Shown here: positions 1 through 64,000 of the stretch, one piece after another
How the letters are laid out: each line of letters opens with the position of its first letter
Numbering within the stretch: position 1 is the first letter of the stretch
Position numbers and translations under genes: made by a program
Virus record (IMG/VR): IMGVR_UViG_3300008267_000007
Location: 47,095 to 111,094 of that record
Strand: one strand, 5' to 3'
DNA from: a virus
DNA: 64,000 bases
The notes under the pieces: generated by a model
Database searches by the model: none
What the model was told of the DNA's origin: nothing
The model's input: only the letters and a program-made list of their open reading frames with translations

Positions 1-20
1 AATTCGTATATTCAAGTATT
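1..20 (+). promoter_or_regulatory. Early promoter copy 1 (truncated by window start)
   Basis: The TTCGTATATTCAAGT core of the repeated early promoter lies about 25 nt before the first gene. The upstream -33 element would be outside the window. Confidence 0.55.
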
Positions 21-42
21 AATAAGATAAAAACCAAAACAC

Positions 43-231
43 ATGACATTACAGGTAGTAAATCCAACATTAGAAAAGTTCAACCAATTCAGAACTACAA
101 CTAAAACATTGTTCCAAGATGTTAAGGAACGAGGGTGGAATATAAAAGATTGTAAAGTAACAGAATTAAAAGAGGAATTAATACATACCTTATACCGAAG
201 TGCAGATGGAAAAAACTGTGCCAGGAATTAA
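43..231 (+). CDS. Small early protein, unknown function (62 aa)
   Basis: Unrecognised 62-residue protein, mixed charge with no membrane segment or metal motif. It starts at an ATG about 25 nt after the early promoter core and is followed by a hairpin terminator at 282-310, so it forms its own transcription unit. Its size and placement resemble the other promoter-per-gene early genes to the right. Function cannot be assigned. Confidence 0.7.
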   Translation: MTLQVVNPTLEKFNQFRTTTKTLFQDVKERGWNIKDCKVTELKEELIHTLYRSADGKNCARN

Positions 232-281
232 CAACATAATTGTTTCATAACCAATTATTATTTTTTAATTATACTAGTGAA

Positions 282-310
282 TGGTCCCTTAAGGGGACCA
301 TTTATGTTTT
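282..310 (+). terminator. Hairpin terminator after the first small gene
   Basis: TGGTCCC (282-288) pairs with GGGACCA (294-300) around a 5-nt loop and is followed by a T-rich stretch ending in TTTT. Confidence 0.7.
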
Positions 311-338
311 AAAGAATGAATAGTTTATTATAATATAA

Positions 339-356
339 TTTCGTATATTTAAGTGT
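339..356 (+). promoter_or_regulatory. Early promoter copy 2
   Basis: TTTCGTATATTTAAGTGT core, then an A-rich leader (TAATAAGATAAATAATTAAA) and an AAAGGTCATG start context. No clear TTTG lies 19-20 nt upstream in this copy. Confidence 0.6.
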
Positions 357-387
357 TAATAAGATAAATAATTAAAAAATAAAGGTC

Positions 388-666
388 ATGACAAAAGATC
401 AATTCACATCAAGAGAATCATTTAAAGTAAAAGGAGAAGGAAATTACAAAGGGGCTTGCACATTTAAGTTTAATGGAGATCACCTATGGAAAGAGACTAG
501 ATCTTCAATAGATGATTCAGTATTGTTTACTTCTTATCATTTAAACATAGACAAGATAACTAAAGTAGGCTTTGAAGGGTTTGTTTATGTAATGTCTAAG
601 TTAGTGAAAGTTAAATACAGATTTGAGGATTTAGTAGAATTTGAAATCGAGGAAGCGCTTAATTAA
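388..666 (+). CDS. Small early protein, unknown function (92 aa)
   Basis: Unrecognised 92-aa soluble protein, rich in Lys/Glu with alternating beta-like segments (for example YKGACTFKFNGDHLW) and an acidic C-terminal end. It starts 31 nt after the early promoter core in the AAAGGTCATG context. Six bases after its stop the next promoter core begins, so early genes are packed promoter to stop codon. Confidence 0.75.
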   Translation: MTKDQFTSRESFKVKGEGNYKGACTFKFNGDHLWKETRSSIDDSVLFTSYHLNIDKITKVGFEGFVYVMSKLVKVKYRFEDLVEFEIEEALN

Positions 667-672
667 AAGCGC

Positions 673-690
673 TTTCGTATATTTAAGTGT
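673..690 (+). promoter_or_regulatory. Early promoter copy 3
   Basis: Core identical to copy 2, followed by a nearly identical leader to the ATG at 722. It begins just after the preceding stop codon. A small palindrome AGCGCTTAATTAAAAGCGCT overlaps its upstream edge (654-673). Confidence 0.6.
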
Positions 691-721
691 TAATAAGATA
701 AATAATTAAAAAACAAAGGTT

Positions 722-988
722 ATGGAAATTAAATTAAATACTGAAGCAAAGGGAAATAGAATTAATAAATTTTACCTTGAGGCATTGGATAAAATAGCTA
801 GCGCTGCTGAAGATGGTTATGATTTAACTGAACATGTATTTCCAAAAGATATATATGATGAAGTGAGAACTAAAATAAATGAACATATGAAAGCATTTAA
901 TGTTGAATTTGTTTGGCCAAGTATAGGTAATATGAGTAGTGTTGCTGTGGGGGACGGTCGTTTAATGAGATTTAAACTATTAAGTTAG
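722..988 (+). CDS. Small early protein, unknown function (88 aa)
   Basis: Unrecognised 88-aa protein. The N-terminal 60 residues look helical and charged and the C-terminal part is more hydrophobic (VEFVWPSIGNMSSVAVGDGRL). It has its own early promoter and an AAAGGTTATG start context. No catalytic or binding motif seen. Confidence 0.75.
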   Translation: MEIKLNTEAKGNRINKFYLEALDKIASAAEDGYDLTEHVFPKDIYDEVRTKINEHMKAFNVEFVWPSIGNMSSVAVGDGRLMRFKLLS

Positions 989-992
989 GGTA

Positions 993-1028
993 TTTGAGAG
1001 TATAAATTAGTTTCGTATATTCAAGCAT
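993..1028 (+). promoter_or_regulatory. Early promoter copy 4, with -33 element
   Basis: TTTG at 993-996, a 19-nt spacer and TATATTCAAG from 1016. The spacing matches the Bacteroidota -33/-7 arrangement. It drives the gene at 1048. Confidence 0.65.
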
Positions 1029-1047
1029 AATTAAATAAGTATATATC

Positions 1048-1230
1048 ATGGAAAGCAGATTTGGAATTGAATTAAAGGTATTGGAACAAGCCCTAGAAAA
1101 TATGAAGGTAGGAGGCTATTTAGGTAAGGATAGTACAATTGAGGATTTGGAGGACATGGCATATTCATGTTGTGAAGGAATAGATTGGTATGCCAAAAAG
1201 AAGTTATATCAATGGGCGAGTGAACTATAA
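1048..1230 (+). CDS. Small early protein, unknown function (60 aa)
   Basis: Unrecognised 60-aa, predominantly helical acidic protein (two Cys together in SCCEG, residues 40-44). It has an upstream early promoter and is followed 18 nt later by a second small gene that lacks its own promoter, so the two are probably co-transcribed. Confidence 0.7.
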   Translation: MESRFGIELKVLEQALENMKVGGYLGKDSTIEDLEDMAYSCCEGIDWYAKKKLYQWASEL

Positions 1231-1248
1231 TTTAAAAAATCAAAGGTT

Positions 1249-1401
1249 ATGAAAAATGAATTAGAATTATTATTAGAAAAATTAGAAGCAGTTGAACTTC
1301 AATTAGTTGAAAATAATATTATCCAAGATGAAGGTAGATTGAGTGATGCTTTAGGTGTTATCAAAAGTAAAATAATGGATAAAATAAATAAGGCATATTA
1401 G
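1249..1401 (+). CDS. Small coiled-coil protein (50 aa)
   Basis: Short ORF with the AAAGGTTATG start context. The protein begins MKNELELLLEKLEAVELQL, a leucine/glutamate heptad pattern predicting a helical coiled coil. It is likely co-transcribed with the 60-aa gene upstream and followed by the next early promoter 13 nt after its stop. Function unknown; start context and position support expression. Confidence 0.6.
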   Translation: MKNELELLLEKLEAVELQLVENNIIQDEGRLSDALGVIKSKIMDKINKAY

Positions 1402-1413
1402 AGTATAAATACA

Positions 1414-1431
1414 TTTCGTATATTCAAGTAT
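1414..1431 (+). promoter_or_regulatory. Early promoter copy 5
   Basis: TTTCGTATATTCAAGTAT core 22 nt before the ATG at 1453. No clear -33 TTTG at the usual distance. Confidence 0.55.
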
Positions 1432-1452
1432 AATAATAAAAAATAAAATGTT

Positions 1453-1539
1453 ATGAAAGCAATTAAGGTATTATCAGTTAAAGTTGGAATTGTATTGAGA
1501 GAAATGGCTAGTGGAGCAGGTACTGCTTTGAGATCATAA
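1453..1539 (+). CDS. Micro-protein, possible amphipathic helix (28 aa)
   Basis: A 28-codon ORF with an early promoter 22 nt upstream and a GTTATG start context. The peptide (MKAIKVLSVKVGIVLREMAS, then GAGTALRS) is basic and amphipathic. Its coding status is supported only by its placement between two promoter copies; it could be a leader or a non-coding transcript. Confidence 0.45.
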   Translation: MKAIKVLSVKVGIVLREMASGAGTALRS

Positions 1540-1562
1540 AAACAGTTCGTATATTTAAGTGT
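1527..1562 (+). promoter_or_regulatory. Early promoter copy 6, with -33 element
   Basis: TTTG at 1527-1530, 19-nt spacer, TATATTTAAG from 1550. The -33 element lies inside the end of the preceding micro-ORF. Confidence 0.65.
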
Positions 1563-1583
1563 AATAATTAAAAAACAAAGGTT

Positions 1584-1895
1584 ATGTTAAATACAACTTA
1601 TTTAGGTAGAGAAATCACAAGACGTGATAACGTGAAAGTAGAAGGTACATTCAGCTCAGTTCATGAAGCAGAAAAACGATTGAAGGGAATGGGTTATATA
1701 ATAGGAAGTATGTGTGGGGGTGATCCAATAGGGTTCGCATGTGAGGAAAAATATAACTACATCTCAAAGTGGCATAACATGAATAGAGAAGATCAAAACA
1801 AATTAGATGGGGTAATGATCTCTAGTAATTGGAGAGAAGGCAGTGTTGAAATAATATGGTTTATGGAACCAAAAACCGCAAAACAAGACATATAA
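1584..1895 (+). CDS. Small early protein, unknown function (103 aa)
   Basis: Unrecognised 103-aa protein with a mixed alpha/beta look (VEGTFSSVHEAEKRLKGMGY suggests a strand then a helix; the C-terminus is beta-like). It has its own promoter and an AAAGGTTATG context. No recognised motif. Confidence 0.75.
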   Translation: MLNTTYLGREITRRDNVKVEGTFSSVHEAEKRLKGMGYIIGSMCGGDPIGFACEEKYNYISKWHNMNREDQNKLDGVMISSNWREGSVEIIWFMEPKTAKQDI

Positions 1896-1977
1896 TATCA
1901 GCAACACGGGGGACGAGAAGAATAATACTACACACGTGGGGGAAAGATATCAAAAGGCATAACGTATTATAAATCAA

Positions 1978-1995
1978 TTTCGTATATTCAAGTAT
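1978..1995 (+). promoter_or_regulatory. Early promoter copy 7
   Basis: TTTCGTATATTCAAGTAT core followed by the conserved A-rich leader (AGATAAATAATATAAAAA) to the ATG at 2027. Confidence 0.55.
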
Positions 1996-2026
1996 AAGAA
2001 AGATAAATAATATAAAAACAAAGGTT

Positions 2027-2215
2027 ATGAAAACAGAAATGGGGTTAATCGACAAAGTAATTGTTATAGATGGAATGTTAAACAAATTGGGGTATGACAC
2101 TTCTAAAATGACGATGGATGAAATGCTGGATATAAAAAATGCTATAGAAAAGGCGGTGGTAAAGGCACAACTGCCTGTGAAGGGTTATGAACACCCATCT
2201 AAGGTATTAGTTTAA
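2027..2215 (+). CDS. Small early protein, unknown function (62 aa)
   Basis: Unrecognised 62-aa helical protein. It has the conserved early leader and is followed after 13 nt by a strong hairpin terminator, making a monocistronic unit. Confidence 0.7.
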   Translation: MKTEMGLIDKVIVIDGMLNKLGYDTSKMTMDEMLDIKNAIEKAVVKAQLPVKGYEHPSKVLV

Positions 2216-2228
2216 GTAATGTGGAGAG

Positions 2229-2266
2229 ACTTCCCCGCGGTGGAAACACTGTTGGGGAAGTTTTAT
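2229..2266 (+). terminator. Hairpin terminator with GAAA tetraloop
   Basis: ACTTCCCC (2229-2236) pairs with GGGGAAGT (2254-2261). The inner stem continues (with G-T pairs) to a GAAA loop at 2243-2246. A TTTTATTT tail follows. Confidence 0.8.
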
Positions 2267-2415
2267 TTAAAATAATGTGGTATGTGGAGAACTGAGAGAC
2301 GTGATGTGGAACATGGGGGGCAGGGTATGCTTTTTCTTCCCTAGACACCCTAGTTCCCTCCCCTAAAACAAAAGTATATACTATTTAAACAAGGGAATGT
2401 GAGGATTAAGTTGCA
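2267..2415 (+). other. Gene-free stretch with possible G-rich/C-rich fold
   Basis: No convincing ORF. It holds a G-rich block (GGGGGGCAGGGT, 2315-2326) and a C-rich block ending at 2363 in which AGGGT can pair with ACCCT (2347-2351) and GGGG with CCCC. It could be a structured RNA or leftover sequence between a terminator and the next promoter. Confidence 0.3.
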
Positions 2416-2433
2416 TTTCGTATATTTAAGTAT
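2416..2433 (+). promoter_or_regulatory. Early promoter copy 8
   Basis: TTTCGTATATTTAAGTAT core 19 nt before the ATG at 2453; no clear TTTG at -33. Confidence 0.55.
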
Positions 2434-2452
2434 AAATTAAAATAAAAAGGTT

Positions 2453-2614
2453 ATGAGAAAAGAAATAAAAAATTTGGCAGATGACTTATTTTTAAAAGGT
2501 AATAAAAGAAAGGCATTTATACTTGAATTTGAAAGTGCAGTGGTTTTAATGCGAGAAAATGATTTTGATCAATTCTATGCTTTCGCCGATATTATAATGC
2601 AAAAATATAATTAA
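2453..2614 (+). CDS. Small early protein, unknown function (53 aa)
   Basis: 53-codon ORF with an AAAAGGTTATG context directly after an early promoter. The protein is helical, begins MRKEIKNLADDLFLKG and is mixed charge. It ends 12 nt before the next gene, which lacks a promoter of its own, so both are likely on one transcript. Unknown function. Confidence 0.6.
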   Translation: MRKEIKNLADDLFLKGNKRKAFILEFESAVVLMRENDFDQFYAFADIIMQKYN

Positions 2615-2626
2615 AATAAAAAGGTT

Positions 2627-2848
2627 ATGAGAATAATTAAATTGACAAGTCAGGACAAATCCCTAATTTACATTAATGTGGAACATATAGGGCATTTTTA
2701 TGAAGTAGCAGATAAAATGGAGTATGGAAGAGTTACAGAAGTAAAACATACCAGAGTGGGGGTAACAACTCACAACAACGGGGGTTTCAAAGTAACTGAA
2801 AGTGTATCCAAAATTCTTAAATTAATTAGTGAGAGTAAAGGAATTTGA
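2627..2848 (+). CDS. Small early protein, unknown function (73 aa)
   Basis: Unrecognised 73-aa protein with a beta-rich pattern (MRIIKLTSQDKSLIYINVEH). It shares the promoter at 2416 with the gene before it. The -33 TTTG of the next promoter overlaps its stop codon. Confidence 0.7.
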   Translation: MRIIKLTSQDKSLIYINVEHIGHFYEVADKMEYGRVTEVKHTRVGVTTHNNGGFKVTESVSKILKLISESKGI

Positions 2849-2879
2849 TGTTATAAATCAGTTTCGTATATTCAAGTAT
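2844..2879 (+). promoter_or_regulatory. Early promoter copy 9, with -33 element
   Basis: TTTG 2844-2847, 19-nt spacer, TATATTCAAG from 2867. Its upstream half is closely similar to copy 11 at 3844. Confidence 0.65.
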
Positions 2880-2897
2880 AATTAAAAAGATAATATC

Positions 2898-3071
2898 ATG
2901 ACATTAGAACAAATGAATACCGAAAACAAATTGATGGAGGAAAAACACCTTGTAGTGAAGGAATTAATGAATTACCTACATGAAGCTCAATTTGATAGAA
3001 CTACCTTAACAAGTGTAATGTTGAGAGAGTTGAGACATAAAGTTAATGAAATGTTAAAAAACGATTTCTAA
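2898..3071 (+). CDS. Small early protein, unknown function (57 aa)
   Basis: 57-aa, strongly helical, charged protein starting MTLEQMNTENKLMEEKHL. It starts 19 nt after an early promoter and is followed by another promoter 25 nt after its stop. No recognisable motif. Confidence 0.6.
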   Translation: MTLEQMNTENKLMEEKHLVVKELMNYLHEAQFDRTTLTSVMLRELRHKVNEMLKNDF

Positions 3072-3096
3072 AAAGGAATATGATTAGTAAAATCAG

Positions 3097-3114
3097 TTTC
3101 GTATATTTAAGTGT
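3097..3114 (+). promoter_or_regulatory. Early promoter copy 10
   Basis: TTTCGTATATTTAAGTGT core and A-rich leader to the ATG at 3149; no clear -33. Confidence 0.55.
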
Positions 3115-3148
3115 TAAAAAGAAATAATAATTATAAAAAATAAAGGTT

Positions 3149-3550
3149 ATGAACAGAATTGAAATTATTGCCCGTGTAAAAGAATTAGGTTTAACAACTG
3201 AAAAACCTGCTCAACAATGTAAAACTGCTTACTTGGAGGAATTGTTAAATGCAAGTCACAGCATTACAGTAAAAACATCTAAACGTGGAAGGCCAGCCAA
3301 CCCTGAAAGTGCTGCATTTAAACGTAAAGCGGATTTGGAAGCAAGACGCGCCGCGGGGGAATTGAAACGTGGTAGACCAGTTGAAACAACAAGTGAACGT
3401 CAAATCAGATTATCACTACAGGGAACATTACCATTAGGTAGAAAACCAAATCCTGAAAGTGCTGCATACAAACGTAAGGCTGAATTAGAGGCAAGACGTG
3501 CCGCTGGTACATTAAAGAGAGGTAGACCAGCTGCCCCTAAAGCAGAGTAA
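3149..3550 (+). CDS. AT-hook DNA-binding protein with internal repeat
   Basis: 133 residues. Residues 1-34 resemble a SAP/Rho-N type helix-turn-helix. The rest is basic with three exact AT-hook cores KRGRP (45-49, 73-77, 123-127) and a fourth partial one GRKP (97-100). Two copies of a block starting NPESAA (51-77 and 101-127) are nearly identical except for single conservative changes. AT-hooks bind the minor groove of AT-rich DNA, so it probably binds phage or host DNA, perhaps as a nucleoid-like or transcription-modulating factor. It has its own early promoter and is followed by a strong terminator. Confidence 0.85.
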   Translation: MNRIEIIARVKELGLTTEKPAQQCKTAYLEELLNASHSITVKTSKRGRPANPESAAFKRKADLEARRAAGELKRGRPVETTSERQIRLSLQGTLPLGRKPNPESAAYKRKAELEARRAAGTLKRGRPAAPKAE

Positions 3551-3561
3551 TAATGTATAAT

Positions 3562-3590
3562 GGGGGGTTAATAGTTAGCCCCCCTTTAAC
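3562..3590 (+). terminator. G6/C6 hairpin terminator
   Basis: GGGGGG (3562-3567) pairs with CCCCCC (3579-3584), with extra pairing into a 5-nt loop, followed by TTT. It ends the AT-hook gene transcript. Confidence 0.7.
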
Positions 3591-3605
3591 TTAACAATTA
3601 TTATA

Positions 3606-3839
3606 TTGGAGACCTCTACCGTATCAAACAGGAAATACGTTGACAATTATAAAAAACAGAAAAACACTCCACCACCACCCTCATCACCGCTTGTGGGATG
3701 CATTTACCAGGGAAAAACCACGTCAAATAACAAAGTAATAGGCATGTTAATGGAGTATGGCGAGGCCAATTCAATCATTAAAGATAAACATGGTAAATCG
3801 CATGTTATACTCTCCAACACACTATTAAGCATCCAATAA
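3606..3839 (+). CDS. Small early protein with TTG start (77 aa), unknown
   Basis: Open frame beginning at a TTG (no ATG in the first half); the product has a Pro-rich patch (PPPPSS, residues 22-27) and then a compact beta-like region (LVGCIYQGKTTSNNKVIGML). It lies between a terminator and the next promoter. A TTATTATATTG sequence, like that after the hairpin promoters further right, overlaps the TTG, so the real start may be internal. Coding is plausible, start uncertain. Confidence 0.45.
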   Translation: METSTVSNRKYVDNYKKQKNTPPPPSSPLVGCIYQGKTTSNNKVIGMLMEYGEANSIIKDKHGKSHVILSNTLLSIQ

Positions 3840-3843
3840 GGAA

Positions 3844-3879
3844 TTTGATGTTATAACTTAATTTCGTATATTTAAGTGT
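3844..3879 (+). promoter_or_regulatory. Early promoter copy 11, with -33 element
   Basis: TTTG 3844-3847, 19-nt spacer, TATATTTAAG from 3867. Confidence 0.65.
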
Positions 3880-3897
3880 AATTAAAAAATAAATGTT

Positions 3898-3984
3898 ATG
3901 GAAGCAGTTTTATTATGGGGGTTAGTTATAGTGTTATGTTGGGTGAAATTTTTAGTATTTAAACATATAACAGATAAAAAATAA
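3898..3984 (+). CDS. Tiny single-pass membrane peptide (28 aa)
   Basis: 28-codon ORF, GTTATG context, 18 nt after an early promoter core. Residues 4-21 are almost entirely hydrophobic (VLLWGLVIVLCWVKFLVF), followed by a basic tail, so a single membrane helix is likely. The next micro-gene starts 4 nt after its stop. Function unknown; tiny early membrane peptides in phages often modulate host membrane processes. Confidence 0.55.
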   Translation: MEAVLLWGLVIVLCWVKFLVFKHITDKK

Positions 3985-3988
3985 TATC

Positions 3989-4084
3989 ATGAAAAAATTA
4001 TCATTACAGCAAACGGCCAACATATTAAAAGTATTAGTAATTATTATTTGGGTTTGGTTCATGTATTCCTTCATTACGTCATAA
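3989..4084 (+). CDS. Tiny single-pass membrane peptide (31 aa)
   Basis: 31-codon ORF starting 4 nt after the previous stop. Its N-terminus is basic/polar (MKKLSLQQTAN) and residues 12-29 form a hydrophobic helix with two Trp (IIIWVWFMYSFI). It is probably translated together with the 28-aa peptide. The TTTG of the next promoter follows 7 nt after the stop. Confidence 0.55.
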   Translation: MKKLSLQQTANILKVLVIIIWVWFMYSFITS

Positions 4085-4090
4085 AATAAA

Positions 4091-4127
4091 TTTGGAGTAT
4101 TAAAAATAATTTCGTATATTTAAGTGT
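4091..4127 (+). promoter_or_regulatory. Early promoter copy 12, with -33 element
   Basis: TTTG 4091-4094, 20-nt spacer, TATATTTAAG from 4115, then a leader containing a six-unit TAA run (about 4138-4155) before the ATG at 4171. Confidence 0.65.
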
Positions 4128-4170
4128 TAAAAAGAAATAATAATAATAATAATAATAAAAAATCAAGGTT

Positions 4171-4404
4171 ATGAAAAATTTTAAAATTAAATCGGTATTT
4201 GAACAAATTGCATCTGAAGTATTCACAATGCGTGATGTAAACAAGGCAAAATCATTCATTAATGAGTTTATAACAAGTAAAGGCATAAACGGCGTAGACA
4301 AACAAATAATTGTTAATAACGTTGCCAATTGCAAAAGCATATCAGCAATTCAAACTTACATTTGTAATTCATTGCTTAAATACGAAGGCATGAGTTTAAA
4401 TTAA
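4171..4404 (+). CDS. Small early protein, unknown function (77 aa)
   Basis: Unrecognised 77-aa helical protein (MKNFKIKSVFEQIASEVFTM). AAGGTTATG start context after an early promoter; a strong terminator follows 30 nt after the stop. No motif identified. Confidence 0.7.
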   Translation: MKNFKIKSVFEQIASEVFTMRDVNKAKSFINEFITSKGINGVDKQIIVNNVANCKSISAIQTYICNSLLKYEGMSLN

Positions 4405-4434
4405 ATACCCGCCATACAAATTAGTATATGCCAG

Positions 4435-4461
4435 GGGACCTAGAAATAGGTCCCTTTTTTT
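4435..4461 (+). terminator. Perfect hairpin terminator with GAAA tetraloop
   Basis: GGGACCTA (4435-4442), GAAA loop, TAGGTCCC (4447-4454), then seven T. A textbook intrinsic terminator. Confidence 0.9.
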
Positions 4462-4686
4462 CTTCTCAAAACAATTTCGGTCCGGCATTGGATGCTAGCG
4501 GGACAGGACTGGATGCCCACGCAGCGTTGAGGTCCATCGGCGGTCGTGTGTGGTTCCGGAAAAAATTTCCCCACTCTTCAGATCGAAAACGATCTTTACA
4601 CCAAATCCCCATATATACGAATATATCAAAGTAAATGCAGTTCTCCCAATGGGGTACATACTTATACGAAACTTAAAAAACACAAA
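4462..4686 (+). ncRNA. GC-richer gene-free stretch, candidate structured RNA
   Basis: About 225 nt without a convincing gene. From about 4478 to 4575 the sequence is clearly richer in G and C than its surroundings. A perfect hairpin AGATCG-AAAA-CGATCT lies at about 4579-4594. The two overlapping ORFs here start inside the terminator or lack a start context and have no family resemblance. It may be a small RNA or a foreign fragment; a tRNA fold was looked for and not found. Confidence 0.3.
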
Positions 4687-4917
4687 ATGAAACAGATGAA
4701 AGTCCTATTGATGGCAAATAAAACTTTATCTTTGATGATGGAAGATTTAGCCACACTATTAGAAGGAATGGATAACCTTGATTTAGTAACGGATCTTGAA
4801 GACAATGTCCTCTCCTCTTTAGAAGATGCTCAAGCACAACTTGACATGATAATTGATGATATAGATGAGGGCGCGTATGAAAGTATGCCAGATGAAGATT
4901 TCGAAGAGTGGAATTAA
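4687..4917 (+). CDS. Acidic small protein, unknown function (76 aa)
   Basis: The start is placed at 4687, where an A-rich leader precedes MKQMKVLLMANKTLSLMMED; a longer frame upstream runs into the gene-free stretch and is unlikely. The protein is helical and the C-terminus is very acidic (DEDFEEWN). It is followed by a hairpin terminator at 4965. Highly acidic small phage proteins sometimes mimic DNA, but nothing specific supports that here. Confidence 0.65.
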   Translation: MKQMKVLLMANKTLSLMMEDLATLLEGMDNLDLVTDLEDNVLSSLEDAQAQLDMIIDDIDEGAYESMPDEDFEEWN

Positions 4918-4964
4918 TATATTTTCCATAAATTCGTAAAAAAGAGATTTTAAAAAGATTTTTG

Positions 4965-5005
4965 GCCCTCCCCACATATATACTTGTGCGGAGGGCTTGG
5001 TTTTC
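4965..5005 (+). terminator. Hairpin terminator
   Basis: GCCCTC (4965-4970) pairs with GAGGGC (4991-4996), extended by a C-G pair and CAC/GTG, followed by TTGGTTTT. Confidence 0.65.
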
Positions 5006-5030
5006 CAAAATATGCTTCGTATATTATATA
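4997..5030 (+). promoter_or_regulatory. Degenerate early-type promoter
   Basis: TTGG at 4997-5000 and CTTCGTATATTATATA (TATATT from 5020), about 20 nt apart, directly after the terminator stem. It would drive the 5054 operon. Confidence 0.45.
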
Positions 5031-5053
5031 TTGATAATTTAAATAAAAATGTT

Positions 5054-5281
5054 ATGACACCAAAGGAAAAAGCTCAAGAGTTAGTTGATAAGTTTATGGA
5101 TATAAAAAATGTAAAGCTATCAGACTACTCAGTAATATACTTACCAACAGCTAAGCAGTGTGCATTAATAACAGTAAATTATATAATGTCATCAAACCCA
5201 CATAGTAATCTATTTGATACAGAAGGTAAATCAACTATATCTTATTGGATGTTAACTAAACAAGAAATACAGAACCTATGA
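5054..5281 (+). CDS. TPKEKA-family small protein, paralogue 1 (75 aa)
   Basis: Start chosen at 5054 because the GTTATG context and the MTPKEKA N-terminus match the next two genes. The shared pattern is MTPKEKA-x-x-L-(V/F)-x-K/T-(F/Y), then a central (A)KQCA-(L/S)-I-(T/S)-V segment and a C-terminal aromatic helix. The family occurs as small hypothetical proteins in Bacteroidota phages to my knowledge. Its stop overlaps the next start (ATGA), so translation is coupled. Confidence 0.75.
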   Translation: MTPKEKAQELVDKFMDIKNVKLSDYSVIYLPTAKQCALITVNYIMSSNPHSNLFDTEGKSTISYWMLTKQEIQNL

Positions 5282-5514
5282 CACCAAAAGAAAAGGCAAG
5301 AGACTTAGTAGATACATTTTACTATTCACTTCCTAATAATGGAAGTACAGAAGGAATAAACAGTACTACAAGAAGGTATGCAGAAGCTAAACAATGTGCT
5401 TCAATATCAGTTGATGAGATAATTAATTGTGATACATTTTTTAAAACACTACAAGATAGTAAAGATTTTATATATTATTGGTATAAAGTACATCAAGAAA
5501 TAGAAAACCTATGA
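5278..5514 (+). CDS. TPKEKA-family small protein, paralogue 2 (78 aa)
   Basis: Same family as its neighbours: MTPKEKARDLVDTF start, then AKQCASISVDEIINC. It is joined to both neighbours by 4-nt ATGA overlaps. The divergence between copies indicates an old tandem duplication rather than a recent one. Function unknown. Confidence 0.75.
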   Translation: MTPKEKARDLVDTFYYSLPNNGSTEGINSTTRRYAEAKQCASISVDEIINCDTFFKTLQDSKDFIYYWYKVHQEIENL

Positions 5515-5741
5515 CACCAAAAGAAAAAGCATCTTATCTATTCCAGAAGTATCTTCCATACACCGATGGAAGTAATGTAGAAAGAATTAGATACAATACA
5601 TTAGTTTGTGCATTGATAGTGGTAGATGAAATATTAGAGGAGTTAGAACCCCTATTAGATGCAGACGAACGAGCAAATGCAGCTACATTTTATTCATGGG
5701 AGTTTTGGAAAGAAGTTAAAGAAGAACTACACAAGATATGA
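5511..5741 (+). CDS. TPKEKA-family small protein, paralogue 3 (76 aa)
   Basis: Third tandem copy: MTPKEKASYLFQKYLP, then CALIVVDEILEEL. It overlaps the upstream gene and the downstream 73-aa gene by ATGA junctions. More acidic than the other two copies. Function unknown. Confidence 0.75.
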   Translation: MTPKEKASYLFQKYLPYTDGSNVERIRYNTLVCALIVVDEILEELEPLLDADERANAATFYSWEFWKEVKEELHKI

Positions 5742-5959
5742 AAACAATCATTCACGTAAACCAGCATGTAATAAAAGCTAATAAGAAGAATGGGGTAGAA
5801 AATCCTGTTCTTACTGTTAAGACTTATAAAAGCAATACTTACGCACATGAAGTTGATATCAAAGGCGATAGTAAGATAATATATAGCCCCGATAAGCCTC
5901 TAAGTTGTGGAGCACATGTTTGGATTGAAACACATAACGAAGTAGTGATAGTAAAATGA
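5738..5959 (+). CDS. Small beta-rich protein, unknown function (73 aa)
   Basis: Unrecognised. The pattern of alternating hydrophobic residues (TIIHVNQHVIKANKKNG, then a VWIETHNEVVIVK end) suggests a small beta fold. It is translationally coupled to its neighbours by 4-nt overlaps in the 5054-6144 operon. Confidence 0.75.
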   Translation: MKTIIHVNQHVIKANKKNGVENPVLTVKTYKSNTYAHEVDIKGDSKIIYSPDKPLSCGAHVWIETHNEVVIVK

Positions 5960-6144
5960 GAAAGTTATACTATAGGCTAGTTAGGTTAATAGGATACACC
6001 TTCCTGTTAGAAGATAGATACAACCCCGAAACATTTGAACTAGATAAAAAGTACTCTAGCTTATCACTTTACAAGTTCATAGGAAACTACAAGCACGACG
6101 GCAGTTTAAGAATGATTCGTATTTGGCAAATTAAAATAAAATAA
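5956..6144 (+). CDS. Small basic protein, unknown function (62 aa)
   Basis: Unrecognised basic, Tyr-rich 62-aa protein (MRKLYYRLVRLIGYTFLLED). ATGA overlap with the gene before it; the lipoprotein gene follows after 3 nt. Confidence 0.7.
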   Translation: MRKLYYRLVRLIGYTFLLEDRYNPETFELDKKYSSLSLYKFIGNYKHDGSLRMIRIWQIKIK

Positions 6145-6147
6145 GTT

Positions 6148-6789
6148 ATGAAAAAGGTTTTGTTAGTAGGGTTATTATTTTCATTAGCGGCATGTTCGTT
6201 AGACCCCTTTTCTCCCAACGTTTGCCTAGATGGCTCATGTGATGCAGCTTTTCTTGTTGACACAAATATTAATCCAGGCTCTTATCTGGATAATAAAAAT
6301 GTATGGCATATAAAACGCTCAAAACAAAATTACTTTACTGTAAAAGGAATCGCAGATAAGCTCTCACCAGAATATGTAGTAAACGGAGTACCGTTAATTG
6401 AGACGGGGTATGACTCGGATTTCTTTTTTACTCCCACAAATATTCAATGGACTTATCCTGTGTATTCCTTTTTAGGTTTATTCTCAAATAATACCTTAAC
6501 TACTGCTATTCCTTATGGTTATATAACTATAACATTGCCACAAATATTAGGAACAACTTCTGTTACTAATTTAGTGGGATATGAAATGAATTCGCATACA
6601 ACATTCGATAAACCATACTCTCCCACGTTACTTTCAACGTATAGTAAGTATAACTACTCCCCTCAACATAATATGATATTTTTACCTAGTTTCGTTGGTA
6701 AATCCGCTGAAATTCATATTCGAGTAGTTTGGGGAGAAGGTAGAAGTGAAACTAAATTTTATAAATTGAAAATAATTTTTGAAAATTAA
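6148..6789 (+). CDS. Phage-encoded lipoprotein (213 aa)
   Basis: N-terminal signal peptide of type II: MKKVLLVGLLFSLAAC, with lipobox LAAC and the modified Cys at residue 16. The mature part has two further Cys (25 and 30) and a long beta-rich domain. No acidic Bacteroidota surface-export signal directly follows the Cys (the sequence is CSLDPF), so the protein probably faces the periplasm. Phage lipoproteins in other systems block receptors and exclude superinfecting phage; that role here is inference. It sits in the small-gene operon before late genes, so it is likely made early. Confidence 0.8.
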   Translation: MKKVLLVGLLFSLAACSLDPFSPNVCLDGSCDAAFLVDTNINPGSYLDNKNVWHIKRSKQNYFTVKGIADKLSPEYVVNGVPLIETGYDSDFFFTPTNIQWTYPVYSFLGLFSNNTLTTAIPYGYITITLPQILGTTSVTNLVGYEMNSHTTFDKPYSPTLLSTYSKYNYSPQHNMIFLPSFVGKSAEIHIRVVWGEGRSETKFYKLKIIFEN

Positions 6790-6842
6790 GTATATATGTA
6801 CGCAAGGCGTGGTGCAGATGGGTGCAATTAAATTAGATAAAT

Positions 6843-7031
6843 ATGGATTACATTATTAATTACCTTATTATAGGGTACTTTATTTCATTAGGTTTCCACT
6901 TAATGATATACTTTTCACCGGTGCCAGAAAAATTTACTGCTAAAGATGCCCTTAGTACAATGGTTCTTTGGCCTTTAGTTACTTATGGATTTATAAAAGA
7001 ATTAATTAAAAGACATTATGATGGAGAATGA
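6843..7031 (+). CDS. Small membrane protein (62 aa)
   Basis: Two hydrophobic segments (residues 4-25 and 38-51) separated by a short charged loop (PVPEKFTAKDA), with a basic C-terminus. Probable two-pass inner-membrane protein. The next gene begins inside its last codons. It directly follows the lipoprotein gene, so the two could act together at the envelope, but nothing proves it. Confidence 0.7.
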   Translation: MDYIINYLIIGYFISLGFHLMIYFSPVPEKFTAKDALSTMVLWPLVTYGFIKELIKRHYDGE

Positions 7032-7272
7032 TTTAGAAAAACAACTTATTCCTTATTTGGAACCTATAATTAATCAAACATTAGATATGATTGAGGGAAT
7101 GTTTAATGAAGGAAATTTTGATGAAGGAGAAATAAATGAATTGCTTTATCAACTACAAGATGATTTTGGTGAATATATTAATATGCTATCACCGCAAATT
7201 CGTGGTAGAATCTCAAAGATACACGATAAACTATTAAATTTGGATAATATATATGACTCAAAAGATTTATAG
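7018..7272 (+). CDS. Acidic helical protein, unknown function (84 aa)
   Basis: Begins MMENDLEKQ (start at 7018 or 7021), overlapping the preceding gene by 14 nt. Highly acidic in the middle (FNEGNFDEGEINELL). No motif. Confidence 0.7.
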   Translation: MMENDLEKQLIPYLEPIINQTLDMIEGMFNEGNFDEGEINELLYQLQDDFGEYINMLSPQIRGRISKIHDKLLNLDNIYDSKDL

Positions 7273-7306
7273 CGTAATATGCGACTCTCTAATAATTCAA
7301 AAACTT

Positions 7307-7366
7307 ATGACAAGAAGCTTGGCTTTTAGAGAAATGGGTTGTATAATTGAGGAGGGGAAAAGGTAA
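7307..7366 (+). CDS. Possible micro-ORF (19 aa)
   Basis: ATG to TAA encoding MTRSLAFREMGCIIEEGKR in the otherwise empty 112-nt gap before the glutaredoxin-like gene; a second overlapping 16-aa frame starts near 7279. Only its presence supports coding. It may equally be untranslated leader. Confidence 0.2.
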   Translation: MTRSLAFREMGCIIEEGKR

Positions 7367-7411
7367 AACAAAAATGATAGAAAAATGGAAAATGAGAAAA
7401 GGGGAGGGGGG

Positions 7412-7684
7412 ATGATGGAAATAACGTTATACACGTTGGAAATGTGTAACAGATGTAACGAGATAAAAGATGAATTGGATAAAAGAGGTATAAGGTATCA
7501 AAATATTAACATAAGTAACAATGATAGATTAGGAGATACTTTGGAAGATGTATATAAATGCTCTTCGTACCCTATGGTTCTAAAGAACAATATTATGTTT
7601 TTACCTTATACCTCTTTACCTATTACTCCTAATATTAAAATATATAATTCAATTGCTGAATTAGTACAATTACTTAACAAATAA
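7412..7684 (+). CDS. Glutaredoxin/thioredoxin-like protein (90 aa)
   Basis: Thioredoxin-fold protein with active-site CNRC (Cys 12 and 15 from this start) after a first strand ITLYTLEM, and a cis-Pro motif SSYPMV near residue 60. It would reduce disulfides, for example recycling ribonucleotide reductase. The frame is open back to an ATG at 7385, but the family starts two or three residues before strand 1 and a purine-rich stretch (GGGGAGGGGGG) precedes 7412. T4-like phages commonly encode such reductants. Confidence 0.8.
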   Translation: MMEITLYTLEMCNRCNEIKDELDKRGIRYQNINISNNDRLGDTLEDVYKCSSYPMVLKNNIMFLPYTSLPITPNIKIYNSIAELVQLLNK

Positions 7685-7690
7685 AATAAA

Positions 7691-7864
7691 ATGAGATATA
7701 AACAATTAGTTTCGGACAAATTAGAACAATTAGACAACAGTTTTCAACAATTAGCTTATTTAATTAATACTCAAGACATATATCAAGCTAAGGATTTTAT
7801 GGATAAAATGAGAGAGAAAATAGCTGATATTCAAACACTTATTAACACTAATACTGAAGATTAA
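7691..7864 (+). CDS. Small helical protein, unknown function (57 aa)
   Basis: 57-aa, glutamine-rich, likely two-helix protein (MRYKQLVSDKLEQLDNSFQQ). Starts 6 nt after the glutaredoxin-like gene and ends 1 nt before the HD-domain gene, so it is co-transcribed with both. Confidence 0.65.
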   Translation: MRYKQLVSDKLEQLDNSFQQLAYLINTQDIYQAKDFMDKMREKIADIQTLINTNTED

Positions 7865-7865
7865 T

Positions 7866-8627
7866 ATGGAAGTTAAATTAACAGCACAACAAATATCTGA
7901 GAATTGGGATATTTTAATGTCTAGAATAGATTCTTATATTGCTGAACCAAGATGTACTCAATTAAAAGAATTTTATTCTAAATTTCAAGAACGTATTATA
8001 ATGATGCCTGCTTCTTATAAGAAAGAATACCATAACGCATTCCCAGGGGGGTACGTTGATCATGTTATAAGAGTTATAGATGGTGCCCTTAAATTAAATA
8101 AAGTTTGGAAGGATATGGGAGTAGATGACTCTACTTATACTATTGAAGAATTAGTATTTTCAGCTTTAAACCATGATTTAGGTAAAATAGGAGATGAAGA
8201 AAATGAATCTTATATCCCTCAGACTGACCAATGGAGGAAAGATAAATTAGGAGAAGATTATATGTTTAATGAGAAATTAGCTTTTGCTTCTGTTCCTGAT
8301 AGATCACTATTTACACTTCAGTCATATGGCATTAAATATACTTTTAATGAAATGGTTGCCATCCAGACACATGATGGAATTTATGATGAGGGAAATAAAA
8401 AATATTTTATGTCGTTCACCCCAGGACAAAAACCAAGAACATCTTTACCTTTTATTTTACATCAAGCTGATTTAATGGCTTCACGTATTGAATTTGAGAA
8501 AGAATGGTTACCTAAATTAGGTAAAGATAAAAAAGTAGAAGTAAAAGCTCCTGCTAAATATTCTTCTAAAACACCTACTTTATCTAATGCTAATGCACCT
8601 TTTGCTAATCTTTTAAATAATTTATAA
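7866..8627 (+). CDS. HD-domain phosphohydrolase
   Basis: 253 aa with a complete HD-type metal site: His66 (YVDHV), His103-Asp104 (NHDLGK), His169 (QTHDG) and Asp202 (QADLMA). HD-domain proteins hydrolyse phosphoesters of nucleotides or signalling nucleotides. In a phage this could adjust dNTP pools or degrade host alarmone or defence nucleotides; the substrate cannot be read from the sequence. A low-complexity C-terminal tail follows. It sits just upstream of the late sigma factor operon. Confidence 0.85.
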   Translation: MEVKLTAQQISENWDILMSRIDSYIAEPRCTQLKEFYSKFQERIIMMPASYKKEYHNAFPGGYVDHVIRVIDGALKLNKVWKDMGVDDSTYTIEELVFSALNHDLGKIGDEENESYIPQTDQWRKDKLGEDYMFNEKLAFASVPDRSLFTLQSYGIKYTFNEMVAIQTHDGIYDEGNKKYFMSFTPGQKPRTSLPFILHQADLMASRIEFEKEWLPKLGKDKKVEVKAPAKYSSKTPTLSNANAPFANLLNNL

Positions 8628-8629
8628 AA

Positions 8630-8908
8630 ATGGAATTAATTTATATTAATTTAGGAGTAATTATATTAGGAGTTATAACCTATGTAATTTGGAATCTGCT
8701 TAAAAAAGTAGAAAAACTTGAAAATCAAATTACAGTTCAAGAAAAATATATTTTAGAATTTTATGACTTAATTAAACAATCTGAGTTTAAAATTAAAGAA
8801 ATAGACAACAAACAATTATTTCAATCAGATGATGAAGTAGGTTTTTTCTTTACTAATTTAAAAACTATCCAAGAAGCACTTTCGGATTATATAAAATTTA
8901 TAAAATAG
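8630..8908 (+). CDS. Membrane-anchored coiled-coil protein (92 aa)
   Basis: Residues 4-24 are a membrane helix (YINLGVIILGVITYVIWNLL), followed by a charged coiled-coil region (KKVEKLENQITVQEKYILEF). Starts 2 nt after the HD gene and 1 nt precedes the sigma-factor gene. Unknown role. Confidence 0.7.
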   Translation: MELIYINLGVIILGVITYVIWNLLKKVEKLENQITVQEKYILEFYDLIKQSEFKIKEIDNKQLFQSDDEVGFFFTNLKTIQEALSDYIKFIK

Positions 8909-8909
8909 T

Positions 8910-9710
8910 ATGGAAGTAGATTTAAATATAAAAAATGTATTGCTAGTACCCCAGGAAGAAACTGGGGTACAATTTACAAAGAAAGGAACAGTCCGAAAAA
9001 GAAAACCTAAAGAAAAGAAACAATACTTTACTCAAGATACTGAAGATGCTATTATTGAGTATTTAGCTGAAACTGATCCTATAAAAAGGAATAAAATATA
9101 CAATGAACGTATTGATTATAGTTTTCATAAATTAACTGAAAATATAATTCATACTTTTAAATTTTATTATACTGAAGTAGAAACTATATCTGAACTTCAA
9201 CATGAAGTAACATCATTTTTACTTGAAAAACTTCATTTATATAATCAATCAAAAGGGAAAGCTTTTTCATATTTTGGTACAATTGCTAAAAGGTATCTTA
9301 TTTTATATAATAATAAGAATTATGAGAAGTTAAAAAATAAAGCTGAAGTTGAAGCTATAGATGAAGACCAAACTATTGTTTTAAATATAATAAATAATTC
9401 AAAAGAAGCAGATGATGTTTTAATGGGTGAAAGTTATTTTATAGATAAATTTATAACTTATACTGATGCTCATTTATTTAAAATATTCCCTGATTGTGAA
9501 GATGCTAAAACTGCAGATGCTATTATTCAGCTATTTAAACATAGAGAGAATTTAGATATTTTTAATAAGAAAGGAATTTACATTTATATTAGAGAGCAAA
9601 CAGATCAAGATACTCCTCAAATTACTAAAGTAATTAAATCTCTTAAAAAAGTTCATTATAGATTATTACAACAATACTTAGATTATGGATACGTTAATTT
9701 AAATTATTAA
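8910..9710 (+). CDS. gp55: Late-transcription sigma factor, gp55-like
   Basis: 266 aa. Residues about 107-134 (LLEKLHLYNQSKGKAFSYF, then GTIAKRYLI) match the region-2 signature of the T4 gp55 family found in T4-like phages, in which an aromatic Phe-x-Tyr-Phe stretch precedes a helix that binds polymerase and the -10 region. The N-terminus is basic and disordered; the C-terminal part is divergent. In T4, gp55 directs host polymerase to the TATAAATA late box with gp33 and the gp45 clamp. The first late-type box of this window begins 17 nt after its stop. Assignment rests on the motif and position. Confidence 0.75.
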   Translation: MEVDLNIKNVLLVPQEETGVQFTKKGTVRKRKPKEKKQYFTQDTEDAIIEYLAETDPIKRNKIYNERIDYSFHKLTENIIHTFKFYYTEVETISELQHEVTSFLLEKLHLYNQSKGKAFSYFGTIAKRYLILYNNKNYEKLKNKAEVEAIDEDQTIVLNIINNSKEADDVLMGESYFIDKFITYTDAHLFKIFPDCEDAKTADAIIQLFKHRENLDIFNKKGIYIYIREQTDQDTPQITKVIKSLKKVHYRLLQQYLDYGYVNLNY

Positions 9711-9726
9711 AAATTATAAAATTCCA

Positions 9727-9734
9727 TATTTATA
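9727..9734 (+). promoter_or_regulatory. Late box 1 (TATTTATA)
   Basis: Octamer 13 nt before the first baseplate-block gene (9748). Same octamer precedes most morphogenesis units in the window. Confidence 0.65.
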
Positions 9735-9747
9735 ATAAAAACATATT

Positions 9748-10113
9748 ATGGATTTCAACTCAGTAGTATTATTTGGTAAAAAAACATTTGCCGATTTATT
9801 AAAAGAGATACACTCAAATTCTTCTAATAAGGAAAAACAAATAAAAGAAATGATTGAGCAATTAAAACCGTTTATCACCTCCGCAGGTGATGCGGTTATT
9901 ATTGTCCCATTAATTAAGGATTATTTAGATGTATCAGTGAAAAATGATGATTTATTAATCAAAATGGCAGGTATTGTTCAAAGATCTATGAATACTAAAA
10001 ATGGAGAAGATGAAGGATTTTTATCTGAAGGTGAAAAAGAACAACTTTTTCAATCCATTAAAGAATTAGATGAACAAGCAAAACAAGTAGCAGTAAAAGA
10101 ATTAAATGAGTAG
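9748..10113 (+). CDS. Conserved phage protein, unknown function (121 aa)
   Basis: Starts with SVVLFGKKTFADLLKEIHSN and is helical throughout. Similar small proteins stand next to baseplate genes in marine T4-like phages as I recall, without a known function. It is the first gene behind late box 1 and overlaps the next gene by 8 nt, so it is expressed with the baseplate block. Possibly a baseplate or tail assembly factor. Confidence 0.7.
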   Translation: MDFNSVVLFGKKTFADLLKEIHSNSSNKEKQIKEMIEQLKPFITSAGDAVIIVPLIKDYLDVSVKNDDLLIKMAGIVQRSMNTKNGEDEGFLSEGEKEQLFQSIKELDEQAKQVAVKELNE

Positions 10114-10957
10114 TTTATATCCTAGTTTACAGGGTGCCATATCTAACATAGCTCAAGGTAAAGGGAATAAAGGTCAAAGTTTATTTTTTTTCGCTCGAGT
10201 TAATGATATTTTATTATCTGTTAATACTAATACTAAAGATTTCTTTAAAGATGGAGGAGGTTGGGCTGGATTAGGTTCAATTAAATTTACTCCCACAGGT
10301 ACTACACCTGATGAAGGTAAACCTACTAAATTAATAGCTAAACCCTTATTTAATAATATTTCTAAATATCCTATTTTAAATGAATTAGTACTTATATTAA
10401 GTGCTCCTTCTTATGGATTAAATGAGGATCCTCAAGCTCAAACCTTTTATTATCTAACTACAGTAGGATTGTGGAATAGTGTTCATCATAACGCTTTTCC
10501 TGATATATCAACGTATAAAGGTGGTGAACTAAATTTTGGCCGTACATTTACCGAAAAAGAAGATATACGCAGTTTATTACCTGAAGAAGGAGATATATTA
10601 TTAGAAGGTAGATGGGGTAATTCAATTAGATTTTCTTCTACTACTAAACAAAAGCAGCCTAATAATCCTTGGAGTTCACAAGGAGAAATAGGGATGCCTA
10701 TTACTATCATAAGAAATAACCAATCTAATATAGATATAAACCCTGACCCTTGGGTCCCAGTTTATGAAGATCCTAATAATGATGGATCATCAATCTACTT
10801 ATGTGCTGGACAGGATATACCTTTAGAATTAGCTTCTAAAAATTTACAATCGTTTGGAGTAACAGTAGGTGCAGCCTTTAACAGTTCACTTCAGATTCCT
10901 GATCCTAAATTCCCATCACCTGACGTTTCACCTAAACAAGCAGATAATCTTAGATAA
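10106..10957 (+). CDS. Baseplate hub OB-fold protein, gp5-like N-terminal domain
   Basis: 283 aa. The segment EEGDILLEGRWGNSIRFSST, followed by a PW-SS and a GMPITIIRNNQ motif, is characteristic of a virion protein of marine T4-like phages related to the OB-fold of the T4 gp5 spike. No lysozyme domain is visible. It is predicted to form the hub that carries the spike encoded next. Overlaps the previous gene and is 2 nt from the next one. Confidence 0.65.
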   Translation: MSSLYPSLQGAISNIAQGKGNKGQSLFFFARVNDILLSVNTNTKDFFKDGGGWAGLGSIKFTPTGTTPDEGKPTKLIAKPLFNNISKYPILNELVLILSAPSYGLNEDPQAQTFYYLTTVGLWNSVHHNAFPDISTYKGGELNFGRTFTEKEDIRSLLPEEGDILLEGRWGNSIRFSSTTKQKQPNNPWSSQGEIGMPITIIRNNQSNIDINPDPWVPVYEDPNNDGSSIYLCAGQDIPLELASKNLQSFGVTVGAAFNSSLQIPDPKFPSPDVSPKQADNLR

Positions 10958-10959
10958 CT

Positions 10960-11391
10960 ATGTCACTATATAAACCCGAATTCCCTTATTTGGGAGACCA
11001 TATAATAATCAATTCAGGTAGAGTTACTCTTAATTCTAAGGATGATTCTATATTTCTATTTGCTAAAGAGGCAATTGGTTTTTCTTCTGCAGGAGTAATT
11101 AACTTTGATTGTGATGATACTTTAACTATTAATGCTCCACTAATTCACTTAGGATTAGAAAGTGATGTTGATAAGTTACAATCTGCAATAAAAGGAGATA
11201 ATTTAGTGTACTTACTAGATAGATTATTATCTTCTTTACAGGATTTAGGAACAGGATTAAGTTATGCTATTGATAGCAATGGGATAGAAATCCCATCAGT
11301 ATCTGTACCAGGAGAAAATATACAAAGTGATGCAACTAATTTACTAACCTTATTAGAGGGAATTAAATCTGATAAAACCTTTTTAATATAA
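10960..11391 (+). CDS. Probable baseplate spike / beta-helix protein (143 aa)
   Basis: The first 70 residues show a repeated strand pattern (IIINSGRVTLNSKDDSIFLF and FSSAGVINFDCDDTLTINAP), like the triple-stranded beta-helix that follows the gp5 OB-fold in T4. The second half is helical and low complexity. Its position directly after the OB-fold protein suggests the spike has been split into two genes here. Overlaps the next start by 1 nt. Confidence 0.55.
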   Translation: MSLYKPEFPYLGDHIIINSGRVTLNSKDDSIFLFAKEAIGFSSAGVINFDCDDTLTINAPLIHLGLESDVDKLQSAIKGDNLVYLLDRLLSSLQDLGTGLSYAIDSNGIEIPSVSVPGENIQSDATNLLTLLEGIKSDKTFLI

Positions 11392-12881
11392 TGGCCGTAC
11401 CTAAAGGATTATCTAGAATACTAAATGATGTGGCACCTAAAAGAATTAATAAGGTATCACAACAAATTATAAAAATTTTATTTAAAATTAATAGTGTTTT
11501 AAGTGAAATTAATTCTATTGACTTTTGTAATCCCTTAGGATACATTTTAACTAAAGCTTTACCTCCTGGAGGATTTTTAGAAGGTAAACTTTTAAAATAT
11601 GGTAAAGATGCTTTAGATTTTGTAAACAATTTAGGAGATAAATTAAATCCTCTAAGATTAGAAAGCGAAACTATTACATCAGATGATACTCCTGAGAAAA
11701 TAGCAGCTAAAGATGCAGCTTATAAAACCCGAATTCAATCCTACCAAGCATCTATTGAGGAAATAAGATTATCTCTAGAAGACATCATCCCTCCAGATGA
11801 TTTAATTGAAATTATCCCTGGTGGGGAGGGTTTAGCAAAAACTATCCAATCTATAAATTTAGCTTTAGTAGCTACTAGTGATGCTATAGATCCTACTACT
11901 GATATTGTGAATAAGATCACTATATTAAAATCATTTGCTAGAAAATTAAGTCCTTTTTTATCCCCAATTAACATAGCTACTTTAGCTTTAGGGGGGCAAG
12001 AAGCTGAAATTAATAAGAAGTTAGCTGGTATTATTCAACCTGAAAGGTTTAGAGAAAGTGTCGGTTTTTTAGTTAATCAAGTTAAAGCCATTGATAAAGC
12101 TATCGTACAAATACAAGCTACAGTAAAACTTATTAATACAATTTTAAAAGTCATCAATGTATTAATTAAAATTTATAAATTTGTAGTTAAAATATTAACT
12201 AAACTCCAAACCCCACTAGCTGTAGGAGGTGGGGGATCTCCAGTTATATCACAAACTAATGCTGTAGTCAATACCCAATCTGACAGAATTTCTAAAACTA
12301 ATCAAATTACTGACGATTTACAAAAAATAATTAGTCAAATAACTACATTTTTAAGTGGTACTATTCTACTGAATATGAGAAGGATAAGAAGGGAAATATT
12401 AAGGCTATTAAAGGGTCTTGATATTCTATATAAAAATCTCCAAGAGTGTGGGTATACTAACAATGATGATGCCCTTTTAAAAGCAGTACAAGGTAGTATT
12501 ACTTCATTAAAAAATAACTTAATTACTTTAGAAGAATTATTCCCTACATTAGGTAATAGAGCTAATTTACCTTCTTTATATAATGGGTACACAATTGATA
12601 TTATAAAAGAGGAAGTAGCAGATGAAGGAATTACTTTATTAAGAAGGAGAGTAGTAGTAGCAGATCAAAGAGGAGTTATCCAATATGAAGGTACACCTAC
12701 TTATGCTCCAGATGATCAAGTACTATTAAAAGAGGGGCAATATTATGTAAATAAGCAAGATCAAATTAGTACTAGTGATGAAGGTAATGATTCACCTACA
12801 GATCAAGAAGTAATAGATATAGTATCATTAACAGGATTGGATCCTAATAATACTATTGTGGGTTCTGTAACACCTGATTAA
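11391..12881 (+). CDS. Virion structural protein, helical (496 aa)
   Basis: Long, mostly helical protein with many Ile/Leu/Lys repeats (VKAIDKAIVQIQATVKLINT) and a Gly-rich break (VGGGGSP) near residue 278. The last 100 residues look beta-rich. No enzyme motif. It sits between the spike gene and the gp25/gp6 block and is probably a baseplate or hub component such as a tape-measure-associated protein; I cannot identify the T4 counterpart. Confidence 0.65.
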   Translation: MAVPKGLSRILNDVAPKRINKVSQQIIKILFKINSVLSEINSIDFCNPLGYILTKALPPGGFLEGKLLKYGKDALDFVNNLGDKLNPLRLESETITSDDTPEKIAAKDAAYKTRIQSYQASIEEIRLSLEDIIPPDDLIEIIPGGEGLAKTIQSINLALVATSDAIDPTTDIVNKITILKSFARKLSPFLSPINIATLALGGQEAEINKKLAGIIQPERFRESVGFLVNQVKAIDKAIVQIQATVKLINTILKVINVLIKIYKFVVKILTKLQTPLAVGGGGSPVISQTNAVVNTQSDRISKTNQITDDLQKIISQITTFLSGTILLNMRRIRREILRLLKGLDILYKNLQECGYTNNDDALLKAVQGSITSLKNNLITLEELFPTLGNRANLPSLYNGYTIDIIKEEVADEGITLLRRRVVVADQRGVIQYEGTPTYAPDDQVLLKEGQYYVNKQDQISTSDEGNDSPTDQEVIDIVSLTGLDPNNTIVGSVTPD

Positions 12882-12900
12882 AATAAGTTTTAATATTAAA

Positions 12901-12908
12901 TATTTATA
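12901..12908 (+). promoter_or_regulatory. Late box 2 (TATTTATA), 3 nt before ATG
   Basis: Octamer followed by AAC and the ATG of the next gene. If it is a -10 element the message would be leaderless or start within the codon. Confidence 0.55.
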
Positions 12909-12911
12909 AAC

Positions 12912-13397
12912 ATGAATTTAGACGCTTTTAGAAAAGTAATTAGAGAAGAAGTAAAAAAGGCTATTCAAGAAGAAATGAGAGAAGTTCTACTTGAAGCAGT
13001 TAAATCTGCTAGTAACCCTAAACCTTTAACCCAACAATATGCTCGTACTGAAGAGCCAACAAAACCCAAATTCTCAGAAGTAATTGCTGAACAACGATAC
13101 ACAGCACCAAAACCTCTACCTTCAACCGGTAATCCCATGTTAGACATCTTAAATGAAACTGCTCAAGCAGGTGAATGGAGAACTTTAAATGGTGGTGACT
13201 ATAATGCTTCAGATGCTGTAAGTTGGGCTGGAGGTATGCCAGGTATGGCAGGCGGATCAAATACTCCTGTAGTAGCATCAGTAGATGAAATGATTAAATC
13301 TCAAGGTCCAGTACGTGATATAAATGATGTACATATAGATGTTGTACCTGATTTTACTAAATTAATGGGTGCTTTAAAAGAAAAAGGTAGTTTATAA
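12912..13397 (+). CDS. Virion-associated protein with amphipathic N-terminal leader (161 aa)
   Basis: Begins MNLDAFRKVIREEVKKAIQE, an amphipathic helix with (I)-x-E tripeptides at 10-12 and 18-20, like the leaders of the 31-39 kb protein set. The middle is Pro-rich and disordered, followed by a Gly/Met stretch (WAGGMPGMAGG) and a short C-terminal domain. It lies in the baseplate block, one nucleotide overlapping gp25, so it may be a baseplate component or a virion-packaged protein. Function unknown. Confidence 0.65.
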   Translation: MNLDAFRKVIREEVKKAIQEEMREVLLEAVKSASNPKPLTQQYARTEEPTKPKFSEVIAEQRYTAPKPLPSTGNPMLDILNETAQAGEWRTLNGGDYNASDAVSWAGGMPGMAGGSNTPVVASVDEMIKSQGPVRDINDVHIDVVPDFTKLMGALKEKGSL

Positions 13398-13810
13398 TGG
13401 CTTATAATATAGTAAATATTAATCCTTTAGATCTATCTCCTAGTAAGGGGGTAGGAATCCAAGTACCTTTTAATGGTCCTACTGGATTAAATATTACTTA
13501 TACTACAAAAGAAGCTACTAAATCTAATATATTCAATTTTTTCCTTACAGGGAGAAGAGAGAGAGTAATGAACCCTACATTTGGTTCTGGTATTAGAGAA
13601 CAATTATTTGAACAGATTACTCAAGGTACTGTTCAAAATATAGAAGATATAATAAAATTTGGATTAAATGATTATTTTCCCCAAATAACAGTAAATAATT
13701 TGACAGTTAAAACGTCACCTGATCAAAATATAATTCAAGTTTATTTTAGTTATTCTATAAATAATACTAACATACAAGACGAAATTTTAATAAATTTCAA
13801 TAATGGCTAA
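13397..13810 (+). CDS. gp25: Baseplate wedge protein gp25
   Basis: 137 aa, the usual length of the GPW/gp25 family. The hallmark FNFFLTGRRERVMNPTFGSG followed by IREQLFE is present at about residues 45-72. gp25 is a sheath-initiating part of the wedge that nucleates sheath polymerisation. Overlaps the gp6 gene by 8 nt, the same gene pair order as in T4-like phages. Confidence 0.92.
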   Translation: MAYNIVNINPLDLSPSKGVGIQVPFNGPTGLNITYTTKEATKSNIFNFFLTGRRERVMNPTFGSGIREQLFEQITQGTVQNIEDIIKFGLNDYFPQITVNNLTVKTSPDQNIIQVYFSYSINNTNIQDEILINFNNG

Positions 13811-15683
13811 TACAAAGACAGTACAATACTTAAATCGCGATTTTGATAGTTTAAAAGCACAGTTAGTTAACTTTGCTAAAATATATTATCCCAACACTTA
13901 TAATGATTTTACTGAGGCATCACCTGGTATGATGCTTATAGAAATGGCTTCATATGTGGGAGATGTTATGTCTTTCTATATTGATAATCAAATTCAAGAA
14001 AATTTTCTACAATTTGCTAAACAAAGAAAAAACTTATTAGCCTTAGCATATAATTTTGGATATCGCCCTAAAGTAACAAGTGCTGCTTCAACTGTAGTTA
14101 GTGTTTATCAAGTAGTACCATCTACTATGGTATCTGGTAGAGTTGAACCTGACTTTAATTATACTCTAATTTTAGAAGAAGGAACACAACTTCAATCAAG
14201 TCTAGACTCATCTATATCATTTTACATAGATGAAAGAGTTGATTTTTCAACTGCAGAAACTTCCTCAGATACTGAAATTTCGGTATATTCTACTGATATA
14301 GATGGTAGACCTAATCTTTATTTACTTAAGAAACAGGTAAAAGCTACATCAGGAACCCTAACTTCGACAACATTTACATTTGGTAACCCTGAGCGTTATC
14401 CTACCGTGACTCTTAATGATAGTAACATACTAAACATATTAAGTGTAACCGATTCTGATAATAATTTGTGGTATGAAGTACCATATTTAGCACAAGATAC
14501 AATATTTGAATCTACAGCTAATATTGCTTCAAATGATCCTAATTTATCCCAATACAACGACACAACACCTTATTTACTTAAATTAAAAAAAGTACCTAGA
14601 AGATTTGTATCTCGTTTTAAATCTAACAATTCCTTAGAACTTCAATTTGGGCCTGGTATATCAACCGGGGCAGATGAAGAAATTATTCCTAATTCTGATA
14701 ATATAGGTTTAGGTTTACCTTATGGGGTTAACAAAATGAATACTGCTTGGGATCCTTCAAACTTTTTATATACTCAAACTTATGGAATTTCTCCTTCGAA
14801 TACTACTTTAACAGTAAATTATTTAAAGGGAGGAGGGGCAGTATCAAATACTCCTTCTAATACACTAACTAACAAAATTGGTGGTACAGTATCTTTTTCT
14901 AGTAGTAATAGAGATGGTGGGTTATCAACAACAGTTCTAAATTCACTTGCTTTCACAAATGAAAATGCAGCTGTGGGTGGGGGAGATGGAGATACAAATG
15001 AAGATATTCGTTTAAATACTTTAGCTACTTACCCAACTCAATTAAGAGCTATAACTAAAGATGACTATATAATTAGAACCCTATCTTTACCTTCTAAGTT
15101 TGGTTTAGTTTCTAAGGCTTATGTTAATCAAGATTCAAGTATAGATGTTAATTTTAGAACAGGTTTACTTGCTACTCAAAACCCAAATGCTATATCATTA
15201 TATATCCTATCTAAAGATAGTAATGGAAACCTAGCAGCACCTAGTCCTGCTCTTAAAGAAAATGTAAAAACTTACTTATCCGAATTTCGAATGATAACGG
15301 ATGCAGTAAACATCAAAGAGGCTTTTATTATTAATATAGGAGTAAATTTTGATATAATAGTTAGACCTAACTATAATAATAAATTAGTATTAAATAATTG
15401 CTTAACTACACTACAATCATTCTTTAATATTGATAAATGGCAAATCAATCAACCAATCATATTCTCAGATATTTATAGTTTACTAGATCAAGTAGAGGGG
15501 GTACAAACTGTACAAAAAGTAGATATTATTAATAAAGCTGGAACTACCTCAGGATACTCACAATTTTCTTACGATATTAAAGGAGCTACTATTAATAATA
15601 TTTTATATCCTTCTTTAGATCCTAGTGTTTTTGAAGTTAAAAATTTAACAACTGATCTTCAAGGTAGGGTAGTAACTTTATAA
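13803..15683 (+). CDS. gp6: Baseplate wedge protein gp6 (baseplate J family)
   Basis: 626 aa, close to the T4 gp6 length. The N-terminus (YLNRDFDSLKAQLVNFAKIY, then a PGMMLIEMASYVGDVMSFYID stretch) is the classic gp6/baseplate-J signature. It forms dimers that make the inner baseplate ring linking the six wedges. Follows gp25 directly; the next unit begins after a new late box. Confidence 0.92.
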   Translation: MANTKTVQYLNRDFDSLKAQLVNFAKIYYPNTYNDFTEASPGMMLIEMASYVGDVMSFYIDNQIQENFLQFAKQRKNLLALAYNFGYRPKVTSAASTVVSVYQVVPSTMVSGRVEPDFNYTLILEEGTQLQSSLDSSISFYIDERVDFSTAETSSDTEISVYSTDIDGRPNLYLLKKQVKATSGTLTSTTFTFGNPERYPTVTLNDSNILNILSVTDSDNNLWYEVPYLAQDTIFESTANIASNDPNLSQYNDTTPYLLKLKKVPRRFVSRFKSNNSLELQFGPGISTGADEEIIPNSDNIGLGLPYGVNKMNTAWDPSNFLYTQTYGISPSNTTLTVNYLKGGGAVSNTPSNTLTNKIGGTVSFSSSNRDGGLSTTVLNSLAFTNENAAVGGGDGDTNEDIRLNTLATYPTQLRAITKDDYIIRTLSLPSKFGLVSKAYVNQDSSIDVNFRTGLLATQNPNAISLYILSKDSNGNLAAPSPALKENVKTYLSEFRMITDAVNIKEAFIINIGVNFDIIVRPNYNNKLVLNNCLTTLQSFFNIDKWQINQPIIFSDIYSLLDQVEGVQTVQKVDIINKAGTTSGYSQFSYDIKGATINNILYPSLDPSVFEVKNLTTDLQGRVVTL

Positions 15684-15700
15684 AAGATATTTCTAATGTA

Positions 15701-15708
15701 TATTTATG
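15701..15708 (+). promoter_or_regulatory. Late box 3 (TATTTATG)
   Basis: Octamer 15 nt before the ATG at 15724. Confidence 0.5.
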
Positions 15709-15723
15709 TTATATATTAGATTT

Positions 15724-16725
15724 ATGGCCATTTATAAAATATTTTCTGAAAAAGATACTTTTATTTCTAAATATCGTAGTACTCAAAATTTTGGTAGAGA
15801 CGAAATTTTAGAAATTTCAAACGAAACTGATATTACATCCTTAAATGCTGATGTAACTCGTACTTTAATTAAGTTTTCTCCTTCCCAAATAAGCAATGTT
15901 TTAACTAATATAGTAAGTGGGAGTTTCACATCTAATTTAAAATTATTTTTGGCTAACGCCACTTTACCTGTAGATTATACTATATATGCTTACCCAATCT
16001 CACAGAGTTGGGATATGGGATTAGGTAAATCTGCTGATAAACCCATTACTACCGTTGGAGTTACATGGGATACTGCGCCATTATATATCACTTCATCCGG
16101 AGCATCCCAATCTTTTTCATACCCTGATAATAAAGATATTAATCTTAATTTAACTACCATTGTCAGTCAATGGAATTCAGGTTCACTTAGCAATCATGGA
16201 GTATTATTAAAACTTTCTTCTAGTATAGAAGATAGTAATACACCTCTAATTACTAGTTTCTTCTCAATGGACACTCATACTATTTACCCACCTCAATTAG
16301 AATTTAGATGGGATGATAGTTCATATAGCTCTTCACTAACTCAGGTGACAACAACTGATTTTACTTCTGTAATTTCTAACAACAAACCTGAGTTTGAAGA
16401 GAATACAACTTATAATTTTAGAATTAAATCCCGAGATAGATTTCCTGCTAGGGCATTTCAAACTTCTTCTGTATACTTAAATGTAAAAGCTTTACCTTCA
16501 TCTTCATATTGGGCATTAAAAGATGTTAAAACTGAAGAAATGGTAATTGATTTTGATACTAATTACACTAAAATAAGTTGTGATAATGTTAGTAATTACT
16601 TTAGAATATATATGGGTGGTTTAGAGCCTGAAAGATATTATCAAATTTTAATAAAAACTATACTCCCAGATGGTGAAGTTATAGTTATAGATAATGAATC
16701 AAATTATTTTAAAATAGTTAGATAA
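15724..16725 (+). CDS. DNRLRE-like virion structural protein (333 aa)
   Basis: Start placed at 15724 (MAIYKIFSEKDTFI), downstream of the late box; an in-frame ATG six codons earlier overlaps the box region. The N-terminal 200 residues (KDTFISKYRSTQNFGRDEIL and a later W-x-T-AP pattern) resemble DNRLRE beta-sandwich domains; the C-terminus looks like a fibronectin-type sandwich. Probably a baseplate decoration protein or a connector to the 1846-aa protein that follows in the same operon. Confidence 0.65.
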   Translation: MAIYKIFSEKDTFISKYRSTQNFGRDEILEISNETDITSLNADVTRTLIKFSPSQISNVLTNIVSGSFTSNLKLFLANATLPVDYTIYAYPISQSWDMGLGKSADKPITTVGVTWDTAPLYITSSGASQSFSYPDNKDINLNLTTIVSQWNSGSLSNHGVLLKLSSSIEDSNTPLITSFFSMDTHTIYPPQLEFRWDDSSYSSSLTQVTTTDFTSVISNNKPEFEENTTYNFRIKSRDRFPARAFQTSSVYLNVKALPSSSYWALKDVKTEEMVIDFDTNYTKISCDNVSNYFRIYMGGLEPERYYQILIKTILPDGEVIVIDNESNYFKIVR

Positions 16726-17066
16726 TGGCTGAGATAGTTCAATTAAATAAAACAGTTTATGGTAAAATCACATATCCAAATGTGATTGATACTCAATTTA
16801 CTCAATTATTAAAACCCCAAACTGAAGTTACTTCATCTGCGATGACAATAAATCAATTTTTTCAGGGGTATAATGATTTATTTTATGAAATCCCTACTGA
16901 AGGAGATTTCCATTCACATTTAGAATTAATAAAACGAAGTACAGAATATGTTGGAGTTAACCAAAATTCAGGAGAAATAGATGCTTTATTGGATGAAATA
17001 AACCAATTAAGACTCGAAAATTTAACCCAACAACAAACTATAGATGATTTAACAGCATCAAAATAA
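16725..17066 (+). CDS. Small virion protein with C-terminal coiled coil (113 aa)
   Basis: The N-terminus is beta/loop; the last 30 residues (IDALLDEINQLRLENLTQQQ) form a trimer-type coiled coil. One-nucleotide overlaps at both ends place it firmly in the baseplate operon between the DNRLRE-like protein and the giant protein. Possibly a wedge connector such as gp8/gp53-like, but no clear counterpart. Confidence 0.65.
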   Translation: MAEIVQLNKTVYGKITYPNVIDTQFTQLLKPQTEVTSSAMTINQFFQGYNDLFYEIPTEGDFHSHLELIKRSTEYVGVNQNSGEIDALLDEINQLRLENLTQQQTIDDLTASK

Positions 17067-20000
17067 TGGAAGTAACAAACATATCAGTATTAAATCCTAC
17101 TCAATTTATTAATCAAGATTATAATTTACAAGATGAGTCTTTATTAAACTCATTAAATGTAAATAAAGAATTTGGTTTACCTGAAGATAAAGTAGAAGTT
17201 CATGTTATATCACCTAATGGAGATTTAATAGATTCAGTTTATGATTTTAGGAATTATACTACACGACAAACCTATGAAGATACTTCTTTATACAATCAAA
17301 TTGAACTAGACCCTAAATCTGATTTAGAATCATTTAGTTTAAACCAGGGTCAATATGATATAATTTACAACTTTTATAGACAGTTATTTTTAAGTTCTGA
17401 GGCAAATAAATTCTACATAACAGAAATATCATCTGATAGAACTGAGATAAAAATATCTACCAATAATACTTCATATAATGATCTAGGTCAGTCATATTTA
17501 AAATTTGTAACTGAAAGAAACTCAAGAGCATTCTACTCAGATTTTATTTTAAATTTTGGTAATAATAAAACTTACATTGGGGTTAATGTTGCATTAGATA
17601 ATGTTAATACTACACTACCTAGTTTATATATTAAACTTTATGAGCCATTACCTTCTAATTTTAAGTTAAAAGATACTTTTTGGATTGTAGAAAGCATTTC
17701 TGAGCCTTTTTCATTTCAAGTAAATACTGAATTTATAGCTGAAGCAATATCTGATACAACTCCTTTAAGAGGTCCAAATGTTAGTATTGAATTAGCTGAA
17801 AAAAATAACTTAACTACACCTTATTTAAATTTATCTACACTTCTAGATCCTTCTACTTCATCTACATACCAACAATTACAATCTTGGATAGAAGAAAAAA
17901 GTATAGAGATAACAGTTGATTATAACGAATTTAGTAATTTTGTACACTTTTCATCTGCTCAAGAAAGATTAGAAAATTTTAAGTATAAATTAACCCAAAT
18001 CCAATCATTACAATCTGATATTGATTCATTAAATAATCTAAATGCTTTAACAAGTCAAGGTTATATAACTGTTAGTAAAGATAGTTTACAATCTCGTATT
18101 GATACCCTTATTGCTAAGTTTGACGGGTATGAGTATTTTTTATACTTTGAATCGGGTTCAAATTGTTGGCCTAAATCTAATTCAACCAAACCTTATACTA
18201 ATTATAATGTAACTTCACCATCATCTTCAAATTGGTTTGAGGCACAATCCAATACAGCTTACAATTACGATGTTGAAAATAGAGACTACATATGGAATAG
18301 TCTACCAGAATATATTAGAGAAGACACGCAAAATTCCAACTTAGAATTATTTGTTGCCATGCTTGGCCAACACTATGATTATATTTGGACTTACGTTAGA
18401 GATATCACGGATTTACAAGTAGCTGATAATAGAGTTGATTTTGGAATCTCAAAAGATTTAGTTGCTGATACCTTAAGAAACTTTGGTATAAAACTATATA
18501 CAAATTCAAGGGGACAAGAAGATTTATATCTTTCATTATTAGGTATAGATAAAAATTATGGTACTTTACCTTCAACCGGTTCTTATGTAATTGAAAATTA
18601 TGTAACAGCTTCCCAATATACTATACCAGATAATGATATTGTAAAAGAAACCTATAAGAGAATTTATCATAACTTGCCTTATTTACTTAAAACTAAGGGT
18701 ACTAGAAGGGGATTAAGAGCTTTAATCAACTGTTTTGGTATTCCTGAGACTATTTTAAAAGTAAAAGAATATGGTGGTAATAAAAAAGATCAAAACATAA
18801 TTGAACAGTTCAATGAAAAGTTTAATTATAGTTTAAATTTAAATAGTACTGCTAGTTTAGCTATACCTTTTGAACCTTCTTATAAACAATATCTAAATAG
18901 TGGAAGTATCATATACCCTGATACTATAGAATATAGATTTAAACTAGATGGAACTCTTCCAACTCAATCCTTATTAGAAAATAGTACAAATAACCTAAAT
19001 ATAAAAGTTACACACACTTCAGGATCATATTCTAATATAGATTTTAGGATTTCTGGTAGTTTAGGTTGGGTATCTTCTACTCCTATTAATTTACCTTTAA
19101 ATAATAATGATTGGTGGACTTTAAACCTGACAAGAGAAACAGGAAGTACTGATATTTTTGATCTTAACCCCAATACCTATACTTTAACTATTGGTAATAA
19201 AAATACTAGTGGAATACAGTTTTTAGCTTCTAGCTCACTTACTCCTCCTACTACTATGCTTAATACTTATAACGCTGCTTTTAATAATATAAGTACGTTA
19301 TATCCTGGAGGAAATAATATTAATTATCCATTTTCTGGTTCTATTCAAGAATTTAGATATTGGGTTGGTTCTATTTCATCATCTAATTTTACTGACCATA
19401 TTTTAAACCCACAATCTATTTCTAATAGTGGAGTAACGGGTTCATATGATAAATTAATATTTAGATTACCTTTAGGGAGTGAATTAGATAACACTTTAAA
19501 TTCAACCTTAACATCTGTACATCCATCTTATACTGCTTCTTTTTGGAATGGTTATAGTAATTCATCTACAGCATCTTTAAACTCATCATCATCTGCTACT
19601 TATGTAGCTAATCATGAATTATTTCTAGTTAATACTCCTAATATTGGTACTATTACTGAAATAGATGAAAAAGTAAGAATATCAAACCCCAATCTAGTAC
19701 CTGGAGATGTACTAACACCTTATATCTCTATTCAAAAACCCGAAGTATACCCATACACACCAGATTTATCTATTGTAGAGGTAGCTATTTCTCCTCAGGA
19801 TTCAATTAATGAGGATATAATTTCACAATTAGGTTCATTTAATATTGATGAATATATTGGTGATCCTAGGTTAGATTCTTATAACACTTATCCTGCTTTA
19901 AATGAATTAAGAGATTTTTATTTTAAAAAGTATTCTAACTCTCAAAATTTATTTGATATAATAAAACTTTTATCTTATTTTGATAATTCTTTATTCAAAA

Positions 20001-22606
20001 TGATAAAAGATTTTGTGCCTGCTAGAACTAATCTTTCTACTGGTTTAGTTATTAAATCTCACATGTTAGAGAGAAACAAGTTAGCTAGACACGAACCTGT
20101 ATTAACTTTTGTAAATTATAGTGGGTCAATTGAAACAGCTTTCATGTCTGGTTCTAACGGTTTAAACCTGGACTTAAACACAGATAACACTACAACAACT
20201 CAATACATATCAGGCAGTATTTCTAAATTAAATACTGATCGAAGAGAATTAATTACTGGAGAATTAGGTGGTACTATAATAACAGCATACACCCAATCCC
20301 CAGATAATATTGTATATGAATTAAATTACATAGCAGCTTCATCATCACAGGCTTTACATGATAGATTTTATAGATTACCTTTAAATCCTACATTAAACAA
20401 TATTTCTCAAGCTAGAACTACTCCAAAATACTTGGATATAGATTATGCTTATAATCCTATTACACCTGTCAATTTCAATTTCTTAACTGCCAGTTTAGAA
20501 TCAAATCTAAGTAATCCTGCATTTCCATTTTTAAATGCAACTGTTCAAGATAGTAATTATACTTTAAAACGACATACTCAACCTAGATATGAGGGAAGTA
20601 AATTAATAGGAACTAAATACAATACTTATACTACCGGGGATATATCTTATGGTTCTGACCCGGTTATAAATGCTCACCCTATCAAATTTGCTTATTTTAA
20701 AGAAATAACGTCACAGTCATTAACTCTACCAGGAAGAACTAATATTAATGTTAAGTACTTAATTGATAGTGCTTCTAATGTAATTGAATTAACTGAGGCT
20801 AATAAAAACATATTTGATGTTCAAAATATATTTAACAGAACTAATGCCAATATCGCATTAGATAATGTTAATCAACCTTCAAAACAAAAATCTTTAAATG
20901 GTTTAAAAGGGATTTATGCTGGTGGGTTTAGATATGAACCTATACTCCAAAACTACTCTACAGCTGTTTCAACTCATAATAGTTTAGATTTTACATATCT
21001 AAATGATATTGAAATCCCTAATCCTGCGACTGGAAGTTTAGTAACTCAAAGTATTGAAAGTAGTATAACAATAGGTCAACCCTATCTAACAACTAATCTA
21101 GGTTCCACCTCATTAAATACTTTAAGTAATTTCTTAACAGCAACATTAAACTCAGGAATAACCTTTCCTGTAATCAGAAATACAACATATACTGGAAAAC
21201 TAACCCAAAGAGTAACAGGTAGTTTAAAGGTAACCTTTAAAGTATCACCACCAGTTGACCAAAAAATTCAATTGTGGGATGAATTTAGTGGTGGTAGTCC
21301 TACTACTGTTCCGTATTTAACTGATATACCAATAAGTGATTGGGAAGATTTAAGAGATTTATCTTATACTAAAGATGGGCAACCCATAGTCCCTAATCCT
21401 ACTCTTTATGATAATCTTAGATATGCGTTAGTTCCTATAGGACATACTTTATATCATGATAACTATAGTAATGGAAATGTTACTGGAACCCTAGTGGGTA
21501 ATGGAGTTAAAACCCAAATAACTAATTGGGCTATTAATAATGGTATAGATAAGATAAAAGTACTAACTAATGATACAAGTGCTTCATTTACTACTTCAGG
21601 AATAAGTAATAATTTAATATCATCTAATAACTTATCAAATTTAATTTCACTTTCACCAAATATTGGGACATATGGGGTACCCGGAATTGATGGTTTAGTA
21701 ATTGAAGCTACTTACCCTTTTGAGGGTGAAATAGTATTAGATGCTGGTGTGGGGAATTCAACAACTGCTACTCCAATCCAGCTAAAAAATCTAAATGGTA
21801 TTATAGGTAAACTAACAACATCATTTGTATTCACTAGAGTATCAACTAGCCCTCAATTGCAGTTCACAACAGCACCATCATATGATGTAAATCCTTTATA
21901 CATAGGAAGACCTTATTATATGACAGAAGCCCCATCTAAAATATACCTTACAGGTACATCAGATAGAGGATTCAATTCCGGCTCATCTAATAATAATTGG
22001 TATTTTGAAAGAGGAAATAAAGTAGAAAGTGGTAGTGTATTTACTTTAATGACAGCATCTGCTGATTTATCCAGATTATACTATGATCATTATGTTCCTG
22101 GAAATTCATATTATGGGAATCCCATAATACAAACCCTTCCTACAGAAAGTATAAATGCTGGTTATCAACAAATTACTGAATATTTTAATCCTAAAAAAGG
22201 TGATTTAATAAGATTTTATAATCATGATAGTGGCAGATTCCCATTTTCATCAATATTTGAAAGAGAAATAATTAATATATATCCCCCACAAGGTCAAATA
22301 ATTGGAACTGGATCTAATGGTACAGGATCATATGAAAATAGATTAGTATTTGAAGTATCTGGAGATTTGGGTAACACTGAAGACAATATCCCTAATCAAG
22401 CATGTACCACATCAGGATCATATGCTCATATCATGAATTTTATCATGCTTTCTAAAGTACCAGATGAAACTAATATAGTAATATCATCTGATAAGAGAGA
22501 TGGACAAACTTCTGCGGGTATAGTACTTCCTGAAAGTATATCTATAACTCTCAAAAACGAAGCTGGTAATATAGTTAAAGATTTAAAATCTAAAAACTTA
22601 ATTTAA
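17066..22606 (+). CDS. Giant baseplate/tail protein, possible gp7 counterpart (1846 aa)
   Basis: Largest gene of the window. The N-terminal about 550 residues are mixed alpha/beta, including a conserved-looking stretch (KETYKRIYHNLPYLLKTKGT, near 525-545) common to phage tail proteins. Residues about 605-800 look like a concanavalin/LamG beta sandwich (IEYRFKLDG, then GSIQEFRYWVG). The rest is long, beta-rich and Ser/Thr/Asn-rich. Position after gp6 and size suggest a gp7-like wedge protein that has absorbed carbohydrate-binding domains. Alternatively it is a tail-side adhesin. Confidence 0.6.
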   Translation: MEVTNISVLNPTQFINQDYNLQDESLLNSLNVNKEFGLPEDKVEVHVISPNGDLIDSVYDFRNYTTRQTYEDTSLYNQIELDPKSDLESFSLNQGQYDIIYNFYRQLFLSSEANKFYITEISSDRTEIKISTNNTSYNDLGQSYLKFVTERNSRAFYSDFILNFGNNKTYIGVNVALDNVNTTLPSLYIKLYEPLPSNFKLKDTFWIVESISEPFSFQVNTEFIAEAISDTTPLRGPNVSIELAEKNNLTTPYLNLSTLLDPSTSSTYQQLQSWIEEKSIEITVDYNEFSNFVHFSSAQERLENFKYKLTQIQSLQSDIDSLNNLNALTSQGYITVSKDSLQSRIDTLIAKFDGYEYFLYFESGSNCWPKSNSTKPYTNYNVTSPSSSNWFEAQSNTAYNYDVENRDYIWNSLPEYIREDTQNSNLELFVAMLGQHYDYIWTYVRDITDLQVADNRVDFGISKDLVADTLRNFGIKLYTNSRGQEDLYLSLLGIDKNYGTLPSTGSYVIENYVTASQYTIPDNDIVKETYKRIYHNLPYLLKTKGTRRGLRALINCFGIPETILKVKEYGGNKKDQNIIEQFNEKFNYSLNLNSTASLAIPFEPSYKQYLNSGSIIYPDTIEYRFKLDGTLPTQSLLENSTNNLNIKVTHTSGSYSNIDFRISGSLGWVSSTPINLPLNNNDWWTLNLTRETGSTDIFDLNPNTYTLTIGNKNTSGIQFLASSSLTPPTTMLNTYNAAFNNISTLYPGGNNINYPFSGSIQEFRYWVGSISSSNFTDHILNPQSISNSGVTGSYDKLIFRLPLGSELDNTLNSTLTSVHPSYTASFWNGYSNSSTASLNSSSSATYVANHELFLVNTPNIGTITEIDEKVRISNPNLVPGDVLTPYISIQKPEVYPYTPDLSIVEVAISPQDSINEDIISQLGSFNIDEYIGDPRLDSYNTYPALNELRDFYFKKYSNSQNLFDIIKLLSYFDNSLFKMIKDFVPARTNLSTGLVIKSHMLERNKLARHEPVLTFVNYSGSIETAFMSGSNGLNLDLNTDNTTTTQYISGSISKLNTDRRELITGELGGTIITAYTQSPDNIVYELNYIAASSSQALHDRFYRLPLNPTLNNISQARTTPKYLDIDYAYNPITPVNFNFLTASLESNLSNPAFPFLNATVQDSNYTLKRHTQPRYEGSKLIGTKYNTYTTGDISYGSDPVINAHPIKFAYFKEITSQSLTLPGRTNINVKYLIDSASNVIELTEANKNIFDVQNIFNRTNANIALDNVNQPSKQKSLNGLKGIYAGGFRYEPILQNYSTAVSTHNSLDFTYLNDIEIPNPATGSLVTQSIESSITIGQPYLTTNLGSTSLNTLSNFLTATLNSGITFPVIRNTTYTGKLTQRVTGSLKVTFKVSPPVDQKIQLWDEFSGGSPTTVPYLTDIPISDWEDLRDLSYTKDGQPIVPNPTLYDNLRYALVPIGHTLYHDNYSNGNVTGTLVGNGVKTQITNWAINNGIDKIKVLTNDTSASFTTSGISNNLISSNNLSNLISLSPNIGTYGVPGIDGLVIEATYPFEGEIVLDAGVGNSTTATPIQLKNLNGIIGKLTTSFVFTRVSTSPQLQFTTAPSYDVNPLYIGRPYYMTEAPSKIYLTGTSDRGFNSGSSNNNWYFERGNKVESGSVFTLMTASADLSRLYYDHYVPGNSYYGNPIIQTLPTESINAGYQQITEYFNPKKGDLIRFYNHDSGRFPFSSIFEREIINIYPPQGQIIGTGSNGTGSYENRLVFEVSGDLGNTEDNIPNQACTTSGSYAHIMNFIMLSKVPDETNIVISSDKRDGQTSAGIVLPESISITLKNEAGNIVKDLKSKNLI

Positions 22607-22624
22607 AAGAATAAAAGACGCACA

Positions 22625-22632
22625 TATTTATA
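22625..22632 (+). promoter_or_regulatory. Late box 4 (TATTTATA)
   Basis: Octamer 20 nt before the ATG at 22653. Confidence 0.6.
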
Positions 22633-22652
22633 ACTGCAATTAATAACAACTT

Positions 22653-23312
22653 ATGGGATTTCTTAACAATCAATCAGTAACCGTAGATGCAATTCTTACT
22701 AAAAAGGGTAGAGAATTGTTAGCAAAGAATGACGGTTCATTCAGAATTACTCAATTTTCATTATCTGATGATGAAATTGACTATACACTATATAATCCTT
22801 ACCACCCATCAGGTTCAGCCTATTATGGTGAAGCTATTGAAGCTATGCCTATATTAGAAGCATTTCCTGATGAAACTCAAATAATGAAGTATAAATTATT
22901 AACCCTTCCAAGAGGTACAGCTAAATTGCCTGTATTAGATGTTGGATACACTTCTATTACTTTGCGTCAAGGTGCTTCATTAGCTATTACACCTCAAACT
23001 TTAAATTATTTAGGAGCATCTACAGCTTATGAATCTTCAGGATACACAGCTACTATTGGTGATTCAAGAATCTTATCAACATTCAATGCTGTTGGTGTAA
23101 ATACAGCTGAAGCTCAAGCTTTGAATTCTTCAACTACAATTGGAACTAATGTTTCAAGAACAGTAGTAGGAACAACAATAAACTTAACAGCTACAACTGT
23201 TAATACCTTATTTGGAACTAGAAGTTCTTTATCTACAATACTAACAATTACAGGTAGAGATTCAGGAGCTAGACTAACAGTTCCAGTAACAATAACAAAA
23301 GTAACTAGCTAA
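22653..23312 (+). CDS. Conserved virion structural protein with Ig-like C-terminus (219 aa)
   Basis: The N-terminus (TVDAILTKKGRELLAKNDGS, then FRITQFSLSDDEIDYTLYN) matches a family of structural proteins in marine T4-like phages that sits in the baseplate/tail block. From about residue 125 a Thr-rich, Ig-like region follows. Likely attached to the baseplate periphery. First gene of an operon running to 28194. Confidence 0.65.
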   Translation: MGFLNNQSVTVDAILTKKGRELLAKNDGSFRITQFSLSDDEIDYTLYNPYHPSGSAYYGEAIEAMPILEAFPDETQIMKYKLLTLPRGTAKLPVLDVGYTSITLRQGASLAITPQTLNYLGASTAYESSGYTATIGDSRILSTFNAVGVNTAEAQALNSSTTIGTNVSRTVVGTTINLTATTVNTLFGTRSSLSTILTITGRDSGARLTVPVTITKVTS

Positions 23313-23324
23313 TAAAAACATAAT

Positions 23325-24365
23325 ATGAGCTTTATCCCATTAAATGCTGAAGATTTTGTAGTGAGTTCGGATTCAATTACTTCTACCTTATGGAGTAATA
23401 ACGTAACATCCTTAACTGCTATATACACTTCTTCTACTGCTATTAATAACAATGCATACTTACAAGTATATAGTGAACCTACTTCTAATGCTTCTGCTTT
23501 ACCTCAATTTTCTATTTCTTATGGTCAATTACAAGGTTCAGGTTCAGCACCTATAAATGCTTCTATCCCTGGATTATCTCCAACTAGAATTACTTATGGT
23601 CAATTTCGTACCTTAATTAATGGGGACGAAAATACTAACATTAACTTTGGAGCTGGAAATACTAATTCTCCTGATTTTTATGTTATAAGCTTAAATAGAG
23701 CAAATTATAAAGAAAAACTATTCCCTGGTACTTTCAATTTAGCTCTTTCGGGATCTGATGGTACTGATAATAGACTAATTAGATTAACCGATAATAGTGT
23801 TAATACAACTACATTAACATACTGTGATGCTGGTAGAGTATTTGACATAGTTAGTGGATCTAATGGATCAGCTATGACATCAATTACATCTGGAAGTAGT
23901 GCTGCTGGGTATACAGTGTCAGGTTCATATGGTAAATTCCTACCGGATGTTGGTTTAATTCTATTGAATGCTAGAGCTTTAGCTTTATCTTGTAGTCTTG
24001 GTGGTATAGGATTAACTCCTGGAACCTCAAATACTTCACCTACCCTAGGAACCATAAACACTAATTTATTCAATGCCATCAACTCTGGTAAAAGCTTCTC
24101 ATTAAATAGTGAAGAAACAATCACATCAGATTATATATTTGTAAGAATTAAAAATAATGATTTTAATTATACTACTAATCCTTCTATGATAAGTGGTAGT
24201 GGTGAATTTTATTACCCCTCATTAATTAACAATCCACAAACTTATATTACGACAGTTGGGTTATACAATAACAATAATGAGTTATTAGGTGTAGCTAAAT
24301 TATCAAAACCTCTAGTAAAGGATTTTACTAAAGAAGCACTAATTCGTGTAAAATTAGACTTTTAA
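23325..24365 (+). CDS. Virion structural protein with C-terminal VGLYN module (346 aa)
   Basis: Beta-rich Ser/Thr/Asn-rich protein. Its last 40 residues (ITTVGLYNNNNELLGVAKLS and on) are clearly paralogous to the C-terminus of the 101-aa protein at 27448. This module probably mediates assembly onto a shared partner in the baseplate. No catalytic motif. Confidence 0.65.
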   Translation: MSFIPLNAEDFVVSSDSITSTLWSNNVTSLTAIYTSSTAINNNAYLQVYSEPTSNASALPQFSISYGQLQGSGSAPINASIPGLSPTRITYGQFRTLINGDENTNINFGAGNTNSPDFYVISLNRANYKEKLFPGTFNLALSGSDGTDNRLIRLTDNSVNTTTLTYCDAGRVFDIVSGSNGSAMTSITSGSSAAGYTVSGSYGKFLPDVGLILLNARALALSCSLGGIGLTPGTSNTSPTLGTINTNLFNAINSGKSFSLNSEETITSDYIFVRIKNNDFNYTTNPSMISGSGEFYYPSLINNPQTYITTVGLYNNNNELLGVAKLSKPLVKDFTKEALIRVKLDF

Positions 24366-24368
24366 TGA

Positions 24369-26468
24369 ATGAGTTTTTCATATAAAACATTAAATTCAAC
24401 TGATATAACATTAACCTCCTATATTGCTAATAAACAATGGGAGGTTAATAATTCTACCTTATCCCAAAATGGGATAACAATCTATATAGGGGAAAATCTT
24501 CCTATTGATAGAAATCACCCATTTGATCCAATAGATGATGTAGAAACATCAAATGACGAATATAGAAGACTAATTTTTGAATCTGTAAAACACCTATATT
24601 ACGAAAATTATACTACTGGATCTTTAACTGGTCAATTCTTTAAATCATCTTCATACGTAAACTATGAGCAAACTACCCTAATATCAGGGTCAATGCTCTC
24701 AGCCTTTAAAAATCTAACAACAGTTACTGGTAGCGCTTATGACCCATCTGACCCATCATTTTATGATGGTACTCTATATGATATGTCATCGAGTATTTAC
24801 GATGAAACAACGTTTGACTTGGATAGGGGAGGAAAAGTAGCAATTATATCGATAGATAAAGAAATATTTGGTTCTGGACTAAAACCCCATACTGTTAACA
24901 TTTCAGGCTCAGGATATTATTTAAGAGATGATGGTGAGGGTAATATATTTAATTTTAATAATCCTGATAATTATGCTAGATATAATTCTGCCATATATGA
25001 TAAGGATATTTATTTAGAATTATTAAACAGTAACTTCCCACAATTGGAATATGTGGGTAATGTTTTTTATTCTCATGGTTTAATTATAATAACAAATTCT
25101 GATTACTTATGTGCTTTTGGTTCACCACCAACTGCTGTAAATAATTATTTTTCATATAATAATATGACCCCAACTTTCAACTTAGATATATTATCTAATG
25201 ACTTTTCAGATTGCGGGTTAATTAATTATGATAGCTTTATATCAACTGGTGGTACATTTCCTGATTACACATATATTAATGGATTCTTAAATATAACCCC
25301 TAATCAAACCTGTGTAATACCTGGAACATATCAATTGGGGTATACTATATCTAATTCATCTGGTATTAGAAGTAATACTGGTTCTATTAATTTAATTATT
25401 AAATCTGAACCACTACAAATAAATAATATAATCTCTTCTTCTGTATGTTTTGGGGATACTTCTATAAGACCTGTAACTTTTTCTATTAATTATGGAGTAC
25501 CATATTATAGTTATTCTTTGGATAATGGTTTAAACTATACTGGAGTAAGTAATTTATTCAACGTTACTGTTAGTGGTAGTGTAACAGCTTCAAATACTAA
25601 CATAATATATGTTAAAGATTATTTAGGAGAAATTATAACATCATCATTCTCATCATGGCTCCCAGAAGTAAGTTATACTACAACTATTATTAAAAATCCA
25701 TGTTCTAACATTAGTGAAGACGGTATTGTAAGGTTTGATCCGATTAATGGTCAAAATGATATAGCCATTAAAGTTAATGGGGAACCTTCATGGAATGAAC
25801 TTCCAATGGAATATACAGGTTTAGGTACTTTAGGTAATACTATACAAGTAAAAGATTTTAATAATAATTGTACTACTAGTTCAATCTTAACTTTATCTCC
25901 AACCCCACAATTGAATATAGATGCTTTTAAATCTGATGTGAATTGTTATGGAGGGCGTAATGGGAATTTAGCTATTGAAGTTTCAAATGTAGTAGATACT
26001 TTATTTGTTACTTTATTAGATCCAACTTCTAGTGCTATTTATAATAACGTTCCATTAAGTTCATTTACTAATAATTACATAACTGCTTCTAATTTGAGTA
26101 CTGGAAGTTATAGTTTAACTTTAACTACTACTGGTTCATATGGTTGCCAAAATTATAGTAATATCTATAACATATACAGTCCAAACCCTGTAACATTCTC
26201 ATCTACAGCTTCTTATATAGATTCTTGTTCTAATGCTATGATATTTAATGCTACTGGAGGAACACCACCTTATACTTATTTTGCTCAAAACTCAAGCAGT
26301 TTCCAATTATACTCTTCTGATTCATCATCAGTGACATTAAATGGGTTAAATTCTGGAAGTTATAACTTATGGGTAAGAGATAGTTTATTATGTGCTTCAA
26401 CAATACAAACAGTTGAAGTTTATGGTAGAGGGTATATTTATAGTGGATCTAATTGTGAAATAATATAG
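24369..26468 (+). CDS. Tail protein with cadherin/Ig-like and SprB-like repeats (699 aa)
   Basis: Residues 1-240 form the phage-specific attachment domain. A cadherin/VCBS-like DILSND motif lies near 275. The C-terminal third contains SprB-type signatures: NCYGGRNG (525-532) and GGTPPYTY (630-637), each followed by a G-S-Y-x-L strand (STGSYSLTLT, NSGSYNLWVRD). SprB repeats are found in the gliding adhesin of flavobacteria. This is probably an adhesin-like tail protein that may touch the host surface. The start overlaps nothing; the next gene is 1 nt away. Confidence 0.7.
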   Translation: MSFSYKTLNSTDITLTSYIANKQWEVNNSTLSQNGITIYIGENLPIDRNHPFDPIDDVETSNDEYRRLIFESVKHLYYENYTTGSLTGQFFKSSSYVNYEQTTLISGSMLSAFKNLTTVTGSAYDPSDPSFYDGTLYDMSSSIYDETTFDLDRGGKVAIISIDKEIFGSGLKPHTVNISGSGYYLRDDGEGNIFNFNNPDNYARYNSAIYDKDIYLELLNSNFPQLEYVGNVFYSHGLIIITNSDYLCAFGSPPTAVNNYFSYNNMTPTFNLDILSNDFSDCGLINYDSFISTGGTFPDYTYINGFLNITPNQTCVIPGTYQLGYTISNSSGIRSNTGSINLIIKSEPLQINNIISSSVCFGDTSIRPVTFSINYGVPYYSYSLDNGLNYTGVSNLFNVTVSGSVTASNTNIIYVKDYLGEIITSSFSSWLPEVSYTTTIIKNPCSNISEDGIVRFDPINGQNDIAIKVNGEPSWNELPMEYTGLGTLGNTIQVKDFNNNCTTSSILTLSPTPQLNIDAFKSDVNCYGGRNGNLAIEVSNVVDTLFVTLLDPTSSAIYNNVPLSSFTNNYITASNLSTGSYSLTLTTTGSYGCQNYSNIYNIYSPNPVTFSSTASYIDSCSNAMIFNATGGTPPYTYFAQNSSSFQLYSSDSSSVTLNGLNSGSYNLWVRDSLLCASTIQTVEVYGRGYIYSGSNCEII

Positions 26469-26469
26469 T

Positions 26470-27426
26470 ATGGCTAACTCAGGATATATAACAAGTTCAG
26501 GAATACAACAAGTGTTTACTTCAGGTCCCTATTTGGGATCTGTAGTAACTTCTAGTTATGGTAATAGTGGCCCTACAGTTAATTTCTCACAACCATTCAT
26601 TTCAGGTACTACCGATTCAATATCACCTTGTAGTACAACCTATTTTAGATACTATCAAGATCTAATTAGTTGTCCAATTAATGGGTGTACTCCCCCAATA
26701 TTAATATCTGCTAATAGAATAGATTGTATTGGTACTGACCCAATATACATTGTACCTTACAATTCAAGTTCTACATCAGCATTATATACTGTAATAAAGT
26801 ATAGTACTGATCCCTCATTTTTAACTAATAGTGGATCCCAAATTTATAATAATTCTAGCCCAGTTAGCTTAAATGTAGATGTATCAACTCTTCCTCTTCA
26901 ACCAACAGCTTATACTACAGTATATTTTCAAGCTTACAATAGTTGTAGTAGTGGTCTTACATCATCTTTGAGTAATATAGTCACAGCATCTTGTACTGCA
27001 ACAGTACTCCCCGAACCTGAACCCTTCTTCATAACAATGGTTAATGGTACCGACCAACCTATATACTACAGAAGAGATGATTCACTTACCCAATATGCTA
27101 TATTAGCTGGGGCAAGTCAATCCGTTGGTACTAGGTTATTGACCTGTGACCTATATTTTAGTACAACACCTAACCCACTTTTACCCGATCTTAGAAATTT
27201 TGTAAGTTTAGATAAAATTGGATTTAATGATGGAGATATAAGTGTAACATTAAATGACCTCAATTTCACTACACCTGTCACTACAACAACTTTTCCTTAC
27301 AACAACTTCCAGTGGTTAGATGATGATATAATTAGCACTAATGATTTGTGGATAAATGTAGATAGAACTACTTACCCAAATGGGGGAACATTAACATTGG
27401 ATTTTACTGTAGATTTACCTCTATAA
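26470..27426 (+). CDS. Cys-containing beta-rich tail protein (318 aa)
   Basis: Continues the adhesin-like series: Ser/Thr/Tyr-rich, with several Cys (for example STTYFRYYQDLISCPINGCT) and fibronectin-like strands in the middle; the C-terminal 130 residues form another beta domain. Probably a tail or fibre component expressed with the SprB-repeat protein. No family recognised. Confidence 0.6.
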   Translation: MANSGYITSSGIQQVFTSGPYLGSVVTSSYGNSGPTVNFSQPFISGTTDSISPCSTTYFRYYQDLISCPINGCTPPILISANRIDCIGTDPIYIVPYNSSSTSALYTVIKYSTDPSFLTNSGSQIYNNSSPVSLNVDVSTLPLQPTAYTTVYFQAYNSCSSGLTSSLSNIVTASCTATVLPEPEPFFITMVNGTDQPIYYRRDDSLTQYAILAGASQSVGTRLLTCDLYFSTTPNPLLPDLRNFVSLDKIGFNDGDISVTLNDLNFTTPVTTTTFPYNNFQWLDDDIISTNDLWINVDRTTYPNGGTLTLDFTVDLPL

Positions 27427-27447
27427 TATTCAAAAATATAATTAAGA

Positions 27448-27753
27448 ATGGGAGCTATAACACAAGATATAAACGCTGTATTATCATTTAAAAATGAACA
27501 TATCATTTATGAGAATGAAATACGTTGCAAAGTAAATGAAAACGAATTTAATCTTTCTCACAATCCAACATTAACCACAGATAATTCAGGATCATTAAGA
27601 TCTTTTGCAACAGCATCTGCATTTTCTCCTTATGTTACAACTGTTGGGCTTTATAATGAAAGAAGTGAATTATTAGCTGTAGCTAAACTATCACAAGCAT
27701 TACCCTTATCCTCAGTAACAGATACCACTTTTGTGGTAAAATACGATTTATAA
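27448..27753 (+). CDS. Small tail protein made of the VGLYN module (101 aa)
   Basis: Its last 40 residues (VTTVGLYNERSELLAVAKLS and on) match the C-terminus of the 346-aa protein at 23325, and the N-terminal half carries INAVLSFKNEHIIYENEIRC. It looks like a stand-alone version of that assembly module. Function inferred as structural only. Confidence 0.65.
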   Translation: MGAITQDINAVLSFKNEHIIYENEIRCKVNENEFNLSHNPTLTTDNSGSLRSFATASAFSPYVTTVGLYNERSELLAVAKLSQALPLSSVTDTTFVVKYDL

Positions 27754-27756
27754 AAT

Positions 27757-28194
27757 ATGTGGTTATATAAAAACGAAGAAATAAAAGAATTAACAGATAT
27801 GCCCGAAAATACTTTCGGGTTTATTTATGAAGTGACTCATATCCCAACAGGGAGAAAGTACTTAGGTAGAAAACAATTAATATCAGTCCAAAGAAAAGCA
27901 TTAGGTAAAAAGGAATTAGCTTTAATTACTGATAAACGATCTTCAAAGAAGAAAACCGTTACCAAAGAAACTGATTGGAAAACTTATTATGGGTCACATC
28001 CTGAAATAAAACAAATGATAAAAGATGGAAAGGGGTTTGAATTTACAAGAGAAATTCTTATGTTTGTTCCTTCTAAAAAGTTACTAACCTATTATGAAGA
28101 TAAATATCTTTATGTAAATGGTGTAGTAGAAATAGGATCTAACTATTTTAATGATAATATTTCGGGTCGTTTTTTTAAAAAAGACTTCTTATAA
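27757..28194 (+). CDS. GIY-YIG-like nuclease (Seg-like), 145 aa
   Basis: The N-terminal segment FGFIYEVTHIPTGRKYLGRK is a degenerate GIY-YIG core, with a later W-KTYYGSHPEI motif, an Arg in FTREIL and a Glu in YYEDKYLY, in the order expected for GIY-YIG nucleases. Related proteins are common in T4-like phages and often called homing-type. It ends the baseplate operon and the hairpin promoter starts 5 nt after its stop. Whether it is active cannot be told. Confidence 0.6.
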   Translation: MWLYKNEEIKELTDMPENTFGFIYEVTHIPTGRKYLGRKQLISVQRKALGKKELALITDKRSSKKKTVTKETDWKTYYGSHPEIKQMIKDGKGFEFTREILMFVPSKKLLTYYEDKYLYVNGVVEIGSNYFNDNISGRFFKKDFL

Positions 28195-28198
28195 AGTA

Positions 28199-28228
28199 TT
28201 TGGCTCCTATAGGGAGCCTTATTATATT
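28199..28228 (+). promoter_or_regulatory. Terminator-promoter element 1
   Basis: TTTG (28199-28202), 20-nt spacer holding the hairpin GGCTCC-TATA-GGGAGCC (approximately 28202-28218), then TATATT (28223-28228). It would end the baseplate transcript and start the primase unit. Confidence 0.65.
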
Positions 28229-28248
28229 CCCCTAAAAAATTATATATT

Positions 28249-28401
28249 ATGAAATTATACGGTCTATATTACAAAAATTCTACTGAGCCCATAAATCAAA
28301 TACGATTTAAATCCCTTGATGAGGCAAAATTGTTTTTTTCACAACAAAAACGCTTAGTTTTAGAAAAATTTGAACCAATTTTTGATGTAAGAGAAGTATA
28401 A
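28249..28401 (+). CDS. Small protein upstream of primase, unknown (50 aa)
   Basis: 50-codon ORF beginning MKLYGLYYKNSTEPINQIRF, starting 20 nt after the TATATT element. Mixed alpha/beta look (first strand KLYGLYY, helix SLDEAKLFFS). It precedes the primase gene by 15 nt. Unknown function. Confidence 0.6.
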   Translation: MKLYGLYYKNSTEPINQIRFKSLDEAKLFFSQQKRLVLEKFEPIFDVREV

Positions 28402-28416
28402 AAATAAATAAAGGTT

Positions 28417-29349
28417 ATGGTAAATGGAATTTTATTAGGTCTATTGCAATCTGTAATAGGAAAGGGTACTGTTACTTCAAGAGGTAATTATGCATTTAAT
28501 TGCCCCTTTTGTAAGCATCGAAAACCTAAATTAGAAATTAATTTAATCCCAACAACCAAGAATGAAAATCCATGGCATTGTTGGGCTTGTGATGCTAAAG
28601 GTAAAACCATATCCACTCTATTTAAAGGTTTAAAAGTAGAGGGAAGTAAATACACTGAATTAAATTCTATATTAGGTACAACTTATAAGACAGATAGAAT
28701 TGAACTTAATAATAATATTGAGTTGCCCAAAGAATACACTCCTTTATTCAACATATCTAAATCTGACATAACAGCTAGACAGGCCTTAGCTTATCTTAAA
28801 AAACGTAACATAGGCCCAATTGATATATTAAAATATCAAATAGGATATTGTGAGCAAGGAAAATACTCCAATAAAATAATAATACCCAATTATAATTCAG
28901 AAGGTAAACTAGATTACTTTATAGCACGCTCATTTGAAGAAGACCCATTTAAGAAATATGATGCTCCTTCAGCTGACAAGAATAATATAATTGGGTTTGA
29001 AAACCTCATTAATTGGAGTTTACCTGTAATTTTATGTGAGGGAGCATTTGATGCTATAGCTATTAAACGTAATGCTATACCCTTATATGGAAAAACATTA
29101 TCAAGAAAATTAACCAAAAGATTACTAAATAATGATATCAAAGATGTCTATTTAGCCCTAGACAGTGATGCTTTAAAAAGTACACTTAAAATTGCCGGAG
29201 ATATACTCCAATCAGGAAAAACATTACATGTGATTAAACTAGATAGTAAAGACCCCAGTGATATGGGGTTTGAACAATTTACTCATTTAGTACAACAATC
29301 TCAAGAATTTACTTTTTCTGATCTATTTTCACTTAAACTATCTATTTAA
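28417..29349 (+). CDS. gp61: DNA primase, gp61-like
   Basis: 310 aa, close to T4 gp61. A zinc-binding domain has CPFC (29-32) and CWAC (55-58); the Toprim catalytic core has Glu208 in LCEGAFDA and Asp249/Asp251 in LDSD. It makes RNA primers for lagging-strand synthesis with the replicative helicase. AAAGGTTATG start context as in the early genes. It is a replication gene embedded between structural blocks and driven by the hairpin promoter rather than a late box. Confidence 0.9.
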   Translation: MVNGILLGLLQSVIGKGTVTSRGNYAFNCPFCKHRKPKLEINLIPTTKNENPWHCWACDAKGKTISTLFKGLKVEGSKYTELNSILGTTYKTDRIELNNNIELPKEYTPLFNISKSDITARQALAYLKKRNIGPIDILKYQIGYCEQGKYSNKIIIPNYNSEGKLDYFIARSFEEDPFKKYDAPSADKNNIIGFENLINWSLPVILCEGAFDAIAIKRNAIPLYGKTLSRKLTKRLLNNDIKDVYLALDSDALKSTLKIAGDILQSGKTLHVIKLDSKDPSDMGFEQFTHLVQQSQEFTFSDLFSLKLSI

Positions 29350-29352
29350 ATT

Positions 29353-30111
29353 ATGAGTTACGAAAGAATCCTAAAAATTTCAGACGATCACCAACAAATT
29401 ACTTTACCAGATTCTAGATTTTATCAAAGAAATGGTGAGTATTACCCATCAATTACCCATGTTTTATCTTCATATCCTAAAGGTAAACATTTTGAAGACT
29501 GGTTAAAGAAAGTAGGATACTCATCTGAATACATTGTTAAAAAAGCAGCAGAAGAAGGTACTCAAACACACCAACTGTGTGAGGATTATTTAAATGGTAA
29601 AGAATGTACTTTTTTAGATCCATATTATAAGCCTAAATACATACCTGAGGTATGGAAAATGTTTATAAAATTCGTTGAATTTTGGGAAACACATAAACCT
29701 AAACTGATAGAAACTGAAGTACATTTATTTTCTGATGAAATTAAAGTAGCAGGTACTTGTGATTTAGTAGTTGAAATTGAAGATGAATTATGGGTTATAG
29801 ACTTAAAAACTTCAAACCACTTACAAACTACTTATGATTTACAAACGGCTATCTATAGCAAATGTTATGAAGAGGATTTTGGAAAAAAAGTAAATAGAAG
29901 AGGAGTATTATGGTTAAAATCAGCTAAACGTGGTATTGATAAATCAGGTAAGAAAATGCAAGGTAAAGGTTGGGAAATAGTTGAATCAGATAGAACTCAA
30001 GATGAAGATTTAGAAATTTTTAGGTGTGTTAAAACCCTATTTGATTTAGAAAATCCAAATCCTAAACCTCATATTGAAGAATTAAAAACTGTAATCAAAA
30101 GAGAAGTATAA
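29353..30111 (+). CDS. PD-(D/E)XK nuclease (RecB/Cas4-like), 252 aa
   Basis: Nuclease core: GTQTHQLCEDYL helix, Asp137 in GTCDLVV, then Asp150-Leu-Lys152 in VIDLKTS, and a QTAIYSKCYE helix, the order of RecB-family exonucleases. It probably takes part in recombination or DNA processing alongside the primase, with which it shares the unit (3-nt gap). A late box follows 1 nt after the stop. Confidence 0.85.
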   Translation: MSYERILKISDDHQQITLPDSRFYQRNGEYYPSITHVLSSYPKGKHFEDWLKKVGYSSEYIVKKAAEEGTQTHQLCEDYLNGKECTFLDPYYKPKYIPEVWKMFIKFVEFWETHKPKLIETEVHLFSDEIKVAGTCDLVVEIEDELWVIDLKTSNHLQTTYDLQTAIYSKCYEEDFGKKVNRRGVLWLKSAKRGIDKSGKKMQGKGWEIVESDRTQDEDLEIFRCVKTLFDLENPNPKPHIEELKTVIKREV

Positions 30112-30112
30112 A

Positions 30113-30120
30113 TATTTATA
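30113..30120 (+). promoter_or_regulatory. Late box 5 (TATTTATA)
   Basis: Octamer 21 nt before the ATG at 30142, switching from the replication unit back to late-type genes. Confidence 0.6.
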
Positions 30121-30141
30121 TTAATAACATAACTATACAAT

Positions 30142-31140
30142 ATGATTATTTCTGAAAGAAAACAATTAGGTACGGTATACCACTTTACTAAAATAACTTC
30201 TATAAAATCCATATTAGAATCTAATTCATTTAAGGGGTCTGAAGTAGGAACCTGGAATTTTGAAAGAGATTTCCAATTTTTTAAAAAAGATGAGAAATTT
30301 TTTATCGATAAAGGTATAACCCACTTATATTTTTTCTCTACTACACGTAATAAGTTATTTTACAAAAGACCTTCTCATGGTGTTGGTGGAATGACTGCTC
30401 GTATTGTATTAGATGGGGACAAAATATCCGATAAATATAGATTTGTCCCTTTTAGATATTATGATGATGAACCTAAACATGAAGGTTCAGATGAATCCGA
30501 AGAAAGAATTATATTAGGTCTTAAAAGAGAATTACCTAACGCTAAAAGTTATATTAAAGAGATCCATGTAATGTTGGATTTAATAGAAGATAATGAAGCG
30601 TATTTACAGGAAGCTGAGAAATTGTATAATTATGATCCTTCATTAATTAAGTTTTATTATAAAGAAAAAGAAACTACTTTAGAAGATTATAGAACTAATA
30701 TCTTACCTACTATAGAACCTTATAGAGAAGACGAAATGGATGAAAATGATTCATTTGAGTATAGAGGAGGACCAATATTGCATGAGGGATTTACATCTCA
30801 AAAAGCACCACTAATGGGTAAATTTGTTGATTATACTTGTAGTAGATTAAATATAGATAAACCCAAAATTTCTATTATAAATTCACCTTTATACTCTCAA
30901 AAACATAAAAGTTTTGGAGGATACATGCCATCAGAACAATCAATAAAAGTAGTAGTGCATAATAGAAACATGGCTGATATTTTAAGAACATTAGCTCATG
31001 AGTTAGTACACCATATGCAAAACCTAACTGGAAAAGAATTAAATGGGGAAGATGGGTCAGACATTGAAAATGAAGCTAATGCAATGGCCGGAGTAATAAT
31101 GAGAGAATTTGGACGTGAAAACCCAGAAATATTTGAATAA
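30142..31140 (+). CDS. Fusion of ADP-ribosyltransferase-like domain and zinc metallopeptidase (332 aa)
   Basis: The N-terminal domain has the order His14 (VYHFT), Ser66-Thr-Thr-Arg (FFSTTRNK) and Glu120/121 (SEERIIL), which resembles the H/S/E arrangement of ADP-ribosyltransferase folds such as DarT-like proteins; this is a pattern match, not proof. The C-terminal domain has a zinc site HELVH (286-290) with a third ligand probably Glu309 or Glu311 in ENEANAMAG. Between them, LHE (213-215) fits the T4 prohead protease cleavage rule. T4 packages an ADP-ribosyltransferase (Alt) in the head, so a packaged host-modifying protein is a reasonable idea. The peptidase call is the stronger of the two. 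Confidence 0.7.
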   Translation: MIISERKQLGTVYHFTKITSIKSILESNSFKGSEVGTWNFERDFQFFKKDEKFFIDKGITHLYFFSTTRNKLFYKRPSHGVGGMTARIVLDGDKISDKYRFVPFRYYDDEPKHEGSDESEERIILGLKRELPNAKSYIKEIHVMLDLIEDNEAYLQEAEKLYNYDPSLIKFYYKEKETTLEDYRTNILPTIEPYREDEMDENDSFEYRGGPILHEGFTSQKAPLMGKFVDYTCSRLNIDKPKISIINSPLYSQKHKSFGGYMPSEQSIKVVVHNRNMADILRTLAHELVHHMQNLTGKELNGEDGSDIENEANAMAGVIMREFGRENPEIFE

Positions 31141-31142
31141 TA

Positions 31143-31313
31143 ATGGATGGTAGATTTAGAGAGGCTCTTTATATGCTAAGAATATTAATGGCAGTAGAAA
31201 ATGAATTTGATATTATAATACAAGACACTGAAGTAGAATTTATAAATACTTTTGAAGATCTAATAAACTTAATACAAGAAAAAGAAAATGATATCAATAA
31301 AGGAATTATTTAA
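31143..31313 (+). CDS. Acyl-carrier-protein-like fragment without the serine (56 aa)
   Basis: 56-codon ORF starting 2 nt after the fusion gene and overlapping the next by 26 nt. The segment LMAVENEFDIIIQDTEVEFI followed by NTFEDLINLIQE lines up with helices II-IV of acyl carrier proteins. At the place of the phosphopantetheine Ser in the DSL motif it has Ala (EAL). It could be a decoy or a structural remnant. Similarity is by eye only. Confidence 0.5.
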   Translation: MDGRFREALYMLRILMAVENEFDIIIQDTEVEFINTFEDLINLIQEKENDINKGII

Positions 31314-31824
31314 AGAAGAGTTATCTAAAGCTTACACTATCTATTGTGATATGGATGGTGTACTTTGTGATTTCGAAGCTCGCTTTGAACATTTCACAGG
31401 TTTATCCCCAGATCAATATCGAGCAAAAACTCAAAAAGAATATGGTGATAAAAAAGCAGATGAAATGTTTTGGGATGTAATTGATCACCAAGTAGGAATG
31501 AGATTTTGGAGAGGGATGCATTGGATGCCTGAAGGTAGAGCTTTGTGGGATTATATAAAACCTCATAAACCTACTCTACTCACAGCACCTTCATGGCATG
31601 ACTCTAGTAAAGAAGGGAAAAAAGCCTGGGTTGAAGATCACATACCTGGAACTCCTATAGTTTTTAAACCCGCAGACAAAAAAGCAGATTTATCCGGTCC
31701 TAATACAATTCTTATTGACGATAGAGAAGACACTATTATGAGTTGGAAAGCTAAAAATGGTATAGGAATTTTATATAAAAATACCGAACAAACAATAAAT
31801 GAATTAAAACACTTAGGACTATAA
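31288..31824 (+). CDS. HAD-family 5'-nucleotidase with N-terminal leader (178 aa)
   Basis: HAD motif I DMDGVLCDF (Asp21, Asp23), motif II in LLTAP, motif IV IDDRED (Asp144/145). The family dephosphorylates (deoxy)nucleoside monophosphates. Its first ten residues, MISIKELFKE, resemble the leader shared by nearby proteins and are not needed for the HAD fold. This suggests targeting, perhaps to the capsid. It overlaps the ACP-like ORF and is followed after 3 nt by the next gene. Confidence 0.85.
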   Translation: MISIKELFKEELSKAYTIYCDMDGVLCDFEARFEHFTGLSPDQYRAKTQKEYGDKKADEMFWDVIDHQVGMRFWRGMHWMPEGRALWDYIKPHKPTLLTAPSWHDSSKEGKKAWVEDHIPGTPIVFKPADKKADLSGPNTILIDDREDTIMSWKAKNGIGILYKNTEQTINELKHLGL

Positions 31825-31827
31825 GTT

Positions 31828-32400
31828 ATGTCAACACAATTAAATAGAGAATTCTCAGAACGCGACATACAACGTATGCGTAATATTATTAGTAAAAAAA
31901 CTGGTGATGGTACTCGAATTCAAGCTGGTTATGCCAAAGCACAAATTACTCATATTGAAGGAGATGTTTGGGAAGAAAATGGTAAGACTTGGACTCTTAA
32001 AAACGGTATCAAGCAAACTGTCACTAAACATGATGCCTTAAAAGCTATGGTGGAATTTCCACTTACATGCCCATGTTGTAGTAAGCCAATGAAAGATCAA
32101 CCATTGAATAGAAAAATGTATTCTATACACAACAAGTGTTTTGATTGTGTTATTGAAATGGAAACTAAACTTCGATTAGAGGGTAAATATGATGAATATG
32201 TTAAGGGGATGTTAAACAGTAATAAAAATTCCTCTTTAAATGATGTCGAACAAATGTTTGATGAGTATTTCAACAGTAAGAAAGAAACATATGTTACTGA
32301 GGCAGGTGATATAGAAAAATGGGATGGTGGTAGCATTGACCCTGAATACATAAAAATGGTCAAAGAAAATATAAAACGCCTTAAAGAAACAGAGATATAA
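31828..32400 (+). CDS. Zinc-ribbon-like phage protein, unknown function (190 aa)
   Basis: The N-terminus (SERDIQRMRNIISKKTGDGT) resembles a domain repeated in hypothetical proteins of Bacteroidota and marine phages. Four Cys in CPCC (80-83) and CFDC (near 104-107) form a likely zinc knuckle. The C-terminal 70 residues are acidic and helical. Perhaps a nucleic-acid-binding or virion-associated protein. Confidence 0.65.
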   Translation: MSTQLNREFSERDIQRMRNIISKKTGDGTRIQAGYAKAQITHIEGDVWEENGKTWTLKNGIKQTVTKHDALKAMVEFPLTCPCCSKPMKDQPLNRKMYSIHNKCFDCVIEMETKLRLEGKYDEYVKGMLNSNKNSSLNDVEQMFDEYFNSKKETYVTEAGDIEKWDGGSIDPEYIKMVKENIKRLKETEI

Positions 32401-32401
32401 A

Positions 32402-32409
32402 TATTTATA
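32402..32409 (+). promoter_or_regulatory. Late box 6 (TATTTATA)
   Basis: Octamer 13 nt before the ATG at 32423; it begins right after the preceding stop. Confidence 0.6.
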
Positions 32410-32422
32410 CCAAAACCTAACC

Positions 32423-33055
32423 ATGAAAAAAGAATTCTTAAAGAACATAATTAAAGAAAGCATAACTGATTATCTATCAGCTTTAAATGAAACTAATGCA
32501 GATCCTAGCGTACCTGAAGATTCAACCGATATGGCTTTGGATATGATGAAGAATGGATTACCTACCCAAACTAAAGAATCATTAACATCTACTCCCGGTA
32601 TGATGTTTGAAGATAAAGTAACTAAAGATAGTCATATCTATTTAGTTAAAAAAGCAATGAATGAGTCTACTGAAAAAGATTTAGTTGAGAAAAAATTATT
32701 ATTAGATCTAATTGGTGAAGGATTATATGAAGGTGCTTATTTAAATGAAGCTGCTGCTATGAATGCTGCTAAAAAAGCTCTTAAAGGTAGAGACACACAG
32801 ATTAAAGAAAATGTTAAAAGAGGTAATTCTAAGATATCTGAATTAGAGGATCAAATTGAAGACTTGAAAATTGACATTAAAGCTAAACAAAGTAAAGCTA
32901 TAGACGAACCTGGAATGAGAGATAGTTTAGTAGCTGATGTTGAGGGTTTAATGGCTAAATTAGATAAAAAAGAAGCAGTATTAGAAAAATTAAAAGCTGC
33001 TTTAGAAAAATCTGCACCTAAAAAAGAAAAGAAAGAAACTAAAGATGAAGAATAA
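32423..33055 (+). CDS. Leader-bearing coiled-coil protein, putative head cargo (210 aa)
   Basis: N-terminus MKKEFLKNIIKESITDYLSA with I-x-E at 10-12 and L-x-E (LNE) at 21-23. The central part is acidic and disordered and the C-terminal 100 residues are a lysine/glutamate coiled coil ending KKEKKETKDEE. No enzyme motif. First gene of a leader-rich operon; overlaps the next by 11 nt. Confidence 0.65.
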   Translation: MKKEFLKNIIKESITDYLSALNETNADPSVPEDSTDMALDMMKNGLPTQTKESLTSTPGMMFEDKVTKDSHIYLVKKAMNESTEKDLVEKKLLLDLIGEGLYEGAYLNEAAAMNAAKKALKGRDTQIKENVKRGNSKISELEDQIEDLKIDIKAKQSKAIDEPGMRDSLVADVEGLMAKLDKKEAVLEKLKAALEKSAPKKEKKETKDEE

Positions 33056-34592
33056 TTATACTGAAATTTTATCTAAACATCTATATACTCTAATTAAAGA
33101 GGAACTTGAAGATGGTGAAGATGATCAAGCTAAGAAATATGCTGAGTATGATGTAGTATTAATTCCGGAAGATGTTAGTAAGGCTATTGAAGCCCTATCT
33201 AATGTTAAGAATTATGGACCTTATGCTCAAAATCTAAGAGATCCTAAAACCATTGAACAAGTATTTGGACCAACTACTCCTGCAACTAAAGGTAGAGTAG
33301 CTAAAGAAACATGGAATAAATTTTCAGAAGGTGAAAAACGTGCTAAGGTACTAGATATTAAGTCTAGAGCTCCTCAAGATTTTGCTTCTGTTGAAACACA
33401 ATTAAATCCTAACTTCCAAACTTGGTCTGAAGAGAATGAAGGGGATTTTATTGATTTCTTAATATCACTTCCTGGAGAATCCTTACCAATGAGTTTTTAT
33501 GGTAAGTATGGTGCTAATTTCTTTCTAACTAAAACGCCTGAAAATCTTAAAAAATATAGTGGTGTAATGTCTAAAGGTGTTCACTACACAGCGGATGAAA
33601 ATGAATTAACCTTTCCTAATAATTGGAATCCATTTAAATCTAAAGATTATCTTAAAAAAGTATTAAAACTTATAATGGATGCTGCTGGAGTAGAATATGT
33701 TTTTTCTGAACAAGAATCAGCAGAACAACCTAAAGAAAAAGCAACTAGTATTACTTCACCTGAAAAACCAGGTCAAATAAATTTCGTTAAAACATTCACT
33801 GATGATGAAGGCGAACCAGATAATGATCTAGCTTTAAAATTCAGAAAATTAGTACCAGATGAATTCAAATTTAAAACCAAAGTTGAAAACGGTAAGATTA
33901 CAGTAAGTGATATATCAGCATCTGAAAAGAAAGCTTTGATTAATGCCTCAATTAAATTCCAAGAAAAATATAGTAACCTTTACGAAAATACCAACACAAT
34001 GAAAGACCAATTAAGAACACAGTTAACTTCTATGATTAAAGAAGTTCTTTTAGAAAAAAAATTAACTCCTGCTCAACTTAAGAAAAGAAATAAAGAGGCA
34101 GAAGTTATTAAAAAGAAAAACCCTAAAATCGATAAAGGTGAAGCATATGCAATTGCTACTAAACATTTGAAAGAAGATAAAGGTGATACTTCATTAGATG
34201 ATATTGTAATGTCGTTTGAAGCTGCTCTTGATATTGAGGATGAAGCTAGACAAAAACAAGCTTTAGCTGCGGTTTATAATGAATTAAAAAATAAAGTAAA
34301 AGGTAAAATTAATAAAGCTGTTGATTGGGCTAAAGAAAAAGCACAGGCCTATGATGATAGTTTAGGAGAAGGTCTAAATGAACCTACCCAATTAGCTGCT
34401 ACTCAACAAAATAAAGCTAAATCTAATATAACTAATATTAAAACTTTTTCTCAAGCCGTTAAAGATTTGATAACTCAACTACAAGCAGGAGAAGAAGCAG
34501 ATTATGTAAACACCCCAACTTTTAAATCAGTTATGCAATATTTAGATAAAGCCATAGGGGCTAAAGACACCCCAAAAGCACCCACAAAATAA
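33045..34592 (+). CDS. Leader-bearing protein with a second internal leader (515 aa)
   Basis: N-terminus MKNNYTEILSKHLYTLIKEE with IKE at 17-19. The first 300 residues are a soluble domain of unknown type. At Met319 a second leader-like helix appears (MKDQLRTQLTSMIKEVLLEK), followed by a domain starting LTPAQLKKRNKEAEVIKKKN. This looks like two leader-bearing proteins fused, or an internal start at 33999. Functions unknown. It starts inside the previous gene and ends one base into the next. Confidence 0.65.
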   Translation: MKNNYTEILSKHLYTLIKEELEDGEDDQAKKYAEYDVVLIPEDVSKAIEALSNVKNYGPYAQNLRDPKTIEQVFGPTTPATKGRVAKETWNKFSEGEKRAKVLDIKSRAPQDFASVETQLNPNFQTWSEENEGDFIDFLISLPGESLPMSFYGKYGANFFLTKTPENLKKYSGVMSKGVHYTADENELTFPNNWNPFKSKDYLKKVLKLIMDAAGVEYVFSEQESAEQPKEKATSITSPEKPGQINFVKTFTDDEGEPDNDLALKFRKLVPDEFKFKTKVENGKITVSDISASEKKALINASIKFQEKYSNLYENTNTMKDQLRTQLTSMIKEVLLEKKLTPAQLKKRNKEAEVIKKKNPKIDKGEAYAIATKHLKEDKGDTSLDDIVMSFEAALDIEDEARQKQALAAVYNELKNKVKGKINKAVDWAKEKAQAYDDSLGEGLNEPTQLAATQQNKAKSNITNIKTFSQAVKDLITQLQAGEEADYVNTPTFKSVMQYLDKAIGAKDTPKAPTK

Positions 34593-35149
34593 TGATTAAA
34601 TTAGCTGATATACTAAAAGAGATAGAGGAACCTGTAAATTTTTCAGCATTAGCAAATATAGATGATGTTGTAAAAAAGGAACTAGAAAAAGCACAAGAAG
34701 ACCAACCTGTAAATGAAGTAGTTGGTTTAACAGTAGCTGCATTTATTATAGCTTTACCAGGAATGATTAATGGTATATTTAGAATTATAAAAGCTATAAA
34801 AGATAAAGCTCCTCCAAGATTTAATCTATCTAAATCAGATGATAATCAATCTCATATTGATTATATAATTGATTTTACTAATAAAATGGATGAGTATCTT
34901 GACACTCCTTTTAGATTGATGTTAACCCCTTTTATAAAAGACGAAACAAAAAGAGATAAAGTAGCAAAACTTATAAAAGCTCTAACATTATTAATAATGT
35001 CATTGGGAATAGATATAACAAAATCCCCAAATATAATGGCCGTAGGTAAAGAATTAGCGGGTGATAAATTTACAGATTTAGCTTTTAGTAAAACAACAGC
35101 TGATTTAATAATTAAAGTAAAACCTATAATACAAAATATCTTCAAATAA
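34592..35149 (+). CDS. Leader-bearing membrane-active protein (185 aa)
   Basis: Leader MIKLADILKE, then an acidic linker, a strongly hydrophobic helix at 44-66 (VGLTVAAFIIALPGMINGIF) and a second hydrophobic helix near 124-142. A membrane-inserting protein among probable packaged proteins could take part in DNA or protein passage during ejection; that is speculation. Unknown family. Confidence 0.6.
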   Translation: MIKLADILKEIEEPVNFSALANIDDVVKKELEKAQEDQPVNEVVGLTVAAFIIALPGMINGIFRIIKAIKDKAPPRFNLSKSDDNQSHIDYIIDFTNKMDEYLDTPFRLMLTPFIKDETKRDKVAKLIKALTLLIMSLGIDITKSPNIMAVGKELAGDKFTDLAFSKTTADLIIKVKPIIQNIFK

Positions 35150-35977
35150 ATGGATCAATCAGATTTAAGAAATATAATTAGAGAAACCATAGAACATATC
35201 TTTCAAGAAAGTAAAGTATCTTCTCTTCAAGAAAATGTTTTATTAACTGAAGATAAAGTCTCTAAAAACCTACAATACCATTTAGATAAAAACATCCCAT
35301 TACATGAGAATGCTTTTAGATATGGTACTGAAGCTCAATTATCTTTATTCAAAGAAGTAAGAAAACTTTATAATGAAGATAAACTGTATTTAAATCCTGA
35401 AGATAGGTGGTTAGTTGAAAACACTGATATTGGGAATTATGGTTTATTTGAAGGTCAATTTGTAGCTTTAGATGTACCAATGATTGAAGAGGATGTTAAT
35501 CCTACTGATACAATTACAATGGATGTTCCATTATTTATTCGCATGCTAGAATATGCTAGAGAGGATGCTAAGACCGATATGGACTTACATGATGTGGCAG
35601 AAAAAGCGCTTGCTTTGAGTACTACTGGCGCTACATTAACTATGGCGAATTATGAGAGTATTGCGGGTAAATCGTTGAATGAAGCTGAATATCAAGGTAA
35701 AGAAGTTAAATTAAGTAAACCAAAACGTGGTGGGTCTAAAAAATTCTATGTTTATGTTAAGGACGGAGACAAAGTAAAAAAAGTTTCATTTGGAGCAGCA
35801 GGTGGTGGTCAAAATTTAGCAGTTAAGATTAGAGATCCTAAAGCAAGAAGAGCATTCGCTGCTCGCCAAAATTGTGATAGAAAAAAAGATAAAACAACTC
35901 CTGGATATTGGTCTTGTAATATAGGTCGTTATTGGAAATCATTAGGTGGAGGTTCAAACTTTAGCGGATACTGGTAG
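35150..35977 (+). CDS. Leader-bearing protein with conserved basic C-terminal domain (275 aa)
   Basis: The leader region MDQSDLRNIIRETIEHIFQE has I-x-E at 10-12. The C-terminal about 80 residues (KKFYVYVKDGDKVKKVSFGA, then ARRAFAARQNCDRKKD and YWSCNIGRYW) form a basic Cys/Trp domain that I recall from many large marine phages, function unknown. An LNEA site just before it fits prohead-protease cleavage, which would release this domain. The stop shares its last base with the next gene's GTG. Confidence 0.7.
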   Translation: MDQSDLRNIIRETIEHIFQESKVSSLQENVLLTEDKVSKNLQYHLDKNIPLHENAFRYGTEAQLSLFKEVRKLYNEDKLYLNPEDRWLVENTDIGNYGLFEGQFVALDVPMIEEDVNPTDTITMDVPLFIRMLEYAREDAKTDMDLHDVAEKALALSTTGATLTMANYESIAGKSLNEAEYQGKEVKLSKPKRGGSKKFYVYVKDGDKVKKVSFGAAGGGQNLAVKIRDPKARRAFAARQNCDRKKDKTTPGYWSCNIGRYWKSLGGGSNFSGYW

Positions 35978-36360
35978 TGGATGATTTAAACGAAAAAAAG
36001 AAAAAACGTGATAGATGTTTACGTATAGCTGATCGAAAATATAATAAACCATCAGCTTATAAATCAGCTGCTGCTGAAAGATGTCGTCAGGGTGATATAT
36101 GGAAAGATTTAAAAGAAGCCTTTAAACAAGTTCTTCAAGAAGATGAATCACTTTATAAATGGCTTAAAAGACAAGGCCCACCAGGTAAAGAAGGAGGATG
36201 GGTAGATTGTAATACTTGTCGTAAAGTAGACGGTAAAACAAAATGTAAAGCATGTGGTAGGAAAAAAGGAGAAAAACGTGCAAAATATCCTTCATGCCGT
36301 CCTACACCTAAAAAATGTAAAGATCCTGGAAAGGGTAAAACTTGGGGAAAAACAAAATGA
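35977..36360 (+). CDS. Cys-rich basic protein, DUF5872-like, GTG start (127 aa)
   Basis: Begins at GTG (the only in-frame start option near the previous stop). The N-terminal part is basic (KKKKRDRCLRIADRKYNKPS) and the C-terminal part has the pattern GGWVDCNTCR, CKACGRKKGEKR and YPSCRPTPKKC, which I associate with a domain shared by phages and giant-virus/algal proteins. Several Cys suggest metal binding. A helix FKQVLQE in the middle carries a possible L-x-E site. It overlaps the next gene by ATGA. Confidence 0.65.
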   Translation: MDDLNEKKKKRDRCLRIADRKYNKPSAYKSAAAERCRQGDIWKDLKEAFKQVLQEDESLYKWLKRQGPPGKEGGWVDCNTCRKVDGKTKCKACGRKKGEKRAKYPSCRPTPKKCKDPGKGKTWGKTK

Positions 36361-36602
36361 TAAAACTACAAGACATATTAACAGAAAATTATGGTGGACC
36401 AGGTGAAATGGTTTTACCTCCAAACCATAAAGCAGGATTAAAAGTACCTAAAGGTGGTTCATGTTGTGCTAATTGTAAATGGTGGAAACAAGAAGAAAAA
36501 ATTTGTGTTAGTACTTATTATGTTGAGTGGGCGGGTACAAATACTATACCATATGCCGCTGATGAATATTGCACAAATTGGTGGGAACCTATAACTAAAT
36601 AA
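36357..36602 (+). CDS. HiPIP-like Cys-rich protein with leader (81 aa)
   Basis: Start set at 36357, an ATGA overlap giving leader MIKLQDILTE; a longer frame from 36342 lacks this logic. Four Cys (37, 40, 50, 72) in CANCKWW, ICVS and YCTNWWEP follow the spacing style of high-potential iron-sulfur proteins. It could carry an iron-sulfur cluster or zinc. Unknown role. Confidence 0.65.
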   Translation: MIKLQDILTENYGGPGEMVLPPNHKAGLKVPKGGSCCANCKWWKQEEKICVSTYYVEWAGTNTIPYAADEYCTNWWEPITK

Positions 36603-36606
36603 TATC

Positions 36607-36951
36607 ATGATAAAATTAAACAACTTACTAAACGAAGCTACCCTCGACAAAATATTCCACATTAATGGAACTCTTATTGTTGATGATAATGCTAGAAACC
36701 AAAAAGACATCCTTTCAGATGTTCGAGCTTTACCTGGCATTACAGTGGTAAGAAACGTGGAGATGGATCAAGATCCTACCTCAAGATACTTTAGAAGTAG
36801 ATTAGAAGTAAAAATCGATCCCTATCCATACACAAAACAACATAAGTTCAATGGGGAAGAAACTATTCAAACCATTGCGGATAACATAAAAAAGGTACCT
36901 GGTGTAATAGGATTTAAACAAGATGGTGTTACTTATGTTACTGAAGTATAA
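36607..36951 (+). CDS. Leader-bearing ferredoxin-fold-like protein (114 aa)
   Basis: Leader MIKLNNLLNE followed by Ala, the same length and ending as T4 internal-protein leaders. Two copies of a helix-strand pattern (ILSDVRALPGITVVRNVEM and IADNIKKVPGVIGFKQDG) suggest a ferredoxin-like alpha/beta fold. No catalytic residues evident. Confidence 0.65.
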   Translation: MIKLNNLLNEATLDKIFHINGTLIVDDNARNQKDILSDVRALPGITVVRNVEMDQDPTSRYFRSRLEVKIDPYPYTKQHKFNGEETIQTIADNIKKVPGVIGFKQDGVTYVTEV

Positions 36952-37218
36952 ATGAAACCCTATCAAGAAGTTATAGATAGAGACAATTCACGTTTACGTG
37001 AATTTAAAACTAATATAGATACTCATGAGTTAGTATGGCATAAAGATCAAAAAGATCGTCATATTACTATATTAGAAGGAGGAGGGTGGCAATTTCAAAT
37101 GGATAATGAATTGCCTTTAATTCTTCAAAAAGGAGATAATATATTTATACCTAAAGAGACCTACCATAGAGTAATAAAGGGTTCTTCTGATTTATTAATT
37201 AGCATAATAGAAACATAA
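36952..37218 (+). CDS. Cupin-fold protein (88 aa)
   Basis: Compact beta-barrel pattern with VWHKDQKDRHITILEGGG, then LQKGDNIFIPKETYHRVIKG, the two cupin motifs including metal-type His residues. Small cupins are common in large phages; substrate unknown. It has no leader. Abuts both neighbours. Confidence 0.75.
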   Translation: MKPYQEVIDRDNSRLREFKTNIDTHELVWHKDQKDRHITILEGGGWQFQMDNELPLILQKGDNIFIPKETYHRVIKGSSDLLISIIET

Positions 37219-37953
37219 ATGAGTATTAAACAATACAAATTAAAAGATTTACCTGATAAAGTAAGGAACCCCCATACAAGTATTAGATTTAAAGGAGATA
37301 AAACAACCTATTCTAGCATATTTGTAACTTCTAGTAATAAGTCTGTTAGAGTGAAAAATGAACAAACTGGTGAAACCAGAACTTTCCCTATTAAAGATAT
37401 AATTAGAATAGGTAATGATGATATTCAAATTGTTAATGAGAGTTTAGAACTCCTTAAGCAAATTATCAAAGAGGAAATTGAGGATTTCAAATCTTCTGAA
37501 CCTCTTACATTTGAAGGTAACCCATTAGAATTTATCTTACAAAAATATGATACATTAGACGCTACAATGATTGATCTAATGACACCATCATTTAGAGATT
37601 ACATAACTGGGATATTCATTATAGCACCTAAACCAACCACTTTTAGAGTATTGCTTCATAATAACCAAGAATTCCATTTAATATACGGTCCTCAGGCTTA
37701 CATTGCTAGAATATCAGGTAAAAAATATAACTTAATTAATTTGTCTGAAGAGGAATTTGCTATCAAATCTATAGCCCAATTATTAGAGTTAGGTATGCCT
37801 CCAGGAAGTGAAGGTCCAGCTGAAGAGAATAAAAATGAAGCGGACTTACAAAGCAATTCCCAAGAAGAGACCCAAGCCGAAACACCACCTGAAGAAGAAA
37901 CACCTCCAGCTGATTTAAAAGAATCAATTAAAAAATTTAGAATAAAATTATAA
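37219..37953 (+). CDS. Protein of unknown function with acidic Pro-rich tail (244 aa)
   Basis: A small beta domain (YSSIFVTSSNKSVRVKNEQT) at the N-terminus, then a leader-like helix near 74-90 (SLELLKQIIKEEIEDF), a mixed domain and a Glu/Pro-rich tail from 200. The internal helix has IKE, resembling the leaders of neighbouring genes, as if a leader-bearing protein had gained an N-terminal domain. Last gene before terminator-promoter element 2. Confidence 0.55.
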   Translation: MSIKQYKLKDLPDKVRNPHTSIRFKGDKTTYSSIFVTSSNKSVRVKNEQTGETRTFPIKDIIRIGNDDIQIVNESLELLKQIIKEEIEDFKSSEPLTFEGNPLEFILQKYDTLDATMIDLMTPSFRDYITGIFIIAPKPTTFRVLLHNNQEFHLIYGPQAYIARISGKKYNLINLSEEEFAIKSIAQLLELGMPPGSEGPAEENKNEADLQSNSQEETQAETPPEEETPPADLKESIKKFRIKL

Positions 37954-37958
37954 ATAAA

Positions 37959-37988
37959 TTTGGCTCCCCAAAGGAGCCTTATTATATT
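37959..37988 (+). promoter_or_regulatory. Terminator-promoter element 2
   Basis: TTTG (37959-37962), 20-nt spacer containing GGCTCC-CCAA-AGGAGCC, TATATT (37983-37988). Upstream of the exonuclease gene. Confidence 0.65.
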
Positions 37989-38010
37989 ATACTAATTTAA
38001 CAAATCTGTT

Positions 38011-38796
38011 ATGAACAAAATTAATAAAAAGAGATTATTTTTTGACATCGAAACCAGCCCAAACATTGGATTTTTCTGGCAATCGGGATATAAATTAAAT
38101 ATACCATATGGTAATATTATTAAAGAGAGAGCCATTATTTGTATTTGTTATAAATGGGAAGGTGACGATAAGGTATATTCTTTAAATTGGGATAAAAACC
38201 AAGATGATAAAGAATTATTAGAAAAATTTATTACTGTAGCTAATGATGCCCATGAATTAGTAGGTCACAATGGGGATAAATTTGATTTGCCTTGGATTAG
38301 AACACGTTGTCTATTCCATGGTATTCCTTGTTTCCCTAATTACACTACAATTGATACTTTAAAACAAGCTCGTTCTAAATTTAGATTCAATAGTAATACT
38401 TTGAATTACATTGCCCAATATTTAAATGTTGGTGAAAAATCTGAAACTGGTGGATTTGATTTGTGGAAAGATATTGTATTAAACAATAGTCAAACTGCAA
38501 TGAAAACCATGGTAGATTATTGTAAAAATGATGTAGTAATTCTAGAGAAAGTATTCCACCATCTTAAAAATTATGTTCCTCATAAATCTCATTTTGGAGT
38601 ATTAGCAACAGGTGAAAAAACATCTTGTCCCGAATGTGGATCAGAAGATTTAAAACATTCTCAAACTCGTTATTCAGCCGCTGGAACTCCACGTGTTCAA
38701 ATGCAGTGTAGAGATTGTCACAAATACCACACAGTAGCTAATAGAACTTATGAAGCCATAACAGCCCAACAATTACAAGAGGGGGTAAAAAAGTAA
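38011..38796 (+). CDS. DEDD-family 3'-5' exonuclease with zinc ribbon (261 aa)
   Basis: RNase H-fold exonuclease: Asp12/Glu14 (FFDIETSP), Asp92 in GHNGDKFDLPW, Asp174 in YCKNDVVIL. A C-terminal zinc ribbon has CPEC (206-209) and CRDC (233-236). Probably acts on phage DNA in replication or repair. It is a single-gene unit placed between structural blocks, after a hairpin promoter and before a late box. Confidence 0.85.
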   Translation: MNKINKKRLFFDIETSPNIGFFWQSGYKLNIPYGNIIKERAIICICYKWEGDDKVYSLNWDKNQDDKELLEKFITVANDAHELVGHNGDKFDLPWIRTRCLFHGIPCFPNYTTIDTLKQARSKFRFNSNTLNYIAQYLNVGEKSETGGFDLWKDIVLNNSQTAMKTMVDYCKNDVVILEKVFHHLKNYVPHKSHFGVLATGEKTSCPECGSEDLKHSQTRYSAAGTPRVQMQCRDCHKYHTVANRTYEAITAQQLQEGVKK

Positions 38797-38804
38797 TATT
38801 TATT
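38797..38804 (+). promoter_or_regulatory. Late box 7 (TATTTATT)
   Basis: Octamer variant overlapping the exonuclease stop region, 13 nt before the ATG at 38818. Confidence 0.5.
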
Positions 38805-38817
38805 TGTAAACCATACT

Positions 38818-39042
38818 ATGAAATTAAACGAATACCTAAAAGAAATACAAGAAGTCCAAATAAAAGTTGGAGATAGTTTTGCTTTAAGAGGAGATATTGG
38901 TATATTCAAAAAGGGAGAAACAGTGGAAGTTATTGATAAAAAATCTTATGGTAATGATATTGAATTAACATTGTCTAACAACAAAGGTAAAGAAGATAAG
39001 TTTTATTTAGATAAAAACGATGACTTTGAAGAACTAGGATAA
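38818..39042 (+). CDS. Leader-bearing small beta-barrel-like protein (74 aa)
   Basis: Leader MKLNEYLKE, then a compact SH3-like strand pattern (VGDSFALRGDIGIFKKGETV and DIELTLSNNKG). No family identified. One-base overlap with the next leader-bearing gene. Confidence 0.65.
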   Translation: MKLNEYLKEIQEVQIKVGDSFALRGDIGIFKKGETVEVIDKKSYGNDIELTLSNNKGKEDKFYLDKNDDFEELG

Positions 39043-39497
39043 TGAAAAGATCAGAATTAAAAGAGATTATTAGAGAAGAGTTCAAAAGGATTCTTAGAGA
39101 ACAAGACCCTGAACAAGACCCTGAACTTAGTATTGGAGACAGAATAGAACCTGAACCCGAGGCTGAACCTTCACCTGAACCCGATAAACCAGAAACTGAA
39201 ATCCCCGAAGAACAACCACTTCAAAATATTTCTAAGTTAGATGCAGCTCAAAAGATAAGGGATACTAAAGGAAGAATGTTTACAGTTACTTTTATTAAAA
39301 AGTCAAATGGTCAAAAGAGGGTAATGAATGCCCGTTTAGGAGTTAAAGCATATCTAAGAGGAGGAGTATTACCTTACGATCCTAATACAAAAGGATTAAT
39401 TCCTTGCTATGATGTGCAGAAAAAAGATTACACAATGATTAACATCCCAGGTATTGTTAATTTAAAAGTTGGGGGAGTAGAATATAATGTAATATAA
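39042..39497 (+). CDS. Leader-bearing protein with Pro/Glu linker (151 aa)
   Basis: Leader MKRSELKEIIREEFKRILRE with LKE, IRE and LRE sites, an acidic Pro/Glu linker (residues 22-62), then a globular domain (RMFTVTFIKKSNGQKRVMNA) that resembles the WYL/SH3-like domain of small phage proteins. Unknown function. Terminator-promoter element 3 follows. Confidence 0.65.
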   Translation: MKRSELKEIIREEFKRILREQDPEQDPELSIGDRIEPEPEAEPSPEPDKPETEIPEEQPLQNISKLDAAQKIRDTKGRMFTVTFIKKSNGQKRVMNARLGVKAYLRGGVLPYDPNTKGLIPCYDVQKKDYTMINIPGIVNLKVGGVEYNVI

Positions 39498-39518
39498 AAT
39501 AATAAACTAATTAATAAG

Positions 39519-39548
39519 TTTGGCTCCGTAAAGGAGCCTTCTTACATT
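39519..39548 (+). promoter_or_regulatory. Terminator-promoter element 3
   Basis: TTTG (39519-39522), 20-nt spacer with GGCTCC-GTAA-AGGAGCC, then TACATTTA from 39543, an even better match to TAnnTTTG. Upstream of the dehydrogenase gene. Confidence 0.65.
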
Positions 39549-39568
39549 TAACCATAAAATTTAAACAT

Positions 39569-40867
39569 ATGAATAAACAAATTGTAATTGTAGGAGCTGG
39601 AGTAGCTGGTATAAATGCCGCTACTAAACTAGTAGATAACAATTTTAAGGGTAAAATAACAATTATCGATATGGGGAAAGACCCCCATAAACGATTGCCA
39701 AGTGAAGTAATGACTGGCATGTTAGGTGCTGGTGGTTGGTCTGATGGTAAATTAACGTACCACACAGCTATTGGTGGTCAATTATCAAAGTACTGCGGTG
39801 AAGAAAAAGCCATGGAGTTAATGGATCAAGTTATTACTAACTTTAAACGTTTCCACCCTAAACCTGAAGAAGTACAATGCTCAAATCCAGTTGCTGAACC
39901 TGATTTTATTAAACCACAATTTGGTTTACGTTTATTTCCTGTATGGCATGTTGGAACTGATTATTTATTAGAAATTGCTAAAAATTGGTACCAATATTTA
40001 GTTGATAATGGAGTTGAATTTGTATGGGAAACTAAAGTAACTGATATATTATTTAATATTAATGCAATTCATCTACAAGGAGGAAGTATTATAAAATATG
40101 ATGAACTTATATTTGGTGTAGGTAAATCAGGTATTGACTTTGGTAAAATATTAGCTGAAAAGTACGACTTACCAACTGAACCTAAATCAGTACAAATAGG
40201 TGTTCGCTTTGAAGCACCACAAAAACACTTCCAAAAATTGATTGATGTATCATATGACTTTAAATTATATAGAAAATTTGAAGACAAAGGAGTATCATTA
40301 CGTTCATTCTGTACTAACAATAATGCGGCGTATGTTGCAGTAGAAGAAACATACGGAAACTTTTCATATAATGGTCATGCTAAAAAAGATGAGAAGTATA
40401 GAAATGATATGACTAACTTTGGTATCATAATGGAGTTAAATGGAATTGAAGATCCATTTACTTGGAGTAGAGATTTAGTTAAACAATTGCAAATTGGTGG
40501 TAAGGGATTATATTACTCCCCATCACGCAAACCATCATTTACTTCAGAAGGAAATCATGTAGAAACAACTCAAATCGATAATGCTGCAATGCATGAAGTA
40601 AGAGAAGCATTTGAGGGGTATTTTAACTACATTGATAGCTTTATTGAAGGGATGAAAGAAGTATTTCCTACATTAAAAGACGATTGGGGTATGTACATAC
40701 CTGAAGTAAAATATCTATCTCCAGAACCACTTGTTGATTATACTAACTTAGCTTTGACTAAATATCCAAACGTGCATTTCGTTGGTGATGCTCTTTCTGC
40801 TAGAGGTATAACAGTAAGTGGAGCACAAGGGATTTATGTTGCCGAAGATATTTTGAGATACGAATAA
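39569..40867 (+). CDS. FAD-dependent dehydrogenase (COG2509-like), 432 aa
   Basis: N-terminal dinucleotide fold GAGVAG (9-14) and acidic end of strand 2 (IIDMG); the family-specific GAGGWSDGKLT (53-63); C-terminal FAD loop VHFVGDALSARG. This matches uncharacterised FAD-dependent dehydrogenases of bacteria. The substrate is unknown. It is an uncommon gene for a phage, possibly acquired from a host as a metabolic gene. Non-structural and driven by hairpin promoter 3. Length is typical, no truncation. Confidence 0.85.
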   Translation: MNKQIVIVGAGVAGINAATKLVDNNFKGKITIIDMGKDPHKRLPSEVMTGMLGAGGWSDGKLTYHTAIGGQLSKYCGEEKAMELMDQVITNFKRFHPKPEEVQCSNPVAEPDFIKPQFGLRLFPVWHVGTDYLLEIAKNWYQYLVDNGVEFVWETKVTDILFNINAIHLQGGSIIKYDELIFGVGKSGIDFGKILAEKYDLPTEPKSVQIGVRFEAPQKHFQKLIDVSYDFKLYRKFEDKGVSLRSFCTNNNAAYVAVEETYGNFSYNGHAKKDEKYRNDMTNFGIIMELNGIEDPFTWSRDLVKQLQIGGKGLYYSPSRKPSFTSEGNHVETTQIDNAAMHEVREAFEGYFNYIDSFIEGMKEVFPTLKDDWGMYIPEVKYLSPEPLVDYTNLALTKYPNVHFVGDALSARGITVSGAQGIYVAEDILRYE

Positions 40868-40886
40868 TTTTTATTATATTAAACAC

Positions 40887-41141
40887 ATGGAAGAACAAGA
40901 ACAAAAACAAGATTACAAATCAAGAACACTTACTACTGAAGACGGTAGAACAATTATATATTTTGACGGAAAACTCCATTCATGGGATGAACCGGCTCTT
41001 AAATACAAAAAAGAATTAAAAAAGAAAGATGAATATTATTTGTATGGTTTTCAATACACTAAAGAAGAATGGTTGGAAGCACGTAGAGACAGACACGGAG
41101 TACCACCAGAGAAAAACCCACAAGTAACATCAAGATTTTAA
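40887..41141 (+). CDS. Conserved small phage protein, unknown (84 aa)
   Basis: Contains TTEDGRTIIYFDGKLHSWDE, then a YYLYGFQYTKEEWLEARRDR helix; similar small proteins (antitoxin- or MORN-repeat-like) occur in large phages, function unknown. Co-transcribed with the dehydrogenase; terminator-promoter element 4 follows 8 nt after its stop. Confidence 0.65.
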   Translation: MEEQEQKQDYKSRTLTTEDGRTIIYFDGKLHSWDEPALKYKKELKKKDEYYLYGFQYTKEEWLEARRDRHGVPPEKNPQVTSRF

Positions 41142-41149
41142 TAAATAAA

Positions 41150-41179
41150 TTTGGCTCCCATAGGGAGCCTTATTATATT
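41150..41179 (+). promoter_or_regulatory. Terminator-promoter element 4
   Basis: TTTG (41150-41153), 20-nt spacer with GGCTCC-CATA-GGGAGCC, TATATT (41174-41179). Upstream of the P-loop kinase. Confidence 0.65.
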
Positions 41180-41206
41180 GTATAAATAAAACTAATAAAA
41201 TAAGTT

Positions 41207-41737
41207 ATGAGAATAGGATTAACCGGTACCGTGTCTGTAGGCAAAACAACATTAGTTAATGCTTTAAAAGAATTACCACAATTTAAAGATTATCATTTTG
41301 CTACTGAACGTAGTAAATATTTAAGAGATTTAGGTATTCCATTAAACACTGATTCTACATTAAAGGGTCAAACTGTGTTTTTAGCTGAACGATGTGCAGA
41401 ATTGATTAATGAAAATTTAATTACTGATAGAACAGTTATTGATGTAATGGCATTTACTCAAAATGCTGAATCCATTGGTCTTACAGATAAAGAAAAATTT
41501 AGAAAGTATGCTTCTGATTTTATCAAAGAATATGATTATATTTTTTACATCTCTCCTGAAGGAGTAGAAATTGAAGATAATGGGGTGCGCACTATTGATG
41601 CTGAATATAGAGAACTAATTGATTCAACTATTAGACATTTTATCAATACATACAATGGCAAACTACAAAACTGCAAACAAATATCAGGCACTACAGAACA
41701 ACGCATCAAACAAATACTAGAAGTTATTTCTCTATAA
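41207..41737 (+). CDS. P-loop nucleotide kinase, NadR/AAA_28-like (176 aa)
   Basis: Walker A GTVSVGKTT (7-15) at the N-terminus, then a conserved ATERSKYLRD motif and TDRTVIDVMAFT, as in NadR-type and phage nucleotide kinases. Likely phosphorylates a nucleoside or nucleotide; the substrate is not evident. Single-gene unit, followed immediately by a late box. Confidence 0.8.
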   Translation: MRIGLTGTVSVGKTTLVNALKELPQFKDYHFATERSKYLRDLGIPLNTDSTLKGQTVFLAERCAELINENLITDRTVIDVMAFTQNAESIGLTDKEKFRKYASDFIKEYDYIFYISPEGVEIEDNGVRTIDAEYRELIDSTIRHFINTYNGKLQNCKQISGTTEQRIKQILEVISL

Positions 41738-41745
41738 TATTTATA
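41738..41745 (+). promoter_or_regulatory. Late box 8 (TATTTATA)
   Basis: Octamer starting right after the kinase stop, 28 nt before the ATG at 41774. Confidence 0.6.
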
Positions 41746-41773
41746 TCAAAACCATAACTTAAAAAATAAAAAA

Positions 41774-42421
41774 ATGAACATTAATAATGATTTTGATTTA
41801 AAGAAAGCAAAGAATTTCCTTTTAACTGAAAATTTTGACGCTTCTTACTTACAAGAAGAAGATTTAGATGAGAACGAAGAAGTTTCTCTAGAAGAAATGG
41901 CTAAACTAACTAGTGCAGGAGGTGAATATACTCCACTAGGACAAAAAGTAGCAGCTATTATTAAAGCACAACCTGAATTAGAAAAATCAGCATTGTTGAA
42001 AGTTCTTAATACCGATCCTGAAATTGCTAAAATGTTAGATGATAGCGAAGAAGAATTACATCAAAATCAAACAAATAAATTTGCTGCTTTAGTTCGTGGT
42101 TCAAGAGAATTAGGACAAAGAGGTAGAAAAGCAGATCCAAACAAACCTGCTGCTGAACCAAAAGAGCCAAGAGTTGCTAAAGCCCCGGGAGAAAAGAGAA
42201 TTAAAATCACTACTCCTAAATCTGAACCAACAACAGACGAAACACCAATCGATAATACAATTGGATTAGGTCAAGATGAGATGATTAAAGAAAAACGTAA
42301 ACTTGAAGCTGAAAGAATGGAAGCAGCTAAGGCTTATAAAGCTGGTGATGAGTCAGTTTTACCTAAGATGAAAGAATTAACTGCTCAAATTAACAAATTG
42401 AATAAAAAATTAGGAGTATAA
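41774..42421 (+). CDS. Protein upstream of terminase, possible small terminase subunit or head protein (215 aa)
   Basis: The N-terminal part DLKKAKNFLLTENFDASYLQ carries LTE and LQE sites like the leader set; the middle is helical (GQKVAAIIKAQPELEKSALL), followed by a Lys/Pro-rich linker and a C-terminal coiled coil (KRKLEAERMEAAKAYKAGDE). Its position just before the large terminase would suit gp16 (small subunit), but leader and composition also suit a head-internal protein. I cannot decide. Confidence 0.5.
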   Translation: MNINNDFDLKKAKNFLLTENFDASYLQEEDLDENEEVSLEEMAKLTSAGGEYTPLGQKVAAIIKAQPELEKSALLKVLNTDPEIAKMLDDSEEELHQNQTNKFAALVRGSRELGQRGRKADPNKPAAEPKEPRVAKAPGEKRIKITTPKSEPTTDETPIDNTIGLGQDEMIKEKRKLEAERMEAAKAYKAGDESVLPKMKELTAQINKLNKKLGV

Positions 42422-42439
42422 AAATTCCTAAATTTAGTT

Positions 42440-44044
42440 ATGTCTGAAATACAACCACAACTTCCTTTAAAGGAAATTATAAAACAAGAGTGGGTCCGCT
42501 GTTCACAGGACCCAGTCTATTTTATGAAAAAATACTATTGGATCCAACACCCACAACGGGGTAGGATCCAATTTAATTTATACCCATTTCAAGAAAAGGT
42601 ACTTTACCAACTTCAAAAGAATGAGTATACAATCATAAACAAATCTCGTCAGTTAGGTATATCAACATTAGCCTCGGCCTATGCTTTGTGGTTAATGATA
42701 TTTAATAAAGACCGAAATGTTTTATGTATTGCTACCAAGCAGGAAACTGCTAAAAATATGGTTACTAAGGTACGTTTTGCCTATGAATCATTACCCAAAT
42801 GGTTAAAATCAGGAGATAAACCATCTGAAAATAATAAATTATCATTAAAGTTAAATAATGGTTCTCAGATTAAAGCAGTAGGTGCAACCGCAGATGCTGG
42901 TCGATCAGAAGCCGTTTCTTTTCTTATTATTGATGAGGCTGCTTTTATTGAGGGTATTGATGAAATTTTTGCTTCGGCTCAACAGACCTTAGCTACTGGA
43001 GGACAATGTCTTGCTTTATCTACACCTTATGGTACAGGTAACTGGTTTCATAAATCCTTTACTAAAGCCCAAAATAAAGAAAATAAATTTGTTCCTTTAT
43101 CCTTACCATGGACCGTTCATCCTGAACGAAACCAACAATGGAGAGATGACCAAAATGAAATTCTAGGATTACGTCACGCCGCACAAGAGTGTGATTGCGA
43201 TTTTAGTACATCTGGAGATACAGTAATTGAACCCGATATGCTTAATTTCTTAGAATCCGCATTCACATCAGATCCTATAGAAAGAAGAGGACCAGAAGGT
43301 GCTTTATGGCTTTGGGAACAACCAGATTATAGTAAAGACTATATGATAGTAGCCGACGTTGCTAGAGGTGATGGAAGTGACTACTCAGCATTCCATATTT
43401 TTGATGTTGAAGCTGCTAAACAAATAGGTGAATATAAGGCCCAAGTTCAAACAAAAGACTATGCCAATATTTTATTTTCAATAGCAACAGAATATAATGA
43501 TGCTTTATTAGTAGTAGAAAACGCTAATGTTGGTTGGAGTGTTTTAGAACATTTGATAGAAAGAGGATATAGAAATCTATATTATTCATCTAAAGCCGAT
43601 ACTACAATGGGTGCTAATGAAAACCAATTAGCTAGAATGGAGAATGGGCAGGGTATGGTACCTGGATTTACAACATCTCAAAAAACTCGTCCATTATGTG
43701 TATCAAAGTTGATATCATATATTCAAGAAAAATCTGTTACAATACAGTCTAAAAGGTTATTAGATGAATTAAGAACTTTTGTGTGGAAACACGGTAAAGC
43801 TCAATCTCAAAATGGCTATAATGATGACTTAGTGATGGCATTCAGTATTGGTTTATTTTTACGTGATACCGCGCTAAGATTTAGACAACAGGGTATGGAT
43901 TTAACCAGAGCTACATTAGGTAGTTTTCATTCTACTAAGCAACAGGCCCCTGGAGTATTTTCATACAATCCCCAAAATCAAAATCCATATCAAATTGATG
44001 ATGGTATGGGGGGTAAAGAAAATATAGATTGGCTTTTAGGTTAA
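42440..44044 (+). CDS. gp17: Terminase large subunit gp17
   Basis: 534 aa. Walker A-like SRQLGIST (69-76), Walker B FLIIDEAA with Asp165-Glu166, ATPase coupling motif STPYG, and the RNase H nuclease domain beginning with Asp306 in VADVARGDGSDYSA. This motor packages DNA through the portal and cuts the concatemer. Followed by a late box and the portal gene, the standard T4-like order. Confidence 0.95.
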   Translation: MSEIQPQLPLKEIIKQEWVRCSQDPVYFMKKYYWIQHPQRGRIQFNLYPFQEKVLYQLQKNEYTIINKSRQLGISTLASAYALWLMIFNKDRNVLCIATKQETAKNMVTKVRFAYESLPKWLKSGDKPSENNKLSLKLNNGSQIKAVGATADAGRSEAVSFLIIDEAAFIEGIDEIFASAQQTLATGGQCLALSTPYGTGNWFHKSFTKAQNKENKFVPLSLPWTVHPERNQQWRDDQNEILGLRHAAQECDCDFSTSGDTVIEPDMLNFLESAFTSDPIERRGPEGALWLWEQPDYSKDYMIVADVARGDGSDYSAFHIFDVEAAKQIGEYKAQVQTKDYANILFSIATEYNDALLVVENANVGWSVLEHLIERGYRNLYYSSKADTTMGANENQLARMENGQGMVPGFTTSQKTRPLCVSKLISYIQEKSVTIQSKRLLDELRTFVWKHGKAQSQNGYNDDLVMAFSIGLFLRDTALRFRQQGMDLTRATLGSFHSTKQQAPGVFSYNPQNQNPYQIDDGMGGKENIDWLLG

Positions 44045-44052
44045 AAAATTAA

Positions 44053-44060
44053 TATTTATA
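44053..44060 (+). promoter_or_regulatory. Late box 9 (TATTTATA)
   Basis: Octamer 16 nt before the portal ATG. Confidence 0.6.
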
Positions 44061-44076
44061 ATTATAATAAAATTTT

Positions 44077-46005
44077 ATGGTAGATACATCATTTTTTGGT
44101 AGATTACAACGATTATTCTCAACAGACGTTATAATAAGAAACGTTGGGGGTAACCAATTAAAAGTAATGGATACAGATCGTATCCAACAACTTGGTACTA
44201 TCCAAACAAACTCTCTCTATGACAGATACAATAAAGTATACACTACTACAGGTGGTTTAAACTTTAACTTCAATAATGATACTTCATATCCAACAACACG
44301 TATTCAACTTTATACTGACTATGAATTGATGGATAGTGATTCTATTATTGCTTCTACATTAGATATCTTAGCTGATGAGACATGCTTGAGAAATGATATG
44401 GGAGAAGTATTACAAATACGTTCTTCTGATGAAACTATACAAAAAATACTTTATAACTTATTTTACGATGTATTAAACATTGAGTTTAATCTTTGGTCTT
44501 GGACTCGTAATATGTGTAAGTATGGTGACTTCTATCTAAAATTAGAAATATCAGAAAAATTTGGAGTATATGGTGTAATACCATTCTCATCTTACTCTAT
44601 CATTAGGTTAGAGGGTAGAAATCCAGAACGCCCACAAGAAGTAAAATTTAAATACGACCCTACTTTCTCATCTCAACAGTCTACAACGGGTCCTCAAAAC
44701 ATTTCTCAATATAACCAAAACCGAGATACTAATATTGAGTTTGATAATTTCGAAATGGCCCACTTCCGATTATTATCGGATTTTAACTATTTACCATATG
44801 GTAGATCATTTATTGAACCCGCTCGTAAGATTTTTAAACAATTAACATTAATGGAAGATGCGATGTTAATACATCGTATTGTTAGAGCACCTGAAAAACG
44901 TACATTCTTTGTTAATGTGGGTAATATTCCACCTAATGAGGTAGAAAATTTCATGCAGCGTACTATTAATAAAATGAAAAAAACACCTTATGTTGATCCA
45001 AACACTGGTGAATACAATTTGAAGTACAACATGCAGAATATTCTTGAGGATTTTTATATTCCTGTAAGGGGTGGTGATGCTACAACTAGAATTGAAACTA
45101 CAAAAGGTTTAGATTATACTGCTATTGAAGATGTTAATTACCTAAAAGATAAATTATTCGCTGCTTTAAAAGTACCAAAAGCTTACTTTGGATATGAAAA
45201 AGACTTAACAGGTAAAGCTACATTAGCCGCTGAAGATATTAGATTTGCTCGTACAGTAGAAAGACTTCAACGTATATTAATATCAGAATTAACAAAAATA
45301 GCTTTAGTTCACTTATATGCACAAGGGTATGATGGAGAATCATTAACTAATTTTGATTTATCTTTAACTGTTCCTTCTATTATATATGAACAAGAAAAAA
45401 TAGCATTATTTAAGGAAAAGGCATCATTAGCCGTTGAATTACTTCAAAATAAAATAGTACCATCTGATTGGGTTTATGATCATATTTTTCAATTTAGCGA
45501 AGATCAATTTGATGAATACCGAGACTTAATGATCGAAGACGCTAAACGCAAATTCCGAATAGACCAAATAGAAACTGAAGGGAATGACCCCTATAAAACC
45601 GGAGAAGCATACGGTACACCACACGCCTTAGCATCACTTTATGGTCCAGGTAGATATCCAGGAACCGAAGGTACTCCTAAAGGATATGATGAAAGGGGTG
45701 ATACTTATCCTGATCAAGTATTAGGTCGTCCTAAAGAAAAGGCATCAACAATGGGTACTCAAGATAGTGCTTTAGGTAAAGATAGATTAGGTAGAGATGC
45801 TATGAGAAAAGATGATTCTGAGACTAAGGGATTTAAAACTGCCCATAAAGGTGGTTCACCATTAGCATTAGAAAATATGAATGCTCAAACTGTGTATCAC
45901 CAAATGTCAAACTCTTTGAAAAATATGTTTCCTAAACAAAAAGTTAAATTGTTTGAAGAAAGTAATTTATTAAATGAGGATAACCTCTTAAAGGAAGATA
46001 AATAA
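44077..46005 (+). CDS. gp20: Portal protein gp20
   Basis: 642 aa. Typical T4-like portal features: early YTDYELMDSDSIIASTLDIL, VPKAYFGYEKDLTGKATLA in the stem/crown region, and FARTVERLQRILISEL. Forms the dodecamer at the head vertex through which DNA passes. The C-terminal 130 residues are an extended acidic tail ending LFEESNLLNEDNLLKEDK with LNE and LKE sites, possibly trimmed by the prohead protease. Confidence 0.93.
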   Translation: MVDTSFFGRLQRLFSTDVIIRNVGGNQLKVMDTDRIQQLGTIQTNSLYDRYNKVYTTTGGLNFNFNNDTSYPTTRIQLYTDYELMDSDSIIASTLDILADETCLRNDMGEVLQIRSSDETIQKILYNLFYDVLNIEFNLWSWTRNMCKYGDFYLKLEISEKFGVYGVIPFSSYSIIRLEGRNPERPQEVKFKYDPTFSSQQSTTGPQNISQYNQNRDTNIEFDNFEMAHFRLLSDFNYLPYGRSFIEPARKIFKQLTLMEDAMLIHRIVRAPEKRTFFVNVGNIPPNEVENFMQRTINKMKKTPYVDPNTGEYNLKYNMQNILEDFYIPVRGGDATTRIETTKGLDYTAIEDVNYLKDKLFAALKVPKAYFGYEKDLTGKATLAAEDIRFARTVERLQRILISELTKIALVHLYAQGYDGESLTNFDLSLTVPSIIYEQEKIALFKEKASLAVELLQNKIVPSDWVYDHIFQFSEDQFDEYRDLMIEDAKRKFRIDQIETEGNDPYKTGEAYGTPHALASLYGPGRYPGTEGTPKGYDERGDTYPDQVLGRPKEKASTMGTQDSALGKDRLGRDAMRKDDSETKGFKTAHKGGSPLALENMNAQTVYHQMSNSLKNMFPKQKVKLFEESNLLNEDNLLKEDK

Positions 46006-46011
46006 AGTTAA

Positions 46012-46019
46012 TATTTATA
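46012..46019 (+). promoter_or_regulatory. Late box 10 (TATTTATA)
   Basis: Octamer 26 nt before the ATG at 46046. Confidence 0.6.
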
Positions 46020-46045
46020 ATTAGTAGTTAACTATATAAAACATA

Positions 46046-46900
46046 ATGGCTAATATTAAGCATAATAAATATCGTAATACTGGTATCCTATTTGAACTTC
46101 TTGTAAGAAAAATTACAGCTGATACTATGTCTAACCAAGACTCCAAAGCTGTATCTTTAATTAAGAAATACTTTGTTAATACTGAATTATCAAAAGAAAA
46201 CAAATTATATCAATCTATATCAAGAGTTCAAAATATTAGTGAGGCCAAAGCTGAATCTATTATTTCTACTATATTAGAAATAAATAAATCTTTAAATCAA
46301 GTTAAATTATCTAAAGAAAAGTTTAATTTGATAAAAGAGATTAAGGCTAATTTTGACATAGATGATTTTTTTAAAGCGAAAATTAGTAACTACAAGTTAT
46401 TATCTTCAACTTATACTTTATTAGAGGCAAATTTGTTTCCTTCACACCATGTGGATACTATAATTAATTCTAAGATGAACATCTTAGAACATATAGCTCA
46501 GTCACAACTTGTAAAAGAAATACAACCTACAGTTAGTGAATTTGAGTTATTAGACAAAGGAACTCGCGCATTAGTTTATAAATTGATGTTGGAAAAATTC
46601 AATACCAAATTTGAAGTATTATCTGATGATCAAAAAGATGTGTTAAAAGAATACATTAATAACATCTCTAATACTACTAATCTTAAAAAGTATGTAGATG
46701 TTAAGTTTACATCGTTAAAGGAATCTCTTTTAAAATTATTACCTAAAATAGAGGATGCTACTATTAAAATTAAAGTAAATGAGACCATAAATCTTATTAA
46801 CCCTATTCTAGAATCTAAAACATTAAAAGACGATAATATTATTGCTCTATTACAATATCAGGAACTGCATAGTGAGTTAAAAAAGATTCATAATGGATAA
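46046..46900 (+). CDS. Conserved head-region protein, unknown (284 aa)
   Basis: The N-terminus HNKYRNTGILFELLVRKITA is a sequence I associate with proteins next to the portal gene in marine T4-like phages. All-helical, charged. Possibly a head assembly or core protein; no T4 counterpart assigned. Overlaps the next gene by 8 nt. Confidence 0.65.
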   Translation: MANIKHNKYRNTGILFELLVRKITADTMSNQDSKAVSLIKKYFVNTELSKENKLYQSISRVQNISEAKAESIISTILEINKSLNQVKLSKEKFNLIKEIKANFDIDDFFKAKISNYKLLSSTYTLLEANLFPSHHVDTIINSKMNILEHIAQSQLVKEIQPTVSEFELLDKGTRALVYKLMLEKFNTKFEVLSDDQKDVLKEYINNISNTTNLKKYVDVKFTSLKESLLKLLPKIEDATIKIKVNETINLINPILESKTLKDDNIIALLQYQELHSELKKIHNG

Positions 46901-47603
46901 AGATAAATTAAGAGAATTAGTAAAACAGTGTATAGAAGAAATGTCTGCCACTGCGGGTGCTGGGGGGTTTATGGGCAGAGTAATGCTTAAAAAACCCAAA
47001 TATGAAAGCACCACTAAAGCTTTTACTCGTAATCCTGCTCGTCCGGTAACTGATCAAGATAAAAACTCACCTGCTGGATTTGAAACCATGCCTGATTCTG
47101 CTAAAACTTATATTAAAGGAGGATTTAGAGCAATTAAACCCAAAGAGAGAATTGATGCCAAAGATTTATGGAAGGGCCAACATTTAGAAGAAAAAATTGC
47201 TGTCCTAACTCCCAAAGCATTCAGAAAATCTAAAAAACAACATGAGACTTCTAAATCAGGACATGAAGATTTACCTAATCTCGATAAATATTTTGAACTA
47301 GTGAAATTTAAAATAGTTGACTCAAAAAAAGAAGAAGAACAACTTAATGAGGTTCGTTATTCTCAATTTAAAAATGAGACTAAAAACAGAAAACCCCAAG
47401 AGCAATTGCATATGGGTGTTAAAGAAATCCAACGTAAGTTAGAGGAGATTAATAAATTAGTTGATTTTACTTCTCGTATGAAAACTGAATTAAAAGGTGA
47501 TGAGGATCAAATGAACTATTTAAAACGTACTCATAATGCGTTGTTTAGAATAAATGAAAAAATCCAAGAAATTAATAATAAAATTAAAGGTTTAACTGAA
47601 TAA
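46893..47603 (+). CDS. Leader-bearing head-region protein (236 aa)
   Basis: N-terminus MDKDKLRELVKQCIEEMSAT resembles the leader set (LRE at 6-8). A Gly patch and basic region follow, then a long C-terminal coiled coil (IQRKLEEINKLVDFTSRMKT). An internal LNE (near 152) could be a protease site. Probably a prohead core or internal protein given its position before the protease and scaffold. Shares one base with the next gene. Confidence 0.65.
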   Translation: MDKDKLRELVKQCIEEMSATAGAGGFMGRVMLKKPKYESTTKAFTRNPARPVTDQDKNSPAGFETMPDSAKTYIKGGFRAIKPKERIDAKDLWKGQHLEEKIAVLTPKAFRKSKKQHETSKSGHEDLPNLDKYFELVKFKIVDSKKEEEQLNEVRYSQFKNETKNRKPQEQLHMGVKEIQRKLEEINKLVDFTSRMKTELKGDEDQMNYLKRTHNALFRINEKIQEINNKIKGLTE

Positions 47604-47746
47604 TGGCAGCAAAAGTAAAATCGAATTCAACCGGGGTAAAAACCGAAGTCTCGAAAGTTAAAAGACCTGGTGTTCATGCCAAGTGTAAAACATCTAAGTT
47701 GAAAAGTTCTAAAAATTATAAAAAACTTTATAAAGGACAAGGATAA
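47603..47746 (+). CDS. Tiny basic conserved phage protein (47 aa)
   Basis: 47-codon ORF. The C-terminal segment KRPGVHAKCKTSKLKSSKNY followed by KKLYKGQG is, as I recall, a strongly conserved short protein in large marine phages. Basic and probably disordered or DNA/RNA-binding. Position among the head genes suggests the prohead core, but its role is unknown. Starts one base before the end of the previous gene. Confidence 0.75.
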   Translation: MAAKVKSNSTGVKTEVSKVKRPGVHAKCKTSKLKSSKNYKKLYKGQG

Positions 47747-47753
47747 AAAATAA

Positions 47754-47761
47754 TATTTATA
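47754..47761 (+). promoter_or_regulatory. Late box 11 (TATTTATA), 3 nt before ATG
   Basis: Octamer followed by CAC and the ATG at 47765, the second case of such tight spacing (compare 12901). Confidence 0.55.
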
Positions 47762-47764
47762 CAC

Positions 47765-48979
47765 ATGACAGTTCAAAATTTATATACTCAATATTTAGAT
47801 GGTAAAGTTACCAAAGCTAAATTTCTTTACGAGGTGCGTAGAGATCAAAATCTTACTATGATTTCACATCATAATAATTTTGATGATACCGTTAAAATCC
47901 TTAAAAACAAAAACATCATCTCAGAAAAAGCTTCAAAAGAATCTACTGGGAAACAAGAAGTAGATATCATAGCTAAAACTATTGATATGGTTAACCCATA
48001 TGAGTATTCTAGAGGTATGAAATATGAACTTGAAATGGTAGATGTTCCTACTAGAACTGATTTAACTGAAGAAGAAGTACTTAAAGCACAGAAAAAAGTA
48101 TTAGCTAACCTAACTAAAAATCCACAATTTTATTTTGATAAATTGAATGGTAAAGGTGAAGTAAGTGATAAATGGATTGAAACTACTAAGAAAAACATCG
48201 ATGCTATTGGTAAAGGAAAAGCTGCTAAACTTATTAGAGAAGGTGAAATGTCAGATAGAGTAATAGCTAGAAAAGCTATTAACTTATATGATAAAGGGGA
48301 AGAATTATACTTACAAGGCAAAACCCAAGAAGCTGAAAAGTATAGACAACAAGCTTTACAAATTGCTGGTGAAGTAGGAATGGGAGAAGCTGAATTTCCT
48401 AAATATCAAAATCATATTAGAGAAGGATACGAAAATGATGGTCTAGTAAAAGAAGATCAACAAAATGCTATTTTTAAAAAATACGCTCAAGCTACAGGTA
48501 TTCCAATTGATAATTTAAAATCAATGGTTAGAGACGCTAAGGAAAAACAAATAGAAGAACATGGGTCACGTTTTGATAGAGTAGCTGATGTTAATGCTGA
48601 TTCTAGTCCAATAAGTGAAGATATAGATTTAGGTCATCAAGATAACGAACCTCACATGATCAAAGCTGAATTATATTTAATTGCTAAACAAGCAACTGAA
48701 TTATATAAAACTATTGATGCCATAGACAACATGGGAGAAATTGATTTTCCTCACTGGTGGCAAGCAAAAATTGTCTTAGCTAAAAACTATTTAACTGGAG
48801 CTAAAGATTATTTAGACGGAGCACTATCCGTAGGTAATGAAGACGGGGAAATTGAAGAGGCTATTGCTTTAAAAGATAAAGCTGGTAACACCCAATATGC
48901 TAAAGATTCAACTGAAGCTACAAATATAGAAAGAGCAGCTAGAACCAAAGGTGTAATCTTAACAAAAACTACAGTATAA
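47765..48979 (+). CDS. Conserved head-region protein, probable virion/prohead component (404 aa)
   Basis: Helical protein. Conserved-looking core [20 protein letters not shown] followed by an [19 protein letters not shown] helix; two further helical regions follow, the last containing paired acidic repeats ([20 protein letters not shown]). No enzyme motif. It directly precedes the prohead protease and shares one base with it, so it is likely a head assembly protein. Confidence 0.65.
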
Positions 48980-49596
48980 TGAGTAAATCATTATTAATAG
49001 AATACGCTCTATTCACCCCTAAATCCGCAGTATTAACTGAGGGTAAGGGTGATAGAAATTTAATGGTTGAAGGTGTAATTCAAAGAGCTGACTCTAAAAA
49101 CCAAAATGGTAGAGTTTACCCTAAAGATATTCTTGAAAGGGAAGTTGAAAAATATATCCAAGGACCAGTTACCGAAAATAGAGCTTTAGGTGAATTAGAT
49201 CACCCAGAATCTATGGTAATTAACCTAAAAAATGTATCCCACAACATCAAAAAATTATGGTGGAATGGAGATGATTTAATGGGTAAAGTGGAAGTACTAC
49301 CAACACCTTCAGGTAACATTTTAAAAGAATTGTTTTTAAATAAAATTACTGTAGGTATTTCATCTCGTGGTATGGGCTCTGTTCAATCATTAGGAGAAGG
49401 TACAGTAGAAGTACAAGATGATTTTGAATTGCTTTGTTGGGATTTTGTTTCAACTCCATCAACACAAGGGGCTTTTATGACACCAACAGGATTAAGTGAG
49501 GGATATAAACCCCAACATAATAACAAATACTCAAAAATAAATACATTAGTATCAGACATCATCTGTTCCCAATCAGGTGTATGTTGTATAAGATAA
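48979..49596 (+). CDS. gp21: Prohead protease gp21
   Basis: 205 aa serine protease of the T4 gp21/herpesvirus assemblin type: His75 in ELDHPES and Ser128/129 in GISSRGMGS, on the usual VEGVIQRADSKNQNGRVYP start. It digests the scaffold and trims head proteins after (Leu/Ile)-x-Glu in T4. An LTE near its own N-terminus (AVLTEGKG) could be a self-processing site. Followed by a double hairpin. Confidence 0.93.
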   Translation: MSKSLLIEYALFTPKSAVLTEGKGDRNLMVEGVIQRADSKNQNGRVYPKDILEREVEKYIQGPVTENRALGELDHPESMVINLKNVSHNIKKLWWNGDDLMGKVEVLPTPSGNILKELFLNKITVGISSRGMGSVQSLGEGTVEVQDDFELLCWDFVSTPSTQGAFMTPTGLSEGYKPQHNNKYSKINTLVSDIICSQSGVCCIR

Positions 49597-49610
49597 ATAA
49601 CCACCCTCCT

Positions 49611-49664
49611 TCTACATTTATGTAGAGCAATGCACTCCTTAAAAAAGAGTGCATTTTTTGTTTT
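49611..49664 (+). terminator. Tandem hairpins and terminator after protease
   Basis: TCTACA-TTTA-TGTAGA (49611-49626) followed by AATGCACTC/GAGTGCATT (about 49629-49655) and TTTTTTGTTTT. The second hairpin is a clear intrinsic terminator. Confidence 0.85.
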
Positions 49665-49672
49665 CCCCCTAA

Positions 49673-49680
49673 TATTTATG
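49673..49680 (+). promoter_or_regulatory. Late box 12 (TATTTATG)
   Basis: Octamer 95 nt before the scaffold gene, directly after the terminator. The longer leader is unusual for this phage. Confidence 0.5.
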
Positions 49681-49775
49681 GATATCTTAATGATAGATTA
49701 TCTTAATATAATCTCCCTCAAATAAAAAATTCTATATTACTTCTCAATAAGTAATCACAATCAAAAAACAATTTT

Positions 49776-50729
49776 ATGTCAAACACAAACACTAAAATTT
49801 TTAGTGAAGCAATTGCTGAAGCTAAATCTATTAGAGAAACAGCAATGGCCAACGCCAAGCTAGCACTTGAAGAAGCTTTCGCTCCTCGTATGCAAGAAAT
49901 GATGTCTTCTAGATTAGAAGCCTTAGCTGAAGACGACGAAGAAATAGAAGAAAATTTCAAAAAATCAAATGGTGAAATGCCTGGAGATGAGCCAATTGAA
50001 GAAATTTCATTAGAAGAACTTTTAGCTGAACTTGAAGCACTTGAAGAAGGTGAAGAGGAAGGTCACGAAGAAGAGAAAATGGAAGAAAACCAAATCTTCG
50101 AAGAAGCTGAAGATGACGACACAGTAGGAGAAATTACAGTTGAGGATCTTAAAGACATCGTCAGAGAAGTAGTTTCAGACCTAATGGGTAGTTCAGAAGA
50201 AGAAGCTCCAGAAGAAGAAGAAGGTGAAGAGGAAGAAGCAGGTGAAGAAGAAGCTCCTGAAATGGAAGATGAATTCAATCTTGAAGAAATCCTAGCTGAA
50301 ATTGAATTAGAAGAAGCAGCTGCACACGAAGCTGGTGAAGCTAAAATTCAAGAAAAAGTTGAAGATGATAAAGTTAATGAAGAATTAGAAGAGGCAATGA
50401 ACACTATCGCTACTTTACGTTCTGAATTAAACGAAGTTAATCTTTTGAATGCTAAATTACTTTACGTTAACAAGTTATTCAAATCTAAGAATTTAACAGA
50501 AGCTCAAAAAGTAAAAGTAATTAACGCTTTTGATAGAGCTGAAACAGTTAAAGAAACTAAGAATATTTTTGAAACGTTACAAGAATCTCTAAACGTAGCA
50601 CCAGCTAAGAATTCCATAAAAGAATCTCTTTCATACGCTTCTAAACCAGTTGGAGTTGCTGATAGAAAACCAATCGTTGAAAACAATGATTTTATGTTAA
50701 GAATGCAAAAACTTGCAGGAATTATTTAA
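49776..50729 (+). CDS. gp22: Prohead scaffold core protein gp22-like
   Basis: 317 aa, extremely acidic (long Glu runs at about 60-190), helical, with many L-x-E sites. Position between protease and major capsid gene is that of T4 gp22. The C-terminal third (RSELNEVNLLNAKLLYVNKL, then FKSKNLTEAQKVKVINAFDR) is the recognisable conserved scaffold end. It would guide capsid assembly and then be digested by gp21. Confidence 0.88.
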   Translation: MSNTNTKIFSEAIAEAKSIRETAMANAKLALEEAFAPRMQEMMSSRLEALAEDDEEIEENFKKSNGEMPGDEPIEEISLEELLAELEALEEGEEEGHEEEKMEENQIFEEAEDDDTVGEITVEDLKDIVREVVSDLMGSSEEEAPEEEEGEEEEAGEEEAPEMEDEFNLEEILAEIELEEAAAHEAGEAKIQEKVEDDKVNEELEEAMNTIATLRSELNEVNLLNAKLLYVNKLFKSKNLTEAQKVKVINAFDRAETVKETKNIFETLQESLNVAPAKNSIKESLSYASKPVGVADRKPIVENNDFMLRMQKLAGII

Positions 50730-50765
50730 AAAATTAAAAACTAAAAACTAAAAAAACACATTACT

Positions 50766-52412
50766 ATGTCAAACATGATTAATTCATTATTAGAGACATC
50801 TAACCCTTACCAATCAGTACAAAAAGACGCTAGCAGATTAGCATCTAAATGGGGTAAGTCAGGTCTTTTAGAAGGTATTTCTAACGAAACAGATAAGTCT
50901 AACATGGCTATCATCTTAGAAAACCAAGCAAAACAATTAGTAGTAGAATCTTCTTCTACTGGAACAGGTGGTACTTTTACTGCTGGAACAGGTGAGCAAT
51001 ATGCTGCTGTAGCATTACCATTAGTACGTAAAGTATTTGGTCAAATCGCTGCTAAAGAATTTGTTTCTGTTCAACCAATGAGCTTACCAGCTGGTTTGGT
51101 ATTCTTCTTAGATTTCCAATACGGATCTAGCGTAAAACCATTTACTAGCGGTGATTCACTTTATGGTACTCCTTCAGCTAACTTTGGTAACGAAGCAGCA
51201 GGTGGTTTATATGGTGCAGGTAGATTTGGATACTCAGTTAACGAATTCTCAGCTTCAGATGCTGTAGTTTCTGGTTCAGAAATTGCTATCTCAACTGCGT
51301 TCTCTGATGTTAACTATACAGCAGAATTATCAGCTTCTTTTGTAAATTCTCAAATTCTTAAAGTATTAGTAGCTACATCATCTTTATCAGGATTTGATGT
51401 TAACGCTGTTAGATCATTCATTCCTACATCAGGATCATTCCAAGCTGCTAACTTACTTCCAGCATTTACTAAAGTAAATGGTGCTAATATTGAGTTCTTC
51501 TTTACAGGTTCAGCTACTGGAACTATCACAACTGGAAGTAACACTTTCACAGTATACTACAGCAAAGGTCCTAGAGATAACTCAAGAGGTGATTTCGAAG
51601 ATGCTTCTGGAGCAGGTTTCCCTAACGCACAATCTAACACTGAAATCGCTATTCCTGAAATCAATGTTCAAATGCGTTCAGAGGCTATCGTTGCGAAAAC
51701 TCGTAAATTGAAAGCACAATGGACACCAGAATTCTCTCAAGATCTTAATGCATTCCATTCACTTGATGCTGAAGCTGAATTGACTTCTATCTTATCAGAG
51801 TATATCTCATTAGAGATTGATCTTGAAATCTTAGATATGTTGATCCAAAACGTTCCAACAAACCAAGTTGAAGTATGGTCTGCTAAAGTAGGTAACCAAC
51901 TTAACAATGCTAAAACAGGATTTGATGCTAATACATCTGGTGTATACTACACTCAAATGTCTTGGTTCCAAACTCTTGGAATTAAATTGCAAAAAATCTC
52001 TAACACTATTCACCAAAGAACTTTAAGAGGTGGTGCTAACTTCATCGTTATTTCTCCAACTGTTGCTACTATCTTGGAATCTATTCCTGGATTTGCTGCT
52101 GATACAGATGGTGATTCAGCTAAAATGACTTACGCATTTGGTGTTCAGAAAATTGGTCAATTAAACTCTAGATATAAAGTTTATAAAAACCCATACATGA
52201 CAGAAAACACTATCTTGATGGGATTCAGAGGTAACCAATTCTTGGAATCAGGTGCAGTTTATGCTCCATACGTTCCGTTGATCATGACTCCATTAGTATA
52301 CGATCCAGCTACCTTCACACCAAGAAAAGGTATTATGACTCGTTACGCTAAGAAAATGGTACGTCCGGAATTCTACGGTAAAGTATTAGTTGCTGATTTA
52401 AATGCAATCTAA
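50766..52412 (+). CDS. gp23: Major capsid protein gp23
   Basis: 548 aa, typical gp23 length. Conserved segments include PLVRKVFGQIAAKEFVSVQP, TRKLKAQWTPEFSQDLNAFH and GMLTRYAKKM-like GIMTRYAKKMVRPEFYGKV at the end. The N-terminal propeptide probably ends after a (Leu/Ile/Val)-x-Glu such as LVVE near residue 62. Codon use leans to C-ending codons more than its neighbours, as expected for the most highly expressed gene. Followed by a strong terminator. Confidence 0.95.
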   Translation: MSNMINSLLETSNPYQSVQKDASRLASKWGKSGLLEGISNETDKSNMAIILENQAKQLVVESSSTGTGGTFTAGTGEQYAAVALPLVRKVFGQIAAKEFVSVQPMSLPAGLVFFLDFQYGSSVKPFTSGDSLYGTPSANFGNEAAGGLYGAGRFGYSVNEFSASDAVVSGSEIAISTAFSDVNYTAELSASFVNSQILKVLVATSSLSGFDVNAVRSFIPTSGSFQAANLLPAFTKVNGANIEFFFTGSATGTITTGSNTFTVYYSKGPRDNSRGDFEDASGAGFPNAQSNTEIAIPEINVQMRSEAIVAKTRKLKAQWTPEFSQDLNAFHSLDAEAELTSILSEYISLEIDLEILDMLIQNVPTNQVEVWSAKVGNQLNNAKTGFDANTSGVYYTQMSWFQTLGIKLQKISNTIHQRTLRGGANFIVISPTVATILESIPGFAADTDGDSAKMTYAFGVQKIGQLNSRYKVYKNPYMTENTILMGFRGNQFLESGAVYAPYVPLIMTPLVYDPATFTPRKGIMTRYAKKMVRPEFYGKVLVADLNAI

Positions 52413-52436
52413 GAATAACCAATTCTTAATATTAAG

Positions 52437-52465
52437 AGACCTAGCGCAAGCTAGGTCTTTTTTTT
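52437..52465 (+). terminator. Strong terminator with GCAA tetraloop after capsid gene
   Basis: AGACCTAGC (52437-52445), GCAA loop, GCTAGGTCT (52450-52458), then eight T. Perfect 9-bp stem. Confidence 0.95.
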
Positions 52466-52477
52466 GTTTATTTGCTA

Positions 52478-52485
52478 TATTTATG
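52478..52485 (+). promoter_or_regulatory. Late box 13 (TATTTATG)
   Basis: Octamer 22 nt before the PhoH-like gene. Confidence 0.45.
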
Positions 52486-52507
52486 TTAAATCAAACGTTA
52501 TTAACTT

Positions 52508-53194
52508 ATGGCTTCAAACCATCACACAGATGAAGTTTTCACGCAAAAGAGAAAACCAAAAACTCCAATCAAATTTAATTTAGTTCTTAACGAAGAACAA
52601 AAACAAGCAAAAGCGATTATTTTAGAGAATCCAGTAACCGTCTTAAAAGGGATGGCTGGAAGTGGGAAAACACTTGTAGCAGTACAAGCAGCATTAGATT
52701 TACTATTCAACAAAGAAATAGAAAAGATAGTTATAACAAGACCAACCGTATCTAAGGAAGAAATAGGATTTCTACCAGGAGATATAAAAGAAAAGATGGA
52801 TCCTTGGTTAGCACCAATTTATCATAACTTATATGCTTTATACAATAAAGACAAAGTTGATAAAGAATTAGAGAATGGAAACATAGAAATTGTACCATTT
52901 GCTTTTATGAGAGGACGTACATTCTTAAACTCATTTGTAATTGTAGATGAGGCACAGAACGTAACTCACGATCAAATGGAAACAGTTATTGGAAGGTTAG
53001 GTAAAAATTCTAAGATGGCAATTTGTGGGGATATGGCCCAAATTGATTTAAAAATAAAAAAAGAAACAGGTTTCTCTTTCTTATCAAGAATTGAAGAACA
53101 AGTAGTAGGATTTAGAGTATTTGAATTAAAACAAAACCACAGACACGAGATCGTATCTCCAATCTTAAAAGTATATCAAGAATTTAGAGATTAA
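52508..53194 (+). CDS. phoH: PhoH-like ATPase (228 aa)
   Basis: Walker A GMAGSGKT (48-55), Walker B VIVDEAQN (Asp147-Glu148), SF1-type NHRHE near the end. PhoH-family proteins are common in T4-like marine phages; they are ATPases with proposed RNA helicase or nuclease-partner activity, exact role unresolved. It sits alone between the capsid terminator and the neck operon. Confidence 0.92.
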   Translation: MASNHHTDEVFTQKRKPKTPIKFNLVLNEEQKQAKAIILENPVTVLKGMAGSGKTLVAVQAALDLLFNKEIEKIVITRPTVSKEEIGFLPGDIKEKMDPWLAPIYHNLYALYNKDKVDKELENGNIEIVPFAFMRGRTFLNSFVIVDEAQNVTHDQMETVIGRLGKNSKMAICGDMAQIDLKIKKETGFSFLSRIEEQVVGFRVFELKQNHRHEIVSPILKVYQEFRD

Positions 53195-53205
53195 TCATCT
53201 CTTAA

Positions 53206-53213
53206 TATTTATA
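53206..53213 (+). promoter_or_regulatory. Late box 14 (TATTTATA)
   Basis: Octamer 14 nt before the neck gene ATG. Confidence 0.6.
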
Positions 53214-53227
53214 TTAAATAATACAAC

Positions 53228-54394
53228 ATGGCTAATTCACAATTATGGACAGGAACTGCCACCTTTACTCAAGGCTCGGCAACTTCATTTGGATTTTATG
53301 ACAACGATTTTCAATTCCAGCAGGACGCTGTACGTGTAGCAAAATTTTGTGCTACCCGTTTAGGGTACCCTTCAATGGACGTTGAAATGGGAAGTGGTTC
53401 ATTCTTTACTTGTTTTGAAGAAGCTGTAACTACATATGGGAATGAGCTCTACTTGTATCAAATCAGAAATAATTTTTTATCTCTAGAAGCTAACCCCAAT
53501 GATGTTGTACTTAATGATAAGGTTATAACACCATCATTAGGTAATTTAATTAGAATGGCTCAAGACTATGGTAGTGAAGCTGGTGTAGGAGGTAATACAG
53601 CCTACTACACAGGTTCTATAGATATGGCAGCGGGGGTTCAAGACTATGATTTAAAAGCATGGGCTTCATCTTCTGGAGTAATATCACCTGATGATTCAAT
53701 TGAGATAAAAACCATATTCTACGAAAACGCCCCAGCTATTGTTCGTTATTTTGACCCATATGCTGGTACAGGATACGGTTCACAACAATTATTAGACGCC
53801 TTTGGGTTTGGTAATAAATCTCCTGCTATTAACTTTATGTTAATGCCTTTAAATTATGATATCGGTACTATTCAAGCAATTGAACTGAATGACCAAATTA
53901 GGAGATCAGCATTTTCATTTCAAATTGTAAACAACAAACTAAAAATCTTTCCTATTCCTACATCTGATAAAAGATTATTCTTTGAATATATCAAAGTATC
54001 AGAACGTAATAGTGTTGTTGCGACAAACGGGCCAGGATCAGGCGATAACTTAATTACAGATATATCTAATGTACCCTATAATAACCCTACTTATTCCAAC
54101 ATAAATGCGCCTGGAAGATACTGGATATTTGAATACACATTAGCATTAGCAGCAGAAACATTAGCCTTTATTAGAGGTAAATACACACAAGTACCTATCC
54201 CTGGAGCTGAAGTAACTTTGAATCAAGCTGATTTATTAGGTAAAGCAAAAGACTTACAGTTAGCATTAATTGAAAAGTTAAGAGCTGATTTAGATGAATC
54301 ATCACGTAAGATGCAATTAGAAAGAAAAAAGGCTGAAAATGATGCTATGCAATCTACATTACAGAATATCCCCATGAATATCTTCATAGGCTAA
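53228..54394 (+). CDS. gp13: Neck protein gp13
   Basis: 388 aa with the T4-like neck signature at the N-terminus (FQFQQDAVRVAKFCATRLGY, then a FFTCFEEAVTTYGNELYLYQ helix) and a beta domain following. gp13 and gp14 seal the portal after packaging and join the tail. The next gene, a homing-type endonuclease, shares one base with it and separates it from gp14. Confidence 0.85.
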   Translation: MANSQLWTGTATFTQGSATSFGFYDNDFQFQQDAVRVAKFCATRLGYPSMDVEMGSGSFFTCFEEAVTTYGNELYLYQIRNNFLSLEANPNDVVLNDKVITPSLGNLIRMAQDYGSEAGVGGNTAYYTGSIDMAAGVQDYDLKAWASSSGVISPDDSIEIKTIFYENAPAIVRYFDPYAGTGYGSQQLLDAFGFGNKSPAINFMLMPLNYDIGTIQAIELNDQIRRSAFSFQIVNNKLKIFPIPTSDKRLFFEYIKVSERNSVVATNGPGSGDNLITDISNVPYNNPTYSNINAPGRYWIFEYTLALAAETLAFIRGKYTQVPIPGAEVTLNQADLLGKAKDLQLALIEKLRADLDESSRKMQLERKKAENDAMQSTLQNIPMNIFIG

Positions 54395-55062
54395 TGGTAT
54401 ATTTAATCTACATAACTACTAACTTAATAAATGGGAAAAAATATATAGGTTCGCATTTAACTTCTAATATTAATGACAATTATTTAGGAAGTGGGGTTAT
54501 TTTAAAGAAAGCTATTGAAAAGTATGGTAAATCTAATTTTCAACGTGAAATTCTAGCTCAATTAGATAACATTGGTGATATGAAAGAATTAGAAGAATAT
54601 TATATTGAATATTATAATGCTTACAATTCAAATTTATTTTATAACGCTACTAAGTATGCCGCGGGTATTACTAAATGCACTTGGGGTGATAAAATAAGTA
54701 AGAGTATGATGGGTCATACCTTTAATTTAGGTAAAACCCAATCCCAAGATACTAAAAACAAAATTAGTAAGTCTAATAATGGTAAAACTCGTTCTAAAGA
54801 ATTTAAATTGAATAGAAGTAAACAAATGTTAGGAAACACTTGTGCTTTAGGTAATAAATTATCTCTAGAGACCTGCAATTTAATAAGTAAAAATAAATCA
54901 AAACCCATAATCCAATATTCTATCAATTTAGATTTTATAAAAGAATGGCCTAGTACTATTGAAGTATCTAATATTTTGAAAATTGATGGGGCGGGTATAT
55001 CTAATGTTCTAAATGGGAAGAGAAAAACTGCTGGTGGATTTATTTGGAAATTTAAAAAATAA
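54394..55062 (+). CDS. GIY-YIG homing endonuclease with NUMOD motifs (222 aa)
   Basis: Catalytic N-terminus VYLIYITTNLINGKKYIGSH (GIY-YIG core), Arg51 in FQREIL and a Glu in ELEEYYIEYY. DNA-binding NUMOD3-like repeats (SKSMMGHTFNLGKTQSQDTK and KNKISKSNNGKTRSKEF) and a C-terminal NUMOD1/helix-turn-helix (WPSTIEVSNILKI) follow. It is a free-standing mobile gene inserted between gp13 and gp14, intact in frame. Confidence 0.92.
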   Translation: MVYLIYITTNLINGKKYIGSHLTSNINDNYLGSGVILKKAIEKYGKSNFQREILAQLDNIGDMKELEEYYIEYYNAYNSNLFYNATKYAAGITKCTWGDKISKSMMGHTFNLGKTQSQDTKNKISKSNNGKTRSKEFKLNRSKQMLGNTCALGNKLSLETCNLISKNKSKPIIQYSINLDFIKEWPSTIEVSNILKIDGAGISNVLNGKRKTAGGFIWKFKK

Positions 55063-55067
55063 TTAAA

Positions 55068-55565
55068 ATGGCATATTTTGGACGAAGTCGCGACATCAGT
55101 ATGTTCTCAAACATCAACAATGAATTGTTGGGGCAAGTTATAGAACAAAAAGTAGGATACTATCAAGTAATATTAGATGAAACCCCACCAAACATATATG
55201 GTGAGAGTTTAAGTAAAAAATATAGTGGTCCAGTATTAATAACATGTTTATTAGAAAGAGGTGATACTACACCCCTAACTGATGATTTTGGTATGGATGT
55301 TGAGAGAAAATTAACAGTAAGATTCTTCCAACCCCATTTAATAAAAGCTAATGTAGAACCTTCAATAGGTGATGTTATTCTTTGGAATGAGGATTACTAT
55401 GAAGTAAATAACGTTAATGAGAACCAATTAGTAGTAGGTAAAGACCCACTATACGCTTACACAGACGAAAATGGTGTACCGGATGCAGGTACTAGTTTAT
55501 CTATAATATTAGAATGTTTCTATGTGCGCCCAGAAAAAGTAGGAATAAGAGAAAACCGATTATAA
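55068..55565 (+). CDS. gp14: Neck protein gp14-like
   Basis: 165 aa; the N-terminus SRDISMFSNINNELLGQVIE and the VERKLTVRFFQPHL strand region fit the gp14 neck family of T4-like phages. Position next to gp13 (apart from the homing gene) and before the gp15-like gene supports this. Connects head and tail. Ends 1 nt before the next gene. Confidence 0.8.
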   Translation: MAYFGRSRDISMFSNINNELLGQVIEQKVGYYQVILDETPPNIYGESLSKKYSGPVLITCLLERGDTTPLTDDFGMDVERKLTVRFFQPHLIKANVEPSIGDVILWNEDYYEVNNVNENQLVVGKDPLYAYTDENGVPDAGTSLSIILECFYVRPEKVGIRENRL

Positions 55566-55566
55566 A

Positions 55567-56442
55567 ATGGATTTTAAACCAACACCTCTAAATAAACGAG
55601 AATTTTTAACTAGCCTCTCAGAGCCTTATCAGCAACCTGAGAAGGATATTCAACCTTATTCAAATCCTAATTCTACTTTTTCTCAAAATGCTCAACCTGG
55701 GCAACCCAACTTTAATAGAGCTGAACAAACATCTTTAAAGGGAGATGACAGTAAAACTATTAATATTACTTTAGAGGACCATGATAATACTGTATTATAT
55801 TACTTAGAAAATGTAATCAAACCCACGGTAACTCAAAACGATAAACAAATAACAGTCCCAGTTATATATGGTTCACCGGAAAGATGGAAGTCGATACAAT
55901 ACGACGGTTTTTATCGTGATAAAAATGGTAAAACCATGGTTCCATTAATCATGTTTAAAAGAGAATCATTTGAGAAAAATAGAAATCTAGGTAATAAATT
56001 AGATGGTAATTTAGTTCATAATGTTCAATATTTTGAAAAGGGGTACTCAAGACGAAATGTGTATGATAATTTTGATGTATTAAACAATCAAAAACCCCAA
56101 AAAGAATACATTTTAGGTATTATACCTGATTATATTACTATAACCTATAAATTATCTATATTTACAGATTATATCCAACAAATGAACCCAATAATAGAAG
56201 CATTAGAATTTTCATCAGATTCATATTGGGGTGATCCTGAAAAATTTCTATTTAGAGCATCAATTACATCTTTTCCTACTCCAACATTGTTAGAAAACTC
56301 CACAGACAGAGCTAGTAAAAGTGAATTAACACTTACCTTGCAAGGGTATATTATACCTAAAACTATAAATGTTGCTCAAGCCGGGCCAAACCCTAAATCT
56401 TATAATGTAACTAAAACTACATTCACCGAAAGGATTATATAA
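55567..56442 (+). CDS. gp15: Tail terminator / sheath stabiliser gp15-like
   Basis: 291 aa. Central and C-terminal features line up by eye with T4 gp15: ITVPVIYGSPERWKSIQ, ITITYKLSIFTDYIQQMNPI and a closing LTLTLQGYIIPKT strand. gp15 caps the tail tube and sheath and binds the neck. The N-terminal 60 residues are disordered. Sheath (gp18) and tube (gp19) genes are not in this window. A late box follows. Confidence 0.75.
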   Translation: MDFKPTPLNKREFLTSLSEPYQQPEKDIQPYSNPNSTFSQNAQPGQPNFNRAEQTSLKGDDSKTINITLEDHDNTVLYYLENVIKPTVTQNDKQITVPVIYGSPERWKSIQYDGFYRDKNGKTMVPLIMFKRESFEKNRNLGNKLDGNLVHNVQYFEKGYSRRNVYDNFDVLNNQKPQKEYILGIIPDYITITYKLSIFTDYIQQMNPIIEALEFSSDSYWGDPEKFLFRASITSFPTPTLLENSTDRASKSELTLTLQGYIIPKTINVAQAGPNPKSYNVTKTTFTERII

Positions 56443-56470
56443 CTAAACCAAGTTCCTTTATGCTTTTTAA

Positions 56471-56478
56471 TATTTATT
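56471..56478 (+). promoter_or_regulatory. Late box 15 (TATTTATT)
   Basis: Octamer variant 40 nt before the first fibre gene. Confidence 0.45.
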
Positions 56479-56518
56479 GAGGAGATAATACATCTTTCCC
56501 AATAAAACATAAAAATTA

Positions 56519-57604
56519 ATGGCAAAAATTAGTACAACAGGTATAGGTAGTGGTAGCATTATCTACCCAGAACATGTTCTAAGACCTATTGAAGCTCTTA
56601 GAGGAGATACTGGTTACGATTTTGTAATATCCGGATCTCTACTAGTATCCGCTTCTACAGTTCAAATAAAAACATTATTACAAAATAATCAAGTAAGTGC
56701 TATTGTAGGGTACAACACTTCATCAGGAGATCTATACTACACTACAGGTAGTTATGCAGGTCCTGCAGGACCATCAGGTTCAGCCGGCCCTTCTGGTTCA
56801 GCTGGAGCACCGGGCCCTTCAGGCTCAGCAGGTAATGGTATTGATGATGTAGTAAATAATGGAGATGGAACTCTTACATTTGTCTTCACCGACTCAACTT
56901 CCTATACTACTCCCAATCTAACAGGACCTTCAGGTTCAGCGGGTCCACAAGGACCTCCAGGAACCGCGATATTAAATGGTTTAGATGTTTATAATTCCCA
57001 AACGCGATATGTAGCTTATTCAGGTTCATCTGCAGAAAGAGTAGAAATTCTATCTACTGCTGATAACTTTACACGAAAAGTGTGGTCTCGTTCTTCAACT
57101 ACATTAACCATAGCAGCTACTTCACATAGTTTATCAAATGGTGATTATGTAGTAGTAAGAAACGCTAGTATCGATTACACATACGCTCCTCTCTCAGTAA
57201 TAGATGCACATAATTTCTCAATTACTGTACCTAATTCAGGAGGAACATCAGGAACTTTAGCATCATATACACCAGCATTTAAAGTAACAGGTTTCTCTCA
57301 AGGAGGTATAACAATTGTTGCTCCTGCTACAGGTAGTGCACAAGTTAATTCAATAAATGTATCTACTGGGATTAAGTCTACTTCAACATTTCTATTAATC
57401 CTACCTAACTCTATAAGTAATGGTGCAGGATCTAATGATAACTTGATTACACAAAACCCACCAATACTTCAAGCCTATAGATTAAGTAATGGTACTTTAA
57501 TTAACACTGCTGCTCTTACTTTAAACACTTCAAATAATTTTAATCAATTTAATATAGGAGGTTTAGCGTCTTTGGTAAACAATTTAATTAGATTTACATT
57601 CTAA
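56519..57604 (+). CDS. Tail fibre protein with collagen-like repeats (361 aa)
   Basis: N-terminal attachment domain, then Gly-X-Y collagen-like blocks at about 81-105 (GPAGPSGSAGPSGSAG) and 136-150 (GPSGSAGPQGPPG), then a beta-rich C-terminal domain. Such triple-helix segments stiffen trimeric fibres. Probably a short fibre or fibre adaptor, first of the fibre gene series. Confidence 0.75.
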   Translation: MAKISTTGIGSGSIIYPEHVLRPIEALRGDTGYDFVISGSLLVSASTVQIKTLLQNNQVSAIVGYNTSSGDLYYTTGSYAGPAGPSGSAGPSGSAGAPGPSGSAGNGIDDVVNNGDGTLTFVFTDSTSYTTPNLTGPSGSAGPQGPPGTAILNGLDVYNSQTRYVAYSGSSAERVEILSTADNFTRKVWSRSSTTLTIAATSHSLSNGDYVVVRNASIDYTYAPLSVIDAHNFSITVPNSGGTSGTLASYTPAFKVTGFSQGGITIVAPATGSAQVNSINVSTGIKSTSTFLLILPNSISNGAGSNDNLITQNPPILQAYRLSNGTLINTAALTLNTSNNFNQFNIGGLASLVNNLIRFTF

Positions 57605-57617
57605 AAACTATACTCTA

Positions 57618-59828
57618 ATGGCATATGTGAATCAACAATTCTTTGGGGCTGTAACTGCTGATGATATCATCAAAGAAAACTTAATCGTTATCACAGGTAG
57701 TATTACAACTAACTCTAATACTATTACTAACGCTTCAGCCTTAAATACTTACGATTTTAATTTATTAAGAGTATCTCAATCTGTATATTCATTATCCAAT
57801 GGTATCACCTCTTCTGCTTATATTACAAATATAAGTGGTAGTACTATAACATTATCTAAGACTTCATCTTTAACCCAAGGGGATACAATAGGATTTAGCA
57901 CCCCACCAGGAACCTATTTTTTTAAATCTGCTAGTTTTACAGATCCTAACAATCTTATAACAGTAAACGATATTTCGGGTAGTGATTTTGGTAAAGATTA
58001 TGCTGTAGTAGCTCAAGCCCAAAGAGATAATTCATTAATTACAGGTCGATTCCACTTATATAAAATATCTGAAGTAACTCACAGATCAGCAGCAGATTCA
58101 CACTTATCATTTTTTGTAGAGTGGGGAGAACCTTATACTGAAGCTGAATCTGGAGATATTATTAGATTAGATGGTAAAAATTTAGCTATAGTAGATTTAA
58201 CAGACTTAAGTTCTCTATCCCCAGAATTCTCCAGAGAAATTCCAGGAATGGAAAATATCCCTATTGGTAGTGACTCAGCAGCTTGGAATATTGCTTTAAA
58301 TAATTATTTGGAAGCACTTGAAACTTCATTTACACCCATAGCTGACTTTAATTCATTTACTTCATCATATAATACCGGTTCATTTACAGGAAGTTTTATA
58401 GGAAGTGGGGCAGGTTTATATAATATATCAGCTTCAGGAATTATAGGATTAAACTTATCACAGATATCATCAGGTTCTGTATCAGCGAGTATATCCCCTC
58501 AAAATGGATTACAAGTTAATACAAACGTAACTGCAACTTCGTTCACAGGTTCATTTTCAGGTTCAGGAGAGAATCTATATAATATACCAGCCTCAGGAAT
58601 AACAGGACTAAATCTATCACAAATATCATCAGGAAGTGTATCCGCAAGTATCTCACCAGATAGTGGAGTACAAATCAATACAAATGTAACTGCAACATCA
58701 TTTACCGGAAGTTTATTTGGAACGGCATCTTATGCACAAACTGCATCAGTAGCGCCAAACTATTTACCCCTAACTGGAGGAACTATTGCCGGTTCATTAA
58801 TAGTACAAAATAACTTAACAGTACTAGGATCAGCCTCAATACAATATATATCAGAATCAACACTTAATATTGGTACAAATTTAATTACAGTAAACACTTT
58901 TAATCCCTCAATAAGATTTGGAGGACTAGCAGTAATAGATTCTGGATCATCACCAACTGTCTCAGCATCCTTTCTGTATGATTCATTACAAGATGAATTT
59001 ATATTTGTACATAAGGGGACATCAACAAGTGCTATAACATCATCACACTTTATATTAGGCCCAGAAACCTATAATGATATGGGTAATGAGTTATACATAT
59101 CACAAAATAGATTACCAAAAGGAGTTGGAAATGAACACTTAAACGATAGTAATATTACAGATGATGGAACAGTAGTATCCATCAATAGTAATACTCAAGT
59201 AACGGGTTCATTAACTGTAACTGAAGGTATAACCGGTTCACTATTTGGTACTGCTTCACATGCTATAAATCAATTAGTAACTTCTTCACTTATTGATTCT
59301 TATATAGGAACTAGAATTTTTCCAACAAGTACTACTTCAAATGGATTTGCAGTTGATAGAGATGTAAATGGAGCTGTAGGACTAGTAATTAGAAATTCAG
59401 ATACAAGTGGTAATGGAGCTTATAGTGCAGTGTCACTTTCACCATCAGGAAGTTGGTACAATAGTGGGACTTCTTTAATATATTTTAATGATGGGTATTA
59501 TGTAACTTCTTTAAGAAACACAGGAGGTATATTTTCAAGTGTAAATAGTAATATATTACTATTAAATAATAAAGATTTTTCTGTACAAACCGGAGCTACC
59601 CTAACTACTCTTTCAACTAAATTCAAAGTCAGTGGAAGCGGTAATGTATATATACCATTAGGTGATTTAGAAATTACAGGATCATTAAGAGTATCAGGAT
59701 CAATAACAGGTTCACTATTCGGAACAGCATCTTATGCTTTAAACGGGTTAAGCAGTTCATACTCAATAAATTCAACAAGCGCATCATACGCAGTAACTGC
59801 AAGTTTTATAGACGGAGGTTATTACTAA
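57618..59828 (+). CDS. Tail fibre protein with 53-residue repeats (736 aa)
   Basis: The N-terminal 240 residues form a domain starting QQFFGAVTADDIIKENLIVI. Two 53-residue repeats follow (GAGLYNISASGIIGLNLSQI and GENLYNIPASGITGLNLSQI onward), then TGSLFGTASYA strand motifs characteristic of beta-helical fibre shafts. The C-terminus ends with another GSLFGTASYAL block. Likely a long-fibre component. Confidence 0.75.
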   Translation: MAYVNQQFFGAVTADDIIKENLIVITGSITTNSNTITNASALNTYDFNLLRVSQSVYSLSNGITSSAYITNISGSTITLSKTSSLTQGDTIGFSTPPGTYFFKSASFTDPNNLITVNDISGSDFGKDYAVVAQAQRDNSLITGRFHLYKISEVTHRSAADSHLSFFVEWGEPYTEAESGDIIRLDGKNLAIVDLTDLSSLSPEFSREIPGMENIPIGSDSAAWNIALNNYLEALETSFTPIADFNSFTSSYNTGSFTGSFIGSGAGLYNISASGIIGLNLSQISSGSVSASISPQNGLQVNTNVTATSFTGSFSGSGENLYNIPASGITGLNLSQISSGSVSASISPDSGVQINTNVTATSFTGSLFGTASYAQTASVAPNYLPLTGGTIAGSLIVQNNLTVLGSASIQYISESTLNIGTNLITVNTFNPSIRFGGLAVIDSGSSPTVSASFLYDSLQDEFIFVHKGTSTSAITSSHFILGPETYNDMGNELYISQNRLPKGVGNEHLNDSNITDDGTVVSINSNTQVTGSLTVTEGITGSLFGTASHAINQLVTSSLIDSYIGTRIFPTSTTSNGFAVDRDVNGAVGLVIRNSDTSGNGAYSAVSLSPSGSWYNSGTSLIYFNDGYYVTSLRNTGGIFSSVNSNILLLNNKDFSVQTGATLTTLSTKFKVSGSGNVYIPLGDLEITGSLRVSGSITGSLFGTASYALNGLSSSYSINSTSASYAVTASFIDGGYY

Positions 59829-59843
59829 AAATAAATTAAATCT

Positions 59844-61931
59844 ATGGGAATTAGAATAACAAGTACATCAGGAGGAGGTTCATTTAAAGTAAGAAATCAA
59901 GGTAGTGGAGGAACTTTTAAAGCAACTGGGAATACAGGAACTAATGAAGTTTCAGATTGGATAAGACCTTCAGATTGGTTAGAAATGCCTACAGTAGGTA
60001 CTCAAGAGTTTATAGGATTATTAGCAATTACAGATGATGAGGTGAATCATATAGCATTACTATGTAGAGGTGCTTATACAGTAGATTGGGGTGATGGTGT
60101 TGTGGAAAACTTTGTAGATAACGTAAAGGCTAACCACTCATACACTTATTCAGCAATAAGCAACTCAACAATAAGTTCAAGAGGATACAAACAAGTAATA
60201 GTTAGAGTTACACCACAAGCTGGTCAAAATTTAACAACAGTAAACCTACAACAACAAAATAGTATTTTAGCTAGAACTCATACTGTGGGGTGGTTAGATA
60301 TTTCCGTAAATGGTTCGAATATTACCACACTATCTTTAGGTGGTAGCACTATTAGACTGGGAATATGCGAAAGAGTTAATATAGGGAGTATTGGTGTAAT
60401 TACAAATTTTAATAATTTCTTTTGGCAATGTCATTCACTACAATCAGTATCCCTATTCAATACATCTGCTGGAACTAATTTTTCTCAAATGTTTAGAGAT
60501 TGTTATATGTTAAAATCAATACCTTTATTTGTAACATCTGCTGGAACTAATTTTTCGTCGATGTTTCATGATTGTCGATTATTAAATACAATTCCTTTAT
60601 TAAACACAGCGATAGGGACTAATTTTTCGTCGATGTTTCAAAATTGTCGCTCATTACAAACAATACCATTAATTAATACTATTTTAGGGAATAATTTTGC
60701 AACGATGTTTTCGGGTTGCAATAGTCTTAGTTCAATACCGTTAATCAATACTCAAGCAGGTCTAACTTTTGATACTATGTTTGGAGAGTGTTCTTCATTA
60801 CAAACTATACCTTTACTAAATACAGCAGCGGGAACTAATTTTTATAATATGTTTGTATCTTGCACAAACTTAACTACAATACCACTTTTAAATACATCTG
60901 CTGCTACAACTGTTCAAAGAATGTTCTTGTATTGTAATTCAATTCAAGAAATACCAAACTTAAATACAGCAGCATCAACAAACTTTGCAGATATTTTTGC
61001 AAACTGTTATTCTGTTGCTAAAGGAGCACTTCAAGGAACACGATATTCTATAAATTACGCAAATATGTGTTTAAGTAGAAATGCGGTAATAGATATATTT
61101 AACGGATTAGGAACTGCTGTAGGTACTCCAACAATAACCATTACAACTAATCCAGGATTTAATGCAAAACCCCTAAACATTGTTGGAGGTAACTGGAGAG
61201 GTGTAACTGTCCAAAGTTCATCACAAGATGTTTATATTTCTAATGTAACTACTGGATATATTCATAAACAGACAGGTGGTGTAGGTCCATTTGTGATTGA
61301 TAATAGTCAATCCAGCTTTCTTGGTGGTATGGGTACTGACATATATGGGAATATCTATTGTGCTAGACCAGGTACAGGTACTTACTTAAAGAAAACAGGT
61401 GGTGTAGGTTCGTGGGCGACTATAAGCACAGATGTTTCAGGAATGGGTCAAATGAGTGGTGACTTTTTAGGTAACTTATATTTTGCAAGTAATGCAGGGT
61501 TGTACAAACAAACCGCTATGACAGGTTCGTCTGTTCAAGTTTATTCAGGTGTTGTACAATCATTTGTGATATCACCAATTGACGGTAGTATATATGTTAC
61601 GGATAGAGGGGCAACTGGTACGATATATAAACAAACCGCAGGGACAGGTTCATTTGTTGCTGTACAGAATCTCCCGTATTTTGGAAGTCTTCTTTGTTCA
61701 ACATCTGGAGATGTTTATGTCACTAATGGGAGTGCATTATTTAAACAAACAGCAGGAACTGGTTCATTTGTATCTATGGGAATATCAACCCCAGGAACAT
61801 TCGGTGGAGTTCAAAAAGCGGATGGAACATTATATACTGTAGACACAGATGTCTATCTAACAGACTTCAACAAAGTAGTAACACCAACAGACAGATTAAT
61901 AGCAACAAACAAAGGTTGGACCATAGCATAA
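59844..61931 (+). CDS. Fibre/adhesin with BspA-type leucine-rich repeats and propeller-like repeats (695 aa)
   Basis: The N-terminus has a Gly-rich linker and a PKD-like strand VDWGDGVVENF. At about 205-395 there are seven or eight 24-residue repeats of the form T-x-A-G-T-N-F-x-x-M-F-x-x-C-x-S-L-x-x-I-P-L-L-N, matching BspA/DUF285 leucine-rich repeats. The last 230 residues contain five or six repeats built on YKQTAGTGSFV and GDVYVTN motifs, as in a beta-propeller lectin. Such modules bind host glycans or proteins, so this is a strong receptor-binding candidate. Confidence 0.75.
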   Translation: MGIRITSTSGGGSFKVRNQGSGGTFKATGNTGTNEVSDWIRPSDWLEMPTVGTQEFIGLLAITDDEVNHIALLCRGAYTVDWGDGVVENFVDNVKANHSYTYSAISNSTISSRGYKQVIVRVTPQAGQNLTTVNLQQQNSILARTHTVGWLDISVNGSNITTLSLGGSTIRLGICERVNIGSIGVITNFNNFFWQCHSLQSVSLFNTSAGTNFSQMFRDCYMLKSIPLFVTSAGTNFSSMFHDCRLLNTIPLLNTAIGTNFSSMFQNCRSLQTIPLINTILGNNFATMFSGCNSLSSIPLINTQAGLTFDTMFGECSSLQTIPLLNTAAGTNFYNMFVSCTNLTTIPLLNTSAATTVQRMFLYCNSIQEIPNLNTAASTNFADIFANCYSVAKGALQGTRYSINYANMCLSRNAVIDIFNGLGTAVGTPTITITTNPGFNAKPLNIVGGNWRGVTVQSSSQDVYISNVTTGYIHKQTGGVGPFVIDNSQSSFLGGMGTDIYGNIYCARPGTGTYLKKTGGVGSWATISTDVSGMGQMSGDFLGNLYFASNAGLYKQTAMTGSSVQVYSGVVQSFVISPIDGSIYVTDRGATGTIYKQTAGTGSFVAVQNLPYFGSLLCSTSGDVYVTNGSALFKQTAGTGSFVSMGISTPGTFGGVQKADGTLYTVDTDVYLTDFNKVVTPTDRLIATNKGWTIA

Positions 61932-61937
61932 AAAATT

Positions 61938-62105
61938 ATGATAGTAAATACAATACCTAACTTCTACATTCAAGTCATTGCAGACCCTGGTAAACAATTA
62001 GTAAGCGGAGAGACAAGAGTTAAAGAAATATCAGTTCCATTAAATGGAGATTACTCAATGTGGATTGAAGAAGACGAAATTATAGAAGATATACCTACTT
62101 CTTAG
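61938..62105 (+). CDS. Small protein after the adhesin, unknown (55 aa)
   Basis: 55-codon ORF, MIVNTIPNFYIQVIADPGKQ at the start and an acidic end (DEIIEDIPTS), beta-like. Starts 6 nt after the adhesin stop with a TTATG context. Could be a fibre chaperone, as small genes after phage fibres often are, but no direct evidence. Confidence 0.6.
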   Translation: MIVNTIPNFYIQVIADPGKQLVSGETRVKEISVPLNGDYSMWIEEDEIIEDIPTS

Positions 62106-62107
62106 AA

Positions 62108-62115
62108 TATTTATA
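62108..62115 (+). promoter_or_regulatory. Late box 16 (TATTTATA)
   Basis: Octamer 13 nt before the ATG at 62129. Confidence 0.6.
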
Positions 62116-62128
62116 ATAAAACAATGAT

Positions 62129-63502
62129 ATGCCAAATATACTACTAAAAAGAAGTCTAACATCTGGATCACTTCCAACAACTGTCTCACTTACTGAGGGA
62201 GAGTTGGCAATGAATGTACCTGATGGAAGAATATTTTTACGAAAATCAGGAAGTGGAACAGATACAATAGAATCGGCAATAACAACTGGGGCTAAAAACT
62301 CTGGAAGTGTACAACTTACTGGTTCAATGAGCATATCAGGATCAGGAGATGTTTTAACAGCTCAAGGAGATAACATCTACTTCACAGGAAACCTAATGGA
62401 ATTCTCAGGAGATGTTTTTGAGATGACAGGAAGTGTAAAAATATTAGGTAATACCTCAATGACAGGGTCTTTGGGAGTATCAGGATCAATAACTGCTACA
62501 CAAGGAATAACTGGATCTTTATTTGGGACGGCATCTTATGCATTAAATTCAAATAGCGCTTCCTATTCTATAAGCTCATCATATGCCTTAACCGCATCCT
62601 ATGCCTTAAATGGGGGGGGTGGAGCAGCATTCCCATATACAGGATCGGCACAAATTACAGGATCATTAGGAGTAACAGGTTCAATAAATGTTACTCAAGG
62701 TATAACAGGTTCACTATTTGGAACTGCTTCGTATGCATCAAATGGGCTAAGTTCTTCTTATGCACTAAGCGCTTCTTACGCCACTACAGCATCTTATTGG
62801 AGTGGTTCAATACTAAACGCAACAAGTGCATCATATGCCTTAACTGCATCCTATGCGTTAAATGGTGGAGGTGGAGCAGCATTCCCCTATACAGGATCAG
62901 CACAAATAACAGGTTCATTAGGAATAACAGGATCGCTTTCTGTAACACAAAACATAACAGGTTCAAGAGTTTTCCTATCAGGATCAAACAGCACTGCATC
63001 AGGATCAATACTGACAGTGTATGGTTCAGGTTCAACTCAACCAATACTTACAGTACAAGGTTCACAGGGTGAATTATTCTCAATAACAGACTCACTTTCA
63101 GGATCTCTATTCTCAGTAAATGATATATCAGGTTTACCTATCCTAGAGGTATTCTCAGATGGTACAACACTATTGGGTAATTATCAAGATCCAATGTTAA
63201 TTACAACTGCAAAAAGTGTACTGACAAGCTCAGGACCATTTACACTTTACAGCATACCTACTGCATCTTACGACACAGCATTCTTCGAATACTCTGTAAG
63301 ATCTGGTTCAAATGCAAGAGCAGGACAGATCATGGCTATTCAAAGTGGTTCATCAGTAAACTATACAGAAACAACAACAACTAATTTTGGAACAACTTCA
63401 GGATTGACATTAGGAGTTTTCATTTCAGGTTCAAATATGGTATTAACAGGTTCAGCTACAACAACAGCATGGACTATTAAATCTATTATAAAAGCAATAT
63501 AA
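62129..63502 (+). CDS. Tail fibre protein with GSLFGTASYA repeats (457 aa)
   Basis: The N-terminus LLKRSLTSGSLPTTVSLTEG followed by ELAMNVPDGRIFLR is the common phage-fibre attachment domain also seen at the start of tropism determinants. The middle is a long Ser/Gly/Ala shaft with repeated SLFGTASYA and GGGGAAFPYTGSAQITGSLG blocks, and the C-terminus is a small beta domain. Repeats are similar at DNA level to those in the fibre at 57618. Confidence 0.8.
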   Translation: MPNILLKRSLTSGSLPTTVSLTEGELAMNVPDGRIFLRKSGSGTDTIESAITTGAKNSGSVQLTGSMSISGSGDVLTAQGDNIYFTGNLMEFSGDVFEMTGSVKILGNTSMTGSLGVSGSITATQGITGSLFGTASYALNSNSASYSISSSYALTASYALNGGGGAAFPYTGSAQITGSLGVTGSINVTQGITGSLFGTASYASNGLSSSYALSASYATTASYWSGSILNATSASYALTASYALNGGGGAAFPYTGSAQITGSLGITGSLSVTQNITGSRVFLSGSNSTASGSILTVYGSGSTQPILTVQGSQGELFSITDSLSGSLFSVNDISGLPILEVFSDGTTLLGNYQDPMLITTAKSVLTSSGPFTLYSIPTASYDTAFFEYSVRSGSNARAGQIMAIQSGSSVNYTETTTTNFGTTSGLTLGVFISGSNMVLTGSATTTAWTIKSIIKAI

Positions 63503-63505
63503 GTT

Positions 63506-64000
63506 ATGGCGTTTAATTTTTCACCTAAAATAGTTACAGATAGCTTAACTATGTACTTAGATGCCGCTAATACAAAATCATATGTTAGTGGTTCAACCAT
63601 TTGGAATGATATCTATACAAGAGGTCTTGTCGGTACATTAACAAACGGACCAACGTTTAGTAACGATAAACTAGGTAGTATTGTTTTTGATGGTGTGGAC
63701 GATTACGTAGACATCCTTATATCACCTATTGTTAATGATTCTTATAATAATTGGACAATAGATGTTTGGATGAAACCTGGCAATCAAGCTAGTAGGTTTA
63801 TAACACCAAATTCAAATGGTGTTGACCAATTTTTAGCATATGATAATACAAATCAAAGAGTTAATGTTCAGATTACTGAAAGTGCCGATGTTAATAACCG
63901 ATTTAGAGCTGGAACAACAGGTAGTGTTCCTATTGGTGTTTGGTCTATGGTAACGGTTTCTATTAATAATTTGAATATCAAAATTTATGTTAATGGTTTA
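63506..64000 (+). CDS. Concanavalin/LamG-like fibre protein, partial (runs off window)
   Basis: At least 165 codons, open to the window end. The sequence (LTMYLDAANTKSYVSGSTIW, GSIVFDGVDDYVDI, WTIDVWMKPGN and WSMVTVSINN) is the standard pattern of LamG/concanavalin-like lectin domains in phage fibres. GTTATG context, 3 nt after the previous stop. It is likely another receptor-binding protein. Confidence 0.8.
   Translation, partial: MAFNFSPKIVTDSLTMYLDAANTKSYVSGSTIWNDIYTRGLVGTLTNGPTFSNDKLGSIVFDGVDDYVDILISPIVNDSYNNWTIDVWMKPGNQASRFITPNSNGVDQFLAYDNTNQRVNVQITESADVNNRFRAGTTGSVPIGVWSMVTVSINNLNIKIYVNGL

Follow-up and report, generated by a model that had tools for sequence, protein, structure and literature searches.

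Candidate cleavable capsid-targeting leaders in a T4-like phage group, one class of which repeats the scaffold tail

Many proteins encoded near the head genes of a T4-like virus begin with short segments that are very probably cleavable capsid-targeting leaders of the T4 CTS/gp21 type; there are several classes, one of which imitates the scaffold tail. The stretch of DNA analysed (the window) is 64 kb out of a 111-kb T4-like viral contig, and all features given below as spans within it are on its plus strand. The leaders are modular, several keep the T4 register, they co-occur with a gp21-type protease, their genes cluster near the head genes, and in relatives one class matches the scaffold tail. 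Since the T4 sequence rule is found here in the same genomic setting, a T4-type route is the best explanation; from these patterns we infer a docking partner for the leaders, and the cleavage, packaging and delivery of the proteins that carry them. A sequence-only reading had already proposed the likeness to the T4 capsid-targeting sequence (CTS), and it is borne out by the register, gp21, head-gene clustering, exchange between leaders and bodies, and the position of a leader outside its folded body. By sequence comparison the picture now goes beyond that reading: there are several distinct leader classes, and in one of them the C-terminal scaffold tail recurs.

The ten residues of the T4 CTS, MKTYQEFIAE, suffice for packaging; residues 4 and 7 are important in targeting, residues 8 and 10 in processing, and gp21 cleaves after (I/L)xE (PMC9026906). 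Criteria taken from published work give a register test, M..Φ..ΦΦ.E (hydrophobic at 4, 7 and 8; Glu10). Applied to T4 it finds five genes (IPII, IPIII, gp24, Alt and gp61.1) against 0.63 expected, and the first four encode known gp21-processed head proteins. Three called genes of the window's contig fit (34592, 36357 and 36607; 0.40 expected), and 31288 is a fourth match by inspection, with F at position 8, once its start is moved to an upstream ATG. Gene starts come from a simple purpose-written caller, and two were set by hand. Relatives have nine matches in G001 (0.43 expected), six in G004 (0.37) and five in G016 (0.51), while the count in G002 is only suggestive (2 against 0.42, p=0.07). 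The remaining leaders of the window carry ΦΦxE at other spacings.

Four leader classes are distinguished by regular expressions, which were defined after data inspection. Class A is NFDLKKFLxENKLTxNSKxLxE; class B is MIKLxDΦΦxE, in a T4-like register; class C is an amphipathic LRxIIRE; and class D is INExKRMQxLAGIIxE. In the sequences below a slash marks the predicted cut.

Class B is represented by MIKLADILKE/ (34592..34621) on a 185-aa protein (34592-35149), MIKLQDILTE/ (36357..36386) on an 81-aa Cys-rich protein (36357-36602), and MIKLNNLLNE/ (36607..36636) on a 114-aa protein (36607-36951). Relatives L257 and L251 retain (V/M)IKFVNILKE/ on a protein 39% identical to that of 34592; a related-locus search with this protein returned no relatives, and BLAST inside the fetched loci found three. 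Counterparts of the 36357 leader are MIKLTKILEE in G002 and MIKLSELLEPE in G001. G016 has a ten-residue leader identical to that of 36607, on a protein with 66% identity. Class C comprises MKKEFLKNIIKE/ (32423..32458) on a 210-aa protein (32423-33055), whose counterpart in G016 retains LKNIIKESITDYLS; MDQSDLRNIIRETIEHIFQE/ (35150..35209) on a 275-aa protein with a phrog_7595 domain (35150-35977), which is 85% identical to a G016 protein led by MSNLDIKFLIRETLELILQE; MKRSELKEIIRE/ (39042..39077) on a 151-aa protein matching phrog_2267 (39042-39497); and a leader-like start, MNLDAFRKVIRE (12912..12947), on a 161-aa protein (12912-13397) among tail-region genes. A class A-like leader, MNINNDFDLKKAKNFLLTE/ (41774..41830), begins a 215-aa protein (41774-42421) encoded immediately upstream of terminase, which has a weak match to phrog_6807, 'internal head protein' (E=0.005). 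Two further leader copies, FNLKQFLAEGKLLKE, lie beyond the window at contig positions 32061 and 33178. Other leaders are MKLNEYLKE/ (38818..38844) on a 74-aa protein (38818-39042), MDKDKLRELVKQCIEE/ (46893..46940) on a 236-aa protein (46893-47603) encoded between portal and protease, and a minimal MDDLNE/ with a GTG start (35977..35994) on a 127-aa Cys-rich protein (35977-36360). The 515-aa protein at 33045-34592 has a long leader-like start, MKNNYTEILSKHLYTLIKE (33045..33101), and is the weakest case; the assignments of 33045, 12912 and class C generally are soft. Five genes of the block 30142-39497 have no clear leader (30142, 31828, 36952, 37219 and 38011). All leaders quoted in the sequence-only reading are present (34592, 36357, 36607, 31288, 32423, 33045, 35150, 38818, 39042, 12912 and 46893), but its list was incomplete: it had missed 35977, 41774 and the two copies outside the window.

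The leader MISIKELFKE/ (31288..31317) stands on a protein (ORF 31288-31824) that had been read as a HAD nucleotidase. A match to phrog_2643 (E=1.4e-25) and a confident AF2 model agree with this. The model was built on an alignment of window and IMG/VR rows only; residues 1-10 have a mean pLDDT of 49 and the body is mostly >85, so that in the model the leader falls outside the confident HAD fold. Foldseek returns HAD-fold matches, the best being a deoxyribonucleotidase-like protein (E=1.1e-5); phmmer finds no match to the nucleotidase in the PDB.

The same leader can stand before unrelated bodies, as the sequence-only reading had claimed for the window. IMG/VR was scanned with the coding patterns of two leader types from relatives, A and D. 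Class D leads 107 distinct proteins, whose bodies form 77 clusters, and class A leads 68, whose bodies form 23; these cluster counts are upper bounds, because fast-evolving bodies may fail to cluster, and identities inside the leaders are inflated, as the pattern scans impose leader residues. The converse is also seen. The bodies of 38818 and 39042, which follow class B/C leaders in the window, follow class D leaders in relatives: L115 has a 38818-type body behind a scaffold-tail leader, MKQYINEAQRMQKLAGMVNE, and L178 has a 39042-type body (66% identity over 92 aa; a match to Pfam WYL_2) behind MEMINEIKRMQKLAGILKE. The 35977-type body is preceded in relatives by MENLNE/, ENIIKEILSE/, DILKQILSE, MIKLVDILLESILE/ or MIKLTDLLIEMLLE/, and the 46893-type body, which starts (E/M)S..G..GG, by VLEE, LLDE, IIDE, QLEE or YLEE; in both types ΦxE lies at the body start or within a few residues of it. 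A metallopeptidase-like domain, encoded by a separate gene at 30142 in the window, precedes the nucleotidase in a fusion protein of L149 and L152; the domain junction carries MSILRE/D or GMLME/D, which is what cleavage at this site would predict.

The bodies that can be recognised are the 5'-nucleotidase, a WYL_2 domain and, in G004, a Zeta_toxin/AAA-type kinase. A Pfam search of 108 leader proteins names few functions (Zeta_toxin/AAA kinase, WYL_2 and DUF5872), and no common cargo function is therefore claimed. An ADP-ribosyltransferase cargo was considered at L291:5387-5770 and discarded; its Tox-ART-HYD1 match is weak (E=0.001) and its AF2 pLDDT is 46. A literature text search for the leader strings found no paper.

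The T4 head module gp17/gp20/gp21/gp22/gp23 has homologues in the window, arranged in the same order. A PHROG search identifies terminase, portal, protease and major capsid protein; gp22 is assigned solely from its position and its homology to the scaffolds of relatives. The gp21-like protease of the sequence-only reading is confirmed at 48979..49596 (phrog_207, head maturation protease, E=1.5e-55) and has the GELxHP and SSRGxGS motifs of T4 gp21. It is proposed as the leader-cutting enzyme. The gp22-type scaffold (49776..50729) lies between gp21 and gp23, and the gp23-type major capsid protein is at 50766..52412. The gp23 propeptide likely ends at ..ENQAKQLVVE/SSSTG; L[VI]xE is conserved at this junction in 55 distinct relatives, and it is from this junction only that an (I/L)xE specificity is suggested for the protease. 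Among isolates, the nearest relative found is Flavobacterium phage immuto, whose gp23 is 59% identical. The data examined are IMG/VR contigs and a few isolates, and the relatives are marine and freshwater.

The leaders might instead be docking peptides that stay uncut, so that their proteins are minor structural components permanently anchored to the inner capsid, the portal or the core. Docking alone accounts for leader sharing and for clustering near head genes, and T4 provides a precedent in the CTS with Asp at position 10, which retains targeting without processing (PMC9026906). This is nevertheless unlikely, as the Glu of ΦxE stays at or near the body start even where the rest of the leader is replaced, and ΦΦxE recurs at the conserved gp23 propeptide junction, which would be superfluous in a peptide that only docks.

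Cleavable leaders, and indeed any shared leaders, have also to be distinguished from chance: AT-rich phage genes often start as amphipathic helices rich in Lys, Leu, Ile and Glu, in which LxE is common. The shuffle test that the sequence-only reading had proposed comes out in its favour. Of the 152 called genes, 25 have [LIF]xE with its E at one of residues 8-12, against 13.9 in shuffles (about 1.8-fold; 1 of 1000 shuffles reaches it), and 7 have the E exactly at residue 10, against 2.8 (18 of 1000 shuffles). In the block 30142-39497, eight of 16 genes have ΦΦxE with E at 8-14, against 1.2 in shuffles and 0.6 at internal positions; the genome-wide count is 22/152 against 8.6 expected, and outside the head region 12/124 against 7.0 (p about 0.05). 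The crude motif is weak alone. A count of [LI]xE is only about 1.75-fold over shuffles, and crude ΦΦxE is not significant in G002 (10 against 9.5) or in T4 (16 against 12.4); since T4 itself scores so low, the motif is a poor detector. In contrast, the register and class tests give about 10-fold or more above shuffles in most genomes. The regular-expression classes find 6-11 genes per genome where well under 1 is expected, and MIKLx(D/N)ΦΦxE, searched as its exact DNA pattern, matches three times in the window (0.00 expected; zero in 100 shuffles). Classes A-D are absent from the 50-kb stretches examined of phi38:1 and phi4:1, marine Bacteroidetes phages picked as non-T4-like controls, and long class D and class A strings recur across unrelated bodies. 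For the leader classes these sequence comparisons refute chance, which is left with a very small probability overall, although individual members, 33045 for example, may still be due to it.

The location of the genes also fits capsid-targeting leaders. Leader genes are nearer to gp21 than other genes in five of five genomes (p=0.0004 to 0.008), and gp21 (phrog_207) is present in 14 of 16 long contigs that were selected solely for class A or D leaders. The two others are probably fragments, as they have no gp23 or terminase family match either. Leader codons have a dN/dS of 0.34, against 0.28 for the bodies, which indicates constraint at the protein level; on this ground a mere RNA or start-codon effect was rejected as the explanation of the leaders. 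The shared starts could be left over from gene duplication, or be handles for recombination, with a peptide that has no targeting role, as neighbouring genes of one contig share leader DNA followed by unrelated DNA (for two D genes, nucleotide identity is about 87% in the leader and drops to about 30% in the 90 bases that follow), but this is scarcely credible given the amino-acid constraint and the dissimilar leaders, with the same ΦxE ending, on orthologous bodies. Leaders may still spread by recombination, which is compatible with targeting.

The scaffold tail gives the leaders a candidate binding place. The C-terminal tail of the window's scaffold, DFMLRMQKLAGII (50688..50726, followed by the stop codon), recurs in relatives as the N-terminal class D leader. 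All 65 complete gp22 tails end R[MLFW][QK]xLA[GN]I; a 66th row, a gp22-gp23 fusion that ends in gp23, was left out. The tail is near-invariant, despite identities of only 33-69% between the window's gp22 and those of the five compared genomes. Class D (INEIKRMQQLAGIINE) has this string at its core; as an N-terminal leader, apparently cleavable from its sequence, the string is found on the 107 distinct proteins of relatives. It is also the C-terminus of another protein near gp21 in L024, L034, L040, L044 and L048; in relatives, therefore, non-scaffold proteins bear the scaffold's C-terminal motif. In the DNA examined of the window's own contig, neither the motif nor a class D leader was found outside gp22.

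In the proposed mechanism, the leader would dock its protein to the scaffold core or the inner shell during prohead assembly; gp21 would then cut after ΦxE, and the freed cargo would stay inside the capsid and be ejected with the DNA. Class D repeats the gp22 tail, so its cargo probably binds at the site used by that tail; by analogy with the 80alpha scaffold and CpmB (below), class D leaders would bring cargo to the scaffold's site on the shell. Leader classes would move between cargo genes across the phage group. A wider reading, held at slightly better than even, is that this large T4-like group loads its capsids with an exchangeable and open-ended range of proteins by means of cleavable copies of the scaffold's shell-binding tail (D) or equivalent leaders (A, B and C), the leader coding sequence being the recombination joint for new cargo.

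The closest known system is the T4 CTS with IPI-III/Alt and gp21 (Mullaney and Black 1996, reviewed in PMC9026906). Both have an N-terminal leader of about ten residues, hydrophobic at 4 and 7 with I/L-x-E at 8-10, a gp21-type protease in the head operon, and unrelated bodies behind the leader. Here there are about 6-11 leader genes per genome, whereas T4 has few; there are at least four leader classes, with swapping on orthologous bodies; one class is nearly identical to the scaffold tail; and packaging is a prediction from sequence. In phage 80alpha the last residues of the scaffold form a helix and hook (RIIK motif) that bind the shell; SaPI1 CpmB carries this motif at its C-terminus too and binds the capsid inner face alike (PMC5644958). 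CpmB is thus another non-scaffold protein with the scaffold's C-terminal motif, a likeness for which no sequence relation is claimed. CpmB has the motif at its own C-terminus and changes capsid size, whereas the motif here is mostly N-terminal, apparently cleavable and found on many proteins. In phage P1, N-terminal residues of DarB suffice to direct the protein into the capsid (PMC9024508). This too is an N-terminal packaging signal, and the cargo acts in the next host; DarB differs in being one large protein, with no separate scaffold identified and no shared leader family described. Head proteins of phiKZ and SPN3US have N-terminal propeptides that are cut by a gp21-like protease and have been proposed to target the prohead (PMC5694885); these are mostly >100 residues, and no gp22 counterpart is confirmed.

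If the leaders act as proposed, virion-carried proteins that enter with the DNA would be predictable from sequence in uncultured phages, mostly among 'hypothetical' genes, and the leaders would be a natural set for loading proteins into phage heads. The identity with the scaffold tail offers a specific hypothesis, open to test, on the binding partner of a capsid-targeting sequence.

The gp22 proteins of HTVC008M and T4 are without the tail, and class D is therefore not universal among T4-like phages. Microcystis phage Mel-JY01 has kept the tail (ERMKKLAGIVK) and has few leaders; judging from this, the tail probably predates its use as a leader.

Leader-like sequence also occurs inside longer proteins. 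The 515-aa protein at 33045-34592 carries such a stretch, MKDQLRTQLTSMIKEVLLE, about 320-330 residues from its start; this internal stretch suggests that two cargo proteins may have been fused, with a predicted cleavage site inside the product. A class D leader, the type which repeats the C-terminal tail of the gp22 scaffold, lies about 300 codons inside an open frame at four loci of other phages (L169, L105, L177 and L183). The protein at 37219-37953 has a leader-like stretch, VNESLELLKQIIKEEIEDF, in mid-protein; the part downstream of it is found in relatives as a protein start or as a portion of longer fusions.

In locus L257, a single 947-aa ORF on the minus strand joins gp22 and the major capsid protein gp23 in frame, and RWQVLAG of the scaffold tail directly abuts the gp23 propeptide. 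This is either a genuine scaffold-capsid fusion or an assembly deletion. The portal protein of the window ends in ..KLFEESNLLNEDNLLKEDK (45940-46005), which contains two LLxE motifs.

A comparable gene cluster is present in Pelagibacter phage HTVC008M (L316 40563-45719), consisting of a kinase, a cytidyltransferase, a domain of the type found in the 35150 protein and a 5'-nucleotidase; the starts are in part leader-like (FILKE and LVQE, each preceding a proposed cut site). In T4, the 54-aa hypothetical protein gp61.1 (L310 18966-19130) begins with MKTFKEFIKE, almost the same string as the phage's known capsid-targeting sequence.

The protein at 30142-31140 carries no clear leader. It has a C-terminal metallopeptidase-like domain (HELVHH); in its N-terminal half, the spacing of YHFT..STTRN..ESEERI recalls ADP-ribosyltransferases.
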